NCBI GenBank assembly: GCA_964019695.1
Contig: OZ026520.1
Location: forward strand, 93,712,299 to 93,776,298
Reading direction: 5' to 3'
Source: Loripinus fragilis
Taxonomy: Eukaryota; Mollusca; Bivalvia; Lucinida; Lucinidae
DNA length: 64,000 nt
This document shows, in pieces, positions 1 to 64,000 of this stretch (positions are counted from its first letter, which is position 1; each line of letters opens with the position of its first letter). A program made the position numbers and the translations under genes. Under the pieces are notes generated by a model. The model did not search any database, was not told the DNA's origin, and was given only the letters and a program-made list of their open reading frames with translations.

Positions 1-428
1 CCATGTAATCTGCTATTTACTGATGTAGGTAACTTATGCCCTAGTTGCGATTTTTTACGTCGCAAATATGTCTCTTAACACTATTTGCAAAAATAAAATT
101 ATCTCAAAATTTTTTGAATGTACAGTAATTGATCCTTGTCACAAGAAAACCTGTCTTCGGGTTTACCTACAGAGATTATGTAAAATACTGATATTTGGCA
201 ATAACATGTATAGTAATTCATCTCTACAGAATATTATTATATTTTTAGATTGGGTTGGCTTCATTTAACCCTTTGCATACTGGGTAATTTACCATGTTTT
301 TTGTCGTCTACTGATTCTTTTTCAAAATCAGCTTTTTTGAAAAATTCTTTCAGGAATACCACCGGAGTGTCAAACAGCTCTGGAAGATTATTATTTTCAA
401 TTGGGTTGGCAGTTCAGGGTTCCTTCAT

Positions 429-647
429 TTAACCCTTTGCCTACTCTGTAATTTTGCATGCTTTTTTTTTTGGTCGTCTGCTGATTTTTTTCAAAATCAA
501 CTTTTTTGAAAAATTCTTTCAGGAATACCATCAGGGTGTCCAACAGTTTGGATCCAGATCAGGCCCCATATTTTTGTCGGCCTGATCTGGGTCCAAACTA
601 TTGCAAAGTTATCGGCAGACGACAGTACGTAGTAGGTAAAGAGTTAA
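429..647. mobile_element. TTAA-flanked MITE with TIR CCCTTTGCCTACT (piggyBac-like target)
   Basis: TTAA at 429-432 and 644-647 bounds a left end CCCTTTGCCTACT and a right end AGTAGGTAAAG. The centre is a hairpin around GATCAGGCC. Related copies are at 265-430 (part), 13578-13785, 25825-25985, 27925-28010 and 61538-61765. A TTAA duplication with a CCC terminus is typical of piggyBac. Confidence 0.7.
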
Positions 648-823
648 AGATTTTTGTCAACTTTGAGTTCAGTGGAACAGAACCATTGGAGCTATTTTGA
701 TTGACTGCATTGTAAAGAATATTTGTGTTTATCAATTAGGCCAGTGTTTTTAGAGAAAACATCATTTATGAAATCAGTTTATGCCTTATGAAAAAAAGCA
801 CTCACACTTTGAGCACTTCATGC

Positions 824-1070
824 TTAACCCTTTGATTACTTGTTTCTTAAAGGAGTTCTTTGGCAAACAATGAAGAGCTAGATGAAATGCCGCAAAATTC
901 AGCATTTCATCAGGGTCAGCACCATCTGTTAAGGTAAAAGCAATCTTCAGTGATATAAATACACAATAATTTGGAATTTACAACCTGTGACCCCTAAAAT
1001 ATATAATGACATTTCCCATCCTTGTTGTATCATTCTATATGAGAAAATCCATTAGTATACTAAGGGTTAA
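824..1070. mobile_element. TTAA-flanked MITE, 247 bp, hairpin centre GATGAAATGC
   Basis: TTAACCCTTTGATTAC at the left is mirrored by GTATACTAAGGGTTAA at the right. The centre pairs GATGAAATGC with GCATTTCATC. The same design and nearly the same length occur at 26574-26813. Confidence 0.75.
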
Positions 1071-1105
1071 CTAAGCTATAAATAAGTAAAATATCTACAT
1101 ATTGT

Positions 1106-1600
1106 TTAACCCTTTACTCCATAATAACAGGTTTTTGTTGTTTGTTTGTTTTGTTGCTTTATGTCCCAAGTCAACGGCTATGGTCATGGCCGGGTCAGTT
1201 CACATAACCACACTTTTTCCTGGGCGAGCTTGAACAAGTGGTTAACCAGTACTTTGTGCATATACTTTCCCATGTAACTGACAACCCTTCTTGAATGATT
1301 CAGCTGAAGGGAGGAGAATGACAGTAGAAATTATTGCATGATCAATTTCCATGAAAGTTTTGGACCGGGCCGGGATCAAACTGGTGACCCCTGGATCTGC
1401 AGCCAGACAGGCATCTGTAGCCAGACACATTACCTACTGTGCTACATGGCCAGGTCAATAACGCATTTTGACGCCTTTGAAATACAACATATTTTCAAAA
1501 GTATTCAAAACATTACTTAATTTTTTCTTGATTTTTTTTTTTCAATTTATCTAAAAATAGAAAATGATGTCATGATCTAAAAATAGCCTATGGAGTAAAA
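1106..1600. mobile_element. MITE with CCCTTTACTCC end, split by SINE family A
   Basis: The left end TTAACCCTTTACTCC is at 1106, and the right part at about 1460-1600 ends in a decayed ATGGAGTAAA. The SINE insertion is inferred from the intact relative at 62197. The right end lies about 20 bp from the donor of RBM17 exon 8. Confidence 0.65.
1130..1460 (-). mobile_element. tRNA-derived SINE (family A), near full length
   Basis: On the minus strand the head (about 1452-1350) has an A-box-like GTAGCACAGTAGG and a B-box-like GGTCACCAGTTTGATCC. A body follows with GTTGACTTGGGACATAAAG, then a tail of CAAA repeats. It is inserted in a TTAACCCTTTACTCC-type MITE whose uninterrupted relative is at 62197-62407. 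Confidence 0.8.
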
Positions 1601-1621
1601 AGCAAATAATTTTATGCTTAC

Positions 1622-1773
1622 CTTTTGGGAGATCTCTCTCGTGTATAATTTTCCCTCCTCTTTTACTTGTTTTCTCAACAAACAGCGCTGTACTCATACC
1701 CTGCTCTGACTTCCCGAGACCCTGGCCTTCTTTATAACCATATTTTGCCATAATTTTAGAAGCAACAGAACCC
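1622..1773 (-). CDS. RBM17: RBM17 coding exon 8 (G-patch domain)
   Basis: The 152-nt exon lies between acceptor TTTTCGTAG and donor GTAAGC. It encodes the G-patch with its glycine and aromatic signature: GSVASKIMAKYGYKEGQGLG, then EQGMSTAL and KTSKRGGKII. G-patch domains bind and stimulate DEAH helicases or contact RNA. The spacing and the TSKRGGKII tail are specific to SPF45 within the G-patch family. The exon ends in phase 1; the next exon is off the left edge. Confidence 0.95.
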
Positions 1774-4700
1774 CTACGAAAACATAAAACAAATTCAATT
1801 ACAAGCACTTAATCAAAGATTAAGATTCTTATTTCTCAAAAACATGTTGTTGGTACTGTGAGCTTCCTTTAGCTTTAGTTAGGGGAAATATGTGTATTCT
1901 TGTAGTAGTGAATGGTATTTATCATATGGGGTCACTTCTGGGAGTGAGATAACGCCATGCAATAAAATCGATAAACCACTAGTGGTTTACAGATTTAGGG
2001 AAAGGCTATGCCACCCATAACAACATTGCGTACAAAATGACAAAGTTATAACGTTTTTACGGCAGTAATGAGACTTCAAAGTAAGCATTGTCATATGATA
2101 AAAAGAATCTCACATTCATACTCTTGTATTATTGAATTTATTAAACTTGTTGCGAAAAGAGATAAAATGCTCGGCAAGCCTCACATTTTATCTCATTTCT
2201 GCAACTCATTTAATAAATTCAATAAAACATGAGCAGTCATGTAAGATCCTCAATGTCTCTCTATGTGTTATCCTTAAATAACAGCAACTGCAGTAGACTT
2301 ATATTTCGTTTATTCATTTAATCTAAACTATTCACATTAGATCAGTTCCAGTATCCCTCAAGTCTATGTAGCTTCTCTATTCACAGGCCGAGTTCATATC
2401 CACAGGTGAAAGTTCAAATTTCCCAAAATTCTGAACTTTTGAGATTCAAATCTTTAAACTAATCATTAATAATTTCAAGTTAAATGGTCAATGGTCCTTA
2501 GATGAACTGAAAATAAATCAGAGAAGTTATAATCATCTGCCTAATTCAGCATTTTGAGACAGACTTTCTATGGAAAGTCAGCCTCAAAATCCTGAATTCA
2601 GGAATAAATCTGGAAACTTTCACCCATGCAATGATATCACTCTGGATATATAGTAGATTCTAGTTTCTTATAGATCTAGATTTAGTTTTCTTGTAAATCT
2701 AGATTAGAGTTTATAGTAAGTGTCTAAACAGGTTTCTAAATGACTTGGTATAATAAGTTTTATCAATCTAAGGGAAACTGTACAAATGAGTTCATATCTA
2801 AAATCCATGATTGACTCTTATTGATAGCCTCAGCCCAGTTTCAGCCAGCAAATCAACTGCTAGAAAGAGGTGTAGATATTTCTATCAGCCAATCTATGAC
2901 AATGATAATAATTAAGAATGTTTATAGACGGAAAGACACATGTGCTCATCAGTTACAAGCGAAAGTATGTGCACGATTACTGGTTAACTGCTTGTTCAAG
3001 CTTGCCCAGGAAAAAAGTGTGGTTAGGTGAACTGACCGTCCCGCAATGACCATAGCTGTTGACTTGGGACGTAAAGCAACAAAACAAACAAACAAACAAA
3101 CACATGTGCTCGTGTATAACCTAAATTCGACACACTTTGTTTTGATAGATAAATAGCAGTAATAGCCACTGGTATTTCGGTACTCAGCCATAAGGTACTG
3201 CAAGAGTCAATTCAACATGGGTGAGAGTTCAAAATATCTATCTTTGGATATTTAACTCTTAAAACTTGCAGTATGCCTTTAAAGCATGAATAATTTGAAG
3301 TTTAAATTCTGTCCCGTGAATACAACGCAGGGCTAGCAAACTTTCACAGATCTCAATGCACTGCAAGTGCATTTTAAAAGGTTTTCAATCTTCAAACTTG
3401 GTATATGTAGCTGGCGTTTACTAAACACAAGTCAGGCCCCCAGATAAGAGTGTGTAACAAAAAAATTATTTTTCTTATTTCTCAACCAAAACATATGTTG
3501 TGGGTACTCAAAAGAACCGCCTCGATGAGACGGTTCTTTTGAGCACCCAAAACACATGTTTTACCTCATGGGAAAGAAAATAATCGCAATTTTATGCTAA
3601 AATATTTTGCTTAACTGGCTCTATGGAAGTTAAACAGCAGCTGGTTAATGTTTAATTTGGACGACAACATTGAGAGGAAGTGAGTTTGAAATGCAAGCTC
3701 CTATTTTACCATGAAATCTGCCGCAAAACCAGATTAAAATTGACTGAAAAATAAGAAAGTTACAGATGTTTGTACAGTAGATAATTGAAAGCAATGGAGG
3801 GCAGCCATTTTTAGACTGAGTAACGTCACACAAGGCCCAAATTAAATATGCATAAACAGGATAACTAGTTTCCTGCCATTCAATTTAACTTGTTTGCATT
3901 TATAATCTTCTGTTGCAAATAGGTGATTTTGAAAGAACATCTGTAAAGTTTGCAATGAAATTGGGGATTTTATTGGCTTTTCAAAAATTACAGGAAGTAA
4001 ATTAAATTTTCAAAATGGCGGCCTCCATTGGCTGAATACAAGTCAGAATTCTGAATTTCGGATTACTATAACTTTCTTATTTTATATTCGATTTTGATTG
4101 GGTTTGCGGCAGATTTTATGGTTACATAATGGCTTTAATTTCAGATTCACTTGCTATCAGTGTTGCCGTCCCCTTTAATAGCGCCATTACTTACCCACCA
4201 AACCCACCACCATATTCATCGTTATCTGAAAAATGAAGAACAATCACAACTTGAGTAAAGATGCCATACACAGACTACAAAAATAGATAAATTCACTAAA
4301 TACAGATTCATTTAAGAAATGAATTCAATTTTTGGAATGTTGATGAAATCATGAATACTTCGGGTCTCTTGCAAAGTAAGTGAAGCCCTATGGGCTTCAT
4401 GTTATCTTTTAAGAGACCGGAAGTATTCATGATTCCATGAGAAAAAAATTGAATTTATTGCTTATATAAAATTTACATTTTATTAGGTGTGGCTCGCTGT
4501 CAATCACAACACAAAACTGGATTTTTTATGTTTTTCACATTGATTTTCGGCGATAACTTTTTTATTATTGATTTCAGTAAACTGTATTCGCGATGAAAGT
4601 TGTAGAGAAAAATTAGCGCCAACTTATCCAAGCGGTTCCAACGTCATAGATGCTGCAATTAACTCTGCGCATAGATGCACTCTTTGAGCATTTTAAGAAA

Positions 4701-7700
4701 AGCCCAAATAAACTAAGTCAAATATGTCAGTCAAAACCTTACATTGCACCGCCCCGATTCAATCAGACAGGCGACGGATGGCTTGTTCAAATATATTGGA
4801 AATCGCGCCTGATTCGCCCGTGCGTTAAGCTAGTTGGGTCACCTCAAAACTGTCTTTTTAGGAGCATGTGCATATGAGAAAAATGGCACGTCATGTGATA
4901 TCACAGCTTATGTACCTACAAATGATCATGCTCATAGTAGATTCTGAATATGCACGATATATTCTGAGCCTACATAGGGCAGGATTATGCTATAAACAAC
5001 CGTTGAATAATTGTATATACACCCCTTGTGAATATTCTTTTGAGACGAGCCCTTTCTGTCACACCTCTACGAAATTTACCTGTCAATAAAAGACTTAGAC
5101 AATTTGGCTGAATTCAATTTATTGCAAAATCTTCATCTATGTACACAAATATCTGTTTGTGCCACAAACTTTGGATCTCTTGGAGAAATCGGCGCTAATT
5201 TTTCTCTACAACTTTCATCGCGAACACAGTTTGCTAAAATTAATAACAAAAAAGTTATCGCCGAAATTCAATGTGAAAAACATAAAAAATCGAGTTTAGT
5301 ATCACTTCTGGCGAATGAGTTCGATGTTCGAAGTGAATTGCACGGGCAAGTGAGCTTGGCAGCTGTCAATCAAATTTGTGTAATTCATGAGGCTATGAAC
5401 AGTTGCAAAAATCTTAAGATTCATTAAAGGATTACTTCGAGAATGTAAATATTAGATGTTTACCCTTAACTTTACATACTGGGTAATTTTGCATGTGTTT
5501 TTAATTAACTTTCTCAAAAAAATTGTTGGCATAATACCATCAGTCAAACAGTTGGATTGAGATCAGACCTGAAGTTTAGTCATCACTAGCAGGATAAATC
5601 CACTTCTGATTTTAACCAGCTCATCCACATAGTTCATGCAGGTAAGGATCTGTGAAATTTAAGGACTTTCAAGGACTACAAAAGGACCTCAATTGTTAAA
5701 GAACTGGTCTTAATCACCATGGCCAAGTTCTAATGAAAAAAGTAAAGAGCCTCTGACGGTGGTAATGGGAATCACAGTGTATCGCTGAAATGATATCCCA
5801 CAGCCCAAAATGTGATGTCTGGGCGAGCCCGAACATTATCATTTGGTTATTTGGTGTGCACTCTTGAAAATCTTTTTTTCTTGTATAATGAAATAATTAG
5901 TACAAATAAGCTTTCTTTTCATAACCCATTAGTAATGGAAATATCACAACTTTTTAGCATATTTTTCTTTAGATTATGAAAATTGTCCATTTACTTAGTT
6001 CAGTTGGTAGATTATTTTGCACATACACTGTATCTATCTTATACACATATACTACATGGCCATTGACTAGGTGTACTTTACGCATGGATGAAGGGTTAAA
6101 GTACATTGCTGCATAATATTGCACCAGGTAAATACATTGTCATCAAGGTTGAATATGGACTACAGTTGCACTTCAAAATACTTCTTAACAAATCAGATAG
6201 AAAAAACAACAACAAAAATAATCATTAAAATGCTCATGATTTTGGACTTTAAAATACTTTCACTGTGATTTGTAATCGAGTATTGATGATGTAATACCCT
6301 TACACGTGCCAAAAAATTGATTTCTAAATGTTTTGGTGAAGAAAAAAACCCTACCCCCTTTGGTAGCCTCTCCTGTTTTGTTGTAGGGATCTGCATGCCT
6401 AATTATAACCTTAATTCGTTCCTAATACATCAAGTGTCCTATTCAAAAGGATACCAGTGATATCTTATACATAGGGAAGTTTTGGGAAGCATCTGAAAAA
6501 TGGGCAGATACCCTATCAAAGTGTCAGAAGTCCTTAATTTCATGCACTTTTCAAGACCTTGGAGCGATATTCCAGCACTTTTTAAGGCCTTTGAGTGATA
6601 TTCCAGCAATTTTCAAGGCCATTAAGTGATTTTCCCGCACTTTTCAAGACCCTGGAATGATATTCCAGCACTTTTCAAGACACTTTAATTTTAAATGACA
6701 TTCATTTGCAGGTGATTTCAAGCTTGTGTGACCCCTGTAGTTCCATGAAGTTCTAGGTGGAATGAAAAACAGTTTTTTTAAAGAAAATATATGTGCATGT
6801 GTGTTTGAATTTAATGTCACACCAACAGCCAAGGTCATAAAGAGATGGGGCCACGGCTTAAAGTCTCATAGAACAGACTGGAGAAGCCGGGCATCAAAAC
6901 TCCTACCACTGGTTTACAAGGGGAGTGGTTTATCCACTACACCACAGTGGCTCCTGACGAAAATATATAACCCAAGCTCATATGATAATGTATACTTACC
7001 ATCTCTTTTCACTGGTGGTTCTTCTAATATAGAAGGTGGTGGTGCAATTGCAGCTCCTGAAAATGACATAATACATTTGAGCCGTGATTTGTGATTTCCA
7101 ACTATGTGGCATTTTGACATGAATAGACTCAGACGAGCCTGTGCAGCCTCCTATTTAGCTTAGAAGCTCCAAATGATGTTCAGTCAGTTCATGTAGCTTA
7201 ATATTCATAGAATATTCATTTGATACATAAAAAGTGTTAGAGCTTACCAAAAATAGTAAAATCCAAGTACTTTTCAAGGCCTAACAGCCATTATCCAGCA
7301 CTTTTCAAGGCAGATTTAATGTTTAAGGACTTTTCAAGAAAGCCCTTCATATTAAGGTACTTTTCAAGACTGTGCAAAACCTGGCCCCGAGGTTATAAAG
7401 CTTTTTTCATGCTCAACTCAGATGAGCACAAAATTTATCCTGATCATAAATGTTAAAATGCCAACAATTGTTGGCATTTTAACATTATTAGCATGATAAA
7501 TACAATATTTGAGAGACTTAAAGCAAGAAACTTCTTCATTTTTTTATGAGTTGAAATTTTGTGCTCAGTTGAGTTGAGCATGAAAAAAGTTGCATAACCT
7601 TGGCACCAGTTCATGAGCATTTATGTTTGTTTGTTTGATTTGATTCTTTACGTCCCATCAACAATCTTTCAGTTAAACAGGGACGGGTCTTCCTGGGTTG

Positions 7701-10700
7701 AACCAGTACTAAGCTAGGATAAATGTGTCTTGCTCAAGGACCACAACACAGTGACAAAGACATTTATGAGATGCCACATTCTGCTTTGTCAATACACCCT
7801 GTTTCTATCTGGAAAAAAAATCAAACAAAAAATTTAGATTATTTAACAACTGCGGTCATCGACTTTAAAAGAAATTTTAACAATAACATGACATTTAGTA
7901 TACGCTCAAAACATAATTGACAATCTTTTTTTACATCTACTAGCACACTTCTTGTTCTGTAGGGACCAGAAGATTTAACACTCGATCTGACGACTTAACT
8001 TTTTTCTATCTTTCTACTTACCAGAATCTTGTTTTCCTGTAAAAAAGAAACCATATTGAAATCAATCATTTACATAGGTCCAGCTCAATAAAAAAAATTG
8101 TGGGTGTAAAATTGTGAATATTTTCTCATCTATCTGTTTAAACATTTGTTTTGGGGACTCAAAAGAACCGTCTCATTGAGACGGTTCTTTTGAGTACCCA
8201 CAACATATATTTTGGTTGAGAAATAAGAAAAATATTTTTAATTATATTCTCTTATATACAAACTGTAATTGTAATTGATCAACGTTTGAAAATCCAACAG
8301 AATTGGAAAATAACATCCAGTGTAAATATTATGATGCGCTTCAAAATTAATATGATAGTTGGTTAGACCCTTTAAAACCTTTAAAAGCATACAAGCCAGT
8401 TCATGATGTTTTGGTACTTAATGCATATATATGTCATTTTTTAACCCGATATATTTGGGAAACCCCTAAACGAGTACTTTTGCAAACAGTGAAGTCCTAG
8501 ATGAAATGCAGCATGATGCTGCATTTCATCAGGGTCTGCACTGTTTGTAATAGTAAAAAAAAATTCTGACAAAAGAATACAATATTTTTAAAATTAAAAC
8601 CTGACGTCCCTAGATATGTGCCATGGACTATCCCAAGTTAAATATCAAACCAGAAGGAAGAAACTATTGGTATACAAAGAGATAAACATGATCAGGTGTG
8701 CTAAACATGCAGAACTGGCAGCAGTAAAAGGGATTTAACTACCAATATCTCTTTTTTTGTTTTAGAATGGGATCTTTTCTGGAATTTTAGGAATCTGTAA
8801 ATTCAGAAAAATTCGTGAAAGTTTTGAAAAAAATAAAACCCTCACAAAATGGTGAAATTACTCTGCCTATAACTGATGTAGGCAAATCATGCTCCAGTCC
8901 CAAAATTTTAACATTGCAAACATGTCTTTTAATGTTTTCCGAGGAAATAAAATTCTCATGAAAATTTCCAAATTTACAGAATTTTCCAAATTTACAATTG
9001 AGAATGGAGACGAAATTCAGATCCCGACGCACCAATAAAAATCTCTGGGAGCCAAATAAACCCTTTTGCAGCTACAGATAAAATGTCTCTGAAAACTTCA
9101 TCTGCTGGAGTGGTCTGCTGCATGTAAATGCTTACGTCAATGAATAATTATGACATACAAACAGTTTGGACCCTGATCAGACTGCTGCTCCAAGAGGAGC
9201 AGTCTGATCTGCATCCACACTGTTTACTATAGAGAAATTTGAAATGAACTAGCAGATGATAATGCAGACAATATTTAGTCGCGATTAGCAGTTGAAGAGT
9301 TAATTTTGTTCAATTTGTAGTGCACTGGCTCATAATATATACTCAGCGTCAATGAAAAGTTACCAGTATCAAAGTTTCGATATTTCGGAAAATATATAAT
9401 GCAGCTCTTTGGCTACTGTTACGTTCATGTTTCTGGTCAACGACGGGCTGGTTTGGAGAGATAAAACAGTTACACGACCCCTGGAACTATGGTGCTCGTG
9501 ATGCACGTGCATTTTATGTTTTTTGCAGCTTTTAAGAAGTTGAAATCATCATTTTCAGAAGACAACATGCCAGAACATGCCCCAGACATTTTCATTGAAA
9601 ACGCCACCAAAATGGTTTAGGTTATCCCATTAAACGCGAAAAATGAGGATCAAATTTTAAGGTAGCACCAAAATTTTGCATTTCCTATACAATGCAATGG
9701 AAAATACAGGGGTCCGTCAAGGAATGATTACAATGCATTCGGGTGTGATGGATACTGGTTTCCATAGTGGTGATGCATGGCACCCTATGCCATAAAACTG
9801 AGTGTTGAAGTATCCGCAGTTCTTCGTACAGGATGAACTAAATATTGTCCTATGTTAAGTGTATGTGATTTACTGGTAACTTTTTACTGACGTTGAGTAT
9901 ATATTGTTTTTGTGATGATTCACAAATCTACTGTCCTGCCAGCCAAGAGTGACAGTGATCTTGTGTTTTGTTTACAATTATTAAGCAAAACATTAACTTG
10001 TACATTCCACTTAAGCTAATGAAAGTCGATAGATCACTTGTGTATTAATCCTATCCTGTGGATAGGATTAATAAACAGGATAGGATTAATAAACAAGTGA
10101 TCTATCGATTCTGAGTCCCTGATAACTGTGTAAACAAAAACTGATCTCTTAGCTGGCAGGACAGTATTATGACTACACTATAGATGAACTTTTTGAGCAT
10201 TCAGAATTTGAGAAAAGGAGAATTAATTGCATACATAGAAAGATTTGAACTTACTTCTGACAGGTCTTTCATATTCTTCCTCGTCATCTTCTCTCCTTCT
10301 TCTTGCTCTCTCCATTTCTCCTACATCTCTATCCTTCTCTCTATCTCTCCTTCTTCTGTCACCTCTGTCACCCCTAAACAAATTAAGCATTTCTTGATTG
10401 GTAGGATTTTCAATTATGAATCCATGATTACAAACAAATCTTGCTTGATTGTTAGGACTTTTCATTATGGACCTGAGATTACAAACAAATCTTGCTTGAT
10501 TGGTAGGACTTTTCATTATGGACCCACAATTACAAACGAATCTTGCTTGATTGGTAGGACTTTTCATTATGGACCCACGATTACAAACGAATCTTGCTTG
10601 ATTGGTAGGACTTTTCATTATGGACCCATGATTACAAACAAATCTTGCTTGATTGGTAGGACTTTTCATTATGGACCCACAATTACAAACAAATCTTGCT

Positions 10701-13700
10701 TGATTGGTAGGACTTTTCATTATGGACCCACGATTACAAACGAATCTTGCTTGATTGGTAGGACTTTTCATTATGGACCCACAATTACAAACAAATCTTG
10801 CTTGATTGGCAGGACTTTTCATTATGGACCCCCGATTACAAACGAATCTTGCTTGATTGGTAGGACTTTTCATTATGGACCCACGATTACACTAAATCTT
10901 GCTTGATTGGTAGGACTTTTCATTATGGACCCACGATTACAAACAAATCTCGCTTGTTTGGGTAGGACTTTTCATAATGGACCCATGATTACAAACAAAT
11001 CTTGCTTGATTGGTAGGACTTTTCATTATGGACCAACGATTACAAAGGAATCTTGCTTGATTGGTAGGATTTTTCATTATGGACCCACAATTACAAACAA
11101 ATCTTGCTTGATTGGTAGGACTTTTCATTATGGACCCACAATTACAAACAAATCTTGCTTGATTGGTAGGATTTTTCATTATGGACCCACGATTACAAAC
11201 AAATCTTGCTTGATTGGTAGGACTTTTCATTATGGACCCACGATTACAAATGAATCTTGCTTGATTGGTAGGACTTTTCATTATGGACCTACGATTACAA
11301 ACAAATCTTGCTTGATTGGTGGGACTTTTCATTATGGACCCACAATTACAAACAAATCTTGCTTGATTGGTAGGACTTTTCATTATGGACCCACCATTTC
11401 AACAAATCCTGCTTGATTGGTAGGACTTTTCATTATAGACCCACGATTACAAACGAATCTTGCTTGATTGGCAGGATTTCCATCATGGACCCACAATTAC
11501 AAACAAATCTTGCTTGATTGGCAGGACTTTCCATCATGGACCCACAATTACAAACAAATCTTGCTTAATTGGCAGGACTTTCCATCATGGACCCACAAAT
11601 ACAAACAAATCTTGCTTGATTGGTAGGACTTTTCATTATGGACCCACCATTTCAACAAATCCTGCTTGATTGGTAGGACTTTTCATTATAGACCCACGAT
11701 TACAAACGAATCTTGCTTGATTGGCAGGATTTCCATCATGGACCCACAATTACAAACAAATCTTGCTTGATTGGCAGGACTTTCCATCATGGACCCACAA
11801 TTACAAACAACTCTGCTTAATTGGCAGGACTTTCCATCATGGACCCACAATTACAAACAAATCTTGCTTGATTGGCAGGACTTTCCATTATGGACCCATG
11901 ATTACAAAACTTTTTTTAAACTGAACTAAACTGAGCATGAAATTTATCCTGCTCATCAATGTTAAAATGCCAACCAACTGTTGGCATTTTAACATTTATA
12001 AGCAGAAGAAAAAAAATTGAGTGTTTTAAAGCAAGAAAACTCTTCATTTTTCATCATTTTAAGTTTTTATAAGCAGATGAAAGAGCTATGTGCATTAAGG
12101 GACTGTTTTGGCCCCCCTGAGGCTAAAATATAAAAATTGTTTTTCACCAATTTGTTCTTATTAGTTTACTAGGACAATAACCAAAGTGTAAGAGTCTCAA
12201 ATTACTCTGACTTTTATCTATGTTATGGTAACAAAAATGGCCACCAAAATATGCTGAAAATAGGAAATTTACCATTTTGGAGCAAAATTGAGAGGTTTAA
12301 CAGAGAAATTAACATAGAGCACAAGCAAATACCAAAAAGATATTTTAACAGAAGATGAGAATTACCATGGCACACAACATATTAAAAGGATTATTTTGTA
12401 TTCAGCTGTGCTGATATCTGATTCTTAAAAAATCGGTCTCCAAAAGCCTTAAATTTGGTCCAAAATGGCAATTTCTCTGTTTTAAGCCATTTTGTCAGCA
12501 ATTTATGTTACCATAGCTACGGTAAAATTTAAATAAATGCCAAAATTTTACACTTAAGTTATTCTTCTAATATACCAATCAAAAGAAATTGGTGAAAAGC
12601 AATTTTCAGTTTTGGGCTCTAGGGGGGGCCAAAATAGCCCCTTAATGCACATACCCCTTTCATGCTAAGTTTAGTTGAGCATGGACAGTTTTATCACCTT
12701 GGAGCCAGCACAACGCGATAAAGGCTAGATGGCACAAACAAAGGTTACAAGCTATGTCACAGAACATATATTGCAACCTTTTAATATTCAACTATTTTCA
12801 AGGAACTCCGTTTGGTTTTTTGGTAATATTATTTAAGTGTGGGGAATTTGAACATAAAAACGAGCCAATGCCATACCTACAAAAGCGCATGGTCAACTTA
12901 TGGTATAATTGTCACAAAAGTTTGTATATTTTATGAACACCTAGCTACAATTTTTGAAGGGAGTACCTTTGCGTTGCTGATATCATGGACCCAAATAACG
13001 CAATATATTTCAGATGATTTTGCTAATTTAGTTGCTTTATTAATTTTATTTATATGAGAAGGCATGTGCATCAATTTTAATAGTCAAATACCTGAATGCA
13101 GTTCACAAATTGAAAAACGGTTTCCAATAATAATAGTGCATAATTTAACTTGATGACCTTGGGATTTGGTATGTAACATTTGAGATGTGAGACCTACCAA
13201 GTTTGTTCAAATGATGATCCTTGGTTGACCTTGACCTACTTAAAGTCAAAGTCAAAATTGCTTTTCAATGCATTTAAATGGATTGTTTTTGAAAAGTTGA
13301 TTTTTTGAATACTGTTGAAACCAATGTCATTATTCTAAATTGATATGTTAAAATAAGTAAGGATGCAAAGTTCAGGAATCGATACAATCAAGTACCACAA
13401 TTAAACCTAATGTGTAAATATCTATGCAAAACTGTGAAAATAAATCAGAAAAGCTATTATAATCTGCCTATTTCAGGATTTTGAGGCTGAAAGTCGGCTG
13501 CCTCAAAATCCTGAATTCAGGAATAATAATGAAAACTTTTACCCATGCATACTACACTAAGAATAGCAAAAACTCCTCAACTCTTTGCCTACTGGGTAAT
13601 TTTTTCATGTTTTTTGTCTTTTGCTTGCTGATTTTTTTTAAAAATCACCTTTTTTGAATAATTCTTTCAGGAATACTGTCAGAGTGTCAAACAGGTTTGA

Positions 13701-16700
13701 TCCAGACCAGGCCCGACACTTTGTCGGGCCTGGTCTGGGTCGAAACTGTTTGCAAATGTTATCAGCAGACGACACTAGTAGGTAAAGTTTTGATCCTTCT
13801 GAGAACAATATGTAAAGCTTTTATTGACCTTCACAGGACAAATTCCCACTCAAACGCTCGTAATTACAAGTGAAATCTAAAAAGGACGAGTAATTCTTTC
13901 CAAAGCACTCTTCATGAGGTGAGGGAGAAAAATCTGAAGGTGAAACTATCATTTTCTGAGTATTAACTGATGTCATTTTATGGGATGCAGTTCTGAAACT
14001 GACTGGGTAAATATCATTTTAGCAGTGATATAAGGAACTTTATTAGTCAAATTAAAAGTGTTTGTAATAAAGAACATAATGGAGTATTATGTAATATGAC
14101 AGTCATATTACATATTACTCCCTTATGTTCTCTATTGCATACATTTTTAAAGGAAAAGTGCATGTGTTTGAAGGACGAGTGAAAATTGTAAGTCACTCGT
14201 CCTGCAGGACAAGTGCAATATTGAATAATTTTTGTCCAGCTGACTTAATGCATTGAGTAACAAGGATTGGAAAGTTAAGTAACAAACCTGTTTCTATCAA
14301 AATCGTCTCCTCTATCCCTCTTCCTCTCATCATCTTCCTTCTGTCTCTGTTCCTTCTTCTTCTTAGTAATCTCCTCGTAATCATTTGGTCTGAGAGGATT
14401 GTACTCGTCCTTCACTCCCGTCAGTGAGGGGACAGGGTCTGAGGGTATAAAAGGGCTGCTACCTACAGCCACAGGTTGTTGGGGTTCTCTTGACAAGTCT
14501 CTTTCCAACTGAAATATGCAGGGAAAGCTAGAATTATATTATCTTTCTTTATACTTGTCTCAGGACATGTAAATAGTAATAATGAAATGTTATCAGGATG
14601 GACAAGTCAAGCATGGTATTTCCATAAACAATGTGTATCAAGTCGTGCATATTTCCATAAACAATGTGTTTCAAGTCAGGCATATTATTTCCATAAACAA
14701 TGTGTATCTAGATACCCAGCAGCCAAGTTTTTTGATGGATCAAACTTCTTTTAGCTATTTTTGTAGAGGGTAGAGGGTCACCTAATGACCATTTTTGCCA
14801 AATTATTTTCAATTCTTACCACTAGTTTCAGATTTTTTAAATTTTTCCCATAGGTAAATTATTTAAATTTGCCATGCCTCCTGACGGCCATGTTTTTTGA
14901 GGGATAACATTCATTTTAGCATTTTTGTAGGTTGCCCAGTGACAATTTCTACCAAATTATTTTGAATTCTGACCGCTGGTTTTAGAGGAGAAGTCCTTGA
15001 TAGCTTACGTTACCAAAATAAGCCACAACAAGATCCCTAAAAAGCATTAGGGTTGGCAGCAAAAAGTAGGGATGGTCGGACGATAGTAAACACACCTATT
15101 TTTGCCTAAATTTGATCCCTGCCTGCTTACAAACATGACATTATAAATATTTACTAACAAGAATATGGTGTACTCACCCTTTCTGTCTGCATATTAAACT
15201 TCAGTGGTCCCTCTGTATTATCAGCTGTTCCCTTTAGATCAACAAAAGGTGCCATATTGTTGTTACGACTTCTACTCTATAATTGTACAAACATCTACTC
15301 ACCCTTCCTGTCTGCATATTAAACTTCAGTGGTCCCTCTGTATTATCAGCTGTTCTCTTTAGATCCACAACAGGTGCCATATTGTTGTTACGACTTCTAC
15401 TCTATAATTGTACAAACATCTACTCACCCTTGCTGCATATTAAACTTCAGTGGTCCCTCTGTATTATCAGCTGTTCTCTTTAGATCAACTACAGGTGCCA
15501 TATTGTTGTTACCACTTCTACTCTATAATTGTACAAACATCTACTCACCCTTCCTGTCTGCATATTAAACTTCAGTGGTCCCTCTGTATTATCAGCTGTT
15601 CTCTTTAGATCAACAACAGGTGCCATATTGTTGTTACGACTTCTACTCTATAATTGTACAAACATCTACTCACCCTTCCTGTCTGCATATTAAACTTCAG
15701 TGGTCCCTCTGTATTATCAGCTGTTCTCTTTAGATCAACAACAGGTGCCATATTGTTGTTACGACTTCTACTCTATAATTGTACAAACATCTACTCACCC
15801 TTCCTGTCTGCATATTAAACTTCAGTGGTCCCTCTGTATTATCAGCTGTTCTCTTTAGATCAACTACAGGTGCCATATTGTTGTTACGACTTCTACTCTA
15901 TAATTGTACAAACATCTACTCACCCTTCCTGTCTGCATATTAAACTTCAGTGGTCCCTCTGTATTATCAGCTGTTCTCTTTAGATCAACAACAGGTGCCA
16001 TATTGTTGTTACGACTTCTACTCTATAATTGTACAAACATCTACTCACCCTTCCTGTCTGCATATTAAACTTCAGTGGTCCCTCTGTATTATCAGCTGTT
16101 CTCTTTAGATCAACAACAGGTGCCATATTGTTGTTACGACTTCTACTCTATAATTGTACAAACATCTACTCACCCTTCCTGTCTGCATATTAAACTTCAG
16201 TGGTCCCTCTGTATTATCAGCTGTTCTCTTTAGATCAACAACAGGTGCCATATTGTTGTTACGACTTCTACTCTATAATTGTACAAACATCTACTCACCC
16301 TTCCTGTCTGCATATTAAACTTCAGTGGTCCCTCTGTATTATCAGCTGTTCTCTTTAGATCAACTACAGGTGCCATATTGTTGTTACGACTTCTACTCTA
16401 TAATTGTACAAACATCTACTCACCCTTCCTGTCTGCATATTAAACTTCAGTGGTCCCTCTGTATTATCAGCTGTTCTCTTTAGATCAACAACAGGTGCCA
16501 TATTGTTGTTATGACTTCTACTCTATAATTGTACAAACATCTACTCACCCTTCCTGTCTGCATATTAAACTTCAGTGGTCCCTCTGTATTATCAGCTGTT
16601 CTCTTTAGATCCACAACAGGTGCCATATTGTTGTTACGACTTCTACTCTATAATTGTACAAACACTTACTCACCCTTCCTGTCTGCATATTAAACTTCAG

Positions 16701-19700
16701 TGGTCCCTCTGTATTATCAGCTGTTCTCTTTAGATCAACTACAGGTGCCATATTGTTGTTACGACTTCTACTCTATAATTGTACAAACATCTACTCACCC
16801 TTCCTGTCTGCATATTAAACTTCAGTGGTCCCTCTGTATTATCAGCTGTTCTCTTTAGATCAACAACAGGTGCCATATTGTTGTTATGACTTCTACTCTA
16901 TAATTGTACAAACATCTACTCACCCTTCCTGTCTGCATATTAAACTTCAGTGGTCCCTCTGTATTATCAGCTGTTCTCTTTAGATCAACAACAGGTGCCA
17001 TATTGTTGTTACGACTTCTACTCTATAATTGTACAAACATCTACTCACCCTTCCTGTCTGCATATTAAACTTCAGTGGTCCCTCTGTATTATCAGCTGTT
17101 CTCTTTAGATCAACAACAGGTGCCATATTGTTGTTATGACTTCTACTCTATAATAACACAAACATCTACTCACCCTTCCTGTCTGCATATTAAACCTCAG
17201 TGGTCTACTCACCCTTCCTATCTGCATATTAAACTTCAGTGGTCCCTCTGTATTATCAGCTGTTCTCTTTAGATCAACTACAGGTGCCATATTGTTGTTA
17301 TGACTTCTACTCTATAATTGTACAAACATCAAGTCACCCTTCCTGTCTGCATATTAAACTTCAGTGGTCCCTCTGTATTATCAGCTGTTCTCTTTAGATC
17401 AACTACAGGTGCCATATTGTTGTTACGACTTCTACTCAATAATTGTACAAACATCTACTCACCCTTCCTGTCTGCATATTAAACTTCAGTGGTCCCTCTG
17501 TATTATCAGCTGTTCTCTTTAGATCAACAACAGGTGCCATATTGTTGCTATGACTACTACTCTATAATTGTACAAACATCTACTCACCCTTCCTGTCTGC
17601 ATATTAAACTTCAGTGGTCCCTCTGTATTATCAGCTGTTCTCTTTAGATCAACAACAGGTGCCATATTGTTGTTACGACTTCTACTCTATAATTGTACAA
17701 ACATCTACTCACCCTTCCTGTCTGCATATTAAACTTCAGTGGTCCCTCTGTATTATCAGCTGTTCTCTTTAGATCAACTACAGGTGCCATATTGTTGTTA
17801 CGACTTCTACTCTATAATTGTACAAACATCTACTCACCCTTCCTGTCTGCATATTAAACTTCAGTGGTCCCTCTGTATTATCAGCTGTTCTCTTTAGATC
17901 AACAACAGGTGCCATATTGTTGTTACGACTTCTACTCTATAATTGTACAAACATCTACTCACCCTTCCTGTCTGCATATTAAACTTCAGTGGTCCCTCTG
18001 TATTATCAGCTGTTCTCTTTAGATCAACAACAGGTGCCATATTGTTGTTACGACTTCTACTCTATAATTGTACAAACATCTACTCACCCTTCCTGTCTGC
18101 ATATTAAACTTCAGTGGTCCCTCTGTATTATCAGCTGTTCTCTTTAGATCAACTACAGGTGCCATATTGTTGTTACGACTTCTACTCTATAATTGTACAA
18201 ACATCTACTCACCCTTCCTGTCTGCATATTAAACTTCAGTGGTCCCTCTGTATTATCAGCTGTTCTCTTTAGATCAACAACAGGTGCCATATTGTTGTTA
18301 CGACTTCTACTCTATAATTGTACAAACATCTACTCACCCTTCCTGTCTGCATATTAAACTTCAGTGGTCCCTCTGTATTATCAGCTGTTCTCTTTAGATC
18401 AACAACAGGTGCCATATTGTTGTTACGACTTCTACTCTATAATTGTACAAACATCTACTCACCCTTCCTGTCTGCATATTAAACTTCAGTGGTCCCTCTG
18501 TATTATCAGCTGTTCTCTTTAGATCAACAACAGGTGCCATATTGTTGTTACGACTTCTACTCTATAATTGTACAAACATCTACTCACCCTTCCTGTCTGC
18601 ATATTAAACTTCAGTGGTCCCTCTGTATTATCAGCTGTTCTCTTTAGATCAACTACAGGTGCCATATTGTTGTTACGACTTCTATTCTATAATTGTACAA
18701 ACATCTACTCACCCTTCCTGTCTGCATATTAAACTTCAGTGGTCCCTCTGTATTATCAGCTGTTCTCTTTAGAACAACAACAGGTGCCATATTGTTGTTA
18801 CGACTTCTACTCTATAATTGTACAAACATCTACTCACCCTTCCTGTCTGCATATTAAACTTCAGTGGTCCCTCAGTATTATCAGCTGTTCTCTTTCGATC
18901 AACAACAGGTGCCATATTGTTGTTACGACTTCTACTCTATAATTGTACAAACATCTACTCACCCTTCCTGTCTGCATATTAAACTTCAGTGGTCCCTCTG
19001 TATTATCAGCTGTTCTCTTTAGATCAACAACAGGTGCCATATTGTTGTTACGACTTCTACTCTATAATTGTACAAACATCTACTCACCCTTCCTGTCTGC
19101 ATATTAAACTTCAGTGGTCCCTCTGTATTATCAGCTGTTCTCTTTAGATCAACTACAGGTGCCATATTGTTGTTACGACTTCTACTCTATAATTGTACAA
19201 ACATCTACTCACCCTTCCTGTCTGCATATTAAACTTCAGTGGTCCCTCTGTATTATCAGCTGTTCTCTTTAGATCAACAACAGGTGCCATATTGTTGTTA
19301 CGACTTCTACTCTATAATTGTACAAACATCAACTCACCCTTCCTGTCTGCATATTAAACTTCAGTGGTCCCTCTGTATTATCAGCTGTTCTCTTTAGATC
19401 AACAACAGGTGCCATATTGTTGTTACGACTTCTACTCTTTAATTGTACAAACATCTACTCACCCTTCCTGTCTGCATATTAAACTTCAGTGGTCCCTCTG
19501 TATTATCAGCTGTTCTCTTTAGATCAACAACAGGTGCCATATTGTTGTTACGACTTCTACTCTATAATTGTACAAACATCTACTCACCATTCCTGTCTGC
19601 ATATTAAACTTCAGTGGTCCCTCTGTATTATCAGCTGTTCTCTTTAGATCAACTACAGGTGCCATATTGTTGTTATGACTTCTACTCTATAATTGTACAA

Positions 19701-22700
19701 ACATCTACTCACCCTTCCTGTCTGCATATTAAACCTCAGTGGTCTACTCACCCTTCCTGTCTGCATATTAAACTTCAGTGGTCCCTCTGTATTATCAGCT
19801 GTTCTCTTTAGATCAACAACAGGTGCCATATTGTTGTTACGACTTCTACTCTATAATTGTACAAACATCAACTCACCCTTCCTGTCTGCATATTAAACTT
19901 CAGTGGTCCCTCTGTATTATCAGCTGTTCTCTTTAGATCAACTACAGGTGCCATATTGTTGTTACAACTTCTACTCTATAATTGTACAAACATCTACTCA
20001 CCCTTCCTGTCTGCATATTAAACTTCAGTGGTCCCTCTGTATTATCAGCTGTTCTCTTTAGATCAACAACAGGTGCCATATTGTTGTTATGACTTCTACT
20101 CTATAATTGTACAAACATCTACTCACCCTTCCTGTCTGCATATTAAACTTCAGTGGTCCCTCTGTATTATCAGCTGTTCTCTTTAGATCAACAACAGGTG
20201 CCATATTGTTGTTACGACTTCTACTCTATAATTGTACAAACATCTACTCACCCTTCCTGTCTGCATATTAAACTTCAGTGGTCCCTCTGTATTATCAGCT
20301 GTTCTCTTTAGATCAACAACAGGTGCCATATTGTTGTTACGACTTCTACTCTATAATTGTACAAACATCTACTCACCCTTCCTGTCTGCATATTAAACTT
20401 CAGTTGTCCCTCTGTATTATCAGCTGTTCTCTTTAGATCAACTACAGGTGCCATATTGTTGTTACGACTTCTACTCTATAATTGTACAAACATCAACTCA
20501 CCCTTCCTGTCTGCATATTAAACTTCAGTGGTCCCTCTGTATTATCAGCTGTTCTCTTTAGATCAACTACAGGTGCCATATTGTTGTTACGACTTCTATT
20601 CTATAATTGTACAAACATCTACTCACCCTTCCTGTCTGCATATTAAACTTCAGTGGTCCCTCTGTATTATCAGCTGTTCTCTTTAGAACAACAACAGGTG
20701 CCATATTGTTGTTACGACTTCTACTCTATAATTGTACAAACATCTACTCACCCTTCCTGTCTGCATATTAAACTTCAGTGGTCCCTCTGTATTATCAGCT
20801 GTTCTCTTTAGATCAACAACAGGTGCCATATTGTTGTTACGACTTCTACTCTATAATTGTACAAACATCTACTCACCCTTCCTGTCTGCATATTAAACTT
20901 CAGTGGTCCCTCTGTATTATCAGCTGTTCTCTTTAGATCAACAACAGGTGCCATATTGTTGTTACGACTTCTACTCTATAATTGTACAAACATCTACTCA
21001 CCCTTCCTGTCTGCATATTAAACTTCAGTGGTCCCTCTGTATTATCAGCTGTTCTCTTTAGATCAACTACAGGTGCCATATTGTTGTTACGACTTCTACT
21101 CTATAATTGTACAAACATCTACTCACCCTTCCTGTCTGCATATTAAACTTCAGTGGTCCCTCTGTATTATCAGCTGTTCTCTTTAGATCAACAACAGGTG
21201 CCATATTGTTGTTACGACTTCTACTCTATAATTGTACAAACATCAACTCACCCTTCCTGTCTGCATATTAAACTTCAGTGGTCCCTCTGTATTATCAGCT
21301 GTTCTCTTTAGATCAACAACAGGTGCCATATTGTTGTTACGACTTCTACTCTATAATTGTACAAACATCTACTCACCCTTCCTGTCTGCATATTAAACTT
21401 CAGTGGTCCCTCTGTATTATCAGCTGTTCTCTTTAGATCAACAACAGGTGCCATATTGTTGTTACGACTTCTACTCTATAATTGTACAAACATCTACTCA
21501 CCATTCCTGTCTGCATATTAAACTTCAGTGGTCCCTCTGTATTATCAGCTGTTCTCTTTAGATCAACTACAGGTGCCATATTGTTGTTATGACTTCTACT
21601 CTATAATTGTACAAACATCTACTCACCCTTCCTGTCTGCATATTAAACCTCAGTGGTCTACTCACCCTTCCTGTCTGCATATTAAACTTCAGTGGTCCCT
21701 CTGTATTATCAGCTGTTCTCTTTAGATCAACAACAGGTGCCATATTGTTGTTACGACTTCTACTCTATAATTGTACAAACATCAACTCACCCTTCCTGTC
21801 TGCATATTAAACTTCAGTGGTCCCTCTGTATTATCAGCTGTTCTCTTTAGATCAACTACAGGTGCCATATTGTTGTTACAACTTCTACTCTATAATTGTA
21901 CAAACATCTACTCACCCTTCCTGTCTGCATATTAAACTTCAGTGGTCCCTCTGTATTATCAGCTGTTCTCTTTAGATCAACAACAGGTGCCATATTGTTG
22001 TTATGACTTCTACTCTATAATTGTACAAACATCTACTCACCCTTCCTGTCTGCATATTAAACTTCAGTGGTCCCTCTGTATTATCAGCTGTTCTCTTTAG
22101 ATCAACAACAGGTGCCATATTGTTGTTATGACTTCTACTCTCATAGCTCCAGATAAGGATTGGAGGCAATTGGGTATTTACCCACCTCTTTTTGGCTTAA
22201 TTGGGTATTTCAAATTTTAAATTGGGTATTTCAAGTTTTTGTATTGGGTATCCATCTCAATGAAAGCGGGCCTCGTTTCTCTTGATCTTTTTTGTTTACT
22301 TTCGGTTTCACTTCAGAAAGCACACTGGCAATTTAAGAATATCTGAGATCGCTATTTCATACTTATTTCGAAAAACCAACGTATCTATCAAGTCATCTTT
22401 GATTCTTCGAACCACCAATGCGGTATTAGGGTTAGTTACGATATGATATTCAATTGCTAAATATTGGGTAAAGCTAAACAGCGCCAAGAATGTTCCTGGA
22501 CTGGTTTACAGTTTAATAAACTAGATTCGGCGCCACGTCGTCTATATATTTGTACCCAACAACAGCTTGAGATGCGAAAAACGACACTCGGAAACTGAAT
22601 ACTATAGCGTCATACGCAACGAAAAAGTTCCGAATTGAGTATCAAGGATTTTTATTGTGTTTTTGTACGCACAGAAATGAATTTAATTGCGTTTTCACGT

Positions 22701-25700
22701 TCACGAAATTGCGTAAATACGCAATACGCAGCCTTATCTGGAGCTATGACTCTATAATTACACAAACATCTACTCACCCTTCCTGTCTGCATATTAAACC
22801 TCAGTGGTCTACTCACCCTTCCTGTCTGCATATTAAACTTCAGTGGTCCCTCTGTATTATCAGCTGTTCTCTTTAGATCAACTACAGGTGCCATATTGTT
22901 TTTACGACTTCTACTCTATAATTGTACAAACATCAAGTCACCCTTCCTGTCTGCATATTAAACTTCAGTGGTCCCTCTGTATTATCAGCTGTTCTCTTTA
23001 GATCAACTACAGGTGCCATATTGTTGTTACGACTTCTACTCTATAATTGTACAAACATCTACTCACCCTTCCTGTCTGCATATTAAACTTCAGTGGTCCC
23101 TCTGTATTATCAGCTGTTCTCTTTAGATCAACAACAGGTGCCATATTGTTGTTACGACTTCTACTCTATAATTGTACAAACATCTACTCACCCTATCTGT
23201 CTGCATATTAAACTTCAGTGGTCCCTCTGTATTATCAGCTGTTCTCTTTAGATCAACAACAGGTGCCATATTGTTGTTACGACTTCTACTCTATAATTGT
23301 ACAAACATCTACTCACCCTTCCTGTCTGCATATTAAACTTCAGTGGTCCCTCTGTATTATCAGCTTTTCTCTTTAGATCAACAACAGGTGCCATATTGTT
23401 GTTATGACTTCTACTCTATAATTGTACAAACATCTACTCACCCTTCCTGTCTGCATATTAAACTTCAGTGGTCCCTCTGTATTATCAGCTGTTCTCTTTA
23501 GATCAACTACAGGTGCCATATTGTTGTTACGACTTCTACTCTATAATTGTACAAACATCTACTCACCCTTCCTGTCTGCATATTAAACTTCAGTGGTCCC
23601 TCTGTATTATCAGCTGTTCTCTTTAGATCAACAACAGGTGCCATATTGTTGTTACGACTTCTACTCTATAATTGTACAAACATCTACTCACCCTTCCTGT
23701 CTGCATATTAAACTTCAGTGGTCCCTCTGTATTATATGCTGTTCTCTTTAGATCAACAACAGGTGCCATATTGTTGTTACAACTTCTACTCTATAATTGT
23801 ACAAACATCTACTCACCCTTCCTGTCTGCATATTAAACTTCAGTGGTCCCTCTGTATTATCAGCTGTTCTCTTTAGATCAACAACAGGTGCCATATTGTT
23901 GTTACGACTTCTACTCTATAATTGTACAAACATCTACTCACCCTTCCTGTCTGCATATTAAACTTCAGTGGTCCCTCTGTATTATCAGCTGTTCTCTTTA
24001 GATCAACAACAGGTGCCATATTGTTGTTACGACTTCTACTCTATAATTGTACAAACATCTACTCACCCTTCCTGTCTGCATATTAAACTTCAGTGGTCCC
24101 TCTGTATTATCAGCTGTTCTCTTTAGATCAACTACAGGTGCCATATTGTTGTTACGACTTCTACTCTATAATTGTACAAACATCTACTCACCCTTCCTGT
24201 CTGCATATTAAACTTCAGTGGTCCCTCTGTATTATCAGCTGTTCTCTTTAGATCAACTACAGGTGCCATATTGTTGTTACGACTTCTACTCTATAATTGT
24301 ACAAACATCTACTCACCCTTCCTGTCTGCATATTAAACTTCAGTGGTCCCTCTGTATTATCAGCTGTTCTCTTTAGATCAACAACAGGTGCCATATTGTT
24401 GTTATGACTTCTACTCTATAATTGTACAAACATCTACTCACCCTTCCTGTCTGCATATTAAACTTCAGTGGTCCCTCTGTATTATCAGCTGTTCTCTTTA
24501 GATCAACAACAGGTGCCATATTGTTGTTACGACTTCTACTCTACAATTGTACAAAAAAAACAAAAACATTTCAGGTGCCTGCAAAAATGCATCTGAAAAT
24601 GTGGCCCAGTTCCTGTGTTAACCAGACTATAGTCTAGTACCTTTAGTCGGATCATAGAAGCGATAAAACTCTCTCTGGTTTTACGCGCTGCACATGTCTG
24701 GTTCACTAGACAAACAGGACCGGATCTGTGGTCGGACCATAGTTGATTGGTTCCCGTCTTCCAATGCAAACTTAGAATTGTGGGACACCTGTATGTTTTG
24801 TATCGATGGCTGTGATTGGTGGACTGTTTCACTGAGGAGGAACACTGACAGTCGGAAGAGTCCTAGTGTGTCTATGGTTAACGCTCAAACTCCACCGTTG
24901 TCTGCTTATGTTATCTGCTTTATATATTTGTTTACATTGCTGCCTAATTTAAGTATACAGGCAAACAGTGTGGACCCAGGTCAGACTGCTCTTATAAGAG
25001 CAGTCTGATAAAAGTTTACAATTTTTTCGGAGAGGCTTCTCGAATATTTTAGCCAGCCAACTTTTATTGTGCTTGTTACTTTACGTGTTATAAAGGACAA
25101 GTAATAAAATTGTGATCCATTTGGGCTAGCAGACTTATCACATTGTCAAGCAACCTAGGCCCAGAGCCATCAATGAAATTAAAGCAATTAAAGAGCAATA
25201 ACTATTGTGCATCGCCCCACTTCACATGTACATAATTACTCCATGGTCATATATATTCAGTTGAAGTTTCATGAAATTCCATCCTTTGGTTACCTATTTA
25301 TGGCTGAGGATGGTAAGAATCATTGAAACTTCGGCAATCAAAGGACAATAACTCCTCTATAACTGATGACTTCACTTGCATAACCACACTATGGTCATAT
25401 ATACATGTATTCAGTATAAGTTTCATGAAATTCCATCCACTGGTTACGAGGACGGAAAGACAGACAACGCCAAACCTATATCCCTCCGCCTTTGGTGGAT
25501 AAAAACAAACCTTTGATGATGGTGTGACTTGTGCTTTCTTGGCTTGAAGCTGAGATTTCATCAGTTTGTAATTAGAAGACCAGCCAGCTGGAATGACAAA
25601 AGAAATTTTGAGCCACCAAGAGAGTTCAGTACTTATTACATTGGCCCAGATAAACAAAATATTTGAGTGTAAAATTGTTAACATTTCCTTATCTATCACA

Positions 25701-27294
25701 GGGCTTACTCTGGCTCAGAATTTGTTGCAGCACACACTTTAGCCAAATGGAAAAAATTGGAGCCAATGTGATTAACTTTAGCCAAGGTTTTAGCCAGAAA
25801 GTAGTATCAACAAGTTGTTTTGTATTTTACTCTTTGCCGCTAGGGGCGACTCTTGTCGTCTGCTGATAACTTTTGCAAACAGTTTAGACCCAGATCAGGC
25901 CCGACAAAACATCGGGCCTGATCTGGATCCAAACTGTTTGACACCCTGATGGTATTGAAAAAAATCCAACATCCAAAGAGTAAAATATGGCAGGATAACA
26001 AAGTGTGAAGGAATTATAAAAGCAATATTTGATAATCCAAAAAGCTGATTAAAACACACTTTGCACCACCTAGACTGTACTTTTAGCCAATGACTTATAA
26101 GTGTAACCACTTCATTTTTAGTAGCAAATGCTCAAAAGATGTCATTTGAAATAATTGTTGATGAAGCATGAAACACAAGGCAAGACGGACATCCAATGAC
26201 CACAAAAGCTCACCTCCAGCCTACATGCATGGCTGAGATGCACAAAAATGAAAACATTATGATTCTACTTATTTTAAACTATTTAAAAAACACCTTTAAT
26301 GCTTCTTTTTACTTCGTATTGATGTTACAATACCTTTACACATGAAAGTAATGGATTAATAAATATTTTGCAAAGTCAAATTTTGCACCCCATTCCCCTT
26401 TGATAGCATCTCCTGCTTTGTCATAAGAGTTTGTCTGTTCAATTATAAACATTACCGGTTTCATTTCAAATAAATCAAACATTTTAGTCAACCTTGAGGA
26501 TACAAGAGATATATCTAAAAACATAGGGAAGTTTGGGAAGAATCTGATAAATAGGCTGATACATTAACCCTTTGTATACTATTGGATTCTTCCCTCTGGT
26601 TTGATACAATAAACTTAGGATAGTCCATTGTACATATCTATGGTTGTCAGGTTAAAATTTTCAAAAAATATTGTATTATTGTGTCTGAAGATCTTTGTTA
26701 CCTTTACAAACAGTGTACACCCTGATGAAATGCAGCTTTATGCTGCATTTCATCTGGTTGTTCACCGTTTGCAAAAGTACTTGTTTAGGGGTTTCCCGAA
26801 TACAAAGGGTTAATAAAGGGTCAGAGGTTCTTTGATTCCCTGTCAGAGAATATATACATGTACACTGATCATTAAAGAATATGGAATTCTGGAATGTAAG
26901 GTTAACAAGTATGTGAGGTGACCCTTAAAAAAATTACTCCTCGCTCAATATGCCACCTACCCCCCAAAAAATTATAGCTGTTTCGGATAATTATTCTTTT
27001 AAATTCTAAATTTACACATTTTTACTTTATTTTCAATGTCTTTTTAACAAATCTGTGATTTTTTTAAAAAATACCTACCTACCTACCCACCTGGAAAATC
27101 ATGAGTCGGGCAACAGCAAACAAATTAATTTTAAGGATGGCCTGAGAGTTTTTTTATTTCAAGTTAATCTTTTGCTTTCACTATAGGTTAAAATGTCTTA
27201 GCGTTACCTCAAAGACAAGTCTACAACACTTACCAACCACATCTTTGCCCCCTTTCCTCTCATGGTCAATGTCAAGGTCATCATATAGTGACAT
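1622..27294 (-). CDS. RBM17: Splicing factor SPF45 (RBM17), N-terminal two thirds, eight coding exons, 3' end outside window
   Basis: SPF45 is a nuclear spliceosome-associated protein that helps choose 3' splice sites and acts at the A complex. It has a disordered basic N-terminus, a G-patch and a C-terminal RRM-type UHM that binds ULM motifs in SF1, U2AF2 and SF3B1. Here coding exons at 27234-27294, 25511-25587, 24442-24540 (or a tandem copy), 14288-14508, 10255-10373, 7000-7056, 4195-4225 and 1622-1773 join with matching phases into 272 codons plus one base. The conserved pieces appear in family order: start MSLYDDL, GWSSNYKLMKSQLQ, MAPVVDLKR, DEYNPLRPNDYEE, an RS/RD/E-rich stretch, AAIAPPPS, then the G-patch. 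A consensus acceptor 18 nt upstream of the start codon implies an upstream noncoding exon that I could not place. The RRM exons are not in the first 1.6 kb. The oddity is exon 3, which is amplified about 69-fold. Identity is firm; isoform structure is unknown. Confidence 0.93.
2113..2243. mobile_element. Hairpin MITE, about 130 bp
   Basis: Arms TTGAATTTATTAAACTTG and GAGATAAAATG pair with CATTTTATCTC and AATAAATTCAA around GGCAAGCC. The flanks CATACTCTTG/CATGAGCAGT are diverged. No coding potential. Confidence 0.6.
2948..3099 (+). mobile_element. SINE family A, 5'-truncated, 12-bp TSD
   Basis: This copy carries the 3' part of the 1130-1460 SINE in the opposite orientation and ends in AAAC repeats. 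The 12-bp target duplication ACACATGTGCTC is at 2936-2947 and 3100-3111. Truncation removes the tRNA head. Confidence 0.85.
3473..3590. mobile_element. Hairpin MITE family H1, copy 1
   Basis: A perfect stem pairs AAGAACCG with CGGTTCTT around CTCGATGAGA. It sits within the conserved context TATTTCTCAACCAAAACATA and GGGTACTCAAAAG. Two more full copies occur at 8137-8245 and 27623-27735, and an end fragment at about 63515-63600. Confidence 0.75.
3648..4184. mobile_element. Inverted-repeat element beside RBM17 microexon
   Basis: The left arm ATGAAATCTGCCGCAAAACC and AATAAGAAAGTTACAG pairs with the right arm GGTTTGCGGCAGATTTTATG and its surroundings. A central pair GGCAGCCATTTT/AAAATGGCGGCC is also present. 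It ends within about 10 bp of the donor at 4194. Confidence 0.65.
4195..4225 (-). CDS. RBM17: RBM17 coding exon 7, 31-nt microexon
   Basis: Acceptor CATTTTTCAG and donor GTAAGT bound 31 nt. These read DNDEYGGGFG in the one frame that links exon 6 (phase 1) to exon 8 (phase 2). The vertebrate protein has a longer linker here, ending in a Gly-Gly before the G-patch. Without this exon, exons 6 and 8 do not join in frame. The exon is too short to recognise by coding content alone; the call rests on splice sites, phase and the GG junction. A palindromic repeat ends within about 10 bp of its donor. Confidence 0.75.
4490..5380. mobile_element. About 890-bp element with about 130-bp inverted arms
   Basis: Left GGCGATAACTTTTTTATTAT and GCGATGAAAGTTGTAGAGAA are mirrored by right TTCTCTACAACTTTCATCGC and AAAAAGTTATCGCC. 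Short frames inside (4650-5427) match no family I recognise. A separate hairpin at 4318-4465 (GAATACTTC...GAAGTATTC type) precedes it. Confidence 0.68.
5431..6779. other. RBM17 intron 6, middle part
   Basis: It holds CTTGAAAAGT-type dispersed repeats (about 6530-6700, related to 7245-7380 and 61195-61500) and a repeat at 6170-6500 shared with 26320-26540. The rest is AT-rich sequence with no exon or gene that I can see. Confidence 0.5.
6780..6955 (-). mobile_element. tRNA-derived SINE (family C)
   Basis: Read on the minus strand from 6954, GGAGCCACTGTGGTGTAGTG resembles a tRNA 5' half with A box TGGTGTAGTGG. A B box GGAGTTTTGATGCC follows 40 bp later, then an unrelated body to about 6780. 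It lies in RBM17 intron 6, about 45 bp from exon 6. Confidence 0.72.
7000..7056 (-). CDS. RBM17: RBM17 coding exon 6 (AAIAPPPS motif)
   Basis: The 57-nt exon lies between acceptor CATTTTCAG and donor GTAAGT. It encodes AAIAPPPSILEEPPVKRD, matching the conserved AAIAPP segment upstream of the SPF45 G-patch. Phases are 1 in and 1 out, consistent with its neighbours. A tRNA-derived SINE lies just downstream in the intron (to 6955), and a MITE half begins about 20 bp upstream. Confidence 0.9.
7078..7230. mobile_element. Half copy of the TGAGCC MITE
   Basis: TGATTTCCAACTATGTGGCA, GACTCAGACGAGCCTGTGCA and CTCCAAATGATGTTC match the left half of 63632-63873. The right TIR is missing. It starts about 20 bp upstream of RBM17 exon 6. 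Confidence 0.7.
7381..7607. mobile_element. Palindromic MITE with GAGCATGAAAAAAG arms
   Basis: Left CTTTTTTCATGCTCAACTCA and right TGAGTTGAGCATGAAAAAAG are inverted, with a central TGCCAACAATTGTTGGCA palindrome. A second, split copy spans 11909-12710. Confidence 0.75.
7625..7765 (-). mobile_element. SINE family B, truncated copy
   Basis: The body shared with 28603-28785 is recognisable: TTTACGTCCC, ACGGGTCTTCCTGGGTTGAA, CCAGTACTAA and the CTCAAGGAC motif. The tRNA-like head is absent after about 7765. Confidence 0.75.
8137..8245. mobile_element. Hairpin MITE family H1, copy 2
   Basis: The core ACCGTCTCATTGAGACGGT lies between mirrored AAAACAT-rich arms. It ends in TTTGGTTGAGAAATAAG, the inverted form of the copy 1 left arm. 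Confidence 0.75.
8246..9339. other. RBM17 intron 5, decayed repeats
   Basis: It contains a GATGAAATGCAGC hairpin element (8441-8680) and a repeat at 8870-9000 related to the first 130 bp of the window. A GATCAGACTGCTGCTCC hairpin lies at 9160-9235. No exon is recognised. Confidence 0.5.
9342..9897. mobile_element. 556-bp TA-flanked inverted-repeat element in RBM17 intron 5
   Basis: The left end CTCAGCGTCAATGAAAAGTT and the inverted right end match over about 28 bp. Both are flanked by TA (9340-9341, 9898-9899). The terminal CTCA resembles the 50905 element, so a Tc1/mariner-type MITE is likely. Confidence 0.75.
9931..10164. mobile_element. 234-bp TA-flanked palindromic MITE
   Basis: It begins CTGTCCTGCCAGC and ends GCTGGCAGGACAG, between TA dinucleotides. 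Arms carry GATAGATCACTTGT and its complement, and the centre carries repeats of ATCCTATCCTGT. It ends about 90 bp from RBM17 exon 5. Confidence 0.75.
10255..10373 (-). CDS. RBM17: RBM17 coding exon 5 (RD/RE-rich)
   Basis: The 119-nt exon encodes about 40 residues of arginine, aspartate and glutamate repeats ending EEYERPVR, matching the charged region of SPF45 before the AAIAPP motif. The acceptor is TTGTTTAG and the donor GTAAGT. The acceptor sits immediately beside a 51-bp minisatellite whose unit resembles this intron's own 3' end. The reading frame continues without a stop from about nine repeat units into the exon. Confidence 0.9.
10385..11915. repeat. 51-bp minisatellite, about 30 copies, in RBM17 intron 4
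   Basis: The 51-base unit, with core TTGATTGGTAGGACTTTTCA followed by TTATGGACCCAC, repeats to about 11915. A subfamily with TTCCATCATGG occupies 11460-11600 and 11720-11900, which suggests a further internal duplication. Because 51 is divisible by three, long ORFs appear on both strands, but these are repeat translations rather than genes. On the minus strand the last nine or so units read in frame into RBM17 exon 5. The end nearest the exon resembles the intron's own 3' end. Confidence 0.95.
11909..12710. mobile_element. GAGCATGAAA MITE copy split by a nested MITE (12087-12653)
   Basis: The outer arms (about 11909-12010 and 12655-12705) match 7381-7607. The nested element has TIR ATGTGCATTAAGG with GGCCCCCC, mirrored by GGGGGGGCC and CCTTAATGCACAT, over about 567 bp. 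No coding content is seen. Confidence 0.72.
12715..14280. other. RBM17 intron 4, proximal part
   Basis: A short fragment at 13376-13410 matches (inverted) the 3' end of the LINE repeat at 37540-37560. A CCTCAAAATCCTGAATTCAG hairpin lies at 13470-13525, related to 2545-2610 and 47350-47560. A GGCCCGAC hairpin MITE is at 13578-13785, and paired AAGGACGAGT segments at 13880-14215. No exon beyond those called. Confidence 0.55.
14288..14508 (-). CDS. RBM17: RBM17 coding exon 4
   Basis: The 221-nt exon has a strong acceptor (CATATTTCAG) and the donor GTTTGT. It encodes 73 residues plus two bases. It begins LERDLSREPQQP, contains the conserved DEYNPLRPNDYEE block, and ends in a K/E/R/D-rich stretch. 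This corresponds to the segment before the charged coiled region of vertebrate SPF45. It enters in phase 0, so any number of 99-nt exon 3 copies keeps it in frame. Confidence 0.92.
14600..14710. repeat. Short tandem repeat, three units of about 40 bp
   Basis: ATTTCCATAAACAATGTGT recurs three times with a CAAGTC spacer. It lies in the RBM17 intron between the exon 3 array and exon 4. The remaining intron to 15170 shows nothing further. Confidence 0.7.
15178..15276 (-). CDS. RBM17: RBM17 exon 3, transcript-last and most diverged copy
   Basis: This is the copy next to exon 4. It still encodes 33 residues in phase 0 but reads MAPFVDLKG where the others have MAPVVDLKR, and ends QTER rather than QTGR. 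The donor GTGAGT is intact, and the sequence beyond it is unique intron. Edge copies of an array are expected to diverge because they escape homogenisation. Use of this copy would change the conserved LKR triplet. Confidence 0.7.
22142..22748. mobile_element. 607-bp MITE inside the exon array, 17-bp perfect TIR, 5-bp TSD
   Basis: The element starts CATAGCTCCAGATAAGG and ends with the exact reverse complement. It is flanked by the direct repeat ACTCT (22137-22141 and 22749-22753), which is the array's own sequence duplicated. No transposase is seen. It landed exactly on a unit's acceptor (TTATAG/AGTAG on the minus strand). The superfamily is not assigned; the 5-bp duplication is the only clue. 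Confidence 0.9.
24442..24540 (-). CDS. RBM17: RBM17 coding exon 3, transcript-first copy, the only copy with a good acceptor
   Basis: Ninety-nine bases, phase 0 to phase 0, encode 33 residues with the conserved core MAPVVDLKR and end in QTGR before donor GTGAGT. This copy lies nearest exon 2. Unlike every other copy it is preceded by a T-rich polypyrimidine tract (24549-24571) and a distinct flank, which marks it as the copy most likely used with exon 2. The equivalent position in vertebrate SPF45 has one such segment, so a single copy gives a normal protein. Confidence 0.85.
25190..25505. repeat. Dispersed repeat ending at the RBM17 exon 2 donor
   Basis: Two similar halves contain GAGCAATAACT/GGACAATAACTCC, ATGGTCATATAT and TTTCATGAAATTCCATCC. 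It ends with AACCTATATCCCTCCGCCTT then GGTGGAT. The form suggests a LINE or SINE 3' module common in bivalves; the family is not assigned. Confidence 0.55.
25511..25587 (-). CDS. RBM17: RBM17 coding exon 2
   Basis: The 77-nt exon runs from acceptor CATTCCAG to donor GTTTGT. With the one base carried from exon 1 it encodes 26 residues including GWSSNYKLMKSQLQAKKAQ, the conserved helical N-terminal segment of SPF45. It ends in phase 0. The donor is weak (GTTTGT). A dispersed bivalve-type repeat (about 25190-25505) ends only a few bases into the intron, so the intron start is largely repeat-derived. Confidence 0.92.
25710..26075. repeat. About 350-bp segment duplicated at 27810-28090
   Basis: Both copies share AGCCAAATGGAAAAAATTGG, AGAAAGTAGTATCAACAAG, a GGGGCGACT MITE end and AGTGTGAAGGAAT. 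They are direct and about 2.1 kb apart on either side of RBM17 exon 1. The CTTTGCC-type MITE is present in both, so it predates the copying or travels with the repeat. Confidence 0.7.
26574..26813. mobile_element. TTAA-flanked MITE, 240 bp, complete
   Basis: The ends TTAACCCTTTGTATAC and GAATACAAAGGGTTAA are inverted. The central hairpin GATGAAATGCAGC/GCTGCATTTCATC is perfect. A related copy without clear ends lies at 8441-8680. Confidence 0.8.
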
Positions 27295-27312
27295 TTTTCA
27301 CACTCTCTATAT
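27234..27312 (-). CDS. RBM17: RBM17 coding exon 1 (start codon 27294; 18 nt of 5' UTR)
   Basis: Sixty-one coding bases give MSLYDDLDIDHERKGGKDVV plus one base, then the donor GTAAGT. MSLYDDL is the hallmark N-terminus of SPF45. The start is chosen on that match. Upstream, at 27313-27315, lies a consensus CAG preceded by a T-rich tract, so this exon probably begins at 27312 and joins a noncoding 5' exon further right. A long stem hairpin (27337-27460) lies just upstream in the intron. Confidence 0.92.
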
Positions 27313-27336
27313 CTGAAAATAAACAATACTAAACAG

Positions 27337-27460
27337 TCATGTTGAATCCAGATGTGCTTCCTTTGAAAAACCAAAATTAATGTTTTCTTTTAAAAATGAT
27401 ACTATCTTTTTTAAAAGAAAACATTAATTTGGTTTTCCAAGGAAGCACGTCTGGATTCTG
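27337..27460. mobile_element. Long perfect-stem hairpin element
   Basis: AAAAGAAAACATTAATTTGG and AAGGAAGCACGTCTGGATTC pair with the left arm over about 50 bp, around a 20-base loop. It lies immediately upstream of RBM17 coding exon 1. Confidence 0.75.
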
Positions 27461-27622
27461 AGACTGATACTGAAATATTTTACTAACCCATGCATAAATA
27501 TTTTTACTAACCCATGTACAAAAACTGCTGGAGGAAAAGTGCCACTGCAAAGTATAAACTTCTTATTATATTCTGAGTACTGTTCTCAGGACTTTAGTTA
27601 AGAGTGCGTAAAGAAATTTCAT

Positions 27623-27735
27623 TTTCTTATTTCTCAACCAAAACATATCTTGTGGGTACTCAAAAGAACCGTCTCAATGAGACAGTTCTTTTGAGCACCC
27701 AAAACATATGTTTAAACTGATGGGTAAGAAAAATT
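27623..27735. mobile_element. Hairpin MITE family H1, copy 3
   Basis: The left arm TATTTCTCAACCAAAACATA and core ACCGTCTCAATGAGAC match the other copies. It lies just upstream of RBM17 coding exon 1. Confidence 0.75.
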
Positions 27736-28200
27736 TAACATTTTTACGCTGAAAATGTTTGTTTATCTAAACCTGTGCTGTTCTGTTACTTTTTCACCAA
27801 TGATTGTCTTCAGGGCATACCCTGGTTCAGATTTTGTTGCAGCCAATACTTTAGCCAAATGGAAAAAATTGGAGCCAATGTCAAGGTTTTAGCCAGAAAG
27901 TAGTATCAACAAGTTGTTAAGTATTTAACTCTTTGCCCGCTAGGGGCGACTGTTGTCTTCTGATAACCTTTGCAAACAGTTTGGGCTTAGATCAGGCCCA
28001 ACAATGAAAAATTCAGGCACAATAATAAAGTGTGAAGGAATAATAAAAGCAATATTTGAAAATACAAAAGCTGATCAAAATACACTTTTTCGCAAATATA
28101 TGTTATTTCTGGGGTGGGAAATTTGATACTTCATCTGGAATTTCTAAATTAAATTATAACAAGTTTGATGGCCTGCATGTCCAAAGGATTAAGGACGAAT

Positions 28201-30078
28201 GCGGGTCAACACAGCCTTGGCTCAAGTCAGCCTGAGTCAAGTCGGCCTGGTCATATATAGTCTACAACTGATGAACCATTCTGATGGGTATGTGTTTCAT
28301 GAAAAAAGTTTGTTCAGCGAAAGTTTGAGGGAATGATGTGTTGTTCCTATCTAAATATGATGGTCTGCCAATATGACTGTACTGCTCAACAGGTCTAACT
28401 TCAAAATGGTAGCATAAAGAAGATGAAAAACAAAGAGAATTTAATTCAATATAAAATAATAATACCCTTTATTTCCTCCACATGTCAGGCCTAATTGCTT
28501 TGGTCACACTTTAAATCGTAATGATGTTTTTATTATATAACTTATCATCAATGTTCAGGATTCTGTATTTGTTCTATGCTTTGTTGTGTGTTACTTTGTG
28601 TCATTTGTTTGCTTGTTTAATTTGATTCTTTACATCCCCGTCAACAATTTTTCAGTTATGTCAGGACGGGTCTTCCTGGGTTGAACCAGTACTAATCAAG
28701 GATAAATGTGTCTTACTCAAGGACACAACACAGTGATGCCGGTGAAAGTCGAACCAACAGCCCCTTGGTCTCGAGTCAAGCGCTCTACTTTGTGTCCATT
28801 CTAGTTTTGCAATCATCTTGATGGGGAAGAGAGAGCTGGTTGCTTTGTTTTGTTTGTCTTTCTGGTGTCTTATGATTGTTGTGTGGCTCTTCCTTCAATG
28901 TCACAGGTCTGTCTGCAGATTGTAATATTTCCTGATCATACTCACTTACTATTCAGAAAAAAAGATGATTGCCCCTTTTGCATATGAGAAGTCAGTGCTT
29001 GACAAAGTGTGAAAACTTTCATCAAATTCAAGACAATCAAGGGGAGAGTTCACACTCAATTAAATCTAGCTTGGGTCCAGTCGTCAATATTATTTTTTGC
29101 CAAAAATTCATTAAGCCAATATTCTAAAAATTAATAAGATAATAAAAAGATAGCAAATCAAAGGTATCAGTAGTCTGTTATTAATTTCAGTAGATATTGA
29201 TGCCTGGGGACTTCGGTGGTATATCCCTTTGATAATCCAATTGATATAATGATAGCCTATTGCTTTAGTGAAACGTAATAAAGATGATAACGAGACAATG
29301 ATCTGATAAAGAGGGTGCAACATCCCCCATTATCAATCAGCTGATTTTGAATGGAATGGAGGCTGTCCATGAAAACTCTGCGCAATAACATGAATAAAGA
29401 TGGAATTTGTTTACTTTGTACTAAACTGATCAATCCAAAACGAAGGATAAGAATCTTTAAATACGAGGAAGAAACTGAAGTGTCAAAAATATTGTGTAAA
29501 ATCTTTTTCTTGGGAGTGTTGTGTGTTACAGTGTATTGCGTGTCTCCCAAAGACGAAAAATTTGGATCAATTTCAATCGCAAATGAAGGAATCTGTGAAC
29601 TATATATAGTCAAATACATGGACTAACAGGTGCATTCCAGCACGCAGACCGATGATAGAGATGGAATATCTGTGGAAATGTTTGCCTTTCTATCTATCTT
29701 TTCTATCAATTCAGCAACTGAGGCAAATGGGATTCTGGTTACTTTTTATAGCTTAACCAAACCCCTCAAAATCTGAAGGATAATCCAGGTGGCACTGCCG
29801 AATGAAATCAAAGTTCCCAACACTGTCATTTTTGACCAAGAAATGTAAAAAAGTAATCAGACTGGAACTCAGGCTAAATTCATATAATTATTGTTTGTGA
29901 AATTGTCAATAATTGCTTTATTTATCTTAAGTTATGATAATCTATATAGTTTGAGTTGTGCATAAACTTTTATCTACTCTTGCATATATCTAACTGAACG
30001 TTCTACAAATAGACCAGGCCAAGTTGACCCGAGGTGGAGTTGACTCAGGGGCAGCTTGACCAGGCAGAGTTGACCCGC
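28201..30078. mobile_element. Possible 1.9-kb element bounded by GAGTTGACC word arrays
   Basis: The left end (28201-28255) carries four inverted variants of CAGAGTTGACCCG; the right end (30013-30078) carries four in the other orientation. The interior holds a LINE 3' fragment (28545-28950) with a nested SINE, and an unassigned 91-codon frame at 29351-29626. Related words recur at 42530-42650. Boundaries are tentative. Confidence 0.5.
28603..28785 (-). mobile_element. tRNA-derived SINE (family B), 11-bp TSD, nested in a LINE 3' fragment
   Basis: The 11-bp duplication TACTTTGTGTC flanks it (28592-28602, 28786-28796). The minus strand shows a tRNA-like head missing part of its A box, with a B box GGTTCGACTTTC. 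A body containing GTACTGGTTCAACCCAGGAA follows, then an A/T-rich tail. The same host repeat occurs without the insertion at 36285-36520, which confirms the ends. Confidence 0.88.
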
Positions 30079-30163
30079 TATCATCTTAGAGACCACATAT
30101 TTACCGAAGGGTGGCGAATTAGATCCCAGTTTTTCAAATATCTCTTATCCCCCGTAAGCGGTA

Positions 30164-30622
30164 CCTAGATTTACCAGATAGACCCGAAATACCAGAAAGA
30201 CCGCCGAAATACCGGAAAGACCAAAGAATAATAGGGAAATATTTATTGGTGCTTCAGCGAAAACTTTTATTTATTAATAATAGTATATGCTGCTTATAAT
30301 TTAAAAAGTTTATTTCAAAATTACAAAAAACATATCTTAGTAAACAAGTCATTCAATAAGTTTGAAAAAATGCAGTGTCAACTATTCACATGCTGGTATG
30401 TTGGCCTTTACTAATTATGTATGTTGATTGGATTGTTAGTTTTTGGTGTTAACAAGGGTCCTTTAATTAGGCTTTAAACATAAAAAATGTTTTCGCCCCA
30501 AATAGTTTAATTTACTTAGCATAAACTAAGTGGATATCATATTTTGATTTGCTATTATTCTTTGGTCTTTCCGGTATTTTGGTGGTCTTTCCGGTAATTG
30601 GAGTCTTTCCGGTAAATCTAGG
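30164..30622. mobile_element. 459-bp element with CCTAGATTTACC ends and GGAAAGACC word arrays
   Basis: Left CCTAGATTTACC is mirrored by GGTAAATCTAGG. Next to each end are two or three copies of a CCGGAAAGACC/GGTCTTTCCGG word. CAAAGAATAATAG is also mirrored. No ORF. Confidence 0.75.
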
Positions 30623-30825
30623 CACCCCCCCCCCCTGTAAGTATCTTGCCGCTGTCCCTCTATGAGAAAACAATGACAGGTGCATAAACAAGTGTGGATC
30701 CAGAGTGGGGACAGGGGGGTCCGGACCCCCCCCCTGGAAAATCACAAGTTATATGGGTTTCTATAGGGAATATGCAATTGGACCCCCCCCCCCTGGAAAA
30801 TGTTCGACCCCCTCTGGAACCTTGA

Positions 30826-32561
30826 AAAAATGGAGACTTAAGCTAAGCATGGTTAAAACTGAATTCTGTATGTTTTCATTAAACAATCAAGTTTTGGAGC
30901 AAGCAAAAGAGTTCACACTTGTCATTGATGGCCAGACCATAACCTACAATCCCACACCAAAAATACTTGGAATAACATTAGATGAGAAACTTCGATTTGA
31001 GAAACATATTGAAAATGTAGAAAGGAAAGCTATACGGTCCTTAGACTCATTGAGAAAAGTGAAAGAAACAGAAATTATAAGTCCAAATTGTATGTTACAG
31101 CTATATAAGGCATTAGTAATACCACAGTTAGAATATGCAGCTCCTGTTTGGCAAATTGGTAATTGTTCTCCCCTAGAAAAGATTCAGAGAAAAGGACTGG
31201 CCTTATGTTTAGGAGTCCCAGGTACTGCTGGTCTAGATGCTTTGGAGGTTGAAGCAGGAGTCAAACCACTAGAATTAAGAAGAGAAGAGTTGGCTATAAG
31301 GCAAGCAGCAAAAATAATGTCAAAAGAAAACGATACATGTATCAATAAAGCTTGGAATACTTATACAGAGTCTGAGTTGATGGAACGTAAAATCTCACCA
31401 TTTGGAAAGATGAGTATACAGATAGCAGACATGATCTCAAATACTGGAATTTCCCTTCATTGTCTTGAAAAAGAATTCACTTTTTCCGAAACACTACAAC
31501 CCAGTAAAAGACAGCCAGAGTACTGGCAAAACCTAGGATCATCCAAATCAAGAACTAAAAATCAAGAAGCTCAGTCTAGAGAAATAATTGAAAAAATAAT
31601 TGACGGGTGTGATGAAAACACAGTTATTGCATTCACCGATGGCTCCTGCTTAGGAAATCCTGGCCCTTGTGGGGCAGGAGCCTGCATATATATGCCTGGA
31701 TACACAGACCCAACCATACATAAGCAACCTGTAACTTCATGTGGATCAATACTACTGGGAGAACTGATAGCAATAAAAATGGTCATAAATGAAATTCAAA
31801 ATCAAGCAGAAAAAAGAGAATTGAATAATGTGAAGAAAGTACATATTTTCTCGGACAGCCAGTGTGCAATTGGTCATTTATCTCTTGGATGGGAGGCTAA
31901 AATGCATAGGGCAAGTATACAGGAGGTGAAGTCAGATATTCAAAGGTTAGAAACTTCTGGAATCCAAGTAGAACTATCTTGGTCACCTGGTCATTCAAAC
32001 ATAAAAGGGAATGAATATGCAGATCAGATGGCCAAAGAAGCTGCAGAAGAGGCTAAAGAGAAGATGGAGCTGCCACCAATTGTAACAATGGGTGATGTTA
32101 AGACAGCAGCAAGAGAATCAGGGAAAATGAAATGGCAAGATATGTGGGAGAAATCAGAAAAGGGATGGCATTTATTTAATTTTAGAAACCAAGTAGGTCT
32201 CAGTCAGAATCACAAATTTGAATCAACAAAAGGAGAAATTACAGTCATCCAGCTGAGAACAGGATATGCCAGGCTAAACGAATATTTACACAAAATTAAC
32301 ACTGTTGATAGCAACAAGTGTCAATGTGGACAAATTGAATCGATAAGCCATTACTTGTTGGAATGTTCCCTATATGAAAATGAAAGGGAAAATTTGAGAA
32401 GGAAGTTGTTTCAAACCTGTGGCATCATTCATTTGGATTTAAACCTACTTTTAGATGTCAAGACAGATGATGAATACAAAGAATGGAGAACATTCATATT
32501 GTGTGAATTAGAGAACTTTGTGGTAGAAACTAAACGTTTCACCACACGAGCTTCATGTTAA
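30826..32561 (+). mobile_element. Non-LTR retrotransposon ORF2 C-terminal half: RT thumb, RNase H and CCHC-like tail
   Basis: About 578 codons are open without a stop. The upstream end is truncated into a poly-C repeat, so the RT palm with its catalytic aspartates is missing. Present are the post-palm region (YLGITLD-like GITLDEKL, then LYKALVIPQLEYAAPVW, IQRKGLALCLG) and a complete RNase H with the D-E-D-D set in TDGS, GEL, SDSQ and YADQ, plus SPGHSNIKGNEYAD. The C-terminal zinc-knuckle-like motif is CQCG, SHYLLEC. RNase H-bearing clades such as I/Ingi/Jockey-related are the best fit; I cannot place it more finely. The open frame suggests recent insertion. Confidence 0.88.
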
Positions 32562-32569
32562 TAGCGCGC

Positions 32570-34540
32570 ACCACCAAATACCGCGAGATAATACAAGTGT
32601 CGACATTATTGACCTTACGAAGATACCAGTGCGTTTATATGGCCTTAAGGCTTTATACAGAAATACTGAAAAATGATATAGTGGAGTAAGCTAATTTCGC
32701 CAAGAATGTAATTTCGCCAATTGAACATTCCCACTGTTTTTTCACTTGTGTGATGTCACAGGCTCATTCTGAAAAAGGGATTTCGAAGGGCAAAGAAAAA
32801 GCTGTCTGTTTAGTTGTTAAACAGTAAGAAAATGCATATTTGAGTGGTAAAATAGTGGTCACTTATAAGCATCAATGTTTTCCCGCCATTTTCACTAATT
32901 CTTTTTAACCCTCATCTTTAAATTATCATCCTGATATGTATTATTCAGTGAATACATCGCTTCCTCCATCTTTATTTCTGTTGACATCCTCACGACAGAG
33001 GTAAGAAAACTCAGTGATGTATTGGGGTCACAAGTGGGGGAAATAATTGATTTTATCATAAGGGGGCTCTTATTAATGTTAAGACTCAGAAACAATATTA
33101 TTGCTAATAAGCAGCTGTACGGACCATATATCTAAAAATTATTTACTGTTAAATAATATCATCTTTCGCCTGCAATGCCTTGATGTATCCCTAAAGCACA
33201 TAAAAGAAAGTTTTTATGTCTATTTTCTCATTTACAGTCTGTGTGGTAGCACACCAATGAACCTAGGGGTTCAAATCAATCTCAATTTGAATTGAATATA
33301 GAAAAAAACATGTCTGAAATATTTTTGATTATAATAAATTAAATCATAGAAAATTTACAATAATTTATGTTCATTGAATGAAAAAAAATGGTTTGTCTCA
33401 TAACATCTATTGATTTTTGATCTATCCAACCCCTTATGAGGCCTCTTTTTTCAGGTCAACAAGAGTTGTCGAACTTAGATTACTATTTTCAAAATGGCGG
33501 AAAAACGGGTGCACAAACAAATCAAAGTTTTTGAAAATTAAATAACATATTTTGATGGTCTAAGATATCACACATTGTCATAAAAGGTTTAAATTTTATA
33601 ATTAAATCAGTATAACTATAGAATCTGTCCGCCATAATTTGTTTGGTTCATTGGGCAAATGTGCTTGAACATAGATTATATGGAAGTAATGTAAAATGTT
33701 TAACATCTATTATGACGGTTAGGGTTAGGGTATTGCTTGGTAGTATGTCATATTCAATATAGCGTAGTATGTCATATTCAGATAAGTGGCGGACATATTC
33801 TATAGTCGCTCCATTAAATCATTTTCTGGTCAGGTTGTATTTTGTTTTGCTATCCTCAGAGCCATATCTGCTTACGTTGGCGAAAACTGATTATCCCAGT
33901 ATAGTTTTCTTCAAAATTAACCAAATAAGCTGAGGACGAAAAAAACACGTTGTCAGAGCTTTTTTTGTCAGATTGACCTGGACCCCCACCCCCTGACGAA
34001 AATTCCTGAATCCGCGCATGATAAAGACACTAGAAATAAAAACAAACAAAAAATATCAAATATTGCACCCACGAAAACCCATTACATCAGCAAACCTATT
34101 ATCTAAAGAGTCATTATTATTGAGAAGTTTTATCTCATGAATGGAAAAGTGAATGGAACCGCATAAATCACCTTTACAGTGGCAGAAAATACGTATAAAT
34201 AATGTATTTTATAAAGTTTTGCGGTAAATCTCGGCGATGATTTTCAATCCGGAAGTTGATTGTTACAGACTGGTTCTAGTTGCACACCTGATGGGTTTGA
34301 CCAAGTAAGTTATGACAAGTGATCATGTACCATGAATTCACAAAATGAGACAAGCTCCACCTCTTCATTAGCATATGATTGTTTGTTACTGCAAATAAAG
34401 ACACCAATTTTAAGTTCTTGCTTTTTGATGACTACCTAGATGAAAAAGTTCCGAAAATTTCAGCAATATATGTGATTATTAGTTCTTTCAATTTACTATC
34501 AGAAATGGCCCATCACTAGTGTAGTGATTATGGACTAATT
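32570..34540. other. LINE 3' flank and AT-rich intergenic sequence
   Basis: After the LINE stop, a short GC-bearing 3' UTR (about 32562-32640) grades into AT-rich DNA. A small inverted-repeat element with CTATAGAAT/ATTCTATAG ends spans 33616-33805. No gene is recognised. Confidence 0.5.
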
Positions 34541-34544
34541 AATC

Positions 34545-35395
34545 TGATCCACTGGGGTATGAGATTTAATGCCAAAAAATGTTACCTAATGAGTTTCAAC
34601 AGTAGATCCAGCCATTTCTATACACTGAATAACCATATACTACAGAAAGTTAAACAGAACCCCTACCTCGGAATCTTAATATCAGAGGATCTTAAATGGG
34701 AACCTCATCTCATCAAAATTACCAAAAAAGCAAATAGTACATTAGCTTTCCTAAAACGAAACCTTAGACACTGTCCAGAACCCTGTAGAAGAACAGCATA
34801 TATATCGTTAGTTCGCTCAGTACTTGAATATGGATCAATAGTATGGGATCCTTATTATGTAAAGGACATTAATAGGATTGAGAAAATCCAGCGCCAAGCA
34901 GTACGTTTTATATCTGGAGAATACGCTACACGCGAACCTGGATGTATCTCCAAAATGCTGAAAGATCAAGATCTTCCATCACTTCAAGACAGAAGGTTGG
35001 CAGCCAGATTAACGTTCTTCTACAAAGTGGTCGAGGGGCTAGTGCCGGCAATATCTCCAGATGCTTTCCTAAAACATGCAAAGGCCAAATTCATGCAAAA
35101 AAACTTCAAGGCTTTGATTCTAAAAACATTGTAGAAATTCATCAATCCAAAAACACCAAATCTTTCATAGTTTGCTCAACTATGTCAAACACAGTGCAAT
35201 ATAGCAATTCTTTTTTTATTAAAACAGTGAGAGACTGGAACAGCCTAGAAGAAGCTATAGTGTGCGCGGATTCAGTGGAGGGCTTTGTTTCAGCCCTACA
35301 TTCTAGAGACTAATTCTGGAACATATAAACACTCTCTCCGGCGCATTTAATGCCGTAACAGGCCCTGCGTTGTATAAATACAGATACAGATACAG
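34545..35395 (+). mobile_element. CR1/Jockey-like LINE 3' end, frameshifted RT remnant
   Basis: The first frame (34559-35134) carries the RT C-terminal signature: NAKKCYLMSF, NPYLGILISEDLKW, RTAYISLVRSVLEYGSIVWD and IEKIQRQAVRF. A shift near 35080-35110 moves the continuation to another frame. That frame ends at 35313 with FIKTVRDWNSLEEAIVCADS, the usual C-terminus of such elements. The 3' end has an ATACAG microsatellite tail at 35378-35397. The 5' end is truncated, and there is no RNase H. Confidence 0.82.
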
Positions 35396-35728
35396 ATGAC
35401 GAGTACCTACCAGTGCATTGTCACAAACAGAAAGCACACTAGCACGTACTAACCTGTTGCCTTTCACTCGGTGCACACTGGGATTGAACCATCATTTTTA
35501 TTTAAAATATATTATGCGATCACCGCTTGCATGACTCAGGGCTTTACATTCAGAAAATATTGACTAAAAGAGAAATGATAAACTGTCAAGAATCTAAGTT
35601 TTTGCTATTTTTCACAATAAATTCTGTCACTACAGCAGTGCGAGAATTTAACGGGACAAGCCAAATTTCGCTAGTTACACATAATGCAAAAGGGCGAAAT
35701 GCAAAGATCTAGATGAGGTATCGTCATG

Positions 35729-35738
35729 TCTCGCGAGA
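35729..35738. promoter_or_regulatory. TCTCGCGAGA core-promoter-type motif
   Basis: The exact 10-bp palindrome TCTCGCGAGA is a known core element of TATA-less housekeeping promoters. The surroundings (35630-36080) have more CpG than their neighbours and few recognisable repeats. It could serve an upstream noncoding exon of RBM17 on the minus strand, but no splice donor was pinned down. A single motif is weak evidence. Confidence 0.3.
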
Positions 35739-36284
35739 ATGTAGACTGCTTCACCCTCCTCTATCAAGAATAGTAGAGACTGTAGCAGACTGTTAGTCAC
35801 GTGTTTTATTCAACCACTGATCTAAGCCGATAGCTATACGGCATAGATGTAAACACAGGTGTATCGGATTCTCCGCTTTTATTTATAGAACCGCCGCGCG
35901 GCTGCATAGAGATTAAGTAACTTAGCTATATACGGATTCAATAGAAGAATTAATTGCACACCTTAGCTCAGTGTTTTATTGTTTTTAAGTGTGCTACGGG
36001 GCAATGGCTACAAACTATGATGATTATGTGTTTTGTAAACTGTATGAGTTAATTGTTGACGCGGCAGCTTGTGTATTAATAGATCTTTTAAGATGCTTGC
36101 TATTCGTAAGCGTTCAATGATCAGGATTAACAGGGCGATTTTGCCCTGGTGAAATCTGTCTTCTGGTTCCGACTTAAAGACTTATCTATTGATGAGAAGG
36201 TAGGGGCCTGATGCTTCGGCTGTTTGTCGGGCCCACCAGGGTTTACCTGTTGGGTTTCTTTTGCGGCCGTGGTTCTGTTGTTGT

Positions 36285-36520
36285 TGACTTTTTCTTTATT
36301 GTTACTCCCATTTTGGGAGTCTGTTATTGTTCTATGTTTTGTTGTACGTTACTTTATGTCCATTCTAGTATTGCAATCATCTTGATGGGGAAGAGAGAGC
36401 TGGTTGCTTTGCTTAATTTGTCTTCCTGGTGTCTCATGATGGTTCAGCGGCTCTTCCTCACGGTGCCACAGGGTTGTCTGCAGTTTGTGATTGTAGTATA
36501 TCCTGATCATACTGACTTAC
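36285..36520. repeat. LINE-type 3' repeat module, intact copy of the 28545-28950 repeat
   Basis: It shares TTGCAATCATCTTGATGGGG, AAGAGAGAGCTGGTTGC and CCTGATCATACT with 28793-28950. Its uninterrupted form shows where the SINE at 28603 landed. Sequence between 35400 and 36285 has no clear gene. Confidence 0.7.
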
Positions 36521-36756
36521 TGTTTATTAACTGTTGAGTCCTTATCTTTGCTTTATCTCCTTGTTATATCTTGATTTATATGTTTTAGGAGATGATGCAT
36601 TGATAAGTTAGGAGTCTTTCATACCAACCAAATATCTATGTATCTTGATCCACATCTGAATTAAGGGTGAGGTTGGCACCGTTTAACCGGTTTAAGCCTT
36701 CCAGTAAAATATTCTTTTGTGGATCTTTTATGTTTTTGTTGGTTTTTGGTCATGTC

Positions 36757-37385
36757 GGCCCATAACAAAATCGGCCCATGTCAATTTCGGTCCATGTCAA
36801 TTTCGGCCCATAGCAATTTCGGCCCATAAATTCTGTCAACCTGGATTTCTGCAAAAGAGATTATATATTATTGAAAATATTTAAAATTTATAAATAGAAT
36901 TATATTGAGAGAAAAAACTGAAAATAGATTGTCTTTACAATCTAGTAAAGAATATAAAAACGCGTAGACTGAGTATCTCTATCTGAAGAAATAATCATAA
37001 ATCACATATATGTTTTCCATTAGCAAATATAACTTGTTCAGTGATTTAAACTGGATAATTGGATTAAGAAAGAACCGCTTGCGTGTCATGTGCAAGCAGA
37101 AAACGCTCTGGCTAGAGTGTGCAAATGCGCAGGCTCGTCTGAGCCTTGGCTGCCTGTTGCCTATGTGATGAACTCTTCTCTTACATACAAATTTCTTATC
37201 AATTAAAACGGACCATTCTTATTAATTATTATGTTTGTGTGAATAATTACAGGATTATACCAATTATAGACAAACATACCAATTATATACATCATTATAC
37301 CTGTGGGCCGAAATTGTATGGGCCGATTTGGTTATGGACCGAAATTGATATTGGCCGAAATTGTTATGGGCCGAAATGTCTAGTG
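36757..37385. mobile_element. About 630-bp element with TTTCGGCCCAT word arrays at both ends
   Basis: The left end carries five copies of a TCGGCCCAT/TTTCGGTCCAT word. The right end carries five inverted copies (ATGGGCCGAAATTG). Outermost bases GGTCA/TGACC are mirrored. It splits a repeat whose right part resumes at 37385 (compare 43335-43555). No transposase. Confidence 0.75.
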
Positions 37386-37560
37386 ACCTTTTTGTTCTGT
37401 CTTGTGTTTGCTATGTCTTTGTGCGCGTCTGTTTATATGTGCTTTTTGGTCACCTGCTGGGAAAAGGCTGACCTCTTGGCTCTCGTTTGTGGTGTCTAAC
37501 TGTGAGTTTGTCACTTTCCCATTGGTATCCTGGGTCAGGTGTGGTGCTTGATTGTATCGA
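37385..37560. repeat. LINE-type 3' end repeat, also at 43335-43555
   Basis: The two copies share CACCTGCTGGGAAA, GGCTGACCTC, TTTCCCATTGGTATCCTGGG and GATTCCTGATCTT. Inverted fragments lie at 13376-13410 and 56737-56778. It is probably the 3' UTR of a retroelement. Confidence 0.7.
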
Positions 37561-37960
37561 TTCCTGATCTTACTTTCTACCGTCCATGAAATTCCTGTAT
37601 ACGAGGTCGGTGTAGCAGTCTAGCAAGAATGACTACCAGTGCATTGTCTGCGCATGTGCAATACTAAAGGATCGACCTGTCTGCTATGGGACATTGCGAC
37701 TAAAAAGTCGGGTTTGTGCTGTTACGCGGTGCGCATTACTCAAAACACCTACGTTAAAAAGTAACAAGCGTAAAATGCCTATAGATAATCCTTCATTGGA
37801 GATATCTAGTCATATTGGGTAGCCAAATCATAACAATGATAGGTATAACGGTATTCAGCCATAGACTGATCACATTGTTTGCACTAAAACATTTTTGAAA
37901 ACATTCTCCGCATGGCACTTTCATTGAAACCATTTCAGTGACACGTGATTACGCGCTTGA

Positions 37961-38235
37961 TAAACAATATTGAATCAGCCAATCGGGCGAATCACATGAC
38001 TCTGTGACGCATTTGGTAAACAAATATGTCACATGTACCCACAGTGCTCAAATCAGACAGGTCAGTATTTGATAAAATGCTTCCGGTCGATGACAATGGA
38101 TAAACAATATTGAATCAGCCAATCGGGCGAATCACATGACTGTGACGCATTCGGTAGACAAATATGTCACATGTACCCACAATGCTCAAATCAGACAGGT
38201 CAGTATTTGATAAAATGCTTCCGGTCGATGACAAT
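37961..38235. repeat. 140-bp direct tandem duplication
   Basis: TAAACAATATTGAATCAGCC starts at 37961 and again at 38101. Both copies run through CCAATCGGGCGAATCACATG to TTCCGGTCGATGACAATG with few changes. Just right lie a TCACGTGAC E-box and an AAAATGGCGG (about 38430-38462). No gene is evident. Confidence 0.8.
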
Positions 38236-38748
38236 GCTACCAGTGTGCTTATGGTCACAACTAACGTCACCAAACTCACTATTTTTGAGAGAACCAGGGG
38301 CAGACTTGATTTAGCTGTTCTCTTTACTCCTTCCACTCCGAACAGGCAGAACAGAAATCAAGTGTGCTGGAACACCTGTGCTGGCGTACGCCGGAGTACT
38401 CCATCTTCCAAGGTGGTGCAGACAGAACAGTCACGTGACCTGTTCCAAAATAAAATGGCGGAGCACTGCCTACGCTGTACTGTGATATTTTTCAGTCTTT
38501 CCCGATAGGTTCTTATAATTATTCATATCGAAAAAATATAGTCATTAGTAAAAGGGATTGAAAGCACATGTATTTTGTCATTATTTTTTCTTCTTCTTGG
38601 AAATCGGATTGTGTTATTTTTCACAATTCAAACATAATCGCTTGATTTACTCCGGAGTACTCCAAGGTACCCAGTTTTGCTTGTTTTAGATGGCTGTTTT
38701 GGCGTACTCCGCGTACTCTAAAATTGCTAAATCAAGTCCGCCCCCGGG

Positions 38749-40465
38749 CTGTGACTAAATGTCTGTACTGTACTGTACTGTAATGTTCCAGGTAAAATAC
38801 AGTACCGTAGTACATCGGAAAGTACCGATAATTAACGGACGATGTTAGGTTTAAACTATTTTAAAAACTTATTGCAAGCTTTCAATTTATAAGGCGGTCG
38901 CAAAATGAAATAGCAATATTGTTAAATCATCAACATTAGAGTTATTTTAATAGGAGAACAGACAAGTACGCTGCAATCAAAATGTTTATATTATACATTG
39001 AGAAATATATCACTGTTTGATATTATTGTGCTGTGAACCTAAATATACTTCTCTTACACGTTATTTGTATGGAATAAAGTTTTTTAAAAAAAAGTTGGTC
39101 AATATGTCTCGGACCCAATAAACTCTGTGTATCTTTTCTATTTCTATTAAATCAATCCAAAAAACGCTGCCAATGCGTTCACATCTCCCTTTCAGCACCA
39201 TGTAAGATTTTCACAGTAAGAATGATAAAGAATCAAATTAATTTTGCTTATCTGTGAATTATCTTTGATAAGAGCATGATTTCTGACAACACTAGATTGT
39301 TTGGTATCATATGGGCCTCGTTGTGAGAAAAACTGTTTTCGGGGGTGGGGGGGGGGGGGGGGGGGGTGGGGGGGTGGGTGGGGGGGGAGGGTGTTTCGAC
39401 AAAGAGTGTTTCAAACCAGTCTCCTCAGCTAAAGAGACTAGCTTGAAAATTGAAATTTCACCTGCAGCAAGTTTACATATGATACTTTCCAAAAAGCAAA
39501 AAAAAGGTGCTGATCAGACTGCGCGGATGCGCAGGCTGGTCTGCGCCTGTGTTGTTCACAAACCCCCGAAGACAGGGTTTCTCGCGTCAAGGCCCATATT
39601 ATAGCTGTATTTATGATCCGTGCAATAGTGAATGAACTGCATCCCACGTTTTTTTTTGTTTTGTTTTTTTAAATTCTCATCGAAAGTTCATTCTCTTTTG
39701 TTGAATAGTTTTACATTTCATTTGTTTTACCAAGCGATGTTTGGCTAATTAGCGCTCATAACCACGGGCGTATATTGGTGGGGGGGGGGGGTAAATTTAA
39801 GATCCGTCAAAGGACACGGATAAGATGGAAATCCTTGGTTCATTTCTTCCGCGGAATTAATTTACTTTTTACCGGAACAACATCGTGTTTGGTATCAAAT
39901 TGCAGCTTAGAAGCTTCTCCATAAAACGGTGCTATTCTTTCAGACCTATCGCTTCTTACCGAGATGCTAGGGGCGAAGAAACACATGCCCATACACATGC
40001 GCATCTCTTTCTCGTTAAGTGATTCGTCACTTTATCGGAAATTGCTTGCCGCATACCTGGATTTCAGCGCGGCAAAGATCGAATAACGATTATCGGTAAA
40101 TCTATTGGTGTTTCCAGTCCAGGTAATATAACGTCCATGGTCAATTATATCGCAATCTGGCCGTTGCAATCTTACCTCCAAACTCAAGATCATGTGCGGT
40201 AATTGCGTTATTTCTGAATTATTCAAAGAAAAAAAGAAAATATTTTTCAATTATCTGTCCGCTAGCCTACTATAATATTTATATTAAATAATGTTATAGT
40301 TCGTGTTGCAACTGCATTAAAATTTGAGATCAGCATTTATGCTTTTCATGCGATAAGTTATTCACTTTTCGCGGTCCGTCAATTATCGGTATTTTTCCGA
40401 TGTTCTTCGGATGGTACGGTACTGTATTTTACCCGGTGCAGTACAGTACAGACATTTAGTCACAG
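38749..40465. mobile_element. 1.7-kb element with about 90-bp inverted termini
   Basis: CTGTGACTAAATGTCTGTAC at the left is mirrored at 40445-40465. The next 70 bp (AAAATACAGTACCGTA, CATCGGAAA, TACCGATAATT) are also mirrored at 40376-40440. The interior has a G-rich tract (39340-39390) and a GATCAGACTGCGCGGATGCG hairpin (39515-39550). No transposase was recognised. Confidence 0.78.
39338..39392 (+). repeat. Poly-G tract with G-quadruplex potential
   Basis: About 55 bases are almost all G, broken by single T or A. The polyglycine and polyproline frames here are low-complexity artefacts. Confidence 0.9.
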
Positions 40466-41125
40466 TCGAGAACCAGTCAATTTTAATTGGGTCAGCCACT
40501 GGTTCCTGTCTTTTATGAAATTCAAAGGCTACCGACCAATAAACTCGCAAACCAGTTAATTGGGTCATAGCTGTCAAACTTGCAGTGGGTGGCGTGATCT
40601 TTGAAAACCATTTAGTAGGTCTTGATTTTTGTAATGTCCTCTCTTAGCCGTTGTTAGTTGATCATTTTGCACTGGATATCTTCATAATCAGTTTATTTAT
40701 TAACTGGGCTAATTAATGAAATATGTTTCATTTATGTTTGAAGTAATTATTGGAACTTTATGAGCATGGCGTTAGAGTGAGCCATATCATGAGTAAATGT
40801 CACTTCATCATCAGTTCATGTTATGCCTAGTTTTACTGTGTAGCCTCTTCTTTTCTTCTTTTTGTCATAGATTCCTCCACTGTTAAGAGAACCGCCTCTC
40901 AGCGTTGATAGTTAAAAGCTTATCTAACATCATCATCCCTCAGCATCATCCCCTGGGTTGCATGTGTGCTGTACTTAATACAGTTTAAAATCACTCAGAT
41001 AGATATGTACAGATTAAAATCACACCATCAGCTCCTTAGGAAGATGTTAGAATTGTTAGTAATATATAACATGAGCCGCGATCTGTGAAAAACTGCCTAA
41101 TGACATATATATTAGGACAATTATG

Positions 41126-41325
41126 NNNNNNNNNNNNNNNNNNNNNNNNNNNNNNNNNNNNNNNNNNNNNNNNNNNNNNNNNNNNNNNNNNNNNNNNNNN
41201 NNNNNNNNNNNNNNNNNNNNNNNNNNNNNNNNNNNNNNNNNNNNNNNNNNNNNNNNNNNNNNNNNNNNNNNNNNNNNNNNNNNNNNNNNNNNNNNNNNNN
41301 NNNNNNNNNNNNNNNNNNNNNNNNN
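41126..41325. other. Assembly gap, 200 N
   Basis: Exactly 200 unknown bases. The round number suggests a scaffolding placeholder, so true distance is unknown. Confidence 0.99.
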
Positions 41326-42957
41326 TGTGCACGTATAGACACTAGACAGACCTAGAGAAGCATACATGCGCTTGTACAAACAGGCAGGTTTATAGAAACA
41401 CACGTGTACATATACTATGCACAATAAGTTTAGCAATTTCTTATGTTTCGCATATTTTTTGTGCTCATCTTTGTGCAGTGCCGATCAATTTCAATTGCAA
41501 TGACGAGACAAGGATCTTAGGCAAATGAACCCATGAAATTTCAGACGCCATCCTTTAAATAGGCGTTTGGGGTGAGCAAGAATTTCAGAAGGGGTCAGTA
41601 AGCAAAAATCACACCTATTGTAAGTAATGCTAAAATGATAAGCATGTGATTTTTCGTTTGGTGGTCTTTTATCTTCCTCATGCATCATAAGCCTTTACAA
41701 CTATTGTTTATTTGACAGATGTGATAGTGATTTCATGCTGAAAAAATCAGCTGCCATCAATGACGTCAAAACGTAGTCATCATTTGATTAAACTTCTAAT
41801 GTTAATTGGCGTATCAATTCAACAGAGAATCAGTTTACAAAGATATCATAGGCTGACAATGTAACCCATCTTATGGTTGATTAAAACCTTAAGTAACAGA
41901 AAAATGGTGTGACGCATTTACAAAAAAACGGTGACGTTAGATGTTTTCTTTCGGCTCGTGCATTGTAGTTGTGAATATGTTTTATTCAACAGTATTTGTC
42001 TAAATGTGTTGGAAGGCATCAAGCAGTTTACTTGTTAATGTGGTTCAAGAAAATCCGACTAGAAACACCGTTTAAAGGCGATAACGTAAAAGCATTAGTA
42101 AAAACGTCAAATTGTGAAAACTTGGTCCTTTATTTCTCTGAGAAAGTTCAGAAAATTACAGCAATGGCTATGCTTTTTTGGTTTTTAGTGACCAAAAATT
42201 CGTTTGAAAATGGTTTCGGCTTCCCCCAATGATCAGAAATACCCACGTTACCCGCTAGTATTAAAATCAAACGTCACTTTTACACGGCCCCTGCGTTTGG
42301 TAATTCTGTATTTTTTAAAAAGGAAAATCTTGTCAGATGATCGGCGCTTGTATCTTCATGACAGCAAATGAAACTCGAGATCTGATGTGGATGGGCTCAC
42401 CCATACAAAACAATTGCTAAATTTATTGTGCATAGTATATATGCTCATATACAGACAGATTGAACAGGTAGAATCACACATGCGCATACAAAAATAATCT
42501 CTCTGTACTTTGTCATAAAATAAATATATGGGCAGAGTTGTCTCATGAATTTGGGCTGAGTAGTCTTATAAACATGGACCGAGTTGTCTTAGGTCGACTT
42601 TTATGTGGGATGAGTTGACTTGGGCAGAGTTGGTTTTGGGCTGAGTTGTCTGTAATTCAGAACAACTGCTGGCTGAACCTTCAGGTGCTCCTAGACTTAA
42701 ACCCACAAAACATCAGTGGCGGATCAAAGGAGGGGGTATACTTTGTAAAAAATCATATCTTATTGTGTTTTTTTTTGTTTTCTTTCTTCTTCTCATTTTG
42801 GCGTGTTCAGTGCGCCAGTAGAAAAGTCAGCTACTTAAGATTAAAAGGGTTGTCATCCCTACCCGGGTAATCAGACGATAGACGTCTCATCAAGTCTGTT
42901 ATGCTCATATATTTTTACAGTGCTAAGTTCTTGCTTTAGGGTGTTAATATAGTACCA
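41326..42957. other. Intergenic, no gene recognised
   Basis: AT-rich sequence. It holds six variants of GGGCTGAGTTGTCT (42530-42650), related to the GAGTTGACC words at 28.2 and 30.0 kb. A hAT-like terminal fragment CAGTGGCGGATCAAAGG lies at about 42713. Confidence 0.5.
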
Positions 42958-43295
42958 CTTTCAAACGAACACAACATTGCTAGCAGCCTTAGCAGCCTTA
43001 TCTGCAGGTACCAAAACAAACCTCCTATGGAATTCCTGGATCCATTTCTTCACATGTCTAAAAGTGAATTTAGGTTTAGGTGGTAGAATATCTAAATTGT
43101 TGCAATAAAATGAAATTCTACTATCAATAATCTCAAAAATATTTAGTTCCCAACTATTTAAGGCATTAGACTCAACATGCTCTCGTTTACACCAGTGATT
43201 ATAAATTTTTTGTAAGGCGCCTGCAATTTCCTCACGACAAGATTTGAAGTCTATTTGCAAAGGAAGCCTATATTTAGGTCGCTTACAGATATAAC
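42958..43295 (-). mobile_element. Penelope-like element fragment (upstream of RT core)
   Basis: The minus strand encodes PKYRLPLQIDFKSCREEI, WCKREHVESNAL, LPPKPKFTFRHVKKWIQEFH and FVLVPADKAA. That series matches the N-terminal RT-adjacent region of Penelope-like retroelements. It is cut off at both ends and holds no RT catalytic core or GIY-YIG nuclease. A different repeat, shared with 37385-37555, abuts it at 43330. Confidence 0.75.
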
Positions 43296-44094
43296 AGACC
43301 AAATTCCTGAATCAGTTATGATGAACAAGGCGGTGCTTCTTTTGAGGATCATTTATGTTATTTCTGTCTTGTTTTGTTATGTTTTCATGCACGTCTGTTT
43401 GCTGATGCCTTGTGGTCACCTGCTGGGAAAGGGCTGACCTCCTGGCTCTCGTTGGTGATTTCTAATTGTGACGTTGTCACTTTCCCATTGGTATCCTGGG
43501 TCAGGTGTGGTGCTTGATTGCATCGATTCCTGATCTTTGGCATATTTCTTACTTTGTAATTATACTAAAAGTTCATCGACCAGCGACATGCTCTTTGATC
43601 TATTGAACAGCTTTAACGTCTAACAAGATGGTTAATTAATTTGATATTATGAAGTGGTCTTCTCATAATTAGTGTCAACTTTGAGCAACAACTTGAGTTG
43701 TCGGTACAACAAAAAGACAGACTATACACACGCCAAGACATGGCAATCTTCAGGGACAGCCTGATCGGCAGACCGAGTGACATTTACAGGTGTATTTCAA
43801 AGATTAACTTGAGCAGACGTTGTGCAAAGAAGACTAATCACAAACTTTTTAGGGCATGAACATTATGAGACTTTGGGTTGATTTGTATGCTTGCAGACAC
43901 GCACAGTTGAACCGTAGAACTAACTTTGATAGCTTCCGATGACGATCTATTGATATATGAGGCAAACATTATTTCATTTCCGCCAAACTTTGGTAGCTAA
44001 TGCGTTAAAAATTAGTTACCTCGAACTACTGATAACTCGACAACTTTTGTCCAGTAACTTGAAATTTGAGGTATCAAGAGTAGACTGTATATCC

Positions 44095-44415
44095 ATAAAT
44101 ACTAAGAATTAAGAATATCCAAAAACGAATCAAGGATATCCATAAATCGAATTATGGATATCCAAAATTCTGTGTGATTTTTGGATATCTATGACTCTTT
44201 AAGGATACCAAAAAATCGATGTATTTTTGGATATCAAAACCCCAATTAAGGATATCCAAAGATCGATTTATTTTTGGATATCCTAAAACGAATTTTGGAT
44301 ATCCATAAATGCTTTTTGGATGTTCTTAGATGAATTAAAGATATCCATACATGCTTTTTGGATATCCATAAATGAATTATGAATCATGGACTAAACTAAT
44401 TATAGATATCCATAA
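44095..44415. repeat. Irregular array of GGATATCC palindromes
   Basis: About a dozen copies of TGGATATCC or close variants occur in 320 bp, separated by 15-30 AT-rich bases such as ATAAATG and CTTTT. Both strands look alike because the word is nearly self-complementary. No TIR or coding content. Confidence 0.8.
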
Positions 44416-44548
44416 ATAAGGAATATATACTACAACGGCACCCCATATGTTTTAACCAAGTTTTTTCTTAGATGGGGGCGTTTTTTTCCAATCCGGGGAC
44501 GTTTTGGCTTGGGGGCGCCCTTCGATTCCATTAATTGTAGTGCGTTGC

Positions 44549-46016
44549 CGGTATGACTAATCGGAGTAATCAAGTTGATTTCGCGAAATCAACTTTTTAT
44601 TTCGAAATCAGCCTATAAAACCGGTTTTTGGGGGCAAGTGCATAATTTCTTTCTATCATATGATTCAATATGTGTTTTTGCAATAGTATGCGAAAATTCA
44701 GGCAAAAATATTAAATTTTAGGGTTGATTTTGTCTATTGTTTCACTTGGGGCACAGATCTATATAACTCCGTACTATCGTGGTATCAAATTTATTTGCCG
44801 AATTCAGCCTATGATACCCATTTTAAAGAAAGAAATGATTGTTTTCTTTACCATATGATTAAACTTATGTTTTTACAGTAGCATGCAAAAATTCACGCAA
44901 AAATATTAAAGTTAAAGCTTGATTTTGTCCAATATATCCCTTCTGGTACCAATAGAACTCCGTAATAGCACGGTATCACGGTATCAAATGTCTTCGCCGA
45001 AATCAGGCTATTAAAACCAAGTTTATGTTGTAAACTGATACTTTGCTTTACCATATGAATTGATGTGTATGTATTTAGTATTTTAACAATTATCAATAAT
45101 ATAATATTAAGTTTGGGGTTGATTTTGTCCTATGTAAATTTCTCTTCAGATACGGATATTACCATGTAATATACCTACTGCGAAATCAATTTCTTTTAAG
45201 AAGATGGACTTAACAAAACATTTTTTTTTGTGAGGGGCTCATTATTACTTTACCGTATATCTAAATACCTATGTTTCCCAATTTCATGGAAATTGGAATT
45301 CTTTTAGACCAATTTTCGATGATGGAGAGAAGTTTAGGCTAAAATCCATTGCCGCCAAATCATCTCGTTTCTCTGAAGAAATTAGCCTATCGAAACCAAT
45401 TTTAGCGACATAAACACAATTCATTTTACTGAAGTCTATATTGGTGTGCTCAAAATTTTATCATAAAATATTAGAATTGAAGGGTGACACTATCAACAAG
45501 AATTTCCTTATGAGTCAGTAAACCGCGAAGTCGACGCTACGACGAAATCAGAGTAGGCCTATAAAAAAAAAAGTTGCGAGCATCGGTAAAATGCCATTCT
45601 CCGTAATGAAATCGAAATACTTTATTTTTTACAACATTTCTGTAGAATAATGGATTTCGGCAAAGAACTCATTTGCTATATTTTCCATGATCAAACGGTT
45701 TTTTTCGTGCTCCTTGAAACTGAGTATAAAATTTTTAATTTTATCATGACGTTAATGAATGAATGAATGAAATGACGGGCGGATGGACGGACGGACGGAT
45801 GGATGGATAGATGCATTGAATTGCTCGCGGTGGTAAGGCATTAAAGGCAACCGATAATCCATTGATCCTTGATAAGGCAATATGATTACTACCGACATGG
45901 TCACCAGGTGTGATGACTATTATCTTCTTTAATTGTTAATAGGTGTGAATTGCCACCGTTGTCGGTAAACGGTTTAAATGAACACAGAATACCCAACCTC
46001 TGTCCTGGTTGATTTG

Positions 46017-46063
<47 letters not shown>

Positions 46064-49000
46064 CCCGCTTTTTTCTTTAGAAAAAAAGGGTATATTAATT
46101 TCATACCAAACTCGGTCCGTCGTCCGTCTGTCCGTCTGTCTGTCTGTCTGTCTGTCCGTCCGTCCGTGCGTCCGTCCGTCCGTCACGTTTCTTGTAAATG
46201 CATCTCCTTCTTAACCGTTAGACATAGCAACTTTAAACTTTGTAACTAGATAGGTCACACAATGTAGAGGGTACTGGGCAACATTTCTTGTGACCTTGAC
46301 CCCTAGGTCAAGGTCAAAGGTCAAATAATGTAATTTCTTGTAAATGCATCTCCTCCTTAACCATAAGAGGTAGCAACTTCAAACTTTGTAACTAGATAGG
46401 TCACATAATGTAGAGGGTACTGGGCAACATTTTGTGTGACCTTGACCCCTAGGTCAAGGTCAAAGGTCAAATAATGTAATTTCTTGTAAATGCATCTCTT
46501 CTTTAACCATTAGACGCAGCAACTTCAAACTTTGTAACTAGATAGGTCACATAATGTAGAGGGTACTGGGCGACATTTCGTGTGACCTTGACCCCAAGGT
46601 CAAGGTCAAATAATGTAATTTCTTGAAAATGCATCTCGCCCTTAACCATTAGACGTAGCAACTTCAAACTTTGGTCTTAGTTAGGTCACATGATGTAGAG
46701 GGTACTGGGCAACATTTTGTGTGACCTTGACCCCTAGGTCAAGGTCAAATAATGTAATTTCTTGTAAATGCATCTCCTCCTTAACCATTAGAGGTAGCAA
46801 CTTCAAACTTTGTACCTAGATAGTTCACATGATGTAGATGGTACTGGGCAACATTTTGTGTGACCTTGACCACTAATTCAAGGTCAAAGATTATCTAATG
46901 TAATTTCTTGTAAATGAATCTCCTCCTTAACCATTAGAGTTAGCATCTTCAAACTTTGTACCTAGATAGTTCACATGATGTAGAAGGTATTGAGCTACAT
47001 TTTGTGTGACCTTGACCCCAAGGTAAAGGTTATAGGTCAAAAAGCGGGTATTTGCGATGGTGTACCATCGACTTCTGCTCTAGTTATTATTATTATTATT
47101 AGAAATTTCAAATTACAGGAATAAATGAAAAATACTAAAAGAACCGTGAAGACCCATATCGGACGCCGTGTTATGCGATTTCTGAACTGGGTCTGTCCTG
47201 GTTGATTATTATATTAATATAAATTACAGGATTAAATGAAATATATTCAAAGAACCGTGAAGACCCATACCACGCCCGCCATTTGGTCTGACCTGATCTG
47301 GGAAAGGTTACTAGATAATGACACAATAAGCATCTACATTTGTGTAAGTTTTCAGGAGTATTCCTGAATTCAGGACTTTGAATCTGACTTTCCAGATTTT
47401 AAAAGAGTTTGCTTTTTATCTACGTATAACGATATTACCCCATCCCCCTAACCACTGGGACTCAGATCAGTCTGCGCATCTGCATTTGCGTATGTTTTCA
47501 GGAATATTCCTGAATTCAGGACTTTGAGGCTGACTTTCCTGAGAAAGTCAGTCTATGAATGCTGAATTAGGGAAATTTTAATAGAGTTTGCTTATTTATC
47601 TACGTATAACGATATTACCCAATCCCCCAAACTTCTGAGACTCAGATCAGTCTTCGAAAATCCTGAACATGAGAAATTCAATTCAATTTTAATTCGGAAT
47701 TAATGAATACAGGTACGAAGCTGTTTCAAACATTTTGGATCCATACCACGCCCGCCATTTGGTCGAGCTGATCTGGAATCAAACTGTTTGCAAAGGTTAT
47801 CCTTCTGGGTTAAAACAATAAACTTCGGTTAGTCCATTTTGAGTTTCAGGTTATGATTTTCAAAAATGCATTTTCTTGTCTGCGAAGACTCATGTCAGAC
47901 TTTAGTATCTACAAAGTATGACGAGAGTCTTCGCAGGTCGCTAAATAAGTTATTCAAAATCAGCTTTAAATTGGCTTGGCAAAGCGCATTGATTAGACAG
48001 AACAGTAGTCACACTGATTTGACAGAACAGTAATCATTCACGGTATGGCACACTGATTTGACAGAACAGTAGTCATTCACGGTATGGCAACTTTCCCAAT
48101 TTTAATGCGGCTTAACATAAATAATTAAAAAAAAAAAGCAAATAATAAAAAAAAATCTATACTCACATTTTTTACTTCAGGATTTTTTTAAAATACATAC
48201 ACACCAGAGGTGCACACGCTTAAAGGCACAGTTTAACACCTTGTAATCCCTTTTTAAATTAGCAAATTATAAACGGCGCGTGTCTCGCTGGCTGTATATT
48301 GTAGGGCACGCGCCATCATAATTGAGATAAGTGTAAACACATGCCAAGCTAAGGTAGAACCTAATCTACAGTATATGTTTATCTCCCCATCCGCAGAGCC
48401 GCAATTGCATGGCAATTATTCGCATTTTGTGTCATACGGTGCACGACTTTTCGCCGAAAACCCTTTCGTCGAATACGACTGTACATCGAAAACGACAATT
48501 GTGGGACACAGGCAAACAATGCAGATCCCGATCAGGGTCTCCACTGTTTGCTTACGGGGTGTTATATTAAATTTGAAAAAAATGATGTCGCAATCGACGA
48601 AAATGTTTTCAACGAACAGTAATGGGCGCAAATTAATATTGTCAGTGGTAAAATATAACCCTCAACGTAATAGTTTGACTACCTTGGCATCGAAACAAAA
48701 AGACATTTATTCATCGTTTGTTATTAGATTATAACGGTGATATTTAATTTGCTTTCCCTTTTAATTTTCCCTGGTGTAATTTCCGTTTTTATTATACGGA
48801 TTGGTATGGTAAGTATTTTTTTTCTTGTATAAATTAATACTCTACTTTAGGTATAAACACTTAGATGATGAGGGAGAAGAGAGGATCCAAATACCACTTA
48901 AAGTGGGCCAACATCGGCGCACCAGCGAAATGCCATTTAAATGGCATTTCGCTGGCGGACCGAATGCTTGTTTGGTACATTTGTAGCTTCGTGATTTTTC

Positions 49001-49910
49001 ACGGGATCCGGACTAAATAAACCCAATATTTTTTATTAGTTTCCAAGGGTTCCCCTCTGAATCCGCCCATGATTTTATGAGCTTATTTCGTCAAAAAAGG
49101 TAGATTTCGTGGCAATACGGACTTAGAAACATCCGTCAATTATTCTTCAAAATCATCCGACAATTCAATATTTATCCATAAAAACACACTATGTATAGAC
49201 GCACATTTAATCAAATGTAAAAATTAAAATATTAATTTACACAATTGTTTTGGTTTTATAGGCTAATTCCTTCACAAATGGGTTGATTTCGAGGGAATAG
49301 AAATTATATATATCTGTCAATTATTCGACATAATCAACCTCCAAAATTATTTTTCTTGCATGAAATTTTGTTTACTATTGTATAAATACATATTTAATCG
49401 TACGGTACAGAAAACGAATCAATTTACACCAAAATTATAGCCTTTATAGCTTGATTTCGACGGAGATTTCCGCAAAGAAATTTGATATCGCGGTATTACG
49501 GAGTACATTTTTACCCCAAGCAAAATATGACAAAATCAAGCCTCAACTTTATTTTTGCGGGATTTTTTTGCATACACCTGCAAAAACACATAATTTAATC
49601 ATATGGCAAAGGACAGTATCATTTTTTTAAACAAAAAATTGGGTTTTATAGCCTGATTTCGGCAAAGAAGTTAGATACCACGATAATACGGAGTTACACA
49701 TCTGTACTCCAAGAGAAATAATAGACAAAATCAACCCTAAAAATTAATATTTTTGCATGAATTTTCGCATACTATTGTAAAAACACATATTGAATCATAA
49801 GATAGAAAGAAATTATGCACTTGCCCCCAAAAACCGGTTTTATAGGCTGATTTCGAAATAAAAAGTTGATTTCGCGAAATCAACTTGATTACTCCGATTA
49901 GTCATACCCA
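44549..49910. mobile_element. 5.36-kb foldback-type element, about 1-kb inverted arms made of about 200-bp subrepeats, 8-bp TSD
   Basis: The left arm from 44549 and the right arm ending at 49910 are reverse complements. At least the first 100 bp are essentially perfect, including a 24-bp palindrome around TTTCGCGAAA. Arms run to about 45.7 kb and from about 49.0 kb, and consist of diverged units of about 200 bp, each with a CAGCCTATAAAACC-like start and a TTGATTTTGTC motif. The 8-bp duplication TGCGTTGC is at 44541-44548 and 49911-49918. No transposase ORF is seen, so it looks non-autonomous. An 8-bp duplication fits the hAT or P superfamilies; Galileo-type foldbacks are a structural parallel. 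Confidence 0.85.
46085..47085. repeat. About 142-bp satellite, six units, rich in AGGTCA half-sites, inside the foldback element
   Basis: After a TTA microsatellite (46017-46062) and a CCGT/CTGT simple repeat (46110-46185), a unit of 138-153 bp repeats six times to about 47040. Recurring text is TTTCTTGTAAATGCATCTCC, GTAGCAACTTCAAACTTTG, then GTGACCTTGACCCC and AGGTCAAGGTCA. It closes with GGTGTACCATCGACTTCTGC and another TTA repeat. It looks like a mobile satellite-type repeat with microsatellite borders. Confidence 0.85.
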
Positions 49911-49924
49911 TGCGTTGCGGGTTT

Positions 49925-50080
49925 TATTTTAGGCCGAGACTATATACACGGCGGCCGTGTCCGTAAATAATTATTTGCCCGGCGGCCGTGTCAATAAGAA
50001 AATATTCGCACGGCAGCGCGGCCGTGTCAATAAGAAATTATTTGCACGGCAAAAATAATTACTTGCACGGCAGTCAATAT
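49925..50080. repeat. CGGCCGTG short repeat cluster
   Basis: Four or five copies of GGCGGCCGTGTC alternate with AATAAGAAATTATT. A second cluster is at 57665-57740. These GC-rich words stand out in AT-rich DNA. 50080-50900 shows no gene; one part of it (50762-50878) is inverted at 54325-54440. Confidence 0.75.
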
Positions 50081-50904
50081 CCATGGTTGCGATGACATAA
50101 ATTGAAGTGTATGGGTAGCCTATCTAGGATGAACTCCATATATAGTATCACATGAACCACGGATCCTAAGTTTACCGATAAATTTAGGATCCATTTATGA
50201 ACCCCTACCAGAAATGAATAAGAATATCGTATAGACGTAACGGTATTTTATGGTACATGCGCATCTCCAGGAACTTTCGCCTGGGGGAGGGTGTCCAGGC
50301 TCAACTGGCAGAAAACAAGATCGGACGATGTTTAAACACCCGGCCTAACGGCCTCGTGTTCGAACACCTTCCTCGGGACCAGGCAAAAGTAATAAGCATG
50401 AAAAAAACATGTGTGATCTATACCTATAGAGCCCCCACCCCCCTCTGGATACGCTTGTGGTATCACTTGTATTAAGTTTTCAGAGATGACTAGCAGCAAG
50501 AGATTTTCATTTTAGCCTGCACTTTAGATTTTGGAACTTCCTTATCTCATTGGCGAGCAACCTAGGAACTATATACTGGCGCATCCACGCAGTCTCGTCA
50601 CCCCCCCCCCCCCCAATGGAAATTACTGAAAGTAGCGTCATGCGTTAGTTCATATCATGCAATATCTCATGAAGACAGGATCATATGATCTCATTTGCGC
50701 ACTGTTAGGAAAATATGGTATAAGATCTCTTTGTTCCTAACATGATGAAAAGGATCTTTGTTAGGAGATGAACCATAAATAAGCGTCAGCTTCCGTTCAA
50801 GTCCTATTTATAATGTTTGTAATTACATTTGTTGTATTTGTATGTATCTATTTAAGAAATAAATATGTTTAAACCAAAATTATCTTTACCATCTGGTATA
50901 CATA

Positions 50905-51716
50905 CTCAACTACAAAAGAAACCCATCAGTTACTTTTTTGGGCAATTATGGAACAATAATTAAGACATGAAAATATATGTTATACCATATTCTTAAACAA
51001 ACAATTATGCATCAACATATTGAATACTGTTGCAGTTTTACTTTAACCCGTTGATGTTGTACGCCAAACTATAGACAAGGGGTCATTTCTGAAAATGAGA
51101 AGTTTCAGACAATTGGTTGTCACTCGAGTCCTCGTCTAAATCAGTTCGCTTCGTCCAATAACCAGTATATCCCTCTCTGACGAGGTCATCGAGTGTGTGT
51201 AGAAGCCAAAACAAACCCCGATAGTTTAGTTAGCCCAGATCTCAATCCGTTAGAGCAGCTGTGGGATGACCTCTTGCGATGCATCCAGGACCGTTCAGTG
51301 CAACATTGGAAACTTCGACAGCTTCAGGTTGCTCTCCATTAAGCATGTTAAGAATGGGCTCGGATTACCAAGAATGTTGTGCGACGTTACGTGCTTTCAA
51401 TTGGACCTCGTTATGATACTTTTATTGCTGCAGGAGCGAGTCATGCCCGTTTTTTGACGAATTTAATTCAAGTAAACTGAACTGGACGAGATTGAGATAT
51501 TCATTCTCCGGTGAAAATCTTGTCATTTTTGAAAATGACCCCTTGTCTATACACTGGCGTACAGCATGAATGGATTTAAGTAAAACTGTTACATTATTTA
51601 ATGAATTGATGCAGAATTGATTGTTAAGGAATATGGTATAATTATATTTTCATTTCTTCTTTCTGTTTTCCATAATTACCCCGAGAAGTGACTGATGGGT
51701 TTCTTTTGTAGTTGAG
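50905..51716 (+). mobile_element. Tc1/mariner-type element, internally deleted, transposase remnant
   Basis: The TIR CTCAACTACAAAAGAAACCC is present at both ends, with TA on each side (50903-50904, 51717-51718). The plus strand at 51232-51340 reads SPDLNPLEQLWDDL then KLRQLQVAL and a stop. This is the C-terminal DDE-region signature of Tc1/mariner transposases. At 812 bp it is too short for a full transposase, and upstream frames are broken. Confidence 0.85.
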
Positions 51717-51751
51717 TATATATTAAGGGCATAACTGCATCCACTTTTTTT

Positions 51752-51870
51752 ATTTGGGGAGGTATATCGTCGGGTATACGGTCGGTAATACACGCCTGGC
51801 TCTGCACTCGCGCGTCGTCTTAAATCTAGTTTTCCGACCGTATATCCGCTGATATGTAACTTCCCCAAAT
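51752..51870. mobile_element. About 118-bp MITE, ATTTGGGGA ends
   Basis: ATTTGGGGAGGTATATCG and GGTATACGGTCGG are mirrored by CCGACCGTATATCC and CTTCCCCAAAT. It directly follows the Tc1/mariner element. Confidence 0.72.
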
Positions 51871-51929
51871 GAAAATTACAAATACAGTTATGACCATTCT
51901 AATGCGCGTCTGTTGTTTTGTCTCAATTG

Positions 51930-53268
51930 CATGGAGAGGCGCTACCAGAGGTTTTGGGGACAGGGGAGGGGGCATTTATTTCAAGGTAACAGGGGAACAA
52001 AGTCAATATTTGAGGGAACAGGGTAAAGTACAATAATGGAGAACAGGAAACATAAGAAAACCAGTGCCGGATCCAGGGGGGCTGGGGTACCTGGACCCCC
52101 CCTCCGCGAAGAGGCCGTGAGTGTCCTAAAAATTGTTTGCGCATTATATGATATTGCGAGTATATACGGTGATGCATGATAATGCGACCTAGATCACGGC
52201 CACCAATCCATCTCCTTCATCGCATAAAATCAATACTGTGTTATGAAGATGAGGGACCTGTTTCCTATGAATGAGATGGACCTTAAATTCAGCAAAACCG
52301 TCATTTTTTAAATAATCGATACAAAATTTTAGAAATCCGGAAATGGTTTTCGATGGCTCGATGTCTATCTTTGAAATACCTTAAATAGGGTGCCCTGGCA
52401 CATACACTGATTCTAGAATCTGTGTTGAAGTTGAAAAATGTCATTTTTCTTCATTACAAACCATTTTAAACCGTCAAGCAGAATATCCTCTCTAAACCGA
52501 TATCAGTGTCGGAAAGTTTAATGAGTGTCTCATCGAATAGCATTGTCCGATTTCTAAATTTTGCTCTCAAAATTAAGAAATAGAAAGTTTTATCCAACTG
52601 GTATCGTATATGCGATGAAGGAGATGGATTGGCGACCGTGTAGATTACCGATTACCCACAATTCCCACAGTGGACCATCGTACAGTTTTTGAAATCGGAA
52701 GGTGCTACTACTGTATAGCTGCTTTACACAAGATTTAAAAACAACAAAAAAATCAACACAATGCATATCTAATACCTTTCGAAAACACATGAACAGGAAG
52801 GTAAGAGATGTGTCCCTTTGATTTCGTTCCAATTTTGAGCCATAAGGTGCCATGTGTAACACTAGACAGCGATTTTAATGTTGCATACTAGGTGATTTTT
52901 TTTTCATTCTCGCCTACGGTAAGCATCACTTTTTCACATTTAGTCTTTCTTTCGATCATTTTGCACATTTTCTAAAATATCCCAACCACAAAACAATTAT
53001 CAACCAGCATATTTCAGTACCTGTTTGCTAGTTTTGCTTCCATTCCTACATCAAAATATATAATACTTAGTTTTGGACCCATCATATTGCCAACTGTACA
53101 CTTAGCTGCAAGCTGAGTTTTACTCCCTGTACGAGTAGCTGTGATTATCATGGAATGACTCAACCATGCAGTTTTGACATACAATGTAGCCGTGGCCTTA
53201 ATATATCTAGTTTTGATAACAGAACTACACCATTTCCATATAAAAAAAGGTAAAATAGAAATAGTACA
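51930..53268. other. Intergenic, mostly unassigned
   Basis: It starts with G-rich imperfect repeats and a GCCGGATCCAGGGGGG terminus (51940-52110) like other hAT-type fragments. A sequence CCAATCCATCTCCTTCATCGC at 52202 is mirrored near 52612-52635, so an element of about 430 bp may lie between. No gene is recognised to 53268. Confidence 0.45.
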
Positions 53269-53269
53269 G

Positions 53270-53508
53270 TGGCGGATCCAGGATTTCTGGAAAGGGGGTT
53301 CATTTCTATAAAGGTGTGAGTTTCACTTTGCTGATTTTTTCTCATTTTTCTTAAATATCCCATGTAAATGAAATAATTTGGTCTCACTGAGACTATGAAA
53401 ATGAAATGATTTGATCAAATCATTTCATTTTCACAGGATATTTAAAAACGGGGGATGAGAAGAAGGTTCGAGCGAACCCTCTTACCCCCCTCTGGACCCG
53501 CCACTGTG
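53270..53508. mobile_element. Palindromic hAT-type MITE, CAGTGGCGGATCCAGG ends
   Basis: Left CAGTGGCGGATCCAGG is mirrored by CCTCTGGACCCGCCACTG. The arms carry ATGAAATAATTTGGTCTCA and a TGATTTGATCAAATCA centre. A relative is at 57100-57342. The terminus is typical of hAT; no clear 8-bp duplication is visible. Confidence 0.75.
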
Positions 53509-53617
53509 ATGTCATTTTAAAGGAAGTGGCTAGAGGTCTGCTACCAAACCCCTAGTGTCTTAGGCAGGAGAATGCTACCAGACCCTACCCTCAAGAGACC
53601 CCTAACTTTTTCTAGCT

Positions 53618-54232
53618 TGTAGGGGAGACCGGGGCAAAATGATCCACTTTTTTTATTTCATTTTTTTCCTGCTTTTATGACTTGATATATCTTATTGCTT
53701 TTAAATGTATAATGCACTGTCAAGTATTGGCTACAACTTGGGAGGAAAAAATACAGGCATAAAGTGACACTAGTGCTTGAAACAAACCATTCAAAATATG
53801 TGGTCAGCTGTATCATTTTGCCCCATGCACGGGGCAAAATGATACAGTACACGGGGCAAAATGATAAAATAAGACTTTTCTCATCTCAGATTCATATATT
53901 CAAGACGTAGCACAGCAATAACTATAAGCACAATTAAGCAGTTTATATTGCTATATATTGACACGGAAATATGATTGAACACGAACAGTTTTCTGAATTT
54001 TCTGAGTCACATTTGTTACCCTTCATGTTTCATGTTTTGCCACGGGGCAAAATGATACAGTTGACCACACATTTTTAACATTCTGAAAAATGAAATGGTA
54101 CTTTTCTGACATACCAGTATCATTTAATTTTCTTGTAATAGGAATAGACAGTTTCGATAAAAAATATCTTGAAAATATTTTAAAACAGTATCATTTTGCC
54201 CCGACCACGCTGTATCATTTTGCCCCAGTGAC
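53618..54232. mobile_element. About 615-bp element with GGGGCAAAATGATAC words
   Basis: GGGGCAAAATGATAC or its complement occurs about seven times. The left end has the direct form (ACCGGGGCAAAATGATCC), and the right end has the inverse (TATCATTTTGCCCCAGTGACC). Internal copies occur in both senses. No transposase. Confidence 0.75.
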
Positions 54233-54324
54233 CTATTGTTAACTGTTTTCGTAACAATTCAAAAATATGACACCCGAAAATAGTTCTGATTATTCGGAGA
54301 CATAACAGTATCTATATAGTTGGT

Positions 54325-54440
54325 TTAAACATATTTATTTCACAAATAGATACATACATGTACAATAATTACAAACATTATAAATAGGATTAGAACGAAA
54401 GCAAGAGCTTATTTAGTTCATCTCCTAAGACATAAATATA
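54325..54440. repeat. Inverted copy of 50762-50878
   Basis: ATATTTATTTC, ATAGATACATACA, AATTACAAACATTATAAATA and AGTTCATCTCCTAA match the other site in reverse. The two copies flank the region that contains the first mariner element. Confidence 0.7.
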
Positions 54441-54452
54441 TTGTACTACATA

Positions 54453-55761
54453 CGAGGGGGGTTCAATATGTAATGAAAACCCATTCATAACTCCATCTAT
54501 AAACGCGCTAGGATTTTATGCCATATGCCAAATGAAAGATCAAAGCATGGCCTTTATAATGGTGTATGAAGCATTATTTTATCTTTTCAAATTTAATAAG
54601 TTACAGACTTTTTAAAAAACACACTAATATACTCTGCACATATTTTCCTCCGAATTGTAAAGTCGCATTTTAACAAAGGTAGAAAGGCATGCTGTAATTT
54701 CTAAAACAAACATTTAACCTGCATGAATCACATATCTATAGTTTTCTGACTCATTTCACCTTTATCTGCTATAACGATACAAACTTTTGACCAGTACCGA
54801 TTTCTCGTGCAAACGGTTTTATAACGTTACCCCCTCTTACGTTGACGTCGTTTATAGCAATGGATGTAACACTAAAGTACGCACTGTTCTTCTTAAAAAT
54901 CAGAAATATGGCTTTGTACCAGAAAAGGACAATTTTGATTGTATCGCAGTTTCAATACACACAGAACATAGGCAGCAGACCAGTTAAACTGAAACCAATA
55001 TCTAGGGGTATCTCATCTGGGTGGTATACCATTTTCGTTTCCTATAATTTTATCGCCAGAAATTAGCCAGCCAGATTATGTACATTTAAATACGTGTAAC
55101 AATGTCCAAATAATGCATCTGGATGCAAACATCGATGAAACGCGGTATTTTGTCTGATCCATTTCAGTGTAAGCCAGAGATGACATTCTTTTAAGTGATT
55201 TTCTTATTTCAAATGACGTATTTGGGGATACTTTATGAGTGAGATTAGGTATGGAAATTTCAAAATCGGCTGTATTACTTGCAAATGAACATCACAGTGA
55301 CCAGAAGAAATGTAACAAATGATTTTCGTATACATTTTTGCTATGTAATCGTTCACGCAAAAACGACTCTGTCATATGAATGCCAGAGAAAGTAGCATCA
55401 AGGAGGATTTTAACCAAAATGGCAGCCTCAGTATTTCATAGAATTTAAAGCAATATCAAAGATTTTTGCAGTTATAAATCACCAGTATATGGATATTTAC
55501 CACACGAAAAAGCAGACTGAAAACATCCCTCGTTCATGTAGTTATCTGCTTTTGAAAACATTGTTTTATTTCATATCGCAGTGTACTTCAGCACCCTATC
55601 TTGAAAATTGCTTGTGAAAATTAGATAAGAATCTGGACAATTGCAATTTAACAGTTATTTAGCCAAGAAACAGACTTTTTAATGAAAGTAATTATGAAGT
55701 GTGTAAATTTAAAACTGTGGGATATACTGAGCTGTTTTCATTACATATTGAACGCCCCTTG
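54453..55761. mobile_element. Mariner-sized TA-flanked element, 1309 bp, no recognisable transposase
   Basis: TIRs with core GTTCAATATGTAATGAAAAC lie at both ends, with TA at 54451-54452 and 55762-55763. Length and target site fit mariner. I found no SPDL or DDD/DDE motif in the short frames, so it is decayed or non-autonomous. Confidence 0.75.
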
Positions 55762-56039
55762 TACATGGCATTTAATATTTCAAACATGAAGTGGTAGCAA
55801 TATAGTAACGAGGATTTAAGAAAAGATGAGATAGTATGTAGAGAAAAGAAATATATCATGAAGATAACAAAGATAGAGGTTGGAAATGCAAAAGGTTGGG
55901 TGGAAGGGAATTGAGCTCCCGGATGCAGCTCAGTAATTTAAATTAACTACATATAATATAATAGTATGCATCCAAGCTTCCAGTAACATATTTACACATT
56001 TTATTACTGGAGGGACACTTTCAGTGACGTATTTGTACT

Positions 56040-56515
56040 TAGACTAGAATCTGTTAGTTTGTTTCAAAAAGAGTTGTACTGCTTCAAATATGTCACTATT
56101 TGCCTGTAGAGAGAGAGTGCTGTTACCGTAGAGCAGAGTATCCAGTGTTATTGCACAGAAACGTGAAACAGTTTGCATCAAAGTAATCCTTTGGTTGTTG
56201 TTGTTTGGGCAGTCGAGAAAGAAATGTTTTACTGTTTCAATATTGTTGCAACGACAGAGTGGAGAGTCAATTATGTTTTTCATGTATAAATCAAGCTTGG
56301 GCACTATGCTTTGGACATTATAGTGCACAAATGAAAGGTGACTGGAAAGTTTCAATGAGCTGAGAAGTGAGGATGACATATAAGTCGTATTCAAAGAACT
56401 GTTAGAAGAAGATGCTGACAATGGGCCTGGGTTTGGATAGACGTCGCCTGAAACGACCAATAGAACATAGAGCCAAGATATTATAATAGATAAAGCAAGG
56501 ATTTCAATTATTGTA
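56040..56515 (-). mobile_element. Internally deleted LINE: ORF2 start with 2A-like motif fused to ORF2 C-terminus
   Basis: On the minus strand a hydrophobic stretch (about 56511-56455) leads into GDVYPNPGP. Then comes the usual endonuclease start LSFVHYNVQSIVPKLD, and the frame passes directly into a C-terminal zinc-knuckle region (SPLCRCNNIETVKHFFLDCP) and ends KQTNRF at 56044. The whole endonuclease and RT body is missing, but both ends and the frame are kept. This resembles SIDE-type non-autonomous LINE derivatives. NPGP-type 2A motifs are known in APE-type non-LTR elements of invertebrates; here Tyr replaces the usual Glu, so activity is uncertain. Confidence 0.75.
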
Positions 56516-56614
56516 GTGTAAATTTTACATTTGTAGTATAATGTTTACCTGCGATACTGCGTTTGGTGAGCCCTCTAACTGATACTTGGGAGGCAGACTC
56601 GTGCACGCCACCAG

Positions 56615-56865
56615 GGTTCTGGTAAACTCTGATTTCTATTGCCGAGGTTAGGAAGAGATGTTGGTCGGAAATAGAACCGTGCAAATCGAAGCCCATAGAC
56701 CAAAGTACGTAAGGGTACAAAGATCAGGAATCGATACTATCAAGTACCACATCTGACCCAGGATACCAATGGGAAAGTGACAAACTCTGATTTAATTTTC
56801 CGAGGTTAGGAAGAGGTATTGCTCGGCAATAGAACCGTGCAAATCGAAGCCCATGGACCAGCAAT
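56615..56865. repeat. 85-bp direct repeat flanking a LINE 3' fragment
   Basis: CCGAGGTTAGGAAGAG, AATAGAACCGTGCAAATCG and AAGCCCATGGACC occur at 56642-56700 and 56801-56858. An inverted LINE 3' end (56737-56778, compare 37500-37560) lies between. Confidence 0.65.
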
Positions 56866-56960
56866 TCCAGTTGCTCTGCTTGGCAACCCGGCATAGCCGA
56901 ATGGCGATGAAGTAGTGACTACAGAGAGAAGCCATGACCTTAAGTTTGATAAAGGGAAGA

Positions 56961-57098
56961 TTTATGAGCCGCGATATGTGATTTCCAACAATGTGGTATT
57001 TTGACATGTAGACTCAGACGAGCCTGTGCAGCCTCCTTTTAAGCTAAGAAACTCCAAATGATGTTAAGTAAGTAGCCTAACAGTCATACAATATTCAA
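56961..57098. mobile_element. Half copy of the TGAGCC MITE
   Basis: ATGAGCCGCGATATGTG and CTCCAAATGATG match the left half of 63632-63873. It is cut by the hAT-like element that starts near 57100. Confidence 0.7.
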
Positions 57099-57099
57099 G

Positions 57100-57342
57100 C
57101 CTCAATTGCGGATCCAGAAGGGGTTCAGAGGGTTCGCTCGAACGCCCCTCTGTACCCCCACCCCCATTTTTTAAATATTCTATGAAAATGAAATAGTTTG
57201 GTCTCAGCGATACCAAATTATTTCATTTTCATGGGATATTTGAGAAAAATGAGATAAAATCAGGAAAGCGAACCCGGGAGCGAACCCTCATCCTTTTATA
57301 CATAAGGACCCCCTTTCCAGTAATCTTGGATCCGCCCCTGTG
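57100..57342. mobile_element. hAT-type palindromic MITE, diverged copy
   Basis: GCGGATCCAGAAGGGG is mirrored by CTTGGATCCGCCCCTG. The arms share ATGAAATAGTTTGGTCTCA with 53270-53508. Confidence 0.7.
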
Positions 57343-57430
57343 CCCCTCAACTCTTTCAATGTTGGAAGGCAAAATAAAAAAGCCAATTGTCATGAGAAGA
57401 CTGTATGTAATCTGTATTCTAGATCTATAT

Positions 57431-57600
<170 letters not shown>

Positions 57601-58259
57601 GCTTTTGCCTGGAATTTTGTTAATGAAACAGTAACGGTAAACTATTGTATTGTATTGTATTGAAGCGGTTTGCCGTGTCAATAAGAAATTATTCCCACGG
57701 CGGCCGTGTCTACGGAAAGTTATTCGCCCGGCCGCCGTGGGAATAGTCACTTCGATATATTTATAAAAGGTGAAGGTCAACTGTATTTCAGCGACGAAAG
57801 TGAAAACAAAAATATAAATAACGTATGAACTCTCTATTTCTTTACGTTTGAGATTATATATGAACACACCCTTAAAGAGACCCATGTACGATAGACTGTC
57901 TTTTTTTCAAATACCATCCAATCCAACAAAATATATGATACATAGCGTAATGCAATATGTTTTCGTGGTTTTACAGTCACACTGGAAAACGGTGGTTGAC
58001 AAAACACGGACTGGTTACGGACCACCATAAAACCATGGACAAAAGTACAAAACACAGACCAAAGTACACACTAATGGACCAATATTCACGGACTGATCTG
58101 ACAAAACTGGGACCATCGCGGACAACTTCCTTGACAGAAAAATAACGTTACATGGCGAACGTTACCTTGTAACGTCACGTCGTCATAGATACTTACGTTT
58201 CAGTCATGAAAGTTCAAATAATTAAGATATGGAACTCGAAATACCCACTCCTGAGCCTG

Positions 58260-59345
58260 TTATGGTCTGGCACCAGGAGCCGCTCACAAGGTTGGGCAGA
58301 AAATTCCACCCCGGTATTTTCCGGCATGGCAAAAAAGGCTCAGGTGGCAAATAATGGCAAATATAACTTTCTTGCCGCGAAGTACTGGCTAATATGATTT
58401 TTAGCACTAAAATGCAGCAGATATCCGTATGAAGTTGACTTAAAATAGTATAATTTAACTAAATGTATTGAATATGAGGCTACAATATCAGCATAAATCC
58501 TTTGAATACATTTAAACATGTTGAAACAGCCAAAAATGAATCTTAGACTGAAATTTTGAAATAATTTTTAACAATAAATAGTATCTTTAGCCCCTATAAT
58601 GCTGAATATTTTATGTAATACACAGTAACCTACGCAGTAACCTACACAGTAACACTTCTCCCAAATTTAATCCTGTTCAGCTTTTTTCAATTAGTGTGGA
58701 AAATAGTGTGGATCCTGTGGCTTCTCAAAGAAACCAGCTGATCAGGATCTAGTGTTTTCAAAAACGGATTAAACAGGACAATGGTCAATTCTGGATCCAG
58801 CAGGACAAGGGTTTATTCTAATTTGACCTTTAATTGTTGAGAAAATTAATCTGTGTACCTGGCAATAGTTTGACACCTGTGCCTGTCATAAATTGTTTAA
58901 ACCACACATCTCCAGCAAACTTATTCAGGCTTATTATATAGCCAGGGGCAAGGATGAACAATAGGATGTCCTGCTTGACTTCATATTTTAACTTAGGTCA
59001 ATTAAAGTTCAGGTGACAACAAACAGGGGTGTCTTTAATTGAGTTATAGTACAGATCTATAACTCTTCTAAATTCACTTATTAAATTTAAATGTTTAAAG
59101 AATTAGACTTATACGGTATACTTAAACTAAGATAATTTTAGCTGATAGCCTGATAAACTAGTAGAAATGAAAAATTATGTCAAATAACCTCTAGTATTGA
59201 AATGACCAATCCAAATGTGGAAGGTTGTAAATCATATTTGCCAGTATTTTCCATTATTTGCCAGTATTTCCTGGTAAATGCCACTAGCATGGCAAATATG
59301 CTTATTTGCCGGCATTTTCCCAACCTTGGCGGCTCACCATACAGT
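58260..59345. mobile_element. Possible 1.08-kb element with GAGCCGC...CAAGGTTGGG ends
   Basis: At the left, GAGCCGCTCACAAGGTTGGG leads into words like GGTATTTTCCGGCATGGCA. At the right these are mirrored (TTGCCGGCATTTTCCCAACC, TTGGCGGCTCACC), with several TTTGCCAGTATTTCC words. Interior AT-rich, no gene. Confidence 0.6.
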
Positions 59346-59679
59346 TGGTAGATCATTTCAAGGTTTTTGTATCACAAATGTACAGCTACAATGCCATTTA
59401 GACCAAAAGACGGAGAAGTCTATACATACAGACCCAACGACAAAGTACTGATAAAAGCTTGTGTTAAAAGTTACAGGCATTCCAATATTTTGTACATGTC
59501 GCATGCTAGAACACGACTTCATGTTTAACACGGCTTCATGTTTACATGTACAGAAGGTAAAAAATGGCTCCATCCTAGCTGTCAACTTATCACCCGAACT
59601 CGGCGCCAAATTCGATTTTAATAAAATGCCTGGATTGTAGATCTTAAATGATATCATTCTTTGTTGTTTTTTTCTCCAG

Positions 59680-60060
59680 GGACCATTCTATTCACGGACC
59701 ATTCCATTCACAGACCATTACATTCACGGACCATAGTCAAACTATATCCACGGACATTTCATTCACGGACCATTCCATTCATGGACCAACCTTAAATTAT
59801 AATGCACCTTGAATGTTTACAATCACCATTGATGGACCATTGCATTCATGTACAAGCCAATTAAATGCTAACAATCACCATTCAGGTACCATTCCATTCA
59901 CGGACCTTTAAGCTCAACATTCACGTACCATTCCATTTACAAACCATTCCATTCACAGACCTATAAGCTACAGACTAACGTCCATTACCGCTAACATGCC
60001 CATCAAATGCTAACAATCACAGATTTGGGTTCATTACGGACCATAAGGGTTAATAAAACA
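59680..60060. repeat. Irregular GGACCATTCCATTCAC array
   Basis: About ten copies of GGACCATT or ACGGACCAT with ATTCAC spacers occur in 380 bp. Similar words (ACGGACTGGTTACGGACC, AATGGACC) occur at 57995-58110, so the two may be ends of one composite unit. Confidence 0.7.
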
Positions 60061-61987
60061 ATAAACAGATCTCAATAAAACTTTATTCTTTACCATTTTT
60101 TCTAATGGTCTGTGAGTCCGCATTTTGTCAATGGGCTGGGAAAGCTCACCTGGCCCGGAGGCGGACACCGTAAGGATTGACAGCTTTTTCTTGATTCGGT
60201 TGGTTGTGTGGTGCGTGGCTGTTTTTTCTTTCTTTAGGAACTGGCTCGATCGGTACGGATCATTTCACCAGGGAGTGCAAATTTTATAATTTTGAAAAAA
60301 AAATCTTTCGGCTGTGCTTTTTAATGATTTAGGAGTGCCCTTAACTCCTCAGTGGTCTGGGAATAAACCACCGAAGGAGAAAGACTATTCCACTGTGGAA
60401 TACACCAGAGAAAAAAAAAGAGGCATTCAGGGCATCACTGTATGTCTGGTATCTACAATTTTGGGCACTGTGTGATGGCCCCTGTGTGATGACCTGGTAG
60501 ATTTCGAACTGTAAGCAGGGGTCAGGTAATGATCAAAATTTGATCAAGCCAGTAACAAGAGATAGATAGGTACTTGTCATTATCTATAGACACAGCACCA
60601 CAATGTATCTTATGAAAGAGAAGCAGGGAGGAGAGATCCCTACGGGCCTCAAGAGACGGCCACTCAAGCTCATCAAGCATCTCGCTGACACTACTTGCGT
60701 TTGGCCATCTCCTGCAGGTCCCTCAGGGAATCTGCCTTAGCTAGATACACGTCGAAGAGCGAGGTGTGACTCATATTCTATTTTTTTCAATTGTGAAGTA
60801 GTCTCAATTTTTTTTTATCACCGGAACTAAATAAAACAAGTGCCCTTTTTTCTATTTCCATTTTGACCTGTCCGGCTGAAAAAGGTGCATTTTTCGCGTT
60901 GTTTTATACAAAATTGGGAAGAAAAATGAAATAGTCCTGGAATAGTCCTGGTATTCTGTTTTCCCATTTCCGTACATACCCTGTATGGCTACTTGCAGGC
61001 TTTAATTCTGCAACCCGGAGTGTAGAAAGTACACCTGCCAATTATGCTCGTGAGGGCGTCAGGCAGTATTTGATTCTTAAATATGTACCTGTGCCTCATA
61101 TATACAACAATACACTGGGATTCTTGTGTAATCAACTTTCATGAGCTGCACTGTAAGATTGAGTGCATGTATATAGATTAGGTTGATTTAGCAGGGTTCA
61201 CACAGGCTTGAAAAGTACTTGAGTATATAGGTTTGTCTTGAAAAGTCCCTGAAAATTAAATTTGCCTTGAAAAGTACTTGAAAGACACTCAAATGCCTTG
61301 AAAAGTCCTTGAATCATACCCTGTAAATGCTGCACCAAATAAAGGCACCACAATTTTATACTCATTTTTCCAAAATTATATCTTTAGTAATGCAGTCTAA
61401 CATTTCAAAAATGGAATTTTAACGTGTAAATCAGTATTTTTCATAAGTTTTCAGTACTTGAAAAAAGAAGAAAACTCTTTTAGAAGTCCTTGAATTTTAC
61501 ACACACTTGCCTGTATGAACCTTGTTTAGGATCATTATTAACTCTTTCCTTGCTAGCAGCGACTTTCGTTATTTTGTTTTACTGACAACTTTCCCAAACA
61601 GATTGGACCAGATCATGACCAACACAACATGGGACCTGATCTGGATTCAAACCGTTCGAAGCTCTAACTGTGTTCCTGAAAGAATTTTTTTAAAAAGCGA
61701 ATTTTGAAAAAAGTTAGCATACGATAACAAAAGCATAAAAAATTGCCTTGCATGCAAAGAGTTTCGGTAAATGTTCTAAATTTTGAACACTAGTTGCCCG
61801 CAAAAAAGGCCTAGACAAACAGCACAGACCCAGATCAGACTGCTTCTGAGGAAGCAGTCTGATCAGGGTCTTCCCTGTTTGCTGTTCTGGCAAGCATTTT
61901 ATGAATTCTAGCCCTAAAAACCAGGAAGGGGAAAAGTTTGAAAATTTGGAATGTTTACAGTAAGCAATGTGTTTTTTCCCTCACCAG
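60060..61987. other. Upstream flank of CIAPIN1 coding exon
   Basis: No exon is pinned down. It holds a CTTGAAAAGTCCTTGAA dispersed repeat (61195-61510), a CTCTTTCCTTGC-type MITE (61538-61765) and a hairpin GATCAGACTGCTTC/GAAGCAGTCTGATC (61815-61885). The noncoding first exon and promoter implied by the acceptor at 61987 could be anywhere in or beyond this stretch. Confidence 0.5.
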
Positions 61988-62153
61988 GTCTTTGCTATGG
62001 AAGGTATAGACGTTTCGGCAGGTCAGACAGTACTTATACTGTGGTCTGGACAGTCCCCGTCGGAGGATCTACAGGACACGGTCACTGACCTTCAGAAGAG
62101 AGTACAAGATAATGGAAGAATTCAAGTGGAGCACATTGATCGTCTTGCTTTAG
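61988..62153 (+). CDS. CIAPIN1: CIAPIN1/anamorsin, first coding exon (gene continues right)
   Basis: An acceptor (CTCACCAG) at 61987 precedes an exon whose ATG is at 61997. It encodes MEGIDVSAGQTVLILW, then SPSEDLQDTVTDLQKRV and GRIQVEHIDRLAL, and ends in phase 1 at the donor GTATTG. This fits the start of the N-terminal methyltransferase-like domain of anamorsin, the Fe-S protein that works with NDOR1/Tah18 to supply electrons for cytosolic iron-sulfur cluster assembly. The Fe-S motifs lie in the C-terminal half, outside the window. The bases before the ATG show at least one upstream noncoding exon. Later exons were not found before 64000. Confidence 0.82.
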
Positions 62154-62196
62154 GTATTGAACCCTTATCCGGCTGAGATCCCTGATTTACAGTAAA

Positions 62197-62407
62197 GCCT
62201 TCTTAGCCCTTTACTCATTAATAAGGCCTTTTGGCGCCTTTGAAATATCATGTTTTTGAAAATATGATGGAAAATGGGGCTCCATTTTCCATAATATTTT
62301 CAAAAGTATTCAAAACTTAACTTAAATTTTTCTTGAAGTTTTTCAACGTTGTCTAAAAATAGAAAATGATGTCATGATCTAAAAATAGCCTATGGACTAA
62401 AGGGTTA
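62197..62407. mobile_element. MITE with CCCTTTACTC ends, uninterrupted relative of 1106-1600
   Basis: It runs from TTAGCCCTTTACTC to GACTAAAGGGTTAA, with an internal GAAAATGGGGCTCCATTTTC hairpin. It shares TCTAAAAATAGAAAATGATG and CATGATCTAAAAATAGCC with 1555-1590. It lies in CIAPIN1's first coding-exon intron. Confidence 0.72.
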
Positions 62408-62769
62408 AGTGGTAACTCAAACTATGACCCCAAATGTTCTCAAGACCATTAATTACTTAATGCCGGTCAAAAGTATTGCAGAATGCACTGGTGCATTCTG
62501 CAATACCGACCTGGACTAAGCTGCAACCTATCTTTAAGACCTTTGTTTTGACTTTTTTCATGAAAATTAAATTACCCAGAAGGCAAAGGGTAAGGTTTAT
62601 TTCATGGAATTGCATTTGTTGTTCAGCAAAGCTTGGTAAAAGGATATTTTAGCATTGATTTTTTTTTTCAAATGCCAATAAGCATGAAAAATTCAGTTGG
62701 TGGTAAAATTTTTAATTCTCTTTGTAGTTTTACATTGAGACATTGATTGTAATTTTAAACCTTAAAGCG

Positions 62770-62960
62770 CCAATCACGACTGCAGCAGACAACAAATTTT
62801 GTGACATCTTCCCTAGTTTTCGACAAAAGTACGGTATGATATTTCATGAGAATCTTCTGCTGACAGACGATTCTCATGAAATATCATACTTTTTTGGTTA
62901 TATTTGAAAAAAGCGGCAAAATTTGAAATTGTCGTCCGCTGCAAATTATAGGTGGGGCTT
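62770..62960. mobile_element. Hairpin MITE in CIAPIN1 intron
   Basis: GTATGATATTTCATGAGAAT pairs with ATTCTCATGAAATATCATAC around CTTCTGCTGACAGACG. Outer GCAGCAGACAACAAATTTTG pairs loosely with AAATTGTCGTCCGCTGC. Confidence 0.7.
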
Positions 62961-63454
62961 TATGTGTTAAACCTGGATCAACCTTTGGTTAAGACATTAA
63001 TGGCTGTATGTATTTTTCAAAACTTTTCTGGAAAATAGTGTTGTTTTTGTCTGTTTGTTTTTTTTTTCAGTTTATAAATCAATACATTTGTAAAACCCTT
63101 TTAAAAGGGCCTCTATGAGAAAACCTGATCTTGATGTATGTGCTTAACAAAGGCCCTGCACATCTGTACAGTTTGATTAGCACCTTTGTTATTCACCCTC
63201 TAAAATTATACACTGTACACATAAGAACTAAGTATTCTTAGTTTCTGTAGCTATTTAGCAGTTTTCTTTGAGCATTATCTTGTTTTGATTCTTTGCGCCC
63301 CAGTCTCTTAAGCAAGCCAGTTTTGTTTTTGAAAAGTAAGTTACACATTGCTTGATCCAGAAGGGGGACAGGGGGTTTGGACCCCTTCCCTCCTGAAACA
63401 TCAAAAAGCTATAGGGTTCCTTAGCAATACCGGTCCAGATTGCTAGCATTCTAT

Positions 63455-63600
63455 TTTGGGCCATTATGGGCCAGCCAGTAAAACTCCATTTAAATGGCAT
63501 TTCGCTGGCTGGCCAATAATCATAAGTACCAACAACATCTGTTTTGGGTTGAGAAATAAGAAAATTAAATTTTTGTTACGCACTCTTAACTAAAGTCCTG
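63455..63600. mobile_element. H1 arm joined to the CCATTTAAATGG palindrome
   Basis: The palindrome GGCCAGCCAG...CTGGCTGGCC, with centre CCATTTAAATGGCATTTCGC, leads into the H1 right arm TTGGGTTGAGAAATAAG. The same centre occurs at 48918-48955 inside the foldback element, which suggests modular exchange of hairpin centres. Confidence 0.65.
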
Positions 63601-63631
63601 AAATCAGTATACAAAACATAACGAAAATAAA

Positions 63632-63873
63632 TGAGCCACGACATGTTATTTCCAACAATGTGGCATTTTGACATGAATAGACATACTCAGATGAGCCTGT
63701 GCAGCCTCCTAGTAAGCTTAGAAACTCCAAATGATGTTCGGTCAGTAGCTTAACAACCATAGAATATTCAAGCGACTAGCAAAGACTCTGATCAGACTGC
63801 GCATATGCGCAGGCTGTTCTGAGCCTTTGCTGGTAGCACAATACCATTGTTGGAAATCTCATGTCACAGCTCA
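63632..63873. mobile_element. About 240-bp MITE, 29-bp TIR starting TGAGCC
   Basis: The left TGAGCCACGACATG then TTTCCAACAATG is mirrored by CATTGTTGGAAA then CATGTCACAGCTCA. The centre has GATCAGACTGCGC/ATGCGCAGGC. Single-ended copies are at 7078-7230 and 56961-57098. The fragment at 41070-41110 may be related. Confidence 0.78.
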
Positions 63874-64000
63874 AATGGACTTCTGACACATTATCAAGTC
63901 ACTTTACTCAAATGGATTGCTTAACTTTATCGCCTATGGAACATTATCAGGTGTTTTAATATTTTGATCAGTGTTTGATTGTCTCAGCAGAGCTACTGTT

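Follow-up and report, generated by a model that had tools for sequence, protein, structure and literature searches.

The window, a stretch of 64,000 nucleotides from the bivalve Loripinus fragilis, holds 69 tandem copies of a coding exon of the splicing factor gene SPF45, and a second complete SPF45 gene with a single copy of that exon lies 642 kb away in the same assembly. From the sequence, we consider it likely that the array is an exon-derived minisatellite within intron 3 of its gene, from which only the 5'-most copy is spliced in and the other 68 are removed, leaving a protein of normal size.

The array-bearing gene

The array lies in a complete 12-exon SPF45/RBM17 gene and is made of its coding exon 3, a 99-nt exon of symmetric phase (0/0), as the earlier note had recognized. 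Joined in order with a single copy of exon 3, the exons of this gene form an open frame of 388 codons. The coding exons and the features of the array, in positions of the window except for exons 9-12, are as follows:

27234..27294, minus strand: SPF45 coding exon 1
25511..25587, minus strand: SPF45 coding exon 2
15178..24540, minus strand: array of 69 copies of exon 3, an SPF45 coding exon (Tandem Repeats Finder and local BLAST)
24442..24540, minus strand: 5'-most copy (copy 1), identical to the consensus and preceded by the complete poly-U tract; the copy predicted to be used
22141..22749, no strand: insert of 609 bp inside the array (read directly, ends printed)
15428..15522, minus strand: frameshifted copy of 95 nt
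15178..15276, minus strand: 3'-most copy, carrying V11F, R16G and G32E, donor GTGAGTAC
14288..14508, minus strand: SPF45 coding exon 4
10255..10373, minus strand: SPF45 coding exon 5
7000..7056, minus strand: SPF45 coding exon 6
4195..4225, minus strand: SPF45 coding exon 7
1622..1773, minus strand: SPF45 coding exon 8 (G-patch)
C9:93704016-93712148: SPF45 coding exons 9-12, left of the window

The 388-residue product matches the Pfam domains G-patch (9e-14) and then RRM_1 (4e-6), and so shows the hallmark of SPF45/RBM17, a G-patch followed by a C-terminal UHM (RRM-like). Its best match among solved chains in the PDB is 'Splicing factor 45' (2pe8, E 8e-49, residues 287-387). Named relatives are annotated as 'splicing factor 45-like', the nearest named ones among the best 120 of 1125 matched being bivalve, and the closest match, in a database from which the source species is absent, is 79% identical.

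Structure of the array

A local BLAST search of the window with the 99-nt exon returned 69 rows, none of them outside the array, which bears out the copy number of about 69 proposed in the earlier note; six of these rows were clipped at one end and were later completed by position. With the BLAST rows completed by script, the array unit measures 125 bp (a 99-nt exon and a 26-nt gap), and overlapping 125-bp rows of Tandem Repeats Finder span 15171 to 24555. The length of 99 nt is kept in 68 of the 69 copies (consensus SRSRNNNMAPVVDLKRTADNTEGPLKFNMQTGR). Among these full-length copies 30 are identical to the consensus, and the mean pairwise difference is 1.5%. The gap is 26 nt long in 64 of 68 cases; three gaps of 65 nt each enclose a 39-bp partial unit, and one of 677 nt consists of a partial unit and the 609-bp insert with inverted ends. 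The ends of this DNA-transposon-like insert are perfect inverted repeats of 18 bp, and its target duplication is GAG.

Near-identical units of 125 bp are difficult to assemble, and an artefact of assembly could have inflated the copy number. We regard this as extremely improbable: a block of 1,914 bp is duplicated inside the array with 6 differences over 1643 positions, the insert is single and sits at one place, partial units occur at four places, and both flanks of the array are single sequence. In the 1.99-Gb assembly, a search that scores the best candidates only gave 70 matches to the unit, namely the array and C9:94378383-94378501.

A second SPF45 gene with a single exon 3

Exon 3 of the second gene is identical to the array consensus over all 99 nt. 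The proteins of the two genes differ at 2 of 388 residues, and their coding sequences have a dS of 0.178 and a dN/dS of 0.018 (39 synonymous and 3 nonsynonymous changes); the two genes are thus paralogues, with the array in one of them. Residues 40 and 45, both in exon 2, and synonymous sites of exon 4 distinguish the two loci. Chained alignments between the two loci, built from same-strand pieces of at least 100 bp with shorter ones dropped, show a mean identity of 86% over 14.9 kb of coding and non-coding sequence, the first region containing 7,748 N bases. The duplicated stretch covers about 53 kb at one locus and about 43 kb at the other (C9:93700366-93753399 and C9:94353443-94396649); two pieces of the chain fall beyond these limits, and repeats may account for some of the outer ones. 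The second locus was also considered as a retained haplotype (false duplication), and this was rejected because the 86% identity and the dS of 0.178 represent more divergence than is expected of alleles.

The earlier note had named, as an outcome that would speak against it, an array lying outside a transcribed RBM17 gene with an intact single-exon locus elsewhere. The single-exon locus does exist, and the array-bearing gene is complete too.

Changes among the exon 3 copies

The 68 full-length copies contain 5 distinct synonymous and 16 distinct nonsynonymous changes. The synonymous share of 23.8% compares with an expected 21.5% (18.2% with the observed spectrum; P = 0.79), and the mix of changes among the copies matches the expectation without selection. 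The ratio of 5:16 differs strongly from the 39:3 found between the paralogues (Fisher P = 4e-8), where copy variants were scored against the consensus and paralogue changes pairwise, and the distinct variants are few (n = 21). Distinct variants are 0.212 per site in the exon vs. 0.231 in the 26-nt gaps. In four copies (V11F, D13V twice, and L14R) the altered residue is one conserved in 113-120 of the 120 listed relatives; variants of the internal copies also include T33A and G11A. The array copies look untranslated, the 5:16 ratio speaking against translation, and the suggestion in the earlier note that the protein may carry one 33-residue segment or many finds no backing in this comparison.

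Splice sites within the array

The donor AGG/GTGAGT is present in 65 of the 69 copies, and an AG precedes all but one. The poly-U tract is 11-13 nt shorter at internal units than at the 5'-most copy. Before 67 of the 68 internal copies the longest pyrimidine run is 3, vs. 4-11 at the 22 acceptors of both genes, copy 1 included. The best pyrimidine content over 12 nt is 7 in 64 of the internal copies, 8 in three and 10 in one, and ranges from 7 to 11 at genuine sites, with the value 7 at 2 of 22; the internal copy with a content of 10, like genuine sites, is that at 22139, behind the insert. The next upstream AG lies at 16 nt in 59 of the 68 internal copies and at 17-67 nt in genuine sites (17 nt at 5 of 22). 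Since genuine acceptors share some of the internal values or come close to them, neither the AG distance nor the 12-nt pyrimidine content was accepted as proof that the internal acceptors are dead, and these acceptors appear weak rather than provably dead.

The 26-nt gap falls far short of the smallest other intron, which measures 565 nt among the 22 introns in the coding regions of both genes (array taken as one intron); in excerpts of PMC4463651 and PMC8363638, the smallest human introns described as spliced are 43 nt long. The three 65-nt gaps are of sufficient length for introns. When the frame is continued through the first gap, 55 codons of exon 3 and the sequence after it are followed by a stop, and the possibility of one giant exon was rejected for that reason. 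Copy 1 and exon 4 are separated by 9,933 nt, within which lie 68 units. The copies had previously been described as splice-competent exons, a description that is hard to uphold when 64 of 68 gaps are 26 nt long, with a full poly-U tract at the 5'-most copy only, one frameshifted copy and one without an AG.

Some transcripts might nevertheless include multiple copies that are not neighbours, such as every second one, and so encode a protein with several 33-residue segments. Splicing that skips one unit, over an intron of 151 nt, keeps the frame, and the symmetric exon, its length of 99 nt in 68 of 69 copies, the near-uniform donors and the AG before 68 of 69 copies would allow such joining. Against it stand the no-selection ratio among the copies, the frameshifted copy and the shortened poly-U tract at internal copies. 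Proteins of relatives point the same way: the motif, its pattern set from the residues in the alignment of the 120 listed relatives, occurs once in each of them (best 120 of 1125 matched, proteins to about 476 aa, source species absent), and a 12-fold repeat query, with the 7995 candidates sharing most words scored, found no multi-copy protein and returned one protein, with a single copy (proteins to about 693 aa). We find an expanded protein highly improbable.

Alternatively, any single copy may be taken, with the 26-nt gaps blocking joint inclusion. Adjacent copies are not easily co-spliced at this distance and the donors are near-identical, which fits a choice of one among many. However, such a choice would hardly alter the protein, as 30 of 68 copies are identical; the copies would face selection, and none is seen; and only the 5'-most copy is preceded by the full poly-U tract. 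We judge this reading to be unlikely.

A third possibility is that dozens of strong donors and truncated acceptors recruit early splicing factors, stay unspliced and impede the removal of intron 3, a loop by which the level of SPF45 would feed back on its own RNA. Decoy exons are reported in excerpts of PMC12017769 to favour retention of long introns (OGT, ARGLU1, SF3B1), truncated pyrimidine tracts are the type of acceptor that human SPF45 serves in short introns according to passages of PMC8363638, and retention of the intron would run into a stop. Yet the units are without sign of selection, distinct variants being equally dense in gaps and exons, and the paralogue is a complete gene that lacks an array; a decoy or dose sensor of this kind seems very unlikely. 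Very unlikely, too, is the wider proposal that SPF45 reads its own array, with intron 3 retained or spliced to in-frame multi-copy forms according to the level of SPF45 and the single-exon twin giving basal protein.

Origin of the array

If the array is a minisatellite from which copy 1 alone is spliced in, its history may be read from the unit junction and from the two paralogues, of which one carries the array. A tandem duplication would have fused a point about 9 nt past the donor to the end of the acceptor, shortening the poly-U tract by 11-13 nt (if the preceding ATG is the same ATG) and creating the 125-bp unit. Unequal exchange and block duplication, of which the 1,914-bp block is one observed case, would then have raised the number to 69 copies. 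The array is probably tolerated because copy 1 retains its acceptor in full along with a strong donor, and because gaps of 26 nt would not be spliceable. The other 68 copies are likely spliced out with the intron, and the protein is therefore predicted to be normal-sized. That copy 1 equals the consensus counts as weak evidence, because 30 of 68 copies do too.

Relation to known systems

Intronic minisatellites combine tandem units, block duplication, partial units and changes as without selection. The array shares all of these traits, and differs in that what is repeated is an entire coding exon of the gene in which it lies, together with both splice sites. The LPA KIV-2 coding VNTR likewise has near-identical exon-bearing units in tandem within a gene, with 1-40 units per allele according to one abstract and the copies counted in the protein. 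Each LPA unit spans about 5.6 kb and has introns of about 4 kb and 1.2 kb, whereas the SPF45 units, although near-identical tandem exon units, have no introns of ordinary length between them.

In Dscam1-like clusters the copies have diverged and yield different proteins. Mutually exclusive splicing of tandemly duplicated exons is described in PMC9013439 and PMC8042237; the array has in common with such clusters adjoining homologous exons in one gene and a short gap that could block joint inclusion, but 30 of its 68 full-length copies are identical and no distinct variants are seen to be kept by selection. Like the decoy exons of OGT, SF3B1 and ARGLU1, the array places exon-like units that carry splice sites, here with weak acceptors, within a long intron; in the excerpts of PMC12017769 the decoys lie in single introns with measured retention, whereas the array has 68 units. 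A non-exhaustive search of open-licence papers, covering RBM17 in bivalves and tandem exon duplication in molluscs, found no report of such an exon array.

Because sequence differences set apart copy 1, many of the internal copies and the twin gene, ordinary RNA data could distinguish a silent array from an expanded protein or a decoy. A satellite of 69 units, made of a coding exon and its splice sites and lying in a core splicing-factor gene beside a complete one-copy twin, is a natural experiment on the way a spliceosome selects one exon from dozens that are nearly identical, and the array shows the extent of exon amplification that a constrained gene can tolerate.

Structure of the exon 3 array

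Coding exons 1-8 of an SPF45/RBM17 gene lie inside the window on the minus strand, and exons 9-12 lie just left of it on the same contig, C9. The 12 exons join in phase with copy 1 of the array (its 5'-most copy, 24442-24540) as exon 3, yielding a predicted 388-residue protein that contains a G-patch and, at its C-terminus, an RRM. Its C-terminal part matched the solved chain 2pe8, 'Splicing factor 45' (E 8e-49). Among the matches listed, the closest named relatives were bivalve 'splicing factor 45-like' proteins, with identities to the first 272 residues of 67% (Mercenaria), 65% (Ruditapes), and 63% (Dreissena), which makes a bivalve the likely source of the DNA. The features in and around the array are:

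15178-24540, minus strand: tandem array of exon 3, 69 copies
22141-22749: 609-bp insert in the array; its ends are perfect 18-bp inverted repeats, and the target GAG is duplicated (sequence reading)
30666-32561: open frame of 631 aa, presumably part of a retrotransposon, judging by an RNase H-like TDGSCLGNPG stretch
46188-47041: tandem repeat with 5.9 copies of a 146-bp unit

Exon 3 (99 nt, phase 0/0) is found 69 times between 24540 and 15178. The gaps between copies are 26 nt in 64 of 68 cases (consensus GTGAGTAGATGTTTGTACAATTATAG) and 65 nt in three, each with a 39-bp partial unit inside; the longest (1/68) measures 677 nt and contains one partial unit and the 609-bp insert. One copy is frameshifted (95 nt) and one lacks the preceding AG. 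The 68 full-length copies differ pairwise by 1.5% on average, and 30 equal the consensus. A 1,914-bp block is present twice in the array, with 6 differences over the 1643 bp compared.

The same gene carries a second tandem array of 51-bp units (10393-11908, 30 BLAST matches), which ends ~20 bp ahead of the exon 5 acceptor; one reading frame stays free of stops for 222 codons, from this array across exon 5. Around the twin gene described below, 40 kb were searched for this array without a match.

A second SPF45 gene with a single exon 3

A whole-genome search (best candidates only) returned 70 occurrences of the unit: the array and one further site, C9:94378383-94378501. This site sits within a second complete SPF45 gene, the twin, in the same orientation as the array-bearing gene. 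Counted from copy 1 to exon 4, intron 3 spans 9,933 nt in the array-bearing gene; the twin's intron 3 has 1,408 nt. The twin protein also has 388 residues, differing at two positions. Of the changes between the whole coding sequences, exon 3 included, 39 are synonymous and 3 are nonsynonymous (dS 0.178, dN 0.0033, ratio 0.018). Chained alignments of the loci cover 14.9 kb at a mean identity of 86%. By these comparisons the loci appear to be constrained paralogues rather than two haplotypes.

The twin exon 3 is identical to the array consensus. Given about 21 synonymous sites and 0.159 synonymous differences per site, ~3.4 changes were expected in this exon and none is present (Poisson P(none) ~0.03), a weak hint that the two loci may have exchanged sequence.

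The SPF45 protein search of the genome recovered both C9 loci and one weak match on another contig (C2:89796875-89797078; 42%, residues 283-347, one internal TGA); this could represent either a relic or a related UHM gene. The whole SPF45 gene lies in a segmental duplication of ~43-53 kb whose copies have diverged (C9:93700366-93753399 and 94353443-94396649); its longest alignment block lies upstream of exon 1 (window 27473-28642, 91.4% over 1190 bp).

Selection on the array copies

The 68 full-length copies carry 21 distinct changes, 5 synonymous and 16 nonsynonymous. In the absence of selection, 21.5% would be synonymous by the code, or 18.2% given the observed spectrum, and the counts agree with this (P 0.79). 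The ratio of 5:16 among copies, counted as distinct variants against the consensus, differed from the pairwise count of 39:3 between the genes (Fisher P 4e-8). The exon has 0.212 distinct variants per site and the 26-nt gaps have 0.231. Four copies carry changes at PVxDLK core residues that 113-120 of 120 listed relatives keep.

Each of these relatives, the best 120 of 1125 proteins matched in a search ranging up to ~476 aa, has the exon 3 motif once. Twelve exon-3 peptides joined into one query, scored against the 7995 candidates with most shared words and ranging up to ~693 aa, returned one protein, with a single copy. The species itself is absent from the protein database searched, where the best match was 79%.

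Splicing potential of the copies

The shortest other coding-region intron in both SPF45 genes is 565 nt, vs. the 26-nt gaps. In human, introns of 43 nt are spliced (PMC4463651, PMC8363638), 15 of 22 introns screened at 37-65 nt were supported (PMC4463651), and donor-to-branchpoint distances <47 nt largely abolished splicing of two test introns (PMC11291888), with HNRNPH1 intron 7, at 27 nt, as an exception (PMC8363638). Splicing of the 26-nt gaps is unlikely here; because some ciliates have introns of ~25 bp (PMC5014332), this length is not impossible for every spliceosome.

By sequence reading, the U-rich tract between ATG and GTACAATT is 14 nt at copy 1, 16 nt in the twin, and 3 in the internal consensus. 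The longest pyrimidine run is 3 ahead of 67 of 68 internal copies, compared to 4-11 at the 22 acceptors of both genes, copy 1 included. Two other measures gave no separation: the best 12-nt pyrimidine content (7 in 64/68 internal copies vs. 7-11 at genuine acceptors; 10 for the copy that follows the insert, at 22139) and the upstream-AG distance (16 in 59/68 vs. 17-67, with 5/22 at 17). The runs are short but these measures do not separate, and the internal acceptors are therefore, on sequence grounds, weak and not provably dead. Inclusion of every second copy, with 151-nt introns, would be possible. Retention of the first gap would lead to a stop 55 codons from the exon 3 start.

Decoy exons reportedly promote retention of long introns (PMC12017769), and in human, SPF45 acts on acceptors whose pyrimidine tracts are truncated (PMC8363638), which makes a role of the array as a splicing decoy or sensor attractive; no measurement made on the array, however, gave any sign of selection for such a role, and we consider it very improbable.

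Discussion

We propose that copy 1, with its complete acceptor and strong donor, is the exon likely used, and that the other 68 copies are probably spliced out within the 9,933-nt intron 3. Since copies differ by only 1.5% against a dS of 0.178, the array is likely younger than the gene duplication, although an older, homogenised array would look the same. Growth probably proceeded via unequal exchange and block duplication, and the array would be tolerated because it is silent.

Like the LPA KIV-2 repeat (PMC11201333), the array is an exon-bearing tandem repeat, but it lacks the ordinary introns that define that system. It shares the layout of mutually exclusive exon clusters but not the selected variety that defines them. 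We classify it as an intronic minisatellite derived from an exon. An array beside a twin with one exon 3 is a surprising and easily testable case.
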